DNA of 64,000 nucleotides. Source: Struthio camelus. Taxonomy: Eukaryota; Chordata; Aves; Struthioniformes; Struthionidae. The position numbers were made by a program, and so were the translations under genes. Location of the stretch: the NCBI RefSeq assembly GCF_040807025.1, contig NC_090943.1:6744356-6808355 (forward strand), in the 5' to 3' direction. The notes beneath the pieces are model-generated. The model did not search any database, was not told where the DNA came from, and was given only the letters and a program-made list of their open reading frames with translations. Below, one piece after another: positions 1 to 64,000 of this stretch (position 1 is the first letter of the stretch; each line of letters starts with the position of its first letter).

Positions 1-3000
1 AGGGCTGATTTGGCCGGGGTGCCTACCTGTGCTAGTCAGCTAGGGGAGCACAGCAAGACAGTGCAGGCTCTGGCAGGGCCCTGCAAGCCATATGCAAGCA
101 GCAGGCCCTTGAGAGCTTGCATGGTGGTTGGTAGCATGTTTCTAAGTCAAACTCCCTGTGCCAGCTGGATCAGTCCAGCCTCAGTACCCATGGGATGGAG
201 CTATAGCATCAAGGCTGCGCAGTGGGATGTGTTATGTGTGGAACTGGACAGAATTAATGGGAGGTGTGTGTTCCTTTTCCTTGCCCTTAATGCACAGATA
301 AGTCCATGCTAGCAGTCACTCTGTCTGTGCGCTTCTTCTGCAGCGTTGTATCGCACGGGTAGCCTGGCCTTAACCTCTCCGTGCCCTGAGCCCCATTGCA
401 GAGGGGAGCATGTCCCCCTCTCCCTGAGCTGGAGGGCTCGGGCTCAGGCTCACATACATGTGCCGACTCCAGACATCCAGCTGGTTGCAGTTCGTCTTGC
501 TGCGGGCTGTTTCCTCTGGTCCTCAGACTTGATGTCCCTGCTAGTGGCAAATCTCCTCTTGGCCATTGGTGCTAGGTAAATCTGCCTTTCGGCCCGGCAG
601 CGCCTGGCTTGGGCGAGCTGTCGTGCTGCTCCAGAGCCACCTCCTCCAAAGGCTTCCTCTTGATCATTTTACTAACACACTGACTATGCACGTCAGGACA
701 GGTTTGGTAAGTGTAGGACCATCCTCAAAGTCTGTCGAAATGCCACGGCTTGCGATGGAATCAGGATCCTCACCAGGGAAGTGAGCTCTGAGTAGAGGTG
801 GGGTGGGGTTAGGACACTGTGAGTGCCATGCAGTGAGTCCTGTACGTGCTCAGCAGCACAGACGGTTTTCCAAAATACAAGACGACCCCATCAGCTGGTG
901 ATCAAGAGGAAATATGAGGTGCCATGGCAAAAGTAGGAGCTTGGGGTCCTTAATGTCTCCTCACAAAAAAAGCTGACCAAACAGTGACCTGTTTGCTGTT
1001 CAGTGCAGTGACAAGGTACCAATAAGAGGAGGAAAGCAGAGAAGAGTATAAGAGCAACGTGTTCCTCAACATGTCCCTCCACTTGTTGACCTCCACTCAT
1101 CCATTTGATTTCCACACAGCAACCCGCAGGCTCCTGGATGCAGGCTATGTCTCTGCTGGTATAAGAGCAGCCTTGCTCCACTGAGGTGGTGAAAGCATGC
1201 CAGATCTGTCCATTGAGAATCCCAGTCTGCGTTCATATAAGGAGTTATTCGTTCCGTCACACTGCCTGCAAACCTAGAGCAAACTGTGTCCTTTGCTATA
1301 GATGTCTTCCATTTAAGACTAAGGGAAACCTCAGAAGACAAATGTGAAGAGCTGATAGAGAGAGTGCAATAAGACACTCTGCAACATACTGCTCTGAAGA
1401 GGAACATGAAATAGCCTAGGGAGATCCCATCTGTAAGTCACTCCACTAAACACTCTGCACGCTTGCTATTCCCCTGTGGCATTGCTGAGATGGGAACCCC
1501 CGGTCATTTTGCAGCAGCTACTTGACACAATTTGCAGAGCAGAGAAACAGCTGCGGAAGGCAGTTTGGGATGAATAAAAAACCTGGTTGGAAATTTCACT
1601 ACCAATATCCAGGAGGCAGAGCGGAAGGCCCAACTCACACCAGGCAATTAGGATTTGGCAATAAAAATTCCTTTCAGCTCCTTCATGAGAGTGGCAAGGA
1701 ACCTCATCTGGTTTCGCTCCAAAGGCGTGACTCTAGTCATCTTGAACGATACCCAGTTTCCACGTGTCTTTGCTCATGTTTGCAAACTTTTGAGAATTGC
1801 ATAACTTCCCCTTTCTATGTCGCACTGAAGAGGGTGGACACTAGTATTCTTCCAGCCCCAGGGTCAGATTGCTCAGGCTTTGAAGATATTTCCTTGGAGT
1901 CCTTGATCCTGATTTTCTTGGCCTCTTTGAAGTTTTCCCTTGATGTTAGCGCATATCTGCGTGACTCAGTTCCCTCCCTCTCAAAGTGAGATCAGATCTT
2001 GTTTGCCGACTTTGTCTTACAGCCCCCTGTTTAGATAACTGTCAGACTGCCGCGTGCAGTCTCAAGCCGCTGGATCCAAGGGCTTTAAACTTCTGTGGGA
2101 CTCTACTGGTCTCAGCATTGTCTCATTCTTTTTTTTTAGCGGTGCATTTCCCCGCATGGTGGTCTTTGAGACACCTCTTTTTCTGGAAGTAAAATCTTAC
2201 AGCCAGGATTAATGCCAAACTCCCAGAATATCGTGCAGCTCACCTCTGTCATCTGCCCACACCTGCTTGGGACATTATGAGCCATTTTTCCTCCCCAGAA
2301 GAAGGTGACTGATGGCCCATGCGCTAGATGTAGCCCATTTTGCACAGGATTCCCAAATGCTATTTTGTTCTTTACCCGACAGCACAGGAAGAAGAACAAG
2401 CAGTGCCCGTTTCCCTGCTTCCATTTCTCCAGGACGGCTCTGCGGGTTGGGATTGTCCCCTGCAGCTTGTACACAGAGCTCAGGCTGCCCTGTCTCAGCT
2501 GGCAGCCAGGCCACCCCCCCACCCTCCAAAACAGGGTGCTGCTGCCTCTTTCTGTCCCAGATTTGCAGCAGGGGGCAGAAATTAGGCTGAAAGAGCTGAA
2601 ACACCTCCCCCAGGTTCATGAGAAAAGTCCTTTCGACCTCTTTTTTCCTCCTTCAGGAATTTCCCTTGTCCAGATCTTTTCCAGAGAGCTGGGAAATAAC
2701 TTTTTGCCTGAGCTGTCTCCTGCGGGCACTCATGCTTGCTGGAAACAGGGCTGTCGTGGTAACCTTCAGCAGCAGGAATCAGCTTGGAACACTTAGCGTC
2801 GCCCAAGGCTGGCCAAGATAGCCTCCTGGGCCAAGCGCTGGACTTTCACGGCTGACTCAAAGCCACTGCTAGAATGTAGCCTTACAGTAGACTTCATTGC
2901 CATGCAGGGCCAGATTCAGACACAGAAGTAGAGAGGAGCGGCGCTTATCTGCCATCCTCTAGGCCTGATTTAGGCCTTTAGTCTGAGAAGGAACAGAAAG

Positions 3001-6000
3001 ACAGTGGATAAATCAGGATTCCTAGTTCCTCCCCATGTCCCAGCCCTGAGACTCAGGTCTCTGGGGCACACGTTTCATAAACTCAGATATTCATGTACTT
3101 CTGGCCAGGGAAACTGATTCCCCGTCTTCTCCTTGCACCTACCGACCTCTAAGACTTGGAATTCTTTGGAAAGGGTGAAAACCTAAACGCTAAAAGCTGG
3201 TGAGTAGAAATGAGAACCCACCCTTAGCTCTGCTGGCGCTGCTGTAATTAGGTGCTGCAGAGTGAGAAGGATGAGACGGGGAAACCCAAGATAAACAGAC
3301 TCGTATTAGTGCTGGCATCTCAAGCCAGCAATGACTCTGCTCCGCTACAAGAATAAACCCAGTGAGCCAGTGAGCTGGGATGTTTGCTGAGTTATAACAA
3401 AGAATTTGAACGTGTTTCCTCTTGGAACAGGATGAAGTGAACTATCTGCAACCCAATCCATCAGGCAGGTTTTCAGCCCCCCTCTCTACCCCATCTAGAG
3501 GCTCTGCTTCTTGTCCGCATCCACCCTCCCCTTTGAAAGCAAAGCCTTCACTGGTGCTTCCTGCTCCAGGCTATTTCTGACCTCCTGAGCCTGCTGCCAA
3601 GCTCCCAAGGATGGGCTCGCCGAGGCTGGCCGTAAGGTAAGGCAGGGGAGCACAAAAAGAGGGCAACCATGGTGCCGAGGTTGCATCTCTTTTTTCTTTG
3701 AAAGGAGGTGGGATGTTTCTCTAGTCAGCCTGATCTGAGTGGAAGACGCTTCACTCCCCCACTTTGAGAGCCAAGCAAGACGTTGCTGTTGTCGGGCCCC
3801 CGTCTTCAGACATTCTGGTACTTCTGTGTGCGCATTTCTTCCCTCCTATTCACACGGATGTATAACTAGGCAACAACTGTAATGTAATACCAGAGTCCTG
3901 TATATAACTCTGAAAACACCACTGGAGCAGGCCTATTATCGTGAGACCAATCTGAGCAGGAAATATTATCATTACCAGGGGGCATTATTTTTTCCAATCA
4001 CACTTCATATCAGTTGTCATCAAACCCTGTGTTTTATATAGTGTTACAATAGCCACAGTTGCCATGAATTGTCTCTGGATGGACTGTAAGTATTAAAAAC
4101 AAAATAAGAAGCATATGTTGGAATGTCTGAAACTAGCAGACGAAACTCAAGGCTTTGACAATGTTACGGGTTTTTTGGAGGGAGCCAGATTTTAGCAATA
4201 ACATTCCACTTTTGTTAGTCTACCCACCAGCATCTAACCTGTGCTATAACATCTCACTTCAGTTTACAATTTCCTTCACCTCCTGTTCCTCTCTAATATA
4301 AACTCTCTGGCTTTTCTCGAAAGTGTGGCTTGGAAAAGGAATAACGGAGGCTCTAGCCTCTCAAGTGCCAAGTGGAAATCTTCCTTTGTAGCGGACGGGC
4401 AAGAACAAATGTATGATCTAAGGAAACTGCCTGTCCATAGCTTTTTTTTCCCCCTCATGTTCAAGCTGTACCAAAATGTCAAAGGCATGATGCACACATT
4501 CCTTTGAAGCCATTCCCTTGCCTGATGATCCTTTTTGCTTATGAAAGGAATGTACATTCAGTGCTGTGATTTTTGTTGGAGGCCTAAACAGCAATGCAAT
4601 AACCACAAGGAAGACTGCCAGGTTTCCCCCCTTCCCTATGCATTCCAAAACTTCCATTCAGTGAGTAATAAATAGCAAAAAAAATTAATTACCCAAAGGA
4701 AGAATTCTCTCCTGAACAAATATTGGCTTTGCAATGAGAAGGAGTTTGTGAAACGTGTGTTTGCCTACAAAAGCCCACTCAGTCTGTTTCTGATTCCTGA
4801 AGAATATAATGACCTGTGTGCCAGATTTTTTTTTTTTTTTTTTTTGCATGACCAGCAAGAAATGTGACAAACATTCAGGAAGGAAAACACTCTATTGTTG
4901 CTGTTGGTCTTTTGATGGTTTTTATGTTTTTAACTCTGCTTCACTTTGGGAGCTGCACAAAAAAAAAAAAGTTCTTTAACCTATTCACCAGTTCTCCCAG
5001 CTTTTGCCTGACTTTTTCACAACTTGAAAATATGTCCAGTAAATAAGCTTAGGATAAATCACTTTTTAAGCTTGAAGTTGTATGCCCCATGCATATGCAC
5101 ACCCACACTTGCATACGGATATACACACAGCTCTACACAAGCAGGAACTTGACCCTGGAGCCCCATGGGTTAATATCTGAAGGCCTCCAATCCCCTCTCC
5201 AAAGATCGTTGCGAAATTGATGGTCTCAATCCTGTGCAAGGTGCTGTGCACATGGAGGTCAATCTCTGTCTGAAGAATTTGATCTAAATGAAGGTGAATG
5301 ACCAACGCTTCAGGTCCCCTGGCAAACACTGTCCACCTTCACCTCAATGACCTCCCTCCATAGCACATTGTCCCCCTATCTGCCCTCCCAGCTCCCTCCC
5401 TCCTCCACTTCCCACACTGACCAGTGTGCTGTGAAGGGCGGTGGCCAGGATGAAGGGGATTTTCGCTGTCATCTGGGCCATGGAGAACTGCCATGGACTC
5501 CATTCCCCTTTCTTAGTCAGAGAAGACAAGACATGAGGTTTGTTCCCCTTTGCAGAGCAATATTTGGTGCTTTCACTTTTTTTCATTCATCTGCATCTCT
5601 GCGTTCTCCAGCTAGGAGCTGAGCTTGGAGCTGCGCTGCTGGAGACTTGCAAGCAACAGTCACTGTGAAATGGCGTGGCTAAACTAGACCGCAGGAAACA
5701 ACCAGCTAGCCTGGTATCCTAGCCTAGCAGCAACCAAACGCAGGTGCCATGGGAGGAATACAAGAAGTGGGAAAGGCCAAGATGATACTTCCTCCAAGAA
5801 CTCCCCCAGTCTCCAGTCATTCGCAGCTCACGGACTTCCTGAGCTGCACATGGGTTCCTTTCCCAGGAACTTCTCCAATCTGCTCTTGAACCCATAAACT
5901 CAGAGGAGACGGCCCAGAGAAGATGTGCCTGAGGATTCCCACAAGCAACGAATCTTACATCTTGCACTATCCCTTGTCTGAGTTGCCCAATGCAGGGCGA

Positions 6001-9000
6001 GATCTTTTCATCGGCTGGGCACTACCCTGCTGCTGGGAGTGAGTTGCACTGCAAAAACAGTCAGCAGTTAAGAACATAGAATTATTTACCCACATAGAGA
6101 CCTTTTCATGAAAAAAAAAATAGCAAATCTTTTCATTCAATAATTTTTAGACAAGAGCTATTTGTTAATACAGCATTTTTTCGTCAGCATCAGTGCAAAC
6201 ATCCATCCATTTAGTTTTTCATACACAGAGAACTTCTTTCTTTCTGCTACCAAAAAAGAGGGGGAGGATGAATGAAAAGCAGATTTTTGTTGTTGTTGTT
6301 TCGGCTGTATTTTGCTGGAAAAAAAATGTCAAAAGAAGTTGTTGCTCTGAGTCTTTGATTTAGGGGAAAAGCCATTTTTAACCATCCAAAATCACTTGAT
6401 TCAATAAATGTTGCCTGGCTCTAGTGTCATGCTTTGCTAATCAGATTTCAGGAGACATGCAGCACAGTAGATCATGCTGCCATGTCTTATTAGCTAAACT
6501 AAATGTGGTGGTTATACCATGCAGTAATATCATAAAAAGAATACGTGGTCTTCACTGAGATCTCTGTAGGACGCTAAACACTGTTGCTGGTCCTCTGCAT
6601 ATCCTTAAACCCAGTTTCACCCCTGTTAGGATCAAAAAGACAGGGTGGGACTGGGAGGAGGATTGCAATGGTCAAGAGTATCTTTTGAGATGTGTAGGGG
6701 CAGAGTCCCATTGGGCCTTAGCTCCCTGTCCTTGTCTTTTCTGTGGCTGAGGCTGTCGAATGCATGAAGGATGCAGTTCTCTCTTCTGGCTTGTCGTGTT
6801 TATTCTACCCTTTTGTCTGTGAAGTTACAATTTCTGCTCATTGCTTTTTTTTTTTTTTATGCTTGTCTACTCTTTCAACAAGATTCCTTCTCCCTTGGCC
6901 AGCAGATGTGAGAATGGATTACAAAGAGATTCATCTGGAAAACCTGCCAATAAATTAAACAAATAATCTACTAAATTGTTTTCTGCAGAAAATTCCAAAT
7001 TCTGATTTAAGTTTTTGAAGCTGGAATACCTCCCTGGGGACTATTTACAGTTATCTCCAGCCTCTGGGTATTCATCTTTTCTCCTAATGTGTTCCCCTGA
7101 CCATCGCTTGGGTCTTAGCAGAAGATAAATCTCTTTCAGACTGATGTTATTCCCAGGGCTTTTTTGGCACTCCCGTTTAAAACTTCAGTTGTGATAAACT
7201 GCTTGAAAATTACTCCAAGTAAAGAAGTAAACTGATTTGATAAGCGCCACTCACTGCACTAAAATAAGAACAGACTTGATTTCTATCATGCAAAATCAGG
7301 TTTGGTGTCAGTATTCGAATACCAAATAACAGGGTTCCTGAGAAAGTGTGCTTGTTTGCAGCTAGCAGGATGCTTTTGAATATTTCAGGTGGAACTCATT
7401 TGATAAAAGCAGACACTTAAATTGCTCATCTGAGCAAGTTCCCCAGTCTCCCTTTGCAGTCAATGGAGATCTAATCAATAAAGTCCAGGATTCGTCTCCT
7501 CCTAGAGCAAACAGCTAAACCTGGCCTGATGACCTATGCTCTCTAATGATGATGATCACGATGATTTGTCATGTTCCCATAATTTAAGAGGTTGCACCTT
7601 AGGTAGCTCAGGCTAAGTGCAAGGCCTCATCTTTGCAAAGAGGAGTTGGTCAACATCTGACTATTCTCTGTTGAAACAGTTGCGTTGGTAGCTGGTATCT
7701 TCCGAGGTGCTGCCAGAGAGAATATCTCCCTAACTGTTTCTGGTGGCCAGCAGTGCAGGGGATTGGAGGTGGACAGGGCATGATGCCACGAGATGACTCC
7801 AGTCAATGCACCTCTCTGCTGAGCATGTTTGGGAGCTACTTGCCAGCTGCCTTGGGCACTGGTTTTGGGACAGACCTCCCAAAACTTCCACTGAAGGATT
7901 AATTCCCGTATTCCCCAGAGTGTCCCTGCTGCAAAGGGAGAAAGCTTCCGCCTGCCATCGAGGAAATGGGTCTTCTGGGCCAACGTATTCCCTTTAAAGT
8001 CTCAGGTGAGACGCACGAGGAAGAATAGGTCTAGTTTGGCTGAAGGACAAATCACAGTTTCCAACTGGCACGTAACGCTTTCAATATTCTGAACACACCT
8101 GTACGTTTCCAATTGAAAGATCTAATTTGCATCAATGCACTACCTGGAAATCCATTAAAATGTATGTATTATTTTTGCCTCGTGGTCTTGTCAGGCATTG
8201 ATGACCTGTATTTGAGCTAAGCACAGACGTAAGACATGGCACATAATTTTTCCTGGAAAGAGAGCGAAAGCCTGTCTTATCCCTATGCCCTGCACCCTCT
8301 AACACAATGCAGAGTCGGTTACAAATGAGTGTGAAATTCATGTAGCATCAGACTTTCCAAAATCCAATCTTGACCTAGCCTCACATTCTGAATAGGTTAG
8401 TGGTTATTCCGGTTAAAAAAACCTTACCCAGTGAAAAATGTTAAAGGGAAATTGCAAATGTTATGCTTGTCTGAACAGGAGTCACTCTGGGAAACGCTAC
8501 AGACATATTAATTTCTGAGACACCTTTTTTTTCCCTTTATCCCGTATACACTCAGATGAGGAATGCTCTGTTTTGGCTTACTCCCATTTTCTAATAGCCA
8601 TGCTGCTTATCAGAGATGCACTAGTTAAGGTGGAGGAAATTAAGGCGACCTCTACTAGTTCAGCTCTTTATGCAATTTGAGATGGTCATTAGTCACATAT
8701 TTTGGCATGCCGTGAATTAAACAGAGCCTCAGTCTTTCAGAATATTTTAGACCTATTATTTTATATGTCATTCTCCTTTGTAAGGCTGAACACCCAGGAA
8801 GGCCTGGTGGTTTTATTCAGCTGACTCTTGAAATTGATGAATTTATAAAATTTAAAACAATTTTGCAGGTTTTCCCTGGCTTTCTTGGCTAATACCGTGT
8901 GGAAAGTCTTTCCAGAGTCCACAGGAAAAAGTTTTCCAGCTATTAATCAAGCCATTGACCTGGGAATTTTGCTCAGGGAAAGAACTTAGCTCTCACACAG

Positions 9001-10644
9001 GGAAAGATCCATAAATTTGTAAAAGGAAAAACTTCTGGAGCTAAGTTACTCATCCTCTTCCTGCTTGTGTGAATAGATTTACTTGTGCAGACCAGATGCC
9101 AGAGTCAGCACCACAAGAGCAGCAGGGAAATCCCCCTTTCCCTCTCAGCCTGGAGGAACCACATATTGAACATGTTCAGAGTCAAAGAGGCAGAGGTGCA
9201 AAACACGGGAAGAAACACCCCTGGGCCTTGCACTTTGTGCTGACACGTAATCACCACTGGACAGTGTAAAGTGCTGCCATTTGGACACCCGCACCCATGC
9301 ACGGGCTCAGCTTGTGCACAGAAATGCCATTGAAAGCAGTGAGATGCCACCAAACTTCCCTTCAAAATATACCTGGGTCCAGCGCAGCTTCCTAACCCCG
9401 GGCACTCGGTAGAGACAGCCAAATTCGGGGCAGAAAAAGCCCATATTGGTGGCTGCATCCCCTGAAGGTGCCTGTTTCCCTCCTGGTGCAGTGCCCACCA
9501 GTGCCCCAGGGAAGAGGTGAAAATTCAGGCCCAGGGAGCAATTTGCTTCCTGGGTTTTCCAGGCCCATCCTCAAGTGCAGACGAGAGCTGCAGGTGTTTA
9601 TTTCCTGAGACAGCTTGAGCACCCCGGTGGCAAGGGGAGCTTCTTCTCAATCCGCCTTCTCCAGCTCTACCCCAGTCACTGCTTTTAACAAGGCTTTTAG
9701 CAATCCCCAAGGGAAAAAGCCTGGTGGCTGCAGACAGGGACCAGCCAGCGTTGGGGAGAAGCACCTCCCCTACGTGCCTTCATAGCCAAACAGGGCTGCA
9801 CATGACTGATTTGAATAAGTTACGTCACTGTTAAACACGTCGTCCTGTTAGGGAAAACATTGCTTAAGACTGAAAGAATTGCTTTTTTAAGTTGTCTTTG
9901 TGTGCAGGCCAATGCACTTCAGCCTCTGTCCTAAATAGCGCAAACGCCCACTGACTTAGTAGAAATATCATCAATTAATGCGGTGAGCTAATGACTCAAT
10001 TTCTAAGAATAATTGTGGGTCACTCTATTTATAGCTTAAGCTCACAAGTGTTGGCACCCCCCTGATCCTCCATTCCTCATCATGCTTTGATATCACACTG
10101 GAATACTCCAGAAATCAACGCTTTCCACTGTTCCTTGTTTCTGGGTAACTGCCCTTTCCAACCCAGATAGCTGGGAGCACTTGATTTCTCAGGAAGGGAC
10201 ATCAGCCATCAACTATTTTCAGGAAGTGTCTGGAAGTTCAGTTTAAAATAGAAGTGGAGATGCTGGAGGGCAGATGCAAACTTGTCCTTTGGTGGCGGAT
10301 TCCTCACATATTCAAAAGCTCTTCGGAAGGACGACTGGTTAGCTGGACTTGTCACTGTCAGAAATGATGTGTGCGAAGGCAGTACTGTTTTGGGGCAGGG
10401 GGCAGCGAGGTAGAGGATAGAGAAGCACGGCATGGAGAGTCAGGGCAAGGAGAAGCAGACTTCCAGCTAGTTCATCCTGTGGTGACTGGAGGACCTTCAA
10501 ACTTCCCCAGACCTGGATGATCAGACCTCAGACCACTTTTGTTTGCCCTTTTTAGAGGTAGCCTGGGCTCTTCAGAGGACAGATGCTCCCTGGACATCAG
10601 AAATCTGAGGCGAGAAAGTCACTCTTGGGAGTTTATGTCAAAGA
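1..10644. other. Intergenic: no gene recognised
   Basis: Mixed to AT-rich unique sequence with short homopolymers (T run 4828-4845, A run 4960-4971, T run 6845-6859). Open frames on both strands are short (mostly under 160 codons), overlap one another and show no domain, splice-consistent exon chain or codon bias. Confidence 0.6.
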
Positions 10645-10759
10645 AATCAGGGGTAAGATCCTGGGCAGTGTGCTCTAGGTGACCCTGCTTGAGCAGGAGT
10701 GTTGTACCAGGTGATCTCCAGAGGTCCATCCTAACCCCAACCGTCCTGTGATTCTGTGA
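10645..10759 (+). mobile_element. CR1 LINE 3' end fragment
   Basis: It contains the characteristic CR1 tail: CCTGGGCAGTGTGCTCTAGG, then TGACCCTGCTTGAGCAGG, then GTGATCTCCAGAGGTCC, and ends GTGATTCTGTGAG at the 8-bp terminal motif. The wording of the tail is that of avian CR1 copies. Only about 115 bases remain, as expected from 5' truncation. The upstream 150 bases may or may not belong to it. Confidence 0.85.
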
Positions 10760-11034
10760 GGGGTTTATGTCTGTAGCCAATAATGAAAATAAATAACTAC
10801 GCAATTTAAAAACCCTGCAGAAAGTGTGGAAATAGCTATTGGTTACAGCAATCTGCAGGATCACTAGGTGTCCTCCTTTGGGACTGTAGTCTACCTTTTG
10901 CTTTAAGGAAAAAACATCTGAATGTTTGTGTTTACTCTTTAGGGAAGAGGAGCAATGGCATCGTGAAGGCGCTAGCCTAGGATCCGAGAGAGAGGGGCTG
11001 TATTTGCTTCTCTGCCGGGGACTTCCTCTATGGC

Positions 11035-11150
11035 GCTCAGCCTCGCTGCCCTGGCTCCCTGGCTGCAAAGTGGAGATAACAGCACTTCCTTGCTGCCCAG
11101 GGTGCGTGCCGATATTCGCACTTACAAAGCACGTCAATACGGTGGTGGCG
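11035..11150 (+). mobile_element. MIR-like SINE relic (3' half)
   Basis: CTGCAAAGTGGAGATAACAG, then CACTTCCTTGCTGCCCAGGG and ACAAAGCACGTCAATA resemble the sense MIR 3' half (TGTAAAATGGGGATAA ... AAAGCGCTT). Diverged, so moderate confidence. Confidence 0.5.
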
Positions 11151-13067
11151 GTGGTTGCTTCAGCCCCTAGGTAGGTTAGTCTCTTGTTCGGAAATTCCCT
11201 GCTAAACACCCTCTGTGTCCACCCGCGGGCTCGGCCCTCGTCACTCTCAGCCCCCGGCCGGAGAGGCAGGATGTCAGCGAGGCCAGGATGCGTGACTCAT
11301 CAGCTGGGAAACTGAAAATGATGTAGCTTTCCGAAGAAAGACCGCAGGAGTAAGGATTTGGTTCGCTTTCTTTCATCTTTTCTGAGGAAACTCAGCCATG
11401 CAGGATAGCGGCGTGTGGATGCAGGTTGCGTCAGATGCCCCTTCGTGCGGCTACCGGCAAAGAGGGGCATCACGAGAGCCTCTGCATTTCCTCCCTGCAC
11501 AGAGGCTGCAGAGCTCCCTGGCGTGGTGCAGGAAATATTGCTTTAACGGGTTACAAAAGCGCAATTTGGCAGTGAGCAAGGAGAAATGGTCTTAAATAAA
11601 ATGCCTCTCCTAACAGCTACAGCTTACTGCTGGTAGTTGTTTCACAAAAGTTGTTGCCCTTCCTGAAATGGTGGTTTTGCACAATTTTATTTTAATCAAA
11701 TATTCAGCTGTTGTAGGTATTGTAAGGAAGCTGGGATACACGTGGATCAAAACATTTGGAATGGCAGCATTTTCCTTTGCAAAACCAGAGGTATGTCTTT
11801 CTAGGAGATTTTTCTTTTCTTTTCTCTTTTCTTTTCTTTTCTTTTCTTTTCTTTTCTTTTCTTTTCTTTTCTTTTGTTTTGTTTTGTTTTGTTTTGTTTT
11901 CCCCTTCCCTTCCCTTCTCTTCTCTTCTCTTCTCTTCTCTTCTCTTTCCACCAGTTCTGTTCATTCACTGCCTCACATAGCAGCTCTGATTTTTAGGAGA
12001 GATGAAATAAGCCTTTTAGTTGCAGCACCTCCTTGCCACATGAGATGTTGCAAACCTCCCATTATTAAGAATTATTGGGCACGTAGATGCCGCAGTAACA
12101 TTTACACCCACTCCTGGCTGCACTACCCTTTTCTTCAGAAATTCTCTGTTAAACAGGCTCTCCATGCCCCGGAGGTCACATGCTGGCTCATGTGCTCTCA
12201 TGCTGCTGTCTTTGAGGCAGAGGCCGGATGTCGACCAGGCAAAAATGCCTCCTCCCCACCAGCAAAATCTACCTGGAAGGGAGAGAAAGTGCCTTCCCTC
12301 GCCGCTGTCACCTACCCCATGAAATGTCCTCCTCCTGCTGGCTAGCAGACACGGCTCTGGTGGTTGGTCTTTCAGCCAATGTGACACGGGTTAGCACCGA
12401 TCTACTACTTACCCGGTTTGAGCTAGCTCATTTCGGCTAATGGACGGCGCAAGCGTGCAAGCCAGAAGCACCAGGGAGGGGAGGGAGATGCCTTTAAGAC
12501 GATAGGTGACCCAGGGATGGCTGATGGGACCCAACATCTTCTGCTAGCACAAAGGGTCTCGGAGAGGACACGAGCTGGCAGCCTCATCTGCGGTGAGCTG
12601 GGATCTTCCTGAAGAACACACCCAAGTGGCCTGGAGCGGCACCCAGAGCTGGTCAGCAGCTTTCATGAGAGAGGTGATCCCACCAGCTGCTATTTCTGGC
12701 TGGCATGTCGATAGTTAAGGTTAATGCAGGTGTTTCTCGGCAGTAGACACTGTTAGATACCTTTGCAGCATTGATGAACATCTGGTTACTATAAAGAACG
12801 GTTTATGGAATCTCATCCTGTTTTTTGACTACTATAACATAAGTATTGAGAGCCCATAAGTTATAGCTTCATAAAAATAACAGTTTAATAATGAGAGTGA
12901 CTTTCTCCTTACAGACCACTAGACATGCAGGTGTATTTTGCCCCCCTTAGGAATGTAAAATGAGACAAAGGAGACCTTGACATATCAAAAAAATAGCCTC
13001 TCTCAGGCCTTTGTTTTAGAGCAGTACATGAGTATAGCTCAAAGCTATTCACAGGGGAGCTCTGAAT
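11151..13067. other. Intergenic: pyrimidine tract plus unique sequence
   Basis: Apart from the microsatellite at 11809-11947, I see nothing that supports a gene or RNA. Confidence 0.55.
11809..11947 (+). repeat. Compound pyrimidine microsatellite (TTTTC)n-(TTTTG)n-(TTCTC)n
   Basis: (TTTTC) repeats run to about 11875, then (TTTTG) to 11900, a short CCTTC part, then (TTCTC) to 11947. Apart from the G positions the + strand is pure pyrimidine over about 139 bases. Open frames across it are low-complexity artefacts. Confidence 0.97.
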
Positions 13068-13195
13068 CCCTGCCTCCATTTTACAGAGGGGGAAACTGAG
13101 GCACCGAGCTATGAAATGGCTTGAAGAGCATCATTCAGACAGCTGGTGGTCAAAGTGTCCCAGGCTAGAGCTCTGACCACACACTGCATTGCTGT
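13068..13195 (-). mobile_element. MIR-like SINE relic
   Basis: CTCCATTTTACAGAGGGGGA and AACTGAGGCACCGAGCTATG are the reverse complement of the MIR core, followed by a diverged GCCTAGAGCTCTGACC-like end. It is an ancient, inactive element. Confidence 0.65.
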
Positions 13196-16100
13196 AATTA
13201 ATGATACTAGAGCAGCTACGCAAGAGTTGTCCCCCTTTATCACAGCTATATTTAGGCAATGACTTTGCGCTTCAAACTCCTTTTGCATTTTCAGAAGGCA
13301 ATAACCCTCTTTAGACCCAATTTCTCCCTGTTCTATAGGTTAGGAAGGTGGTATGTAAACATACGACTTGCTCCTTTGAAGAAGTGGCTGCTAGATCTGT
13401 CCCAAAATTGTTTGTTTTCTTTTACACAACCGTAAGGGTAGTGGGGGAGGGTAGGAGAGGGAGATAGGGAATGGTTTCCTGCTGTACATTTCTTTAGGAC
13501 ACAGGAATCTTGGAGACATGTAAAATCAATGGTTTTGAGGTTTTTCTTTGGTTTCCCATCCATCATCTCCAAAACATTCTCTAAATTTGTCCTTGCAAGA
13601 ACAGCTTTTCACTCAGCTATTTGAATGAATGATTGCAACCAGTTCAGCAGCTGAATTTCAGTGGGGTGTCAGAAGAGTGTATAATGCTTCCCACTCGAAA
13701 TTAAACTCTATATCTCTGCCCTGCTGCAGTCCCACACTGACATGATCTCCAGATACATGCACAGAGCTTGCAAACGCATTAAAGCCCTTTGCAATCTTTT
13801 AGGGACAATGAGATTACTCTAGAAGTAAATCAGTAGATACCTACTTTCTTAAATGTCAGGAAAAAATGACTGCTTTATTTACCTTAGTGCTGCGTGTGTG
13901 AAACGCTCTGCAACTTTGCAGGCTAATACTGCAGACAAGTACAGCGTGGAGCACGCAGGGGACACAGGAGGAAGGATGAACACATTCAATATGTTGGCCT
14001 GTGTCTTGGAAGACACACTTTTCATTTCTGCTCTTCGTATAACTTCGTATAACCACCTGCAGAAAGTCACATTGTCCCTCCGTTCCTGTAAAAGGGAGCT
14101 GCTGTGAGGGTTAACCTGCTTGAGACAGTGGGGTTGAGGGGTACCCTGGTGAGAGAAGGCACTTTGAGAGGGAGTCATCTGCCCTGATTTTAAATTTCTA
14201 CATCTGAGTCAGTCACCCTTTACAGGTGACTGCACTCGGGGCCCAGCGACACCACGTCCCCAGAGAAAGGGAGCAGGCATCACAACTTCCATCATTCGTT
14301 TGCAAGCGCAAACTCCCTCTATTTTTTTTTTTTAAAGACCAGCCAGTTCATGATGTCATGAAAGAGGCTGTGGGAGCTTGGGAGAGGGACGGGGCTTCAG
14401 AGACCATTGGCTGCACGTCTGGGAGGAGGCGGGGTGGGATTATCTTTCTTCTGCCTCCAATTTGACCTCTTTGCCAGCAGATTGTTCTGATTTTCCACAT
14501 GGAGGGATCTAGGGACCCTCTCGAAAGTTCAAACTCTTGGCATCTTCCCGAGCGCAGGCAGGAGAGCTCCGTGCCCTGCGAAGGGCTGTGTGCGAAGCCC
14601 TCTGCTTCATGTGCAGGTGAACCGCAGAATATCGATCATGAACCCTACTTGTGTCATGTACAAATTTGGGCATTTAAAGTTGCTCTCGTAGTGGACCATG
14701 TGTTTTTTGATAGTCAAAAATTCCCATGGAAAACTGGGAATTTGGGGTTGCATTTTCTGCTGATTTACCACCCCAGCAAAAGACGTGGGGGAAATTGCTC
14801 AGATGACTTCAAGCCAAAATGCTTCCTTTTTTTTTTTTTTTTTTTTGCAACGGGATTTTATTTCAAAATTTGTCTGCAGTTAGCAACCAAAAAAGCTTAA
14901 AAACAAAACAGAAGAAACAGGGTGGTTTCTACCAGGTTTTCATTTAGCTCCAAAAAGCAAAATATTTCCATCTTTAGTCAAACTGAATTCTTACAATTTT
15001 TTCCAACTTTCGCGTTTCGGCCAGCAAACCCGAAAGAGCAGCTATTTGCACAGCTTCATCTGGCAGCGTCACTGACTTTCGGCCGGTTGGTGCGAGAATT
15101 TGGACTTGGGTTAACCAAATATTGTCCATCAGTAAAATGCAGTGCAATATGAAACAACAGTTGAGTAGATCATGTATTGTCCATCTGCCCTTTCTGGCTC
15201 TAGGAAGCATCAGGGCATCTAAACCCAGAATTTCCCAGCCCGCGACTAGGGCACAGAGGCGCTACACTCTCCTATCTTAATAACAAGTCTTACCCAGCAC
15301 AGGAGCGCTCCACGACACGCACGGTATTGCTCCATCTGCCCTGCTTGCAAACATTTATTATTCTCTTTGACACATGCTATAAAATCGCACTGAGGTAACT
15401 ATGTAGCAATTTCCATTCAGATGAGCTGAAGGAATTAATGAATTTGGACGATCTCAGATCTTTGAAGATAGGGACAGGCGATGGCACGCTTTAAAATAAT
15501 CACTCTCAACTGTGCACAAGCTTGCAGCCACCCAACTAATCATAGGCAATCGAAGGGCTTATCAGGGCAGAGGGAGAGCTCAAGCACCATTCAAACTCTC
15601 TAATAATGGTAAATGATTCCACAAATGCACGTGTCCAGGACTCGGACTGCTTCCAAAGCTAAGTGCTTATGAAAACTTGAAGTGCTCCACTGGTTTTAAA
15701 TCACTATGCAGGGCTGACTGATTTAAACTATCGGAGCACTTTTCTTTTTCTTGCATTTTCTTCCCCCCCTCTGCCCTTTCCTTTTTTATGAACACTTCAA
15801 TTTGGAAGCAAGTCAAACGCTTTAGTTTAGTGGTTCAAGACATACTGAACTGATTTAGAAATATGTCAAAAAAAGAAACAGTAAATTATGTTTTAAAACC
15901 CTTTTGTTTCAGAGCGTTTAAGCAGCAAGGATTGCTGCTAGAACTGGGATATATTAGCAAGGGCTGGAAGACAGCACTACTATGCAGGCATGAACGCTTA
16001 TACCTACTGCCTGGACAGATCTGTCCATGCGCTGCTCCATACCCCATGCCTCCGATGTGCTGACATTTCCCTCTGATAGGAAGCGGCCTTTTGCTGCAAC

Positions 16101-19100
16101 TGGAAAAAATCCCCATCCTGTAGGTGCCGTGCCAGAAATGACTTGGAATTTCAAAGTTGTGCATGGAAAGGAAAAAAAAAAAATGCAATACTGAACAGCA
16201 AGAGAAAGGATTCCTCCCCCCCCCCCCCCAACAGCCCTACCTCAGCTTTTAAATGCACTTTATTGCTATCTTGGCAGCCTCAAACACTGACCGTGTCACA
16301 AGTCGAAAGTGAAACTTTCTGGTGAATTCATGCTACTCTAGAGACGGGATAAAACTGAAGCAAACAGCATAAATAATGGAAAAATGAATTAGACTTTAAA
16401 AATTCTGTCTTGTTTAATAATTCAGAACGATTATAACATGCAGAAAGCAACTTTTTTTTTTTAATTACTTCTAGCCTGGCAATTTCCCGTTAGTGCACGC
16501 ACATCTCCATCGAAAACCATCAGCTGACGGTACCTGCGTTAGCATGAGACAAGTGGCAGATTATGTCCTTTGGATGTTTACTTGCACGAAAGAGCCGCTC
16601 GGCCTCCCTGCCCCTCCGGGCTGCGCTGGGGACGGAGGAGGTGCTGCGGCCCCAGAGAGCAGCTCCTGCCCCTCGCTGCAGCTCTGCTCTGGCTTGCATA
16701 AACCATTCAAAATAAAACTCCCTCAGAGCGAGTAAATTGAAGCTTCTTGTCACCCTCGCTGGGAAATGAGCTCAGTATTAAGGAAACCAAGCTTACGGTC
16801 TCAGATAGGAGCTGAGGTTTCCCTCTCATGTAATGTGGCTAGGTTGAGGGACTGATACAGCCACAGCAAATGGGGGAAATGAGGACATCAGAGTATGCCA
16901 GGCTGAGTTATAAAGACAATATTAGCTGGATTGTTCAGCAGAGCCTAAATGATAAGTCTTGCCTTCCTAAAACAGTGGCAATCTGTGTTTAGCAACTCAG
17001 CTGTGGCAAGCTGTGCCTACTACCGATGCCCTCCCGTAAGATGCTTCAGATACAGAGATGTGTCACCTACTGCTGGCCATGAATTGCTTGGGAAGGCTAA
17101 GACTCGGTTAGGCTGTTAGCATTGCCTTCCTCTAGAGTCACATCTCCCACCTGCAGGAGCAACAGGCTTCTGCACTGGTAGTGAGGAGGCATTTCCCTGG
17201 TACTGCCTTTCATGAGATGTGCAATGAAGTGGCAAGTGGGTGAAGAGTGAAGCTCTGGAGATGTCAGAAAAGGAGACGACCAGATGGCAGAAGAGTAGTA
17301 GGTGTCTTGACTGATGGCTAAGAGCTCTGGGTAGCTGCAAGCAAGTCTAGTTGAGTCAAAAGCATCATCATACCCAGGAGTGATGAGGCTAAGATACGGA
17401 CCAGGAAAAGGCGTGAGACCGTGGAGCCCCAGGTGGGTAGCTGAGAAGTGCACAGCTTGGGAGGAGCATGAGAACCTGCACAAAGGGCTCTTTTGTAGCT
17501 GTGAGGTGAGTGCAGCACCACTAACGAGACTCAAACCTGTGGTCACAGGAGCCGGGCTGTGCTCTGAGGTTGCGGCCAGACTCATTTAGCATTTTGCGGG
17601 CCATAATTTACAAGCAAATATAAATACTGGCCACCCACAGAATATGCACAACTCCCGTAGCGAAGCTTGTAGGTGGGGGGACACGGCCACCCCTCACCCA
17701 CTACCTTCACTGTGCCATCTGGCTTGCTGTTGCCAAGCCTATGATGGCCATCTGCCTTGTGGCTGCTGAGGAGAAAGTTAATTATATTTTTGTGGAGACA
17801 CAACGGCAGCCGGAGATGCTAGCCAAGCATAAGTGAATAAATTAGGCCCAAAGTCACATTGCCAGAACTCAAAGAAAAAGTTGTTTCTGGGTTAGCCACA
17901 CTTCAACTCAGCCACACCAGAATGGACAAGACTCTCCCAGGACAGGAGCCACTACTTCATGCTCACGTGTTGTCCCGATGCCTCGTATATAATGGAAGCT
18001 CTCATCTAACAGAGGGTTCATGGTGGGGAACTCTGCTCTAAACTCTGCCTGGACTTGCTGAGGGACAGGAGGAAACACCCCTTCACCTGATCATCCCATT
18101 CCCACATCCATCAAACGAGTGCAGCAGTTCCCATTTCCTTTGCAAAACGCCTCAAGCAGGAAAAAATAGTGTCAGAACAAAGTATGAGAAAACCGTAGCT
18201 TTCTTTGGCCCTGTTAAAACTCCTGTGAGAAAATGCAGCTGTTTGTTTAGAAGTATTCAATAAATTACATTCTTTCCAAAAACCTCATATTTGTGTACCA
18301 GCTAACATTCACTAGCCACCTTCAGCTACCGCCACTCGCTAGACACTCTCACTGGTCCACCGCTCCAGTACAGCCAGGTGAGCACAGCCCTGAGCCCAAA
18401 CTAAGCTCCTTTCCCTTTGGGTCCAGGCTCCAGGGGAGGCGAGGAGGGACAGGGGCAGTGCTGTACGCCTGCACTGTTGCTGGTTGACATCCCCATACGC
18501 TGCCATCCTACGCCATGTTGATGCATCTTTGTATTTTGCTCCCCCAGGGATTAAACGAGCGTCTCATCTTCCTCTTCTATGACTATCCGGACCTCAGATA
18601 TATTCTGGTGGATACTCAACAATGCCAGTCTCTTTTAGGTTTGGAGGAAGCAGTTGTTTACGTGCCCTCATTCCTCACCCAAAAGAAGCACCAGGGCGTA
18701 GATTGAACCCTCCTGAAAGATGGGAGTTTTCCAAACTGCTTCGTAAAAGGAGCAGTATTTTGTGAGGAGAGAAACCTCCTTTGTTTTGGATAGCAGCTGT
18801 AATCTCTACATCAAGCACATGTTGGAATTCTTAAGTGGTCATTTAGCCATATTCTGACAGCAGAATGAACAACCTCAGAAAGGCAGCCAGGCCTATTTAT
18901 AGAGAGGAGGTTTGAGGTAATATCCTTACCTTGGATGCACTGTCTCCATTTAAGAGCAAGCTTACAAGAGAAAGTGGTGCCAGATACGCAGAAAGAAAGA
19001 AAATAAAAAAACACGTCGTGGCTCACTCTGCCTGGCTTACTTTGCATAGGAGTGAATTAAGTTTTAAAGCAACAGTAGAAAGCTCTGAAAACTCATTTTC

Positions 19101-21834
19101 TTCCTGAATCTGATGAGAAAAGAACTGCTGGAAGACAAATAGCTGTAGAGGTTCCTCATGCCAAACTTGCACAAACATATCAAGTTAATATATCACTGCC
19201 TTCGCAGTACCAGAGCGTTAGGCAATCATGAGCTACCCAAGAGGTCAGAACTTAGTCTACAAAGTTTGCTGACCTTTTTGTTGACATTACTTTTAGAACT
19301 CAAAGGCTTAGGAGAGCTCTCGGACACTCATTGAATGTTATCATGAATCGAGGCCTTCCTCCTATATTGCGTCAAATATCGATGCTTGAGTCTGCTGGGG
19401 CCAAGGTATTTGGCAAAACTGGGGCAGTGTCTGCTTAGGTGTCCAAAATAGGCAGGCTGGGATCCAACTCTGGCTGAAATCAGAGGGTTATGGAGCTGGT
19501 TTGGGACACCTGAGAAATGTGGAGCTTCCCAAAACAAACAAGAATCAGGAAGCCATGGAAAGGATGAGAAGGGGAGAGGACGCCTTGGTCTTGGTGGTAA
19601 GACCCCTGCACATATATCAGTTAGCAGTGGTGTTTAAAGTGTTGCACTTAGAATAAGATTGGCCATGACTTGTAGAGATGATAGTCTAAGGGTAAACTGT
19701 GGCTTGGAAAAGGGCACAGAGGGATGAGATTCAGCTCACAGATAAAACATCTAAATTTAGCCCTTTCGTGTAAATGTACTGTCTACACGACATGTAGGTT
19801 GGTCAGATTGGCCAGGCACCTTAGCTGCCATAGCCATCAGCGGAGATCCAGTTAACTGGTGCCTTGAGAAGGACCTTACTGACCAAATGTGGATGTTTAC
19901 CTTTGCGTAAACTGAATAGATTAGGACTTTATTAAAGAGTTGGTATGAATAGCCCCAGGCCCATGCTTTTTACCAAAAGAGCCCTTCCTTGTGCTATACA
20001 GAAGAGGGAATACGCATGACTGCTCCTGGAGGCCCAGGAGGAGAAGTAACACTGCTCAGAGCAGTTTTAACAGCAGCCGAGGGCTATGGTTCAGAGTAGG
20101 CTGTTTCATCACCTTAGCTCACAGTGGATGAAAACCACCCACTTTCCTCAGAGAGGAGCTTATACTGCTTCTGGTGCATTGGTTAGTACAACTGCCTTCA
20201 TGATCTGTCTCCCAAAATCTTCCTAGGACCAAGAGCCACAAGGCTCATGTACCTCAGGGAGCAGACAAGATGGAGAGCTCCAGGAATAGGCCAACAGCAA
20301 AAGGTGACAACAGCTTTCAAGGTTTTCCGTGGCACCTTTGGAGATGGACTGGGTGTGTAGCTGGGTAATCCAGCAGCGTGGGCTTTACTAACCCATAGTC
20401 ACGTCACAACACATCAGAGGTTGTGTTATACAATAGGACAATCTGACTGCTGGCCTTGGGGCTCACGCACGCATCCTAAGAGCCACATGCTGGCTACCCC
20501 AGCACTGATTCTTCTGAAGGAAGGATGCTCCCTTACATTGCGTATTGATTTTGTTTTACCTCTTGAGTGTGAGAAACCATGCCAACCCACCCAGAACCTT
20601 TAAATCTTGCCTGCAATTAACATGGCCTTCTCCTGAAGCTCCTCCTCCACCGATGTACAACGTTCATCAAGTTAGGGGACTCTGAACAAATATTTTCTTT
20701 GTGTAGTAGGAAGAAGGGCAGTTACAGGCATCTTACTTCTAACACGGAGCTGCTCTGAGAAGCTTCCCTGCAGTTCCCACCACCACGTAAGAGTGGGGAA
20801 AATACCCCTCCAAAACACGTCTAAGCCCTTCTCCCCTTCTCCGAGTAACTGTTGCTACTGTTGTTGCTGCAGGGACAGCTGAAAAAATCCTGGTGTGTGA
20901 GGGAAGGAGAACCTGGAAGGTATCCAGCAGTAGCTTCTGCCGCAGGGAGAAGAGTCCTGCTTTCAAACAGATGCTTGGCTTTTACAGCTCCCGGAGCCCT
21001 CTTCTCTTATCTTCCAAAGATATCTCTAGCTACTTCTTTACTGACCGAATAAACAGCAGCAGCAATTGAACCAGGAATACATATATTATATAATACGCAC
21101 ATAAAAGTCAGCAGACTAAGAAGAAAATCATAGTGTGTGTGTGTGCGTACACATATACGTGTGCATATATACGCATACTGAGTCACTTAAAACGGCCAAG
21201 TTTCCTCAGGCTGAAAACAGTTACAAGCCAAAAAAGTTGAAAGAAAGCATTTAAATAAAAAAAGGGAGTGATAATTACTAATTCAGTGGAGCACATTTTG
21301 CTCTTGGCCCAAAAACGGCTGAAACACTGGTTAAAAAGCAACCTAGCTGAGGAGAGAAAACGCACTGTCTATGGGGTATGTGCCAGGGTGTCCACACACA
21401 CTCAAGCGAGACACAGAGGAAAGAGAATGCTGATAGTAACAAGCATATCTGAGAAGTCGGGAATTATAGCATATTGGCAAGGGAAGCAAAAGGACAGAGG
21501 GAAGAACCGTTCAGCAAATGTTTCTGTACTATATTGGAGCAAAAAAAAAAAAAAACCCATTAATACAGTCTTATTATGCAATGAAGAGGAAATACTTACA
21601 TTCCACTAAGACTTGCAGTGATCATTAAGCAGCACATGACTAAAGCTAAACATATCACTTGAACCCCAGGATTTTCACAAAGCTGCCGAAGAGCTATTAA
21701 CATTGACTTTTATTATGTCCAGGGTGGCTGTGACTTAGAATTAGAGACTGTATCAGTCCCAGGCACAATAATAAAGCACGGATAACTACATCAGTTTAAA
21801 TTTGCTAGATTAATAAAGACACGAATATAACCAA
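13196..21834. other. Intergenic: no confirmed gene, one exon-like segment
   Basis: Unique AT-rich sequence with a C run (about 16217-16229). The segment 18548-18706 has an acceptor and an open frame and is discussed as a finding. Nothing else is recognised. Confidence 0.55.
21134..21180 (+). repeat. TG/CA/TA alternating purine-pyrimidine tract
   Basis: (TG)n followed by CGTACACATATACGTGTGCA and ATATATACGCATAC. Alternating purine-pyrimidine over about 45 bases. Confidence 0.8.
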
Positions 21835-22655
21835 TACCAACCAGAACAGGTTCATGGAAAAGAGACCTTGTCAAAGTGAACTTATCTTTTCGCTGTTGAT
21901 GGGGATAACAGTGCTAATGGAGTTGGCACTTTATAAAGGCATCAGTAGCATGGAGTATTTAAACTTGATTAAATCCACTTGGCATACATAAAAACTGTTA
22001 AGAACTGGACATTTGATAGATCTTAAACCCCAAATGCAATGGAGGACTGATCACTGAGCTGCCAGTGAGACTTGGGCAGAGCTCAGTTCTTGGCCTTACA
22101 CTTAAACTTCTTAATGAGTATCCTGGAGAGAAACATACCGTCACTAACATTTGCAAAGGATGAGTCTGGGGAAGAGCCAAATAAAGAAGCGATCAGGGGT
22201 GCTGGGCACCCTTGACTGCTTCCTAAGCTCATTGCAGGCAAACAGTATTCATTCCACTGCAACCAAATATGCATTCATCCTTTGAGGAATTAAGACTTTC
22301 AGTGCACACTTACAGTGCAGGACCCTGCCTGAGGAAGCAGGGACTTAGGATCTTATTGCCCACTGTTTCAGAGGTATCCTGAGGGAATAAACTGAGCAGA
22401 AGTAGGGAGGCTGTGCTCTGCATTTGGCACATATCTGATTGTTGCATGTATTGACTCAGTTGTACTTCTGCAGTTAAAGAATGCTGTTAATAAATGGGAG
22501 AGAGTCACAGCACTGAAGTATACATATGCTTTATACTGAAGGGCTTGAAGGCGCCTCAATATGTCCAGCAAAGAAAAGAAAAAGCTAAGGAATAACTTCA
22601 GTCTGCTCAGGAGGTCCTCAGAGAGACAGAAGATGACAGGAGGGTATTCAGCATA
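21835..22655 (+). mobile_element. Degraded CR1 LINE fragment (reverse transcriptase region)
   Basis: The segment resembles the sauropsid CR1 second ORF in sense orientation, by memory of the family. Recognisable stretches are GACCTTGTCAAAGTGAACTT and CTGTTGATGGGGATAACAGT (21868-21911), TGATAGATCTTAAACC (22014-22029), CAGTTCTTGGCCTTACACTT (22084-22103), GGAGAGAAACATACCGTCAC (22124-22143) and AAAGAAAAAGCTAAGGAATA (about 22575-22594). It has stops and frameshifts throughout and lacks the usual CR1 3' end, so it is an old, inactive copy. Confidence 0.7.
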
Positions 22656-25600
22656 TGTAACATGGGTATAACAAGGTCAGACACCAGTAAATTTTAGCTG
22701 CGCAAGTTCAGGTTAGAATAAAGATGCTTGTCCTGAGCAATGAGAACTATCAGCTACAGGAACCGTTTGCTAAGGTTAGTAGCTGATTCTTCATCCATGG
22801 AAAGTTTTTAAATGGTATCCAATATCTTTTTTCAAAAATAAAAAAATATATTTGAAAGATATAAACATTAATGAATCCCTATGGGCCTCACAATGTGTAC
22901 AAATCTATTAGCTTTATATTAGCCCAGGATCTGGAGATACGTAAAGGACCACGAAGCGATATACTCTGCCTCCTAGAAATGGGATAGTGGGCTAGGATCA
23001 AAGCAATCAGCTTGAAAATTCACAGCTAAATCAGTTTTTCTGCAGATCAGTCTTGATCTGCCAGGTCATGGAAATTGTCTCCACTGTGTTTTGTCATTTT
23101 GCCTTTCAGGTCCTGCCAGGAAGACTCAGATTCTGCGGTATGCCATTATCCCCAGAAGGGCTCATCAAAAAGGAGTAGTGAAAATAAAACTGGAGTAGTT
23201 CTGTAGTGTCCTCCAGTCTATTATGAATCATCAATTAACGACATTCTTAATCGCATTACTGTTTTCTTTAGTCCTGACCAAACTTGCTTACTTAACTTAA
23301 CACTTAACTTTACTTTACACTTTAACATATTTTTATATTTATTTATATATAATTTTATAATCTACTTTAGCATATTATTTTAGGTGAATCAGGTATAAAT
23401 GAACTTCCCATAGAGCTCAGATACTTTTATCTACTAACGCTCTAACAGTTACTCTGTCACAAGCAAGAGTAGAACTCAATTGCTGGATTTTTTAATTAGT
23501 TTGTCAAGCTTATTTTAAAAAGGAGGAACTTGAGCCTAAGTTTGCCTGTCAAGTAAAAATACTGTGGCTAGATAGATTTTCCAAAGTATGAAATTCAAGA
23601 GGAGTTAGGTTTCCTTTTGTGCATTTAATGAGCTTCATATCTAAGAGCTTTTTCTTGGCTAACATTCTCTAGGCATTTACCCACAGTCAGCCCCAAGACT
23701 TTTTACTCTGATCCTAAGAAGCACTATGATGAACAGAAAACTGAGGGCTCCCACGCTGCCACAAAGACGCTCACCAGCCCAGCAATTACAGCATGTCTAA
23801 GGTTCACTACCTTTTTTCATGTATGTAAAGATGCAGTCGCAAAAAAGCTTTTGGCTGCACACTGAAATTCAGATCACAGCCTGATGGCTCTGATGTATTT
23901 CTGCACACACGTTGCTGAACCTTGACAGATTATGGCTGTGCAGGGTGATGTGGATCTGCAGCCCATCCATCTTCAAGATGCCATGTTGGCTGGTAAAAAT
24001 AGGTGCCGCTCCGTTAAAATCACTGCAGCTAAGCTAGTTTACTTCAGCTGAGGATCTGGCAGGGTATTGTTCACCTTCAAAATTCAGCTAAGGAACCACT
24101 AGGAAACAATCCAAAGGGGTATGCTGGAGTGACTGGCATACATGAGCACGATGGGGATGAACACAATGTCCTTTCAGGCTGGGCCATGATGGGAGGGGAG
24201 TTTTTTGTTCATTAAAACCAGTTTTTGTTCAGCATGTCGGTCTGCCTAGGCTCCCTTTGTGGTCAGCAGAGGGAGGGGTTCTTCCAGGATGCAATTCAGA
24301 GTGGATCAGTGCGTCTTCTTCTCCAAATCCATTGACTAGCAACGAAACCTCTGCAGCGCTTTCTGAAGAGCCTTGCAGTTCTCCAGCCTGCTGGGCTCTG
24401 AGGTACGTAGAGGACATTGAGAGGGGCCTTTCTAGACTCATCATCAGACCCCAAGGAAGCTGTGAATACAGCCCGCTGGGTCATCCATTAGGTAAGCAGG
24501 ATCTGGAGGGGTTGCATGTGATGTCCACGTAAAGTGTCATACTTCGTCGTTCTCAGCATTAATTCCAACAGAGCTGCTTTGCTTTGAAACAAAAGGGAAA
24601 TTCTCCACATGATTAGGCCACTGCAGGCCAAAGGAGGAAAGGGAAACCTCTTGTAATGCAAAACCAGATTCAGTGCATTTCAGCTGACTGGAAGAAAACT
24701 TCGATTTATTAGTAAGAAGAGCTTTATCAAATGAGTGACTGATTGTGGGCAAGTGATGGAAGCACATTCACATGAAAGCATTAAGTCAGACTTAAGACAG
24801 AGTCCCTTCTAAGGGACTTACTACCATCCTTCTCCTTTCTTCGTTTTAGGTTCTTCATCTTATAGTGGGGAGGACTCCGATCCGCTTTTGCAATCTCAAC
24901 AAGCTTTGCCTTGTAGATGCGTCTGAAACCCTTTTATTGTCCTTCTGAGAGGACACCCCCAGCATGAACCCTCTTTATAGAGTGAATACTGAAGCATTAA
25001 AAACAGTCTGCCTACACGATGACTCCAGATTCTCATCACGTATCATGTCCTCTCTGACATGTTTCCCTTAGCCTTTTTCTCTCTTACGTCTAGTGTCCTT
25101 TGCCCTTACAGAAATTCACGTGCTGAATCAAGCCTTGTAGTGTAAGAGCCAGGTTTCGCCATCTTGCTTAAACGAAATCACTTTTCCCTCTTCAAAGAGT
25201 GCAGCCAGTTTCAGTGAAGCAATGTGAGGACCAAGATACACCAACAAGTTGGACCTTCCAGGGCAACCTCAGAACATTAAGGACTTGGGGGCACGGTTCA
25301 TATGCCAAGGACTTTCTAGCCAGGACAGAGAGAGAGGAAGAAGGGAGACAAAATGCAGCAAAGGCACTTCATTCAGTGAATATTGATGTCTAATGCATAT
25401 TTTATTATTCCCACTTTGCAGAACTCTCACAGGATTTCCTGGAAAAAAAAATATGTGCACATGAATATCCTGGACTTGTCAGACTGCTGCAAATGTGCTA
25501 TATAGATGGGCTGCTCACACAGAACGGATGTGCCTGGAGCAGGCTGAAATCCCAGGCAAATGTCTGACATCTTAAACTCCACATAGCCGTGATCGCCACG

Positions 25601-28600
25601 CAGAGGCACAAGGCCTATCTAAGGAAGAAACCTGGGTAGATGCTAACGCTCTCCATTCTTGCTTTTTGGTTTTTTCCCTTACCTTGAGGTTTTATAAGGA
25701 AACAAGACTTTGCAGAAAACATTAGTTTTACGAAGGATTTTTAGGTGGGAAAGGGAGTGTGAGATGCTTAACGCTCTAGGCCTTAGGAGCCATGTCTGAA
25801 CTGGTATTTGGGTAAAGATGATACTTACCATTTAACTGTCCATTTAACCATTCCCCTCTAACATGGTATTTGTCATCTAACGGTCCTCTTTGGCTCCAAA
25901 ATGCTTGGCAGGCCACGTTGGCTCTGCTTATACTAGCAAGCCAAGCAAGGCCAGGTTGCTGCAGATTATTTTCTGGTCCTAAGGACGAGCACCATGACTT
26001 AGCTCCTATCCATATAATTATTCCTCCTTCCCTCCTTCCAGAAACCCCATCCAGAGTGGCCTTGCCTGCACGGCCACATACCCTCACCCATGCAATGTCC
26101 TGAACCATGTTTGGACACCCTCTGGAAGAGTGCTAGTTGCATGGGCCAAAAATCATGCCAGGGAATGCGTTAACTTCTGGGTGATCACGGACTAGCGTAT
26201 GATCCTGCGCCCTGGTTCTGACTAGCTAGTACAGACACGAGTATTCAAACCACCTACTACAGAGCCTAATTCAAGTGTTGCCATCACGTCCCTCCATGGG
26301 CTTGACAGGGAACCAGGAACCACTCTGCCAGCCTGGGATATCAGACAGCCTCTTTGACGTCTGCAACTCAGATGCTGCAGTGACTATATCAGTAGGCAGC
26401 CTAAACATGACCTGAGTTCAGCTGAGATGTGACTGAGCTCTCCTAATAAGCCACATCTGAAGTAGGGAAGCATTACAGTCCTGTTTATACCTGGTGGAGA
26501 TCTCACAGGCAAAGCCAATCTACACATCTCTCTGGTGCTCTACCATCTCCTCCCCCAACACTCCTTGCGTTGCACGAGATGGGCTCAGTCCTGCTTTGCA
26601 GATTAATCTGGGGTTGCATATCAGTGATTTTTTTTCCCCTGCCAAGACAATAGAAATATTCTGCTTTGGGCTCAGCCTACTATTTCTTTATAATCTAGAG
26701 AAGATATTTATTAGCACTGCCTCTATTGTATTTTGGAGTGGGGAGACGTGGCTGTTGTGTTTGAATGTTCAGTTAAACATGAAGAACCAGCATAAAAAGC
26801 TCCAAACTTCTCATCTCTGATGCCAGAGGAGCATGGAGGGCTACTTTTCAGAGCCAGCCTGGCTAAGGAGCCTTGCGAATACATGAAGCTATTTCATTCC
26901 TCAGTCAAGTAATTTTCAGATGTTAAAGAGAACTTCTTTACCAGATCTTAAACTAAATTTTCCATCTGACCTCTACTTCTAAAGAAAATTTCACCCTTTT
27001 CTTTTTAGGTTTCAAGTTCCACGTTCGTAAGGACTCTGCTCAGTGGGACATTCAATGCAGAAATAGCTTGCACAGTTTCTAACATGGCGATATTATATGA
27101 AACGTTTTAGGGGCCTTCCTTTCTTCTTTTTTTTAATGAAAAAATAGAGGCTTAATCCCAGTTGTGGAGTCTGATTGCCCACCTCTTACGTAGTTCGGGC
27201 AATTTTGGTGATTCCGGTCTTTTTTTTTTTTTTACATTTCCCAAGATCTTGGGAACTTTCTTCTTATGTTTTATTGAAGACATTTTTGCCTTTCTGGGGG
27301 TAGAGGAAAGCTCCCTAACCTAGCAGAAAGTGATCAGCAGACTCAAAAACCAGGAGGCAGAAAAAGAACTTCTAGTTGATTATTATCCTTGCAAGTCTTG
27401 TGATTCTTAAGACAATCTTTTGCTTTCAGAAGGGCCTAAAAGGCTTGGATCAGACAAAACCACAAGTGGATGCTACCTTCAGCAAAGAAGACATAAGATA
27501 TAAAATAACTCTATTTGGAAGGAGAGGAAGCTGAGTTCCTGCAGAGGGGTGATCTACTCCCAACTCTCCCAGCCACACCGTGCCGAGAAAAGGGACGGGA
27601 TAACTTTCAGTTCCGGCTCATTACAGACTTGATGTTATCTCCTTTGTAAGTTACTAAACCCATTTTGTTCATTTTGCAACACATCAATTTTATGGCTGAG
27701 GCTGAAGTATTTACTTGTCCTTGGGGTTTGCAATTGTTGAGATACAGGATGTAAAAGCTTGCATGTAAAATGTGGCTGAACTCTGCTATCCATTCAACAG
27801 AGAGTCAATAGTTCAGGAGTTAATTCATGAGAAGAAGGGAGTAAAAACACACCAAGGTCAGGATCTCATGACCCACAGTCTGCCTATTACTCTATCTGAA
27901 AGACCTTGTAATAGATAGGTATGTGGCTTGAAAAATACATAATATTGTGGTTAAGCAAGGCATTTCATGAGTTCTGTAACATCACACTACCAGCAAACTT
28001 TCTCTAGCACATACTATATTCAGATCAGAGTTCTTTGTGGGATGGAAAACGTTAGAGCGATGAAGGTTTTAAATCTCCTGACACACAAATTGATATGCCA
28101 AAGAATATTTACAAGCTGGTGAGCGTCCCATAAACTCCCGCCAAAGATTTTTCTCGTCAGACACCAAAGGAGATGTGCTGATTTACACCAAAGCTCAGAC
28201 CCTTTACTTACCATCTCCCAACAGTCAGTGAATGCCAAGCTCAGGAAGTCCCTTTTGGTTACCTGTTTGGTATTCCTCCCTGCAGTGCCACGAGATTTGT
28301 GTAGTTTCAGGATTAACAGCCAGTTTTCCTGATTTCCTGTCAGATCATTGCATCCTGGACAAGCAGGTGTGATACACATAGGATTCAGGTGTCCAGTTGC
28401 CCAACCTCAGGGTGCAGGAGGCCTGTCTTGAAGGACAGGTGTGCCATTTCTAGGCATCTTTGCGCAGCCTCAAAGAAAAGGCTGCAGAAAGCCACCACCT
28501 TTATAGTGCAACGCAGACCTCATGAGGCATGGGAGCAAACCTGAGTTCACCAGCCCCACTCCAGGCCATCAGATGGGATCTGGAAGGGACTGGACCACGG

Positions 28601-29029
28601 TCTTCCCCACCAGAGGGGCCGAAGCACCTCTGAGGACCTGCCACTCTGCAGTGAGGACACTGGGGTTAGTCTCTGAAGGATCGAGCGATGGTTTCCAAGG
28701 TGGTCACGTGGCCAGATGCTCTCTCCAGTCTCTGCACCGAAGCCATTCTTCAAATAGGAACAGGGAGGTGACCAAGTTCAAAAAAGAAAAAGAAGGGAAG
28801 GGAGATGGGGTCTCCTAAATGCAGACAAGGCTCTCCAGAGCAGCAGCACCACGGGGTGCCGTGGCAGGGAGGTGGCAGGGAGTGGGGTGGGAGCCAGCAC
28901 CGGGAGACGTGTTGGAGGCCACTGTCAGTCAGCATTGCCTCGTAGTCCCCTCGTGTGAAACCGTAGTCCCAGCACTGCTGGCTCACACGTGCGCAGGTGG
29001 CAAGCAGAAGCTTTTTTGGCCAAGTCATC
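22656..29029. other. Intergenic: AT-rich unique sequence
   Basis: Very AT-rich at 23260-23400. No gene, RNA or repeat family is recognised elsewhere in the stretch. Confidence 0.55.
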
Positions 29030-29165
29030 AGCCTGGGGAAGCAAAGTCCTGCATTCAGTTCCTGAGTCTGCTGCCAGCTTCTCATGTGACCTGGGGTAAA
29101 ATCACTTACTTTCCATTCCTTGTGTGCAAAATGGGACTGTTTATACTTCCCTGCAGACCTCTCTT
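29030..29165 (+). mobile_element. MIR-like SINE relic
   Basis: The order TCCTGCATTCAGTTCCTGAG, TGCTGCCAGCTTCTCATGTG, ACCTGGGGTAAAATCACTTA and TTGTGTGCAAAATGGGACTG follows the sense MIR sequence (loss of a word here and there). It is an ancient copy with no coding content. Confidence 0.6.
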
Positions 29166-32100
29166 GTTTGTTTATAGCATCGGAGGGTTGTGACGGAGCT
29201 GGGCTCCTGCCGTGTGCAGCTCCGAGCACTGCAGGCTTTACTCCGGACCTGGAGGCATTACTAGGATATTAGCTCAGAGGAATATTTGTACCTCGGCCCT
29301 CGGGGGGGCCCAGGGAGGGCCCCCTCCCTTTTCACTTCCAGGATTTTCTTGCAGTGACTTGAAAAAACGAAGGGCAGGAGGAGGGAGGGAAGGAGAGAGA
29401 AAGCATTAATGGAACAAATGCTCCAAACTCGCTTCCAAAAACATTTCTATCTTCCGTCAGCCTAGCAGCTGCAGCATGTCCAATGCTGTGTTCAGAGTAA
29501 TGGTCACCAGCTGCGAGGAACTGTTTTTTTATTGACCGGAGCGTTTCCTCGGGGCTGCAATGGATACCGAACACCTCCGCTTCCAAGTTTCGCAGGTGCC
29601 CGGAGCTGGCTGCACCTCCGGTCGGCAGCCCTGCCAAGGACCTCCTGTGACCGAGTGTCCCCCAGCCTCTCCGCTCCCCGTGCTGCCCTCCAGCCTCCTA
29701 CCAGCAGCACATTCGTTTGCTCTCCTTGCAGGCCTGAAGCCCAGTGCACACCAGTCCTACAGCCATGCTAATTAAAAGACAGTTAAAGGGGTCATCTCAA
29801 AGATAACGCACACAGCAGGAGTAATTAAGATATAATAAAACTACAGCTTTTATTTAAGGGAGATCTTTGGAAGAGGGGGGCTGGATATAACATTTCTGAG
29901 TGCTCTATTATAAGCCTTGAGTTATGAATAAATCCATATTTTAACATCTGGGATTCATAACGTCTTGCTGACAGTCAAATCTCATAAAAGATGTGGTGAA
30001 TTCTACAGATGTGGGAAACCTCATTCAATGAGCTGCATAACAAAGGAAATCAAGGCTTTTTTCGTTATTTCTCGTCAACTTGGTGTCTCTCTGGCAACTG
30101 GCAAAAGCAGCTGGTGACAGTGGGCCTCAGGCCAGAGAAGGAGCTGAAACGCAGGGTCGCCCCTGCTGAAATGCCTCAGAAATTCCCCTCGGCGTCATTA
30201 CCTTAAAAACATGGGCGAAACAAGTCATCCGCACACCATGGGTTGTCCCGGAGTATAGGGTTTCGGTCCCTCCCTGACACTCACGGCTGTACGTTCATGC
30301 AATAAAAAGCAATTCCCACCTGGGGAAGCTTAAAAAAATAGAGGGGGACAAGGAAAGCACTGCCCGGGGTAGCAAGACGAAGTGAGGTTAAGGGACGCGC
30401 CTAAGCTTTGCATAAACGCCTCTTAAATCCCAGATCTGGGTTTTAGCGTGATAAGAGAGAGGGAAGGAAGGGGGATGAAGAGAAAAGGCTGGACAGGGGC
30501 ATCAGCCCGTCTCCCTGCTCTCACAAATTCTGGCGGGCCTCCACCACCCCTCCAGTGAGCACCTGCCTAACGGAGTCCCTACTAACATTTTCCAATGAGC
30601 TGTTTTACTTCTCCAAGAAAGGGAAGGAGAAGGAGACGGCAGTGAAGAATTTTCTAGCAAAAACAACAGCAACCGTATTATCTGCAAACTAGACCCAACA
30701 CTTGCACTGTCACAGGCGTTGCAGCACACTGGAAGCTACTTTCATTCGGGCAAAACCAAGAAAAGCAAACAGCGCATTATGGTCGCGTTTAATTGGGGCT
30801 TATATAAAGTTGGAGCACCGAAGTCTGTGTTTAATGCGTTTGTGGTGGTTGGGATTTTTTCTCCCCAAATAGCTTGCCATTGATTTTCTTCTTAACAGGC
30901 GCTCCCGTCCTGACAGTCCATCTCACTCGCCGTGTTCAGACTAAGAGGTTGTAATCTTCCCGTTGGTGATAGCTGAATCCTTCAGCCGTGCACACAGCTA
31001 CGTTTTCACTAAAAGAGGATTGTGATCTATTAATCAATACAGATGAAGTGGGCTAGCCGAGCCTTAACAAGGCCGTGGTTATCACGCGCAGCCCCACAGA
31101 AATGAGCAGGTCGGACAGGCACAAAATCAGGAAGCATCTCAAGAGCATCGTCCTCAGCGCTGGGTTTCCTGGGATTGAAAGAAACGGGTGGTGTGAAAAA
31201 AGGTAATGCAAAGAGCCACTGTTGGTATTTGAATGTTCAGTCCGCTGTTTTGTCGGGGCCAAACCTCTCGCATCAAGAAATTACAGTGTTTAGGTGAAAA
31301 TGCAAATGCCAGTATAGGTAGCTGGAAGCCCGGCTCAGAAGCTCAGGAAGCTGGGCCAGTCACATTCGCACATATGGAGGGACAAGAAGAGTTGGAAAAG
31401 GTACGGTTGATCAGGGCACTAATTGCAGAAGTGTCCTGAAATCTCTTAAAATGGATTGGTTGGGGCGCACACAGAAGAAGGGAGGTGAGACACTGTCCTT
31501 CAGCTCCCTCCATCACCATGCCCCTCACCACGGAGGCCAGAATTACCTGCATTTGACAGTGGGGGAAACTGAGGCACATAAGGGAGGTGGGATTTCTTTG
31601 GGAGGCTGCAGGAAATCAGAGCCAGGGCTGGATGACAGAAAATGGGATTCCCGAGCTCAGTGAGTCCAGCCCAGCTGGCTGTGTTGCGTGACTTGCGCTC
31701 AGTGGCTGGCAGGCCTCGAGAGGAGAGCTAAAGCGCTGGAGCTCTGAATTTCCCAGCTCTCAAATATTTGGATAGTCTATAAATATAATTTTAAGCTCCT
31801 AATCCCCCTCTGTCAAACGACGTCAGTTTCTTTTTTTTTTCAGTTTCGACCTTCCCTCTTTGTAAAGGTTTTGCTAAAACAGCCTCAGCTATGACATCAT
31901 CTGAGAATTTCACTTAGCAAAATGCTTTGAATCATTCGTGCCGGTTTTGACGACTCTGCCAATGGAAATATCTCCTGCAGCAAGTGCGACTTTAAACCCT
32001 GAATGTGCTTTTTTTTTGTTCTTTTTTTTTTTTTTTCCTTTCTCCAGTAGTCGCACTTGGAGCGAAATTGTCCCCTGGACTCCCGGCCAGCTGTCCCAGA

Positions 32101-34189
32101 GGAAAGGGCTGCTCCATGACGGCAGGAGAAGATGATCTGAAGCCCCAGGAAGAGCCCATCTGCAGAGAGGGCAGCCTCCTCCATGGCCATGCCCTAGCAG
32201 TCCCTGTGGCTGGTGAAGAGGAGGAGGAGGACGGGTTCGGGGTCTCCTGCTGCATGCCTGGGCTTTGAATGTGGTGCTGTGGCTGTATCGCAGGTCAGGA
32301 AAGCAATGGGGAAGGTCCCTCGCTGATGATGAGAGCGGATAGTGCTGCGAATGGAAGAGCAGATCACACGATATGCTCACAGGTATTTTTTTCCCTGGGA
32401 ACCTGTGTTGCCTCCTGCTTGCCAGCATTGCTCTAGAAATGAATGTCCTCGTCTCCTCCACGCTCTTCTTTACGGTTACATTGAAGGAGGAACATCATCT
32501 CCTGAACCCAAACTAGGCAGAAATGGGAGAATCCTAGCCCCTGAAGTCATGTTTCATGTCCAACAGCCTTTGTGTCCCCAAAACAAGCAAACAAGTAAGG
32601 TGGCCCTCAGCTATCCCTAATGGACTACTGCCAGATGTCTTCTTCCTCATGACCTCCACACATGTGGATAGCAGCAGTTCGGTGCTCAAAGTGGCCTTGA
32701 TGAAGCGGGAACGTCCTTTGCAAATACTTGACCCTCGGTGACGTGTCTCTGACCTAACCACCCCCCAAAACATGCATTAAGAGTCTCTTCCTAACAATAG
32801 GGCCCAGGGTTATGATGTTAGAGGCTACTTCAAACCAAAATGGTCCCTGACTTCTCCTTCCTGCCACAAGCCCCCCGTGAAACCACATCGAAACGCCTCT
32901 GTCCCTACAGCAAAAAGCCTCCAGAAGGGAACGCATCTGAGATTTTATGGCTCTACTGATATTATTTGAAGCAAACGTAAACACACTCAGGCTTATAATA
33001 AGAGGGTGTAAGAGATAGTAAGTGCAAATGACTCATTCACTGAGCTTTTCCAGGATTAGGCAGCAGCAGAAGGGCAACGGCTGTGTAAAACGGACTTTAA
33101 AAAATAATCTTCTAATAAGATTTTAATAAAACCTGTTAATAAATTACACTGCTTGACTTCAAGAACTATTTCTCCCCTGCAGTATTTTTCTGTAGAGTTA
33201 AAACCAGGATCCTCCTCGGGTGCGTGGCACCACCTCGACCGCACCGCAGGCAGTGCCGGGCTGGGAAGGGATCGCTCGGGTCCAGAGATGAACTGAAAAT
33301 CACACCTGCGGGGAGAGGTTCAGTCCTTAAAAAAAATGTGTTTTAGGCCTCATGCAACATTTCTTTTCAGATTAAGCTCAACCACCTTTTTTTTTTTTTA
33401 CACAGCTCTTGTTGCCTTTTTCTTTTTTTTGCCCTCAGTAGATTGATTTCAAAATGAAAATAAATGCCATTTTTTTGAAACCAAAGGCCTCTTCATTTCA
33501 TCGCCCCTCCAAAATTTATGCAGAAATGTTGACTTACCAAAGCCTCGCTCTAATTCTAGCGTGCGGACGTGCACTAGCATACCGCCAGTGCAGGGCCACC
33601 GCCACGTTTTTGGTACTTTCCTTGGGAGCCTGTCTCCTAGCATCGAGTCATTACATGATAATCTTGTCTCTCGTTTGAAGGAGAAAAATTGATTTTTGCA
33701 GCTCCCACAGGTGAGGAGGAAAGCTTGTGCATGCAAATGTTTAGGAGCTCAAAAACCAGCATGCAAAGCAGGAGGACCTAGGTTTATTGCCCTTTTGGAC
33801 ACCTCTCCTTCCAGACGTTTTTGGCCCCAGTGGGGCGATGCTCATCCCCATCTCTCCCACTTTGCTTCTTGTTAAATTGGAGCCACTCTCTTCGGGGAAG
33901 GCTGTGAAGAAAGGGGCAGAAGCCTAAAAACAGCTCCTCCGTTGTATTGCTGTCCTACAAAATGAGTAGGGAAAATATCCTTCGTGCAGGGGGGAGACGC
34001 ACCAAAGCCCAAGCGGCCCCAAGCGGGGCGGCGAACTCCTCGTAGGGGCAGCCACCTCCCGAACGCCCTTGTACGCCGAACGCGCTGCCACGTGCGTCAG
34101 AAGGGCTTGTCCTCCCGCACCGTTAGGCCTGTAAATTTTGGGAGGAATGCATATTTTTGATGGCAAGCGGCCCAGAACAGCAAGCTTTC
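29166..34189. other. Intergenic: unique sequence upstream of the CpG island
   Basis: It contains one MIR relic (31541-31650) and poly-T/A runs (32009-32038, 33387-33399). No exon is recognised on either strand. Confidence 0.55.
31541..31650 (-). mobile_element. MIR-like SINE relic
   Basis: CATTTGACAGTGGGGGAAAC followed by TGAGGCACATAAGGGAGG matches the reverse complement of the MIR 3' half. The copy is diverged and short. Confidence 0.6.
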
Positions 34190-36420
34190 GCTTTTGCAAC
34201 TGCCCAGTGCTGCAACCCGGCTACTTGGCTGAGCCGCGCCGGGGTAACCAGCTTTCCGCGGGCGGCGCGGCGGCGTTCCCAGAGAAACGACCTGCTGCCT
34301 TCGCTCACCGGTGACTATCGCTGTCGGAGAAAACTCCGGAGACGTTCGCTCTCGGCCACACGGAGGAGAGCAGCGTTTTTTTGGTGTGAGCTTTGCCCTG
34401 AAGTCGTTCGGCCCGGTTAAATATAGATATACACGTAGCTGTGTAAAATATATGCATGGAATATGCGACGTATGTGATTAGATATCTGTTTATCTTAGTG
34501 TGTATTTATCTATTTTTTTTTTTTATCTATTTCAGCACTTATTTACCGATTTCATCCGTTTCACCGCTCTTTCGGTCCAGGGAAAGCGTCGCCGGCGCTG
34601 CCGACGCCGTGGGCTGGCTAAGGCCTCCTTCGGCCCGGAAGCAGAGCTTTTCGGCCAGCCTTTCTGCCCGCGACGCGAGCTGCGGCCCGGAGCCTGGCGT
34701 CGTCCTTTTCACAAGCGACGCTTTCCGACAAATAAGGCCGGCGAGGCCCGGTAACGTCTCTCACCTCGCCGTCGCTAGGGCCGCAGCGCACCTGGGGCGA
34801 GTCGGGCGTAGGGCGCAGAGCGAGGCAGGCCTTCGTCCGCCCGAGACGACAAACAACGGCGCGGCGGCGAGGTTTTTCGGCGGGGGGAACATCACCGTTT
34901 GCCAACCAGCCCGGCCGCCGAGAAGCCGGGCCGTAGCTGCCGCCGGAGAGGCGGGAGGCCCCGGCGCCGCCTTTGCCGCCCCCTGGGTGTTGGGGTCAGC
35001 GCTTCACGGGCGCCATGTTGCTGCTTCTTTGCCTTTGCTGCCGCTCACAGCTCCCTCCTCTTTTTTGGGGGGCTTTTTTGAGGTTTTGTCGTCCCCCCCC
35101 CAAACCCAGGAGCAGCACCAGAGCGCCATATATATAAAATGATATATTAAGAAAGGACTGTGCCGTCCCAGTACAGACCCATCGTTTCCCAGTTGAGGTG
35201 AACAGCCCGGAGCCCGCAGCTGAACCGAAGCCTTCGCCTTGTCGCTTTGATGTCCGCCTTTCGGGGGAGAAAACCCAACTCGGAGCCCTTTTTTCACCTC
35301 GCCTCCCGGCTGCTGCCGCCGCCGCCGCCAGGTTAAACAGAAAATTTTTGTTGTTGCTGTTGTTTTTCTCTCCGAAATCCACTGGTTGGGAGGAAGGAGG
35401 AAGGAGTCGCAACAGCAAAACCCGCGTTGAGTCAAACTGAGAACAACTTCACGCAACCTACGCAGGAAAAACGTCTTACATCGTTGGAGGGTTATTTATC
35501 CTGGGGTGTAAGCGTTTACTTCTTGGGCCGTGCCGTGCCTTTAGGCTGCTTTTTTAAAGGAAAAGCAGTGCTTCGGAAGGAAAAGCCCGAAAGTTTTGCT
35601 TCAAAATGCCTTTCTCACACTCGGACACGTCTGAGGTCAGAACCGCTCGTCCCGACTGTTGGCCCTGAGTTGCTAAAGGGTTTTTGTCTTGCCCGGGACT
35701 TAGGTCACAGCAGCTTTACTACTGTTGGAACAAATAAACGCAAAGGAGAAAACAAGGCCGGCGACGGGCCGCGCCGCTGCGACTAAAGGACGCTGCAAGC
35801 AACCCGCCGCCCTCCGCGAGCCGCCGGTGTTGCAATTTCTCTCCGCCAGCAGAGCGGGCGGCTCGGGCTCGCGTGCGGGGCGGAAGCTGCCGCCTGATGC
35901 ACCTCCAGCGCACACAACAACAACAACAACAAAATAAATAAAATAAAATAAAAGAAATAAAGCCTTTTATTTCTCGTCGTTAGCCAGTAAGTCGTGAAAC
36001 CCCAACACGTCCACGAGCCTGCCCGTCATTCGGCCCGACCGTGGCGGCGCGCTGGCATACCTCATCTGCCCGGCACCAGAGGTTCAACGCCGGGTTGCTT
36101 TAGCTCAGCGTTGCATAAAGGGAATATTATGGTGCGGAAAAGGGGGGGGTGGCTAAAGAAAGGCTCTGTGTGCGCCGCCAGGACACCGGGGCCCGCGGCG
36201 CTCGCGGTCGCTGCCGGGCGTCTTTTATTAAAACCGTCTTCCTTCCCCTCTCGCGCGGAGCCGCTCGCCCACTCCGCTGCCCTGCCGAGGGCGGTGGCGG
36301 GGGGGGGGGGGTGTTCGCGTTTCCTACCGTCCCCCGGATGCTGAGCCACGGCGGCTTTAGCAGTCATCGTTTTTGCACCTGATAAAGCATCTCGCGTTTT
36401 AATTTCATCCTAAAAGCCTC
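34190..36420. promoter_or_regulatory. CpG-rich island about 2-4 kb upstream of CSRNP1 exon 1
   Basis: GC- and CpG-dense patches (34190-34420, 34560-35030, 35200-35340, 35750-35900, 36000-36330) interrupt otherwise AT-rich DNA. A YY1-like site reads AACATGGCGCC on the - strand (about 35010-35020). No open frame with recognisable protein features begins here. It may be an upstream or divergent promoter for CSRNP1 or an unrecognised non-coding RNA; direction cannot be told from the sequence. Confidence 0.5.
35914..35962 (+). repeat. Compound microsatellite (AAC)n-(AAATA)n
   Basis: Six CAA units followed by AAATA-type units. Confidence 0.9.
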
Positions 36421-36441
36421 GCGCCCCCCCGCCCCCGCCTG

Positions 36442-38372
36442 TTTTCAGGGGCCATTATGGGATCCAAACCCCTTTTGGGGACCAGCTCCAGCTTATGGAG
36501 CCCAAACCCCGTTTCAGGACCCAGATATTTTTGGGGAACCCAGAGCTCTTTCGGGAGCCAAGATTTGCTTATGGGGTCCAAGCCCCTTTTGGGGACCCAG
36601 ACCCCTTTTGGGCATCCAGATGCCTTTGGGGGGCCAACCTTTGCTTGTGGAGCCCAAATCTCTGTTGGGGACTCAAACCTGTTTCAGGGGTCAACATTTG
36701 CTTATGGGATCCAAATCCCGTTCTGGGGACCCAGACCCCTTCTGGGAACCCAGACCCCTTTTGGGGCTCAAAATCCCTTTTGATGACCCAGACCCCTTTT
36801 GAGGGCCAACCTCTGCTTATGGGATGTAAACCCATTTTGGGGGCTCAGACCCCTTTTGGGGACCAGTCTATGTTCATAGGATCCAGCCCCCTTTCGGGGA
36901 CCCAACCCCCCTTTGGGAACCCAGACCCCTTTTGAGGACCCATCCCTTTGGGCATGGCATCCAAATCCCTTTTGGGGACCCAGACCTCTTTTGGGGACCC
37001 AAACTCCTTTTGGCAACCCACCCCCCTTTTGGGCACACAGACCCCTTTCAGGGATCCAGATCTCTTTTGGTGACCCAAGCCCCTTTTGGGGATCCAGACC
37101 TCTTTTGGGGACCTAATCCCCCTTTGGGGAACCCAGACCCCTTTTGATGACCCAAATCCCTTTTGGGCACCCAAACCCCTTTTGGTGACCTATCTCCCTT
37201 TTGGGGACCCAGACCCCCTTTTGGGGAACCCAGACCCCTTTTGGTGACCCAAAGTCCTTTTGGGGACCCAACCCCCTTTTGGGGACCCAGACCTCTTTTG
37301 GGCACCCAGACCTCTTTTGGGGACCCAACGCCCCCCTTTGGGAACCCATCTCCCTTTTGGAGAACCCAGACCCCTTTTGGGCATGCAAACCCCTTCTGGG
37401 GACCCAGACCCCTTTTGGGCACTCAGACCCCTTTTGGTGACCCAGACCTCTTTTGGGGACCCAACCCCCCCCCTTTCAGAATCCAGACCCCTTTTGGAGA
37501 ACCCTGACCCCTTTTGGTGATCCCAGATCCCTTTTGGGGAACCCAGACCCCTTTTGGGCATGCAAACCCCTTCTGGGGACCTAGACCCCTTTTGAGGACC
37601 CAGACCTCTTTTGGGGACCCAACACCCCCCTTTGGGAACCCAGACCCCTTTTGGGCACGCAAACGCCTTCTGGGGACCCAGACCCCTTTTGGGAACCCAG
37701 ACCCCTTTTGGAGAACCCTGACCCCTTATGGTGATCCAGATCCGGTTTGGGGAACCCAGACCCCTTTTGGGCATGCAAACCCCTTCTGGGGACCCATCCC
37801 CCTTTTGAGGACCCAGACCCCTTTTGGGGAACCCGGACCCCTTTTGGTGATCCAGATCCGGTTTGGGGAACCCAGACCCCTTTTGGGCACGCAAACCCCT
37901 TCTGGGGACCCATCCCCCTTTTGGGTACCCATCTCCCTTTTGGGGAACCCAGACCCCTTTTGGGCACGCAAACCCCTTCTGGGGACCCATCCCCCTTTTG
38001 AGGACCCAGACCCCTTTTGGTGACCCAAACCTCTTTTGGGGACCCAACACCCCCCCCTTTTGGGTACCTGGACCCCTTTTGGAGAACCCTGACCCCTTTT
38101 GGGCACGCAAACCCCTTCTGGGGCCCCATCTCCCTTTTGGGTACCTGGACCCCTTTTGAGGAACCTGGACCCCTTTTGGTGATCCAGATCCCTTTTGGGT
38201 ACCCAGACCCCTTTTGGGGAACCCAGACCCCTTTTGGGCACACAAACCCCTTCTGGGTACCCAGACCCCTTTTGGGGAACCCAGACCCCTTTTGGGCACG
38301 CAAACCCCTTCTGGGGCCCCATCTCCCTTTTGGGGACCCAGACCCCCTTTTGGGGAACTCAGACCCCTTTGA
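36442..38372. repeat. Minisatellite A: 19-20 bp tandem array upstream of CSRNP1
   Basis: About 1.9 kb of tandem units with consensus TTGGGGACCCAGACCCCTT, roughly 95-100 copies. The units are divergent and more irregular in the first 400 bases. A variant unit with GCAAACCCCTTCTGG recurs at 37385, 37562, 37659, 37775, 37891, 37968, 38106 and 38300. The gaps (177, 97, 116, 116, 77, 138, 194) are close to multiples of 19.4. A 116-bp higher-order copy is clear from 37731 to 37847. On the - strand each unit gives GGGG and GGG runs, so quadruplex formation is possible. The array ends about 380 bases before the presumed first exon. Confidence 0.97.
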
Positions 38373-38379
38373 AGCCCAC

Positions 38380-38860
38380 CCCGTTGTGTGCCCCCCCCGC
38401 TCCTCCACTGGCGGCACCCAGCCCCGCCGCCGCCACCCCCGCGGGGCGACGATGTAGGGGGGCGGCGGCGGCGGGGGGGGGGGAGGCAGCAGCCCGTCGC
38501 CCGCGGCGGCTCCGCGCCCCCCGCCGGGGCGGTCGGCGCCCGGGCAGCGCCGCGGCGGCTGGAGGCTCCCGCCTGCCGGGCCGGCGTTGGGGTTGGGGTG
38601 GCGGGGAGGGGGGTGGTGGTGGAGGGACGGGGCGGGAAGGACGGGGAAGGAGCCGGGGGGGGGGGGGGCAGGAAGCCGGGCGGGCAGGCCGGGCCGCGCC
38701 GTCTCCTCGCCCTGTCACCGCCTGCGTCAGAGCCCCGGAGTTTTCCACTGACGAAAAAGGGCAGCGCAGCGCGGCGCGGCGCAGCCCCGGCAGCGGCAGC
38801 GGCAGCAGCGGGAGGCGCCGCGCCAGGCACCGCCGCCGCCGAGCCGCGCCGAGCCGCAGG
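38380..38860 (+). promoter_or_regulatory. CSRNP1: CpG-island promoter of CSRNP1
   Basis: Very GC- and CpG-rich DNA without a TATA box near the presumed start. Visible candidate sites are GC boxes GGGGCGGG (38629-38636) and GGGCGGG (38678-38684), an AP-1/CRE-like TGCGTCA (38723-38729), and GGAGTTTTCC (38737-38746), which fits the loose NF-kB pattern GGRRNNYYCC. Stress- and growth-factor-responsive sites would suit an immediate-early gene. Motif matches are seen; their use is inferred. A G run at about 38657-38668 could form quadruplex DNA. Confidence 0.65.
38750..38859 (+). other. CSRNP1: Probable non-coding first exon of CSRNP1 (5' end uncertain)
   Basis: A GC-rich, ATG-free segment ends at CAG|GTAGGG (donor at 38860), inside a CpG island and on the strand of CSRNP1. 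The first coding exon has its own acceptor at 46806, so an upstream non-coding exon is required, and human CSRNP1 also has a non-coding first exon. This is the best donor I see in the island, but the transcription start is not determined by the sequence. A first exon in the CpG patches at 34.2-36.4 kb or 45.3-46.0 kb is possible as an alternative. Confidence 0.6.
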
Positions 38861-38950
38861 TAGGGCTGCGGGTGCCCTGGGCTGGGGGGAGACGTGGAGG
38901 AGGGGGCGTCCTCGGGGATGCGGCTCCGTGCTCCGCCGTTGCGGGGTCGA

Positions 38951-39788
38951 GATCGGTGCCCGGAGCGGTGCCCCTCGGTCGGAGGTCCCCTACTCGGTGC
39001 CCCTCGGTCGGGGGCGCCCGCTCGATGCCCCGCGGTCGGGGGTCCCCGTCTCTGTTCCCCTCGGTCGGGGGTCCCCGTCTCTGTTCCCCTCGGTCGGGGG
39101 TCCCCTACTCGGTGCCTCTCGGTCGGGGGCGCCCGCTCGATGCCCCGCGGTCGGGGGTCCTCGGCTCGGTGCCTCTTGGTCGGGGGTCCCCTACTCGGTG
39201 CCCCTCGGTCGGGGGTCCCCTACTCGGTGCCCCTCGGTCGGGGGCGCCCGCTCGATGCCCCGTGGTCGGGGGTCCTTTGCTCGGTGCCCCTTGGTCGAGG
39301 GTCCCTATCTCGGTGCCCCTCCGTCGGGGGTCCCCGGCTCGATGCCCCTCGGTCGGGGGTGCTCGCCTCGGTGCCCCTCGGTCGGGGTGCCGGGCTCGGT
39401 TCCCTTCGGTCGAAGGTCCGCATCTCGGTGCCCCTCGGTCGAGGGTCTCTATGTCGGTGCCCCTCCGTCCGGGTGCCGGGCTCGGTTCCCCTCGGTCGAG
39501 GGTCCCCGTCTCGGTTCCCCTCGGTCGAGGGTCCGCGTCTCGGTTCCCCTCGGTCGAGGGTCTCTATGTCGGTGCCCCTCGGTCGGGTGTCCTCGGCTCG
39601 GTTCCCCTCGGTCGAGGGTCCCAGGCTCGGTGACCCTCCGTCGGGGGTCCCCGTCTCAATTCCCCTCGGTTGGGGGGGGGGTCCTCTGCTCGATGCCCCT
39701 CGGCCGGGGGCGCCCTCTCGGTTCCCCTCGGTGGGGGTCCGCGGCCCGGTGCCCCTCGGTCCGGCTCGGTGCCGGGCTCGGTGCCCGG
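38951..39788. repeat. Minisatellite B: 28-29 bp GC-rich tandem array in CSRNP1 intron 1
   Basis: About 28 units built on the core CCTCGGTCGGGGGTCC followed by a CTCGGTGCC-type spacer, 28-29 bases each and very rich in CpG. A marker variant with GGGGGCGCCCGCTCGATG starts at 39010, 39125 and 39240, an exact 115-bp spacing, so four-unit blocks were duplicated. It starts about 90 bases after the presumed exon 1 donor and is unrelated in sequence to the upstream array. Confidence 0.95.
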
Positions 39789-39956
39789 CCGCGGGGGCCC
39801 GGACGGGAGCGCCGCGGCGGGGCCGGGGGCGGCGGGGCAGAAGCGGAGGACACGGACGGGAGGGCCCCGACGGGGGGCTCCAAACCCTGCCGCCGAGGGG
39901 GGCCCGCTGCCCCTGCCCGACGGCCGTGTCGGAGCGGCAAGGTGGAAACGCTGCGC

Positions 39957-40015
39957 TATATATATGTGTATACACACGCATATATATATGTATATATGTA
40001 TGTATTTTTTTTTTT
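39957..40015 (+). repeat. TA/TG microsatellite and T run in intron 1
   Basis: Alternating TA and TGTA units with a CACACGCA interruption, then about 11 T residues. Confidence 0.85.
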
Positions 40016-40599
40016 CCGAGTTGCACTCAATTTTCCCCTTGTCAGTTAAGTCAGGAGCCTGCTCCATCTTTAAGGCTGCGGTTCCAATTTTCTGATGTTG
40101 AAAGAACCGGCGGGGGGGGTGGGAGGGGGGGGAAGGAAAAGGGGGGGGGGAGGCGGCTTGACGGCTCTCTCTTCCCCAAATTTGCCCGGCTGGGGATGTT
40201 TTCCCGTCGCTACAGCAACACCTACCGGCGTGGCCCGGCGGCTCCGGCAGCCTCCCCGCGCCCGGCCCGCCGGCCCCGGCCTCCTTTGCTCCTCGAAATA
40301 ACCAATTTGGGCTTTAGCTTGCACCTGAGAAAATATCTAGTAAAGTTTCCTCAATGTGTATTTTTTGCTTCCCCCTCCCTCCCCTCCCCGCAAGGATCTG
40401 TCACCTACGAGTTACATAATCTCGCTTTAGGAAGAGGCTGACACATGCCACAACCCTTCTCTAAAGCAGTCCCGGCTTACTAACGCGCCTAATTACAAAG
40501 CATCGGTGGGACGGGAGAGAAAACGCTCGGAGCCATTTGCAAACCTAAAAGTCAAGTCGTTTGTTACAGCAAATTATCAAGTCACCAGCAAGTGGAGGT

Positions 40600-40624
40600 T
40601 TTGTTGTTGTTTGTTGTTGTTGTT
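40600..40624 (+). repeat. (TTG)n microsatellite in intron 1
   Basis: TTG units with one extra T, about 25 bases. Confidence 0.85.
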
Positions 40625-43025
40625 TTTCTGGTTTTCCACGAGAGTTTTTTTGCTAAGCGCTTTGCGGATGAGGCCCGTCAAGGTTCAGAGGTTTATTTTC
40701 GGGATAGCGCGTTTGTTCTCCGCTCGGCGAGGCTCTGCAGCTCCTGGCAAGCCTTTAATAATTTAGTGCAGGAAATGTGTGCGTCTATATAGAAGGCAAG
40801 GTAATGCACAGTGTGTACCTACAGGAGGACAAATATGGAAACCTGGCGTGAATTATTCATAAGGTGTAATCAAATAGAGGATTTTCCTAGACAAAGCGCA
40901 CTTTGCTGTTTTCATATTTATTACAGTACAATCTGGGCTGAGTGTATTTGAACCTCATTTCGTTTGGGCCGTGTCAGATAACCTTTAATGCATTTGCTAA
41001 TGTTTCTTATTTACCTTTCAAGTTGCCAGCAAGAAATAATGGCTTGACAGAAAATATCACAGCTGGGGGCTTGCTGAGCTTTTTTTTTATTATTATTTTT
41101 GGATTTTTCCCCGTGCTTTTGAAAATTATTCGGTCAAGTAAGCACTTCTTATATTCTTCCCGGGGAAGGTGTTTTGCTTTTTCAGTCTCTGGCATGAGAA
41201 TAAACTCGTGGTACTACGAACTGATTCATGCTGCTATTCTGTGGCACCGAGTAGTTTGGGTTTTACTGTTGCATAGTAGGCAGAGTCTATTTTTAACCAG
41301 AGTAAGGTTATGAAACCTTAGACCCAGCTGAGTGAAAATAATCTGGTTGGAAGTGGAAAGCACGGCTCCCGCGCCTGGGAATACTTGCGGGGAGACGGAC
41401 CAGCTCCCGCTCTCTCCCTCGGAGGGTCTCGCCGGGCTGAGCCGCCGCTTGGCGCTCGCCGAAAGCAGCCCGGGCGCTCGCCGAAATTGGGAAGCGTCAG
41501 AGCGGAGGCTGCGACAGCGGCACGAGGGAAACCGCTTAAGTAAATATGCAGAGAATTAAAATAGTTAAATGAATGAGCCATGAATCAGGGCTGATAGCAG
41601 GCTGATTATTAAGTAACCCAGAGGCGTTGCTGGAAGCACCGCCGTGGTTAGATGTCAAGTGTGTCAGAGAGCTAAAGGAAAAGCTCAGCTTCGCACCAGT
41701 TTTTAGTAATACTCACCCCAAGGTCATCTGAGCTGCCGAGAGCGGCGGCATGCGGACGAACACCCAGCGCCTCGCCGGGAAAGAGGGCAGAAATTCCCCC
41801 CCGGTGACTCCAGCGTGGCTCCCTGAGCGTATCCAGAGTCATACCTGACCGAAATACGTGGTGGGGTTTTTAAAACTAGTATGTACTCCGGCTAGACCTG
41901 CGCAGCCACTGCAGGTCTGGGGGAGGGAGCTGGATGCGATGTGACTCATGCCTCGGCAGAATGGTTCGCCCGCTTCCAGCGCCGGATCGTGATCCGTGCT
42001 GTGCCGGCGAGAGTCCGCCTCGACTTCCAGGGCTCGTTGCGCCGGTGAAGTCAGGAGATGGGCTCAAAAAGTGAAAAATAGATACCTCTAGTGCGTTGCA
42101 CAGGAGAGGTTTCATCCTTAAGTTTTTGAGTTTTGTTTTTTTTTAAACCACATTGCTTTGCAGAGGAAAGTTGGCTTCAAACTATTCCTGCACAGATTTG
42201 GGATGCTTTGATGCTTTGGGATGCTCCACAGGCAGAAGACCACCAGTTGAAAGCATCCTTGCTCATAGAGGTCCTCCAGCAACCCTGGAGGAGCTGGAGT
42301 GGGGAAAACTGGGCTGCCAGCGAACACCGACGCTGCAAACGCTGGCCTGACTCGGAGAAGTTCATTTGCCTCACTTGCCTTGTTGCATCCCGCAAAGTGT
42401 GTAGAAAGCCCAAAAATAAAACTCAGAAACTTCTTATCCACATACTTGTGCACAAAACCATAATGTCTCTTTGTGCAGTTTGTTATAAATAGACCAACTG
42501 GACACTGATACGGGTTTTGGTTGCCTTCCTCTCTGCTTGGCTAAACAAATGCCAAACCTTCTTAAATCTAAATGACTCGAAATATTTACAGCTGATATGT
42601 CGTCCAAGAGTAGGATAGTTAAAACATTAATTCCTTGCATTCCAGTGTATTAGGGCTTTACCCTGCAACTTGCTGAGCGCCAGAAATAGGACTTAGCAGA
42701 TTCAGTTCCCTTCCCCCCAGCTAGACAGCCACCCCCACCCACTCCCCCCACCTCAACTTTAATGCTCAAAAAAAAAAAAAAAAGGAGGGAGAGAGAGAAA
42801 AAGAAAGGAATGCACATCTGGGCTAAATATTTGTTAGAAAGTATTCCCAGGATAGTGGGAGTTCTGGTGCCAGAGAGGAATTCCTGCGGGTTTGATCCAT
42901 TGCATTATGTACTTGTTCCAAAAGCTGTTTTCAGTAAAATAGATGAGTAAGAAGTCTTAGCCAAGAACAGAATGTCTTTTTTGGCAACTAAAAGGAAGAT
43001 AGGATTATTTTATTTCAGGTTATGT

Positions 43026-43075
43026 AAAAAAAAAAAAAAAAAAAAAAGAGGAGGGGAGAGAGAGAGAGAGAGAGA
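43026..43075 (+). repeat. Poly-A run followed by (GA)n
   Basis: About 22 A residues, a short GAGGAGGGGA spacer, then GA repeats to 43075. No attached retroelement is recognised. Confidence 0.9.
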
Positions 43076-44931
43076 AGGTGGTAAAATCCTCCTGCACTCC
43101 GTGGTGCTTGGAGAGATTTGCGACTGCAAGCACAGGAGATCTTTTTCCCTTGCATGCTGCTATGCACATTCTTGTGACTTCTATGTAAGTGTATGGCTAT
43201 AAATGTGGATTTGAGGTCAAGACTTGTGGAATTACCGCAATTAAAATATCCTCACTGCGTCTGAATTGTCCTCTGGGGTTTTTTGGCTGAATGTCCAGCA
43301 GTTTCGGCGACATTGGTTTCAAGGCGCCGCTCGAGTCGCTGGCGTGAGTTCTGCTCCCAAAGGCTGGGGTCAGGAGGGGAAAGCGGTGGCTTTGCCTTGA
43401 CAATGCTGTAGGATTTTTTGGGGGGGACGGGACATGGATGTATGTAGACAGTGATGGCTGCAGCCTCACTGTATCTATAGCTCATGAGACAGATCTGAAA
43501 ATTTGACCTGGAAAATGTTCCAGCCTAAAATCAGGGAACTGGAAGAGTGGGAAGGCGTGATAGGAGAACATGAATGTGTTTTGGTTGGTGGGCAACAGGT
43601 TCTCCAGCAGCTTTCTCCCGTTAGTTGAGAATCATGTTTGCGTGATACTTACCTTGTGCTGACAAAACAACAGGTATTTTGAATACTACAGTATGCCAGA
43701 GTTTTTTATTTTCTGTATACTTGTCTTATTCTTATAGATGGGAGAGATGCGTGCACCTTCTTTCTTTCTTCTGTTCGACACGCCTAATCAAGGATGATCA
43801 TTTTTTATGGGGGAAAAAAAAAACCTTGCACTATCCAAAACACAGCTTCCTTGGCTCTGGCTTTGTGTTTGTGTTAGTCTGGATGGTTTACTTGAGACAA
43901 TACTTGGTTTTTCTGCTGCGTGGTTTGCAGGGAGGCGATGTCGCTCACGATAAGTGACGGATGCTATTGTGTTAGCAACTCGAGTCATGCAGACCAGTTA
44001 AACTATGTAAAAACGGGTGCCATCCTTTGTTCTGCTGTTCCCTTTGCCTTGGGTGTTTCTAACCCTAGTTTTTTTGGCTCGGCGTTGGAAAGGTCTTGAT
44101 GCTCCTCAACGGTGGCAGCAGCCTTTCCCTCCTCCCAGCCAGATACGTCACTGGAGGCAGGACCTGGGGCCGCGCCGAGTAAGCAGGGAGACGGGTATCT
44201 GCACTTGGGGAGAGGCGATCCCTTGAGGGGAGGTTTCAGCCCTTGGATGGGCTACACTCGGGAGGTGGTTGTGGCCAGTGGCACCGCAGGTGGTCCGGGA
44301 GCAGAAATCACGAGGGTAGTAAGTCTTACGAAGCAGCCATTCGCATTGGCGTGGTGGGGGGAAGAGGGGGTCCTGCAGCGAGTGAGCTTGGCCAGTCCGA
44401 CGTTATTTCCCTGGGACTTATCTTCATTTTAGCTGCGTGACCTTGACTACTCTACCAGCCTCCTGCATCTCCTGGAAAGCTTGGATGTAGTCAAAATTAT
44501 ACCCACGCCCATTCGTGTTTTGGTTTTTGCTACTTTTTGCAAATCCTTCTGCACAAGGGCGCTCGTCTTTGCTGTTCGCTGCCTGCTCTGCTTGCGCAGG
44601 GACTTCTCAGAGGGCTTCTTTCTCCCTCCAGTGGCTCTGAGGTGGCATCGGTGGCTGGTGACGGAGCTGCTGTTCTGGAGGCTGGGGCTTCGCAGGGAGC
44701 CGCCACCAGCCAGGAAGCCTGGAGGAGCAGAGAGGCATTGTTCTGCCACTTGCCCTTGCTTGCAAAGTTTTCGGCTGCTCCTTGTCTTCAGCTGTGGAAG
44801 TGGGAGAACCGGGCTGAGAGGTCTTCCAGCCTCTGCCGGGGCTTCTTCCAAGCACTTGCTGCCTGCAGGTAGACCGGTTTGGAGGGTTTCTGCGCTCCCG
44901 TTCATTCCTTAGAGCAAGTGGGTGCCTTACA

Positions 44932-44961
44932 CCCCCCCCCCCCCAAAAAAAAAAAAAAAAA
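44932..44961 (+). repeat. C13-A17 homopolymer pair
   Basis: A run of 13 C is directly followed by 17 A. Confidence 0.9.
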
Positions 44962-45339
44962 GAGATTTGAGGTTTCTTGTTTTGCCTTGCGTGGGCCAAG
45001 GCAGCAACGGGTTAATCCAGGTGTCAGGTAGGACACCCAGTGGCGGTGCTGATGGACACCAGCCAAATCCACCTTCTCCACCCATCTGTTTTGGATTAAG
45101 GCCAAAACACCAAGCCGTGGCCAAACCACCTGCAGCTGCAGGTCCGTGGAGAGGGACGAAGGGGGTCCGCGGGGGGCCTGTCCCGGCCCCGGGAGCGGAG
45201 CGCCGCCGCCCGGGCCCCCCTCGGCACATGCTCCAGTTAATGGTTAACTTTTTGGAACCGCAGGAACTGATTTCGTCCAGCAATTTTTAACCTTTGAGGG
45301 GCCCGCTGTCTCTCTGTTTGTAAACACGGTTAGTTAGCG

Positions 45340-46040
45340 CTTAGGCCGGGCTTTGGAGGCACCAAGCGCGCTTCTGTAGCGCCAGGTATTATTGTGCGGG
45401 CTGCTGAGATACTGCAAACGCCGTCGCTGGTGGGTTTTGACGTCCGGCGCGGGGCGACGTCAGGAGGGTGGGTGCTTTGGAGAGCTGCTCGCACGGGCAG
45501 GCGTGCAAAAGAGAGGGCGAGAAAGCGGGGGCGCTTCCGGTTGCGACGAGCGGATTTGGCCCCCTGGCAGAGCCGAGCGTGTTCGCAGTTTGCCTCGCGG
45601 CACTTCCAGCGGCTCGGCCCGAAGGGGTTTGCCGTACGTCTCCGAGGCGTCCCCGGCCGCAGCGCGGATTTCAGGGATGCCTCTGGTTTTTTGGGCGTTA
45701 TTTCCTCTTTGCTTTACGTCGCGGCGCGGCCGGTAGCGTGCGTGCTGGCTTTGCTCCCGAGACACGTTTTGCCTTTGCTCGCCCTTGGCGGTGCTTGCGG
45801 GGCGCGGGGGGCCGCTGCTTGCCCGAGCGCCGGGCTGGCCGCAGGCTGCCGAAATCGCTCGCCGAGGAAGAGGAGCGGCGGAGGCGGTGACGCGCTGCCC
45901 GGCTGCGGCACAACCCGCCAGGGATTTCTGCAAGAAGCAGGAGCGGGGCTCTTGCCGAGCGCGTCCCACGTTGGGCGGCCTGTGGGCGCCCGGCGGCGTG
46001 CTCCGTCCGCCGTGTCGTGGGCAAAGCGCGTAGCTTTCCG
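45340..46040. promoter_or_regulatory. CpG-rich patch inside CSRNP1 intron 1
   Basis: About 700 bases of high CpG density, less than 1 kb before the first coding exon and flanked by AT-rich DNA. It has long open frames on both strands, as GC-rich DNA often does, with no recognisable domain. An alternative promoter or intronic enhancer is the simplest reading. Confidence 0.4.
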
Positions 46041-46105
46041 GTCGATGTCAGGAGAAGAGGAACCTTTAGGGAAGCGAAGGTTAAAACACACGGCAAATTT
46101 GGAGG

Positions 46106-46127
46106 TTTTTTTTTTTTTTTTTTTTTT
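46106..46127 (+). repeat. Poly-T run in intron 1
   Basis: 22 T residues just 3' of the intronic CpG patch. Homopolymer length may vary between individuals or be misassembled. Confidence 0.9.
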
Positions 46128-46810
46128 GGCTTGCTTGAGGTGAGCCACGCAAAAGCACGGAGGAGATTTAGAAATCGAGGCCAGTGCCCAACTACTTTGT
46201 TTTCAATTAGCTACGTTGTTTTGAATTGCTACTATGCTTGATACATAACCCAGCCTAAGCAGGAACAGCTTATTGAATGGGGGGGCTGGCTATGAAAGGC
46301 AGCAGGAGGAGAAGGGCCGTTCTTCGCAGCTGATATATTTGTATTTCAGTGCTGCATTTAATAAGTCTGTTTCCCCAGGGGGCTATAGCAAGTAAATCAT
46401 GCCAACAGATTGTTCTCTGCAAACGGGCTTATTTTTGTAATTAGCAAGACGTTAAAGCTGTAACTGCATCGAAAGTGAGCTGGGTGAGAAGTTAACATAA
46501 AAGAATTAGTAAGCAAAACGTAATACTTACGGTTTGGTAACGTTTGCATTGATTGAATTTGCTTCCGGGCAGCTTGTTGTACGCAGCGGTTGGTTTTTCT
46601 GCGGGAAAAATGGGAAATTCGGCCGAGGTAGGCAGAGACCCTTCGTAAGGTCCGCTTATGCGGCGGTACCTGGTGGGAATTGCACCCGGGGCTGAGCCGT
46701 GCTGACTTGGTGCCTTGCCGGGGGCTGACACCATTGTGGCCCGTCACTGGGAGCTGTCATCATTTCCCTCGCTTTATTTTGCCTTTCTTTCTCCCTCGTT
46801 TTTCAGGTAT

Positions 46811-46834
46811 ATGAAAGATACGGCGCCACCATGA
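46811..46834 (+). CDS. Upstream ORF of seven codons overlapping the CSRNP1 start
   Basis: If the exon begins at 46807, as the splice site indicates, its first ATG is at 46811, in a weak context (T at -3). It encodes MKDTAPP and stops at TGA 46832-46834. The stop overlaps the main ATG (46831) as ATGA. Such an arrangement can lower initiation at the main start or couple it to reinitiation. The short peptide itself probably has no function. Confidence 0.5.
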   Translation: MKDTAPP

Positions 46835-47005
46835 GCGGGGTATTGAAAAGGAAGTACGAAGAGCTGGGGGACGACAGCACCTACTGCTCCTCCTCCTCCT
46901 GCTCCCCGCTGTCCTCCTCCTCGGCTTCCTCTGGCTGGGAATCGGACGAGGAGAGCTCCCGCGGAGACATCAAGCCCGGCTCGGCCTTAACGCCCAATTT
47001 CACCC
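46831..47005 (+). CDS. CSRNP1: CSRNP1 coding exon 1 (residues 1-58 and first base of codon 59)
   Basis: The exon opens at the ATG, in the context gccaccATGa, and ends before the strong donor GTGAGTAC at 47006, leaving phase 1. It encodes the N-terminal MSGVLKRK family start and a Ser-rich, acidic stretch. The exon itself probably begins at 46807, after a long pyrimidine tract and CAG at 46804-46806. That leaves 24 bases of 5' UTR in this exon. Confidence 0.95.
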
Positions 47006-50000
47006 GTGAGTACCTCATATCACCACTGGCAACGAGCCTCCCAGGTGCCTGGGGTCGGGCAGGCCCCCAGCGTGTTTCTGTACCTCTTGGAGCACACCTT
47101 CATGAGTGGAAGTGTCCATGACACCTGCTTCGTGTCGTTAAGCCAAACGATTTAAGTTGTTTTTTTACATCAGCTTGCGTTTTCAGGGTGGTCTTCCTCA
47201 GCCGTTCTGCCCTTCCTCATAATATTTGTTATTGATTGTTAGCTTTTTTGCAGAAGTCCAAATTTCCAAAAATAGAAACCCTATAGGACCTGAGCCTGCT
47301 GAGCCAGACAGGTGCCTTGAAGCCAGTACTGTGGGTCCATCCCCAAATCCCTAAACTCATGGTCAAACTGTTAAAAAGACAACTATTAAGCAGACAGGGA
47401 AGGCCCATAATGTTAGTTTTAAAAAATGATTAACCAGTAGCTTCATTGCCATTTCAGAGCCCGTCTCTTCAGTGAGTTGGGTGCTCTGCCAGAGACCATG
47501 ACACGTTTGACATTGCCTCCGCTGCTAGTGCAGATAAATGCAACTTTGTTTTCTCAGCAAAATCAGTTAGGAGAGCCTTTAGGAAAACACGTCGAAGACA
47601 AGATTGTAAAAATCCTTATCTGCCAGGCAAAGAATGAGAAGACAATAGGAGACCATCTTCAATGAGGAGAAATAGTCCAACCTAGTAAATTATACTGCAC
47701 GCCCACTGTATATAGCAGTTAAGGTCCACTTAGCAGACATACACAAACATGCAGTGGTCTGAAAAGGCTTTAGAAGTCTTGTAATAATAAAGAATCTCAT
47801 TCTTGCTTGTCTTCTTAGGTTTTGGGGCAAAACAATGAACTTTTTGTATTCCCTGGCTCAATTGGAGAAGGGTCAGGAATGGAAAGAACAGTTTTGGGGG
47901 GAGGTGAGGGAGAAGCGAATGCCAAAGTGTTACAGCTCCCTCGGTAAGTGATCGCGGTGGTTAACTCGCCTTTTGATAAAGAGCTAATGTTGTGGCAGAT
48001 CGAACCGAGGCTGTGATGAAAATGTGAGGCACAGTGCAGAGATAGCATCGAAGCGAGCGCGGGGCCCAGTTTGAAACCTGGCGCCAGTTAGCAGAAGCTG
48101 CTGACACAGCTGGGTAAACGCTTTTTGCAGATGCAACTGAAATGCTATATTTTGGCGAGTGAGAGCGGCGAAACGTGGACGCACCTCGCTGCCCGGTCCC
48201 GCGCTTCCCCAGCCTGCGGGGCCGGCCGAGCCCAGCGAGCCGCCGGGGTTTTGGGTTCGATCTCTGCAGCGATGGCCCGTGGCTCCGGCTCCGCAATGAG
48301 TGTGGCTGGCTCCCGGCTCTGCCACCCCCAGGACCGCGCTGGGGCCTTACTGAGCTTTTCCGAATTTTTTTTTTCCATACCGTCCACGGTGGCAACTGAG
48401 ACATCCGTGCGCCTCCTGTGAGGGATTAGCAGTGAATGGGACTGAAAACCCTCCAACGCTGAATTTGTGCTTAGCTTTTGTTGCTGCCATGCTCATATTG
48501 CAGAAAAAGCAGTTCTGTAACCCAATATTACTACGATTGGCATTCCTTTTTTTGCGGCCAGGTAGGTTCGTGGAGACTCACTGGCTCTGAGGTTGCCCCT
48601 GCCTATTAGTCCGCCTCCATCTGTTGCGTTCGCGCCAGCAAATGTGCAGAGCCAGGTATCCCTGGAGAGGCTCTGCTTTAAATGGGGTGTAGCGTGTTTC
48701 AGCAGCTTAAGATAAACCAGAGTCGTGTTTTGCCATGTTTACCCCGGGATCACCTGCATGGAGATTAACATCTTTGCAGCTGCTCTCAAATGAGCCTCTT
48801 GAGAATAAACTATAGATTCGTAGTTCCTCCCAGAGGATGGTGAAAGGAAGTACCAGAAAAACAGCCGTTTCGGCTATGTTGTGCTCGGTTACAAAAGCCC
48901 CAACTGCGTGCCGCCGCAGCGTCTGCGCTCGGGCATCCCGGGAGCGGACCTCGCCATCCCAAACGCGGGACAGGCAGGGTGCTCCGCTTTGAAGCAAGAC
49001 GAGCCCGTAGGATGGTTTTTTGCTTGTTCGTTATGCGCTGCTGCACTTGAAGAATAAGCAAATGTGTGTTTCCTGGAGGAGATCATGCGGGAAGGAGAAG
49101 CAGCAGCCGTTTCTTAGGGTGAATCTGCTCAGCGATTCTGCAGCATCAGGACTTGGCTTAGCTCCTCTCCATCCATTTGCCCTCTTTGGGGAGTTAGATC
49201 CTACAGCACAAGGAGCCTTCAGCTAATCCTGTGACCTTTCCCTGCCACGTTGCTCTGGAGAGAGTAATTGCGAGTCCTGCCTTTGCGTAATACTTACAGC
49301 CCTCTGTTTCCGAGGGTGGCCCTACTGACTTCATGTGCTTTTTCCATTTTTAGCCACGTCTATCCTGAAGAAATCCAAGCGACTAAAGAAGAACAATGTG
49401 GAGTTTGACCGGGTCACTGTGTTTTACTTCCCGCGCTGCCAGGGGTTCACGAGCGTGCCTAGTCGCGGTGGCTGCACCCTGGGGATGGTGAGCAAGCACA
49501 GCGCCTCCAGGCAGTTCACTCTAGCAGAGTTCTCAAAGGAGCAGGAAAATGTCCGTCGGGAGAAACTCGAAGAGAAATTAAAAGAAGAGAAGTTGGAAGC
49601 GTTGAAATGGAAAGTGAGTAAGAGCGGGAGCGGGTGACTATTCGTAGTTAATAGTCGTTTTTTATTCGAGGCCTCTCTGGGAACTCAAGGCGGAAGTCCT
49701 TGACCTTGCTTTGATCTCCAAAAAACATAGGCTCCAACATGGGATTTTCAGCTCTATTCTCCACCCTTGGAAGGTGGCAAAAAAGATGCTGAATTCCATA
49801 TGTTGGGTGTCTGCCAGGTCTTTAGGTGAGACCTTAAGGAGGGGCCTGTGCCCTCCGTGGCCTTTGGGTTCTCTGGGAAAAGTCAGGTTTGTCCTGGGGT
49901 CCGAGCCCCAGAGGTTGATCCTGGAGGCTGCCACCATTGGAGCAGCTCTTCCCTTTCTAGTTTCTCCCGACCCTGGGTGTTGGCAACCGCTGATTTGGTC

Positions 50001-52493
50001 CCTTTTCCACAATTTTCCCGGCTGTGCGGAGCTTGGTGGTCACAGCGGGTCCCTAACGCTCTGCCCATGCTTTGCTCCCAGCTGACCATGAACGGCACAA
50101 AGGAGTCAGAAGAGGCCAACCAGCTCACCATCGAAGACATCTCTGACGACGACATTGACGTGAGCAACGTGGACCTGGAAGACGGCTTCTTTCTCCAGCC
50201 CTACCCAGCCAAGAAGAGGCGGGCGCTGCTCAAAGCCATGGGGGTGAAGAAGATCGACAAGGAGGAGAAGCGGGAGCTGCACAACATCCGCCTGTCGCGG
50301 GAAGACTGCGGCTGCGACTGCCAGGAGTTTTGCGATCCGGAGACCTGCAGCTGCAGCTTGGCGGGCATCAAGTGTCAGGTAGGGCGCTTCGCCGCAGCTC
50401 CCAGGCAGCGTGCCATCACGCGTCCTGCCTGACGGAGAAGGAAAGGGGAGGGCACTGGATGGGGGACCCGAGCGAGAGCGAAACGTGAGACTGCACGCAG
50501 CAAGTGAGTGCACGGGCAGCAGTGCCAGAGGGAAAAGCCGAGGCTCCAGCTGGCTCATGGGTATTAAAAGCAGGCTGGTTTTGAGCAAGAAGGACAGAGC
50601 TAAGCCACCCTGTAAAACGCATTCATTCTAACCAGCGCTTAGAAGAAAGCCGGCAAGAAATGCTTCCGGAGACCTCATCCACGTTGCTGGAAACATCAGC
50701 CAAGCGTCAGCCCATAGCTAGTTGTAGAGACCACCAGCAAACCAAGCTGGTGGAGTAATTCCTATGTTTTCAGTTAGGGAATTTATTTATTTTTCCTCTG
50801 ATGGCTACCTGCCCACCTGTGTTCGGGGAGGCATATTCCATATTTTGGGGGCCGCTTACACACTAGGTGCTGTGGTTAGAGGATGGGTTTGTGCGGGGAG
50901 GGTATGCACAGGCTGGTGCTCTGTACATGTGTCACAGCCCCCCTCTAGTGGCTGGTCATAATTCGCATGTGACGGTACCACAGCTGCCAGGTAGACAATT
51001 TGTTCTCCCACTCAGAAAAGGGTAAAAGCTCATGGTGTACATATATATTAAATACCATGATGCATATCTGTTAAACCTCATATTTGCCCTCTGTTCTCCA
51101 CATATATTTCCTTTCTAAGGGTTAATACTTTCCATTTCTTTTTCCCTGTTAACTTTCTTTCAAGTGCACGGTCTTAAGTTGTTCAATTCATCGTTTTTTT
51201 ATGACGATCCTCCAAAAGAGCAGAGTGCCTTCTTCTATTCTTCTTTTTTTTTTTTTCCTAATCTTCCTCTTAGCTATTATTTTGCGCTGCAAAGGTGGTT
51301 TCTCAGTCAGTGAGTAAAGGGCGGTTTCAGTTTTACTAAGCCGTGCTTTGCATGATTTCACGTCGTGTTTTCCTTGCTGCAGTAGCTCTTGCAGCGTCTA
51401 GGCAAAGAGAGGCCAGGGGTAGGGCACCATCAGGCATGCATTGGTCTAACCCTATGTTTGCTTGTTCCCACGACAGATGGATCACACGTCGTTCCCTTGC
51501 GGCTGCACCAAGGATGGCTGCGGAAACACTGAAGGGCGAATCGAGTTCAACCAGGCCCGCGTGCAGACCCACTTCATCCACACCATTATGAAGCTGGAGC
51601 TGGAGAAGAAGCAGCAGAGCAGCGAGAAAACGGCCGAAGGCGCCGAGTCTTCCTTCCGGGAGAGGCTCCATCAGTTCGGGTGTTCGGTAGGGAAAACAGT
51701 CTTCGAGGAGAGAGCGGTGCCCCTGACGCCGGCCTTCCAGTTCAACATGGACCTGGAGACCATCGGGGAGAACAGCTGCAGCAGCGACATGACGGACTCC
51801 TCCATCTCCTCCAACCCCAGCGAGGACCTGGAGGAGCCCTATGAGAACGGCCCCTCCGACAAGTCCCAGTCGGACGTCGACGACGACGGCCTGGCGAGGA
51901 TCCTCCACTTCAACGACTCCGACGTCGAAGAAAACAGCAATAACTGCCAGGACAACTTGAGTTGCTTCCACCCTGCCGATTTCTTCAGCACCAGCATCGA
52001 AGAGCAGTGCGGCCCCGGCACGGAAAAGGCCAGCGCGGCGGGGACGGGCTCCGGGCATCTTTCCCACCTCTCCGAGTGCCTGGATGAGAACGCCAACCAG
52101 GACGCGAGCTGTTTTCTGGACGAGGCCGCCCACGCGCACTGCGATGGGCTTTCTTGCTGCGCTTCGTCCTCGGCAGAGCAGTGCTCCAAGAGCTACACGG
52201 ATCTCAGCCTGTCCTCTGACTCCTTGGATTTCTTTCAGTCCTTCTCAGACTATAACTTGGGACCTCTGTATAACTCCTTAAAGGAATACGAAAACCTCGA
52301 TAACTTCTCAGCGTTACAGTTTCAGTTGCCTAATTTCCCTGGCTTCCCGCAAGCTGGAGATCAGGGCTCCTGCTTCTTGGAGTCTCTCATCGGCTTGTCT
52401 GAATCTGTCCCAGAAACCCCGGCCCCTTTCACAGACAATCAGCTTTTGGAAGATGCCATTAAGTCATCGCTAATGGAAACGGTGAAAGTTTAA
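46831..52493 (+). CDS. CSRNP1: CSRNP1, cysteine/serine-rich nuclear protein 1 (full coding span, 4 coding exons)
   Basis: Join 46831-47005, 49354-49613, 50082-50378 and 51477-52493. This gives 582 codons and TAA, close to the human length of about 589. Family knowledge: a nuclear, sequence-specific DNA-binding transcriptional activator, induced as an immediate-early gene and by AXIN1. Seen: a Ser-rich N-terminus (residues 19-35); a basic stretch K64-K71; the family block [20 protein letters not shown] (79-98); an acidic segment (163-179); KKRR at 189-192, a likely nuclear localisation signal; a Cys-rich core with Cys 221, 223, 225, 229, 234, 236, 243, 252, 254 and 259; then an acidic, Ser-rich C-terminal half (342-393) fitting an activation domain. 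SRGGC rather than SQGGS after SVP, and [10 protein letters not shown] and [13 protein letters not shown] in the tail, separate it from CSRNP2 and CSRNP3. The start has a strong context (gccaccATGa). All three introns between coding exons are GT-AG. No break or frameshift is seen. Confidence 0.97.
47006..49353 (+). other. CSRNP1: CSRNP1 intron between coding exons 1 and 2
   Basis: GTGAGTAC to TTTTTAG, 2.35 kb. Mostly unique sequence, with a modest CpG-rich patch near 48160-48310. Nothing else is recognised inside. Confidence 0.9.
49354..49613 (+). CDS. CSRNP1: CSRNP1 coding exon 2 (codon 59 to residue 145)
   Basis: The acceptor is a T-rich tract ending TAG at 49351-49353. The split codon restores P59 in FTPTSILKK, the family sequence. 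The donor is GTGAGTAA at 49614. It encodes the conserved basic segment, the [17 protein letters not shown] block and a charged helical stretch rich in Glu and Lys (about 115-143). The exon is 260 bases and ends in phase 0. Confidence 0.95.
49614..50081 (+). other. CSRNP1: CSRNP1 intron between coding exons 2 and 3
   Basis: GTGAGTAA to CTCCCAG, 468 bases, phase 0. No internal feature is recognised. Confidence 0.92.
50082..50378 (+). CDS. CSRNP1: CSRNP1 coding exon 3 (residues 146-244)
   Basis: The acceptor is TTTGCTCCCAG ending at 50081 and the donor is CAG|GTAGGG at 50379. The exon is 297 bases, phase 0 at both ends. It encodes the acidic segment with EDISDDDID, the [12 protein letters not shown] block with a likely nuclear localisation signal, and most of the Cys-rich core ([24 protein letters not shown]). 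The close spacing of cysteines suggests metal binding, which is an inference. Confidence 0.96.
50379..51476 (+). other. CSRNP1: CSRNP1 intron between coding exons 3 and 4
   Basis: GTAGGG to CGACAG, about 1.1 kb, phase 0. It has a T-rich stretch near 51240-51260. No repeat or RNA gene is recognised. Confidence 0.92.
51477..52493 (+). CDS. CSRNP1: CSRNP1 coding exon 4 (residues 245-582 and stop)
   Basis: The acceptor is TTGTTCCCACGACAG ending at 51476. The exon starts [10 protein letters not shown], which completes the Cys-rich core (Cys 252, 254, 259), and continues with the conserved [16 protein letters not shown] block. The remainder is acidic and Ser-rich, with [12 protein letters not shown] (342-353) and [16 protein letters not shown] (378-393), as expected of an activation region. 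TAA is at 52491-52493. Confidence 0.97.
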
Positions 52494-53141
52494 AAAGTGC
52501 ACGTCTGGGGGGAGGGAGGGCAGGAAAGAAAGACAGCTTTGGAGCCCTGAAACTAAAACTGAAGAACAGTTGAACGGACACACTTTCACCAAGAGGACAA
52601 TGTGCTACGAAGAAAGAACTTTCTAAGCAAACAAACTATTTTTGGTCTTTATAGAACATGGACGTTTTGACATACTGCAGCTACAATCAGTTCTCTTGCT
52701 GTTTGTGCAAAATTTATAAACTTTCATGGTGGGGTGGGGGTCAGGGGAGGGAAAAAGCCTTTCCAGTATGAATTTCCTTGTGTTTTGTATGAAAAGACCT
52801 GTTGAGAAATACTCCTTGTTAACATTGCCAGTCGTACACACAGCCCCTTCGAGAAACTTTTCAGTGTTGCAGAAACTTTTTAAGACAACTTTTGGAGTTG
52901 TATTTATTGTGAAAAATTGTGATTTGCATAAGAGTTAACCCAACGTGCTCTTATGTTTAAATCAGACAAGGTTTACAGAAGAGATCCGTACACTATATGC
53001 ATAATCATTCTTCCTCTATTTATTGCAAATTCCAGAATTTTAAATAGCCACCGAAGCTTGAACTAGCATGAAACCTTATTTAAATTGGTAATACCTCAGA
53101 TGTATTATGTGTACAATCATATTTTTTGCATAATATATCTG

Positions 53142-53156
53142 TATTTATTTATTTTT
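53142..53156 (+). promoter_or_regulatory. AU-rich element cluster in CSRNP1 3' UTR
   Basis: TATTTATTTATTTTTT contains two overlapping ATTTA pentamers, matching the class II AU-rich pattern. Further single ATTTA motifs are at 52902, 53018, 54901 and 55071. AU-rich elements bind destabilising proteins and are typical of immediate-early mRNAs, which suits CSRNP1. The motif is seen; rapid decay of this mRNA is inferred. Confidence 0.6.
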
Positions 53157-54194
53157 TACCTGTAGGACATGAATAGCACTGTGGTTTATCGATGACCTGG
53201 AAGGGCAATAAGGTCTTTAGCAGCACACATCCTAAAGACGACACTGTTTTTCGAGTCTGAAAGGTGTTGACTTTATCTGACGCCTGTCTGGTCTTCACTT
53301 AACATTTCTGAAAGAGCCTAACACGAGTGGGTGGGAGGGGAGGGAGAGGGGAAACGTTCATAACAGCATCCTTTGGTAATTAACAGTCCTTTAATAGACG
53401 TGGTAACACGAAGGTGTGTGATATCCCTAATTCTGCTATGGAAAGCAAAAGAGCAAAAACCTAAACTATTCAAGGAATACTATGAACTAGCTATATTTAA
53501 ACTAAACGAAAAAAAAAAAAAGGAAACCCTCTTCATAAATTATTTTATAGCTTATTTAATTTCCTAAGGATTTGGCCATGAGATCTTTAACGGTCAGTTA
53601 TGGTGCCTGAATCTGCAGAGGAACCGTGAGCAGCAGGAGGTGAAAGGACCTTCTCAGCCCGCAGGACTCCGGGAGAGCCAAGCGAGCGGCAGCGGCGCTG
53701 CGCTCTCGCTCTGGATCAAAGTCCTCCGTAGTACTCCGAAACATTCGCGATATAACAGCTCTCAGACCTAGCGGGCCAGACTGTTTATAATTGTTTTGTA
53801 GGTAAATCGAGTAGGAAAGATGGAAATGAAGGTTACGGGGTTATTTGTTATTCCAGTACGGTTTTAGAGGGAAGGAAAAAATAACACCTAAAAAGAAAGC
53901 TGAACACTTTGAAGGCTTTATTTTAAAAACAAAAAAACAAAAAAGAAATCACAGTGTTTAAGAAAGGTATTAGAGGCCTTCTTGGGCTCGTAGTATTTAA
54001 ATCAGTCCAAGAACGTGACACTGTTTGGCCGTTACATCTAATCGGACATAAAATCTGCATGTCCGTGATACACTAAGTGCCTACACCAGCAGTACGGACG
54101 CGTTGGTCCGGTTGGTATATCCGGATACCGCGCCAGCAACCTGCCAGCTTTCTGTTCGGTTTTCCAAGGTGAAATAGTTTGTGCTGCATGAGCC

Positions 54195-54720
54195 GAGCGG
54201 CAGCCGGGGAGGGCCGAGGGACACGCGTTGCCCTCGAAAGCCCCGTGTCCCCCCCCCGCCCCGCAGCGAGACGCCCGGCACGCGGCGCCCGAAACGCCCG
54301 ACCCGGGGCTGGGCGAGAAGGGACAGGAGCGTGGGGTTTGACGATCTTTGGCCGAACTCTTTATATGCCAGAGGGCAGAGACTGCGCTGTTGGGTACCGG
54401 CTAGTCGGCAGCTGATCCCTGCAGACTGGTTGGCGCGGAGACGCCCTTCGCCACCCTGCCAGCGATTTAGGAAATTTTGGCGTACGAATCTAGCAAAGAC
54501 TGTTTTTTTCTTTTTCTTTTTCTTTTTTTAATTATTATTATTATTTAATTGTGCATCTTCTCTTGCGTTGAGCCGGTCCACTTTTTAAGGCGGATACGTA
54601 TAGAAACGAAGCGGGGCTGCCGCGGTGGTGCCGGCGAGCGCCGACCCTCCCGGGAGCCAGCCCCTCGCTCGCCATCGCCCCGGGGGACCGACCCCGCGCG
54701 GCGGGAGGGCAGCTGTAGGA
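54195..54720. other. CpG-rich block within CSRNP1 3' UTR
   Basis: About 500 bases with many CpGs and C runs, set in very AT-rich UTR and bounded by T-rich and TA-rich simple repeats. No coding potential is recognised. It might be a regulatory element or the promoter of an antisense transcript. No evidence favours one reading. Confidence 0.45.
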
Positions 54721-54751
54721 ATACTACTGGCAGATGGAGGATTTCCTGGAT

Positions 54752-55020
54752 AAATATATATATATACACACTAATATATATATATAATTTTTTTTTTTTC
54801 TCGAGACAGAAAATTCCCTTTGGTTATCTTCTAGGTGGTAGTTTCTATCCTTCAGACTGCATCAAAAATACTGACAGTTAAAAGTCTGGTACCATTCTGT
54901 ATTTATTGGCACTAATATATTTTATAACATTCCTAGGTTTCTCTGCATATATATATTTATATATATAAAATATATACATATATTTTATATATATATACAC
55001 ACACACACACACTTTTTTTT
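54752..55020 (+). repeat. TA- and CA-rich microsatellites in CSRNP1 3' UTR
   Basis: TA repeats at about 54754-54786, a T run, then TA repeats at about 54947-54997 running into (CA)n to 55012 and a T run. Confidence 0.9.
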
Positions 55021-55141
55021 AATGAATGATGGGGATAGACTCCTGCCTTTGTGGATTTTTTTTTTCTATAATTTATTCATTTTATTTGTGTTGGTGCCAA
55101 AAAAAAAGATTTTTTTTCTTTTTTTTTCCAAGGCACTGAAT

Positions 55142-55149
55142 TGTAAATA
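55142..55149 (+). promoter_or_regulatory. Pumilio-type binding motif in 3' UTR
   Basis: TGTAAATA matches the Pumilio recognition element UGUANAUA. It lies in the AT-rich distal 3' UTR. A single match in AT-rich sequence can arise by chance. Confidence 0.35.
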
Positions 55150-55452
55150 TATTTTTTTTTCTTCTCAGTATCTGTGTAAAAAGTTGCCTGTTAAACAGTT
55201 TAAAAACTGGGTATTTATTGACACAATCTGTAATTATCTAATGTATTGATTGAAACGCTTTGGTTTCAACATAGCTTTATTTTAGCTTTCTTTGTGTATA
55301 TATTGTGATTATGTTGCTTAAAGGTACAAGTTAAAAAAAAATGCTTTATTTTTACCTTATCCATTTTCATTTGTTTAAAGAAAGCATATTTGTCTACAGC
55401 TGCTGTCTCTCATTTCATCAAAGCAATATGAAGAAATTTCCATTACACTTTC

Positions 55453-55480
55453 AATAAAAGAATTTTGTTTGGATACGGGA
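55453..55480 (+). terminator. CSRNP1: CSRNP1 polyadenylation signal
   Basis: AATAAA at 55453-55458 is followed by a T/G-rich stretch (TTTTGTTTGG) about 10 bases on. Cleavage would be expected near 55470-55480. Sequence character changes from AT-rich UTR to mixed intergenic DNA just after this point. Confidence 0.8.
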
Positions 55481-58400
55481 CTGCCTTCGCCTCCTTCCTG
55501 GCTATTTCAGCACAGACGTTTGCTAATAGTTATTTCTCACTCTAGCTCAAAAATTTGCTGGATCATTGGCGTGGAAGCTATAATAGGTGCTGTAGGTGTT
55601 TTGAGCGAGTCCAGCTCAGGGAAGCCAGTGCTGGGCTCTGCGAGGCTGGCAGAGCGGGTGGGTGCCTTGGTGGCAGATGTGTCCCCCCTCAAGGGCCAAA
55701 CTTGCATTGGTGCCTGGCAGCAGGAGCCCACCACGGTCAGTGACCCTCTGTGCTCATCCCCTCACTGACATCGACCCCCCAAGAAAGCACAGGGAAAGCC
55801 ATAGGGTCCAAAAGCCCTCGGAAGTGGCATAGAAGAAGATCTTGGAGATGCCCACCAGGCATTCTGGTGTCCTCCAGGGAAGCATCTCCTAGTCGAGGGC
55901 TTACCACCACCTCGGTGAGCCCTAGCACCAGGTTGGGAGAGCGGAGGTGGAGGGCACATGGCCTTGGCCCCGTAGTAGCCCAGGGAGGGGACGCTGCACC
56001 CGCTCAGCCTGTGCAGGGCTATGGGGCGATCTGGCCCAGGAGATGGTGGCAGTAGCTTCGCGCTGCGAGGGCACGTCCTCTGAGCTGCCGCTCTGCCTGA
56101 GCCTTGCCTCCAAAAATATAAGTGCTCGGCAAAGTGTAGGGAGAGCACCTTGGCAAGGAAACAAGTTGCTGCAGCTGTATCGAAGCCCAGCAAAGTCCTG
56201 ACCCAGGGGGCTGGGTTGTCTGTCCGCATTCTTCATCGCTGGCCAAAAGGTCACCAAGACCCAGCAGGAGCTGGCAAGACCCTGAAGACATTTCCTGTGC
56301 CTACAAAGCCTAGCTGGAGCCTTCTTGAAGTCCTAAGAAAAAATAGTTTAATTGCCTGTGGAAGCCAGCACCATGAAGCGGTTTTGAATGGATTTATGTG
56401 TCCCCTTGGCCTGGAGAAATATCAAAGAGGAGCCTTCAGCCTGTCCTGGTTCTGGCTTCACCTAACGAGGGAGATTTTGGGATCTCCTTCTTCCGTATTT
56501 CATGCAGACAAGAGGGCAGCTTCTTGAAAGCAGTCCAGTTGCTGTAATTAATTCTGGGTGGCCAGGCCCAGAGAACAAGCGTTCCCGCTAACAAAGCTTT
56601 TTATGTATTAACTTCCTGGCACCTTCTGACAACTCGCAGAAATGGGGCATTCAGGTCCCCCGCGGATTGATGACACGAAGCAACCCCAGGGCGGCCCATT
56701 GACGGCAGTGGGAAGGCAAGGATGCTCGTCCCCTTGCATGCTTGTCCGGAGGAGGATGCACAACGGGACTCCACCTTGCAAACCCACCACCTGTGGCACG
56801 TGTAAAATCAGCCCGTTGCCTCTGCATGTCTGCAGAAGCGCAGGGCGTGGGGTGAAATTTTGGATTGGTTGCACCCCCAGTTTGTAAGCCGGTGGTGGGT
56901 TAGCCGTGCTGGAGTTGCAGCATCCACGAGGCCGGGGCAGAGGGCGGCAGGAGGCGCCGGCCGCCGAGTTTGACAGTTGTGCTCTGCGACGCGTGACCGC
57001 CCGAGGGAAAAAGAGCGCTGCAGAAAAAAGTGAGTGAATGCTAATCAGAGAAGTTCACACAGACCGCAAGCTATTTTTCAGAAATACCAGTCTTTCACAG
57101 GTTTGACAGTGGTGTTTAAACACCTCAAAACCAAGTCCAGGTGGGAACGAAAGAAAAGGTCTGTTGCAGAGGTGTTTTCCACTACCATCAAAGTGATGCT
57201 AACGCATGAAAATAATACACGTGCCCTTGTGTTGAACAGGTACCTTTTTAGTTCAGCAGCAGCTCGGCAGTCTCGACTGACGAGGGGAAAAAAAAAAGGA
57301 TTTTACTGCTTTTTAGTCCTGCAATAAGCCTTTTTGTGTAGGGGTGGATCAATCCTTTCCTTTCATGGTCAGGAGAAATGGTGGCTAAGTGTTTACAGCT
57401 GCACCTTTCCTCCAAGTCAGCCAGTTTCTCTGCCTGTGACACAGTGTCCTCAGGGCTTGTGCTGGGGAGCCACAGGTTACCCGCTGGTCCCACGCCAGGG
57501 ACCAGATGGGAACGGATCCTTGGGGTGATTTGATGAATTAATTTGAGATAAAACTGTCGTGCACCTGTGGCTTGGCAGAGCAAGGACTTTGTCCTGAAGA
57601 GCATCTCCTGAAGCTGTCTGCTGGGACACCCGCAGCGCTCGCCTTTCAGCTGTGTCACTGCAGTTTTCCCAGTGCAGCTACTTGCAGTGGACCACGACAA
57701 TTGTTCTTTGAAAGTTGCTTCCTGCTCCATCAGTGTCAGTCCATGCTGAGAAGAAGGAATCAAAAGGGGTATTCAGTCTCTCTTTGACCTCCTTCTGAAA
57801 TAGCCTTCAGACTTAGCAGTAGCAGTGACTTTTTTTTTTTTTAGAGGAGGTAGAAATCAGTGCATCAGGACTGTGGTCTGGCTGCACTGTTTCCAGAGCC
57901 TGCCTGGCAAGACCACAATGTCCAGAGGGCTTTTCGGGTGGTGGGCGCATTGTAGAGCAGACCCTATTTCCTGGGATGACTGATCCCTGGAACTGATTTG
58001 GGCACACTGCACATTTCTAGTGGCCAGGTCTTGTATCTTATCTGGTCGAGGCTGAGCACCCCTGGGAGATCCTGCGTACTCATATTTCCCTGTGGCTTCT
58101 TTGGGAACCGATCACGAGGTTGGGTGGAGCTCCTTAATGCATAACTGGTTGTGAATGAAGCAAGCCTAGCTTGCTTTGTGGCTATTTGTGCGGACACATC
58201 AATCCTTGGGACTGCCTGCAGCAAACACACTGGCTTGCAACCATTCCCTGTCACCTAAAGGACCACTGTCTATGAGCAGTAATGCAAACAAGGCAGGCAT
58301 CTCCATCTGGATGGCAACAAAGCACGTGCAACTGGATAGAGCACAGATTTACGAAGATGAACTGCTCCCCTGAGTCCTTTGACTCAAAAGGGAGCCCAGG

Positions 58401-58699
58401 GTGAGCAGCTCAGATGCAGTCAAACGCACTGGTGTCAAATGTACTCAAGTGCACCACTCTGATGAATCCTGTCCCCCCTGATATCTGCCCCAGGTCACAC
58501 GGGATGTTTGTGGTGCAGCTCAGCATCAGCTGCATCCTGTCGCTCAGCCTTAGCCCTCTTCTGCCTCTCTCGGCTACCCACGTGGCATGGAAGTCAGCCC
58601 AAACCAACGCACCCTGCCAGGCGGATGGGTTCAGGCTGAGCTGAAACGGTGCTGGAAAACGTTTTTCAGAATCTGTTAACAATAACTGCCTGCTGGTAT
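55481..58699. other. Intergenic downstream of CSRNP1
   Basis: Mixed GC sequence without a recognised exon. In human the next gene on this side is TTC21A, convergent with CSRNP1. I could not identify any of its exons on the - strand here. Confidence 0.5.
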
Positions 58700-58850
58700 C
58701 TGAGGGCTTGTCTACACGGTCGACCGCCTGGAGCACTTCTTGTGTAAGAAGTTGCTCGACAACAGTTATTGCAGAACAGCCCCGGTAGAGACAGCCAGCT
58801 CTGGAATAACTGTCTCTCCTATTCCAGGATAATTAGTGTGTTTCTGACGT
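58700..58850. mobile_element. Possible relic of a sauropsid interspersed repeat
   Basis: GGGCTTGTCTACACGG followed by TGGAATAACTGTCTCTCCTATTCCAGGATAA resembles the end of a repeat common in turtle and crocodile genomes, by memory only. No intact terminal inverted repeat or target duplication was found. Confidence 0.3.
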
Positions 58851-61800
58851 GGGGTTGTTGTTTTCATGGTAAGTATTACCTCAGGGAGGTATTCTGGCCA
58901 GCGTGGTCAGGGAGCCGAGGAGCCAGGTGCTTCTCAGCGCCTCGGACCTCAGCTGACCTCCAGGTCGGTGCTCACGAACAGTGGCCATCTCTCTTGATGG
59001 GCCAAAACCAAAGAGAGCGGTGGCGGCGTGCCAGGAAGCTCCTCGTCTTAGCCGGGGTTGCGAAGTGGGACGCTCCTGGACGCCGAACGGCACTTTCCGC
59101 TCTTAGGGGAACCGGGAGAGCGCAAGCACGCCGGAGAGCTGCGCACGTCGCCGAGCGCACGGCTTAACCCTTTCCTGGACGTGCTGCGTAAGCACGTCTT
59201 TGGTTTCATAACCATAGGAAGGAGCTCTATTTGCTGATAGCGTTGCCCTGGCGAAACGCTGGCCAGATCCCAGCAGCGCTCTAAGCGCACCCGGACCTTC
59301 TGTCGTAAGGATCGGTAAAGGCTTTTTGTTTCTAGTGACGTCCTGGGAAGAAAGCCACTAAACCACTAGCAGATGTGCCTTTTATCTGGCTGCTGCTCTC
59401 CAAATAGGTCCCGAGGAAGAAAAGCCGCACGCTGGAGCTCGCCTCGCCCCGCAGCAGGTTACGGGCACGTTGCAACCGCGCCAGGATCTGGGGCCTCGGT
59501 GAGAAACCGGGAGCTCCATCAGCTCATTTCTTTGGCTACTTCTCCTCTGCCATGTGTCAAGAGATTAGCATTGCTGTTAGGCTCCCCAGGTGCGTGCCGC
59601 TACTGCCAAAGGAGATCTCCACTCCCGCGGCGGAGGCGACGGTGTGATTTTAAAGCGGCTCTTGCATTGCTGCGGTCTGCAGCTGCGTGGAGCAAAGGTC
59701 CGCTCTCCAGCAGCCGGAGGTGGGCACCAGGTGGCAAAAAGATTCATTTGGGGGCTGTCGGCGGCTGCAGTTTTCTATGCGTGTCCTCCTTTCCCACGCA
59801 CACACGGACGGGTCGCGGGCCGTCTCTCTGCCGCTTGGGGCATTTCAGGCAAGAAGGCTGCACAAAAATAACTTCAATATGCACATGACTGTCGGGTCCA
59901 GAAATGAGGGTTTCTGGGGACCACCTGGGTCCACCTGGCCCGCTCTGCCAGGCGATCGCAGAGGAGCCGTTAGGAGCGATCGTGGGAACCCTTATCCCTC
60001 GCGCGCCCCGGGAGCGAGGGCCACAAGCCACTCCTTGCTACCCCACAGCACACCCACGGTCTGGAAGAAAGCCACAAAAAAAGAAAAATCACAACTATAA
60101 TGGGCCACGGGGACAAAGCAGAGCAAATTCCCTTGGTCCTGGCGACAGCGGGGAAATTGTGGGTGGGTGAGAGCCAGCCCTGCATTGCAAAGGAAAGCTA
60201 AATAAATCCCAGAATGAGCACAGCCCACGGTCTGGAAACGGCTTTGCCCAAAGATGCGGGAGCAGGAGGCAGCCAGCAAGCACCTGGGCCTGACTGTTGC
60301 GCAGGACTGAGCCCTTGGGCACAAAGGAAATGAAGAATTCGCGCTCAGCGAGGCAACCACTGCTTTTTCACTCTTCCCCCTGACGAGCACAAACTTCAGT
60401 CCTGCACCATCCGAATGTGCTCTTCGGCGCAGTAACCTGAACTAGGAATTGCGCACCCATCTTCATGGGTTTGCGCTGTGCAGCAGAGCCCTGAATCGTA
60501 ACTGCTGGGTATTGAATTGCAAGTAAAGGAAATAAATACACCCAAGAATCCCACTGTCTCGTTTTCCAGCGGGAATCTGTTTTGAAAGATTGTGATCTGC
60601 CCCCAGAGCAGAGAAACTCAATTAATTGAATAAACTATTTGCGACAAATTATTTGCTGGGCTGTAAAAGCGGCAATAATTAAAAAAAAAAAAAAAACACG
60701 GGCCCTCTTTAACGACTATTATGTAACGCGCTGTGAAGACCGCCTGCGTTTCCCCCACACAGAAGGGTCTGTTTAGTCATCTTTCTAATTTATGGGATCT
60801 ATGCATATAATTTCCTGCTATGTTAATTGTACTCCACTTGAGAGAAGAATAGACCCCATTGTATTGATTCAGCAGCCACAAGAGCCGCCAGGCCTGAGCC
60901 TCTCGTCCCAGAGGGGCCGTGCAGAAGAGGCACGAAGGAGTAGCATCCCCTCCGCTACCGGCTGCCGCGCCGGGGGCCGCCAGGGTCGGCCGGCAGCGGG
61001 CATCGGCGGCGCTGGCGCAGCCGCCTTGCCCTTCGCCTCGGCGTCTTCGCGGGCCGCTGGCAGCCGGGGAGCAAAGCAGACTTGGTAACAGCCTCTTTGT
61101 GCCAAGAGGAGTTTATGTTTGATTTGAATAGCATGCAAGAGAAACCCTGGAGGAGTTTCCCTCGGTGCTTCAGCGTGGTGCCTCTGCAAGGCTGTAACTG
61201 TAAAGCGACAGATGCTTTGCCTCCGCGGGGCAGGATTTTAGCAGGCCGCAGAGCTATTTGCTTCTAGTTCTCGTTTTTATTTTCGCTGCCCCGCAAAGGC
61301 GACACCGGTTTCGTTGCAGTCCTCCTGCTTTTTCATCCCAGCCGAAGCAGCCGGCCAGTGCTTGTCTCTCGCTGTCGATTAGGAGCTGCTGCCGACTCTG
61401 CCAAGCCGTTACTGCTGGATCTCACCTTACGTATTCGTTGGGCCAGATCCTGACGTAAGGCAGCCCGGGCTGAGCAGAGAGCAGCCACCCTGGAAATCAG
61501 GTGCACCTCTTCCTGATTTGGTTTGCTCCTTGCCAAAGGAGGGCTGAGGCCAGCTGATTTTTGGCAAACCCGGCGGCGCACACGCATGCAATTTATGCGT
61601 CATTCGACAGCAGGAGGTGGTGCTCCTTCCCGCTGCCTGGGATCGGTGGTGGGGTGTGAAACGGATGCAATTCGACCTGTCACTTGCAGAGTAGATGGTT
61701 TGCTTTGCTGGTGGCCGTTGCTCCTTCCACCTTCTGCTCCGTTCTCGGTGGTATGCTCCCTGCCTCGCTCTTCCTTGCCCAGGGCTTTCATCACCCTCTT

Positions 61801-64000
61801 GCTCTTCTTTTTCTTCATACGGCCATCGCGTAGGCCTTGCTGTCAGCATTCAGAGGCACGGAATTACTCATCTCCCTGTTTTGATTCATATTCTGATTGT
61901 GCCAGTGTCTAAAACAAGAGCTGAACCATGCATTTAGCCAACAGACTAGAAAGCGTTTCTCTTCTGGGTCGCAGAGCAGCGTTCAGAAAACGGGTGAGTC
62001 ATTTTATGACCGACAACAAGCGGACACGGGTCGCAACGCAAAGCTTGGCGCATGGGGCATTTGCATCACCCAGCGTGGCCTGGGAACAGGAGCTGCTGTG
62101 GATGAAGCACCAGCAGCTGTGACCCACCACATCTCCCACAGCTCACGGGGGTGGTGCTGGTTCGAAGTACAGGACATGGCTCAGACCTAGGTTGGCCGGC
62201 AATGGATGTTTCTCATATGTCCCCATCCCTAGGTCTCTCTTCACTGGCTGGAGGAGCCCAGCCAGCCCCTAATCCAGCGCCAGCAATTTCTTTTGTAGCA
62301 GAGCCAAGGCATATTTTAGCTGGTAGGAAAATGCAATTGTGCTCATACAGCCCTGGAGCCACGCAGGGAATGAGACACGTTAGGACTTTTCTCTGCGGGA
62401 ACAGCTATAAAATACTGCGTACGGCGGACTTTACCTTCGGCAGGGAAAAAGTAACCCAGGCAGCTGCAGAGCAAGGTCTCTGGGCGAGGGCAGGGGGGTT
62501 TACCCGGCGCTGGCAGCAGCGAGAGGGCTCTGCCAGCCGGTTGTGCAGCCAGCTGGGGAATTTCTGCCCTTGCAAACACCCAGGGAACAAGCCTGAGCAG
62601 AGGAAGGTGTGTGCAGTGCGTGACCTGAAGGGCCAGCTCCCAGCACGCGGCAGACTTATGTTTACTGTGAAGGAAGGCAGGTTTAAAAAAGTACCAAGGT
62701 GCTTTTCTCGCTGATAAAAGGAAGAGGGAGATTTACAGCACATGGCTGAGCAACGTGACGCTGGGTGGATGCAAGGAGTCGCCAGACCTGCTATGCAGGC
62801 AATAGAAAGCATCTTTTTTGGTATCTCCACTAGGATGTTACAGCTCCACCAGCTTCAAAACCTCTGTCACTGTAAGAGGCACCAGCCCTCTCTCTGTAGC
62901 CTGCTGCACCCCTTCTTCCAGGCACACGTTTTCCATTGAGCAGAACTTGTGCAGAAAAGTTTGCAGGGGCAGAGATTTAACTCAGACCCAGTGATCTGCC
63001 TGAATGTCCGATAAAAAGTGCACTGCAGAATTTGCAATTATTGACACCTTCTTGTGGAACTTTATAGTTTTACTCTCTCAACACTATGGGATGGGAAGAA
63101 AAAAAAGAAAGAAAACATTCAGCTGTTAGTTCTTCTCCTTTTGGTTACTGATGTTCAGTATTCCAGTGTCACAGAAATCGTGACCACACCAGCAAGTTCA
63201 GCAATGAGGGGATAAACCCCTATAAACACCCTCGCTGCCTAAATCAAGCAAAATTAGGAATCTAATTAAGAATAGTTTAATTTCCTTAGCATGTGTAGGG
63301 CCCTGCATAGTTCTCTGTCGCTGGAGAAGCTATGAGTCTTCAGCATTTTGGGAAATGGGTGTTGCTAAATGTAGATTTAGTGAACAAATGTAAGTATTCT
63401 GGCTTCATTGCTTTCTCTCCAGAAAATTGTGACATTTCTCGTTCTGTCAGAGCACTGGCTAAAGTGAGAATTCAGATAAGCCACTAATAAAGAGAACTAA
63501 ACTTTGTCCTTCACAGCTGTGACTATGGGGAGTTTTTACTATAGATTAGCACATACCTTTTCATCAGATTATTTTGTACCTCTAAAACTCCTGCTAAGTG
63601 AATAGCAGCATTGCCACCTACCGGGCAGCAGTTCCAAGGTTCAGCTGCTTCCTTGTCCCATTTTCTCTGTCATCCAAATTGCTCTTGGGCAACAGTTGTC
63701 CTCCTCCACAGGACCAAAGAAACCCTGTTTCTTTACTGAGTTACTGTATTTAAAAGTCTACAGTATGGCTTAAATGGAGGTGAAACACCTGAACTGGCTG
63801 CCGGTGACCCTGCTCAGACCTGGATGAGGTACCATGACATCCCTCGGCTTGGCACTGGAGCCACACTTGTGTGCCTGGCCTGGTATATGGGCCCACACCT
63901 GGGAAGAACCTACACCCACAAGGTAAATGCTCAAAACCCTGCTCTGCTAATCATGGAGGCACCCCCATTTTGCCCAGAGAAGCTGGGCAAGGTACCAAAA
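58851..64000. other. Intergenic to window end: no gene recognised
   Basis: CpG-rich patches at about 58990-59170, 59420-59480 and 60960-61080 alternate with AT-rich DNA, plus an A run at 60680-60696. Open frames are short and overlapping, without recognisable domains. Confidence 0.5.

Follow-up and report, generated by a model that had tools for sequence, protein, structure and literature searches.

The window analysed here, 64,000 nucleotides of Struthio camelus contig NC_090943.1 (positions 6,744,356 to 6,808,355 of the forward strand), contains an intact CSRNP-family gene on the + strand, together with a GC-rich segment presumed to hold the promoter and untranslated first exon of this gene and two minisatellite arrays that lie on either side of that segment. 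Exon 2 (46807-47005) carries the ATG at 46831, and its frame alone has no Pfam match; it is followed by coding exon 3 (49354-49613), coding exon 4 (50082-50378) and coding exon 5 with the stop (51477-52493), the last two of which match PF16019. When joined, the coding parts (46831-47005, 49354-49613, 50082-50378 and 51477-52493) form 582 codons with one terminal stop and GT-AG introns, and the CSRNP_N domain PF16019 is aligned over positions 2-218 of 218 (E 9.3e-108), covering the first 421 of the 582 amino acids. The first-pass annotation of this DNA had named the gene CSRNP1; the domain match establishes the family, and the assignment to paralogue 1, which is probable, is based on the human C-terminus. 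A neighbour-gene scan of the nine other open frames of the window gave no Pfam match at E 0.01. Of CR1-like 8-mers just four turned up, each isolated, and they carry no weight for or against a bird origin. The acceptor at 46807 opens exon 2 24 bases ahead of the ATG, and at least one untranslated exon is therefore required upstream.

The presumed promoter and untranslated exon 1 occupy a core at 38371-38859 (+ strand) with 82% GC and a CpG o/e of 0.88; taken over 38371-38860, the values of 0.82 and 0.88 exceed the CpG-island thresholds of GC >0.5 and CpG o/e >0.6. Two CRE-like sites are found in the core, at 38722 and 38749, and the kappaB consensus is matched at 38561 and, more loosely, at 38737. 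In all, 20 motifs were tried; the consensuses for TATA, CArG, the CRE palindrome, CTCF and EBF had no match in the core or in either array. A bacterial-type promoter scan of the core, a type of scan unsuited to vertebrate DNA, found 0 promoters. The core ends at a candidate 5' splice site, CAG/GTAGGG (38857-38865, + strand; intron from 38860), whose nine bases are also those of the donor of CSRNP coding exon 4. With an approximate weight table for splice donors this site scores 4.93 and ranks second among the 490 GT sites between 38371 and 46789. The gap of about 380 bases that was placed between the first array and the exon would require an exon start near 38750.

The two minisatellite arrays, their polarity and CpG content

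Array 1 (36459-38370, no strand assigned) consists of about 99 units of 19-20 bp with the consensus GGGACCCAGACCCCTTTTG, and its 5' part is degenerate and its 3' part homogeneous. Array 2 (38955-39786, no strand assigned) consists of about 29 units of 28-29 bp with the consensus GGTCCCCGGCTCGGTGCCCCTCGGTCGGG, and its 5' part is the more homogeneous. TRF reports array 1 with period 19, 98.9 copies and a score of 1473, and array 2 with period 29, 28.7 copies and a score of 801; the top TRF scores in 200 dinucleotide shuffles of each array were 105 and 115, respectively. Array 2 also has a higher-order period of 115 bp, or four units, with a TRF score of 921 over 38966-39761. Wrap-around alignment split array 1 into 99 unit rows, mostly of 19-20 bp, and array 2 into 29, mostly of 28-29 bp. 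Both arrays are thus recovered where the first-pass annotation had described them as directly visible, including its estimate that array 2 starts about 90 bases past the donor (95 bases from the intron start at 38860 to 38955), and both are minisatellites in the sense of many head-to-tail units of about 10-60 bp, repeated beyond chance. They are the only substantial minisatellites that TRF finds in the 64-kb window: elsewhere, no TRF row with a unit >5 bp exceeds 4.1 copies. A TTTTC/TTCTC microsatellite of about 137 bp lies far upstream of the gene, at 11810-11946.

Alignment of the two consensus units is no better than alignment with shuffled units, since fractions of 0.62 (forward) and 0.09 (reverse complement) of 1000 shuffles reach its score. 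A common origin of the arrays is therefore unsupported, and the earlier description of them as unrelated is fair. Within each array there are marks of recent block copying, namely a 62-bp exact repeat at 37862 and 37939 in array 1, four units apart, and a 49-bp exact repeat at 38984 and 39214 in array 2, eight units apart.

Polarity was measured as the best identity of each unit to any other unit of the same array, against position. In array 1 this identity rises toward the presumed exon (rho +0.63; +0.71 for 58-bp windows), and in array 2 it drops away from the presumed exon (rho -0.49; -0.67 for 58-bp windows). Exact duplicates follow the same course: in array 1 the fifth and sixth sixths hold 13 such units of 16 and 12 of 17, the first and second just 2 of 16 and 2 of 17, and by successive sixths of array 2 the counts are 3 of 4, 3 of 5 and 1 of 5, then none in the last three. 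Because neighbouring units are related, the series were rotated by circular shifts; the observed polarity was reached by 3 of 99 shifts for array 1 and 3 of 28 for array 2, zero shift included. Simulations of growth by uniform duplication (18 settings of 150 runs each, with runs of undefined correlation dropped) never reached the polarity of array 1, and between 0.8% and 22.7% of them, depending on the settings, reached that of array 2. Taken together, the rotations and simulations indicate clear polarity in array 1 and no more than a suggestion of it in array 2. Measured as identity to the consensus, the trend in array 2 has rho -0.26 (p 0.18; 6 of 28 shifts). In 58-bp windows array 1 is slightly more homogeneous in its fifth sixth than in its last (0.952 versus 0.897), which places the peak of homogeneity short of the very end. 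The prior chance that both polarities would aim at the exon is about 1 in 4.

The arrays also differ in their CpG content. Array 1 stands between the exon-1 core and an upstream CpG-rich segment (34000-36440, no strand assigned; GC 0.58 and CpG o/e 1.08 over 34459-36458). Within a CpG-rich block at about 34.0-40.8 kb, bins of 200 bases hold 7-33 CpGs in 34000-36399 and 38400-40799, and the bins fully within array 1 hold only 0-4, leaving a CpG-poor gap of 1.9 kb. The CpG o/e of array 1 is 0.09 (14 CpGs in 1912 bases); its consensus unit has no CpG, so this low value need not reflect decay, although a unit type that recurs has TpG or CpA at 5 of its 10 CpGs. In array 2 the CpG o/e is 0.90 (105 CpGs), and TpG+CpA are depleted (o/e 0.52). 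Among the cells of array 2, transitions affect 12 of 221 in CpG columns and 29 of 448 in the remaining columns of C or G; by direction, C>T is slightly commoner at CpG columns (7 of 111 versus 10 of 224 elsewhere), and G>A occurs in 5 of 110 cells there versus 19 of 224 elsewhere. Overall, array 2 has no excess of CpG decay, as expected of an array that is unmethylated in the germ line or recently copied. The earlier idea of an effect through methylation is thus half supported: array 2 looks like part of an undecayed CpG island, and array 1 is a CpG gap. A TATA-like run, TATATATAAAATGATATATTAAG, at 35129-35151 within the upstream CpG-rich segment (34.0-36.4 kb) might mark a separate start of a non-coding transcript.

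CEB1 is the type minisatellite whose units form G-quadruplex motifs, and a mechanism of this kind was rejected here: the motif, taken as four runs of 3+ G with loops of 1-7, occurs 0 times in both arrays on either strand. A G4Hunter value of -1.2 is reached in 7% of the 25-base windows of array 1, and such motifs as occur nearby are found within the core and at the very start of the intron (38589-38613, 38624-38646 and 38863-38889). In single-strand folding of one stretch per array on both strands, the array 1 samples were somewhat better than shuffles (z -2.1 and -2.2), and those of array 2 no better (z +1.2 and -0.2). A coding role was likewise rejected for a stop-to-stop frame of 599 amino acids at 37190-38989 (- strand), which runs across part of array 1 and the core: it has no Pfam match, and an open frame is expected of a repeat without stop codons. 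No RNA family reached its gathering score, and a pattern taken from array 1 had 0 matches in viral contigs.

Proposed origin and competing explanations

We put at about even the chances that the arrays are by-products of repeated local copying in or beside one CpG-island promoter. Under this account, two minisatellites would have been born independently and would have grown through repeated local copying around the same promoter. Birds, which lack PRDM9, would recombine preferentially at CpG islands; breaks near the open promoter, repaired within or between alleles, may have added and copied units, with the latest copying in the exon-facing parts of both arrays. The account is supported by array scores far above those of shuffles and by homogeneity on the exon-facing side, strong in array 1 and weak in array 2. 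The transition counts at the CpG columns of array 2 also speak for it, and the slightly commoner C>T at these columns speaks against it. In the zebra finch, where PRDM9 is absent, the share of crossovers falling within 100 bp of a CpG island is 23.7%, above the expected 17.5% (PMC12047795). That work describes no enrichment of recombination at transcription starts after correction for CpG islands, and the promoter itself may therefore be of no importance. The pattern of polarity could also be left by growth in two phases or by plain replication slippage; moreover, the position of exon 1 is assumed and the polarity of array 2 is weak. We think it unlikely that the mirrored arrays, each freshest on the side facing the promoter, preserve a record of past meiotic breaks around a bird promoter free of PRDM9, with length alleles as a by-product that continually resets spacing and CpG context. 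If this were true and general, promoter-flanking minisatellites in birds could give the position and history of hotspots from single genomes, and a general mirrored polarity would link CpG-island recombination in birds to minisatellite growth.

Several other explanations bear on whether the arrays are real, where they came from and what they surround. GC-rich bird promoters with repeats, such as those of DUSP1 and EGR1, are a known source of assembly error (PMC5632298, in the part available), and the arrays or their copy numbers could have arisen in this way. This is very improbable, however, given that the window lacks any N, that the units are diverged, with 51-mers occurring just once in their own array at 98.3% of positions for array 1 and at 100% for array 2, and that the longest exact direct repeats measure 62 and 49 bp; with such uniqueness and such short exact repeats, long or accurate reads could resolve both arrays. 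Nor is it easy to regard the arrays as expanded copies of a neighbouring exon border, by the exon "stuttering" for which bird introns with locally expanded repeats, present in alleles of different length, offer a documented parallel (PMC12954441). A BLASTN comparison of both arrays with the remaining window, including the exon core, gave a single 19-base match (E 0.54), located well away from the gene start, and hence no sequence nearby that could have served as a source; we give this origin scarcely any probability.

The placement of the arrays around a promoter depends on which first exon is used. A second CpG-rich island at 44900-46139 (+ strand; CpG o/e 0.98 over 44900-46100) is a rival first exon, near whose end the donor GAG/GTGAGC (intron from 46140) scores 5.94 and ranks first among the 490 GT sites, ahead of the donor at 38860; it sits 0.7 kb before exon 2. 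If CSRNP1 mainly starts in this island, at about 45-46.1 kb, both arrays lie upstream of the gene and flank no promoter. Against this, the 38860 donor closes one of the most GC-rich stretches examined (0.82), the CRE-like sites cluster just upstream of it, and it is identical to the donor of coding exon 4. We consider a main start in the second island unlikely, and the exon ending at 38859 the likelier first exon, though not proven; both donors may be used. The first-pass annotation had taken the core as the CSRNP1 promoter and exon 1: its CpG richness, two CRE-like sites and exon-4-identical donor favour that claim, and the better-scoring donor at 46140 leaves it unproven. The island at 44900-46140, with the best-scoring donor, is in its own right a possible alternative first exon of CSRNP1. 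A further reading gives the arrays a function, as promoter VNTRs whose length tunes CSRNP1 induction; array 2, close to the 5' end of intron 1, would supply kappaB-like sites that recur along it, and array 1 would set the spacing to the upstream CpG-rich segment or separate it. Human VNTRs that are commonly polymorphic show enrichment at transcription start sites, and expression differences were found at 193 of 1071 tested gene-VNTR pairs (PMC8096271, available part). Among birds, the presence of repeats adjacent to the DUSP1 promoter correlates with specialised expression in vocal learners, but this link is correlative and chicken DUSP1 is without repeats, as far as the accessible sections of PMC3410896 describe. 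Array 2 holds 8 strict matches to GGGRNNYYCC on either strand (7 on the + strand) over about 29 units, but a kappaB match occurs in 4.5% of shuffled 29-bp units and 20 motifs were tried; given this number of motifs and the repetition, the enrichment is not significant and is a lead at most. Regulation of CSRNP1 through array length is possible, yet as a whole the functional reading seems to us decidedly unlikely. Any influence of the arrays on CSRNP1 is probably slight, since they lie outside the core, which has candidate control sites of its own.

Precedents and possible consequences for CSRNP1

Promoter and first-intron minisatellite VNTRs are familiar in humans from the insulin VNTR and HRAS1, and the HRAS1 minisatellite, which contains kappaB-like sites, has a 28-bp unit close in length to that of array 2. 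MS32 is a polar human minisatellite beside a meiotic hotspot. The polar human minisatellites found beside meiotic hotspots (PMC2599865, available part) resemble the arrays described here in that one array end is more recently copied; there, mutants were observed, whereas here polarity is read from a single sequence and is weak for array 2. Human VNTRs near transcription starts, such as those upstream of CSTB and in the first intron of DPYSL4, likewise have tandem units close to the start, but the evidence for them is an association of genotype with expression, while two unrelated arrays here surround one presumed exon (PMC8096271, in part). The intron stuttering of chicken dot chromosomes (PMC12954441, excerpted text) shares with the present case a local tandem expansion inside a bird intron, and differs in that no exon-border source was detected here.

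The closest precedent is DUSP1, which is also an immediate-early gene in birds with repeats beside its promoter that are hard to assemble. Its tandem repeats, termed a microsatellite in the available parts of both PMC3410896 and PMC5632298, have a largest region of 578-2817 bp, depending on the species, about 10 bp upstream of the 5'-most CRE (PMC3410896). Two zebra finch haplotypes differ in the main repeat region (796 versus 720 bp) and in a smaller neighbour with 11 versus 8 repeats of 20-21 bp (PMC5632298). In the available descriptions the DUSP1 repeats are not placed on both sides of a first exon; in hummingbirds they lie 3' of the CRE sites near the start codon, and in chicken there are none. 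The spacing also differs, at about 10 bp from repeat to CRE in DUSP1 versus about 350 bases from the end of array 1 to the two CRE-like sites, and DUSP1 is length-polymorphic between haplotypes, whereas the CSRNP1 arrays are known here from one sequence. In chicken (galGal4), 12,310 minisatellite arrays above a set size make up 1.27% of the assembly (PMC4992247, available part). The DUSP1 repeats, the enrichment of human VNTRs and the chicken count together suggest that there is nothing exceptional in finding a minisatellite close to a promoter in a bird. The arrays are real and neatly placed, and are probably an ordinary consequence of a GC-rich bird promoter. A non-exhaustive literature search found no description of such arrays at CSRNP1/AXUD1, which agrees with the earlier view that the arrangement was undescribed; that view is tempered by the close precedent at bird DUSP1 (PMC3410896 and PMC5632298, in the parts available).

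If the arrays vary between individuals, CSRNP1 would be, like DUSP1, an immediate-early gene of birds whose promoter has unstable surroundings. Chick AXUD1 (CSRNP1) is a Wnt-activated neural crest gene (PMC7846109), so that variants in expression could be visible. According to this source, the chick AXUD1 promoter makes contact with a region some 55 kb upstream of it, and AXUD1 has a tissue-specific enhancer, Axud1E1, that is active in chick neural crest; the window analysed here reaches upstream of the presumed exon 1 for only about 38 kb.
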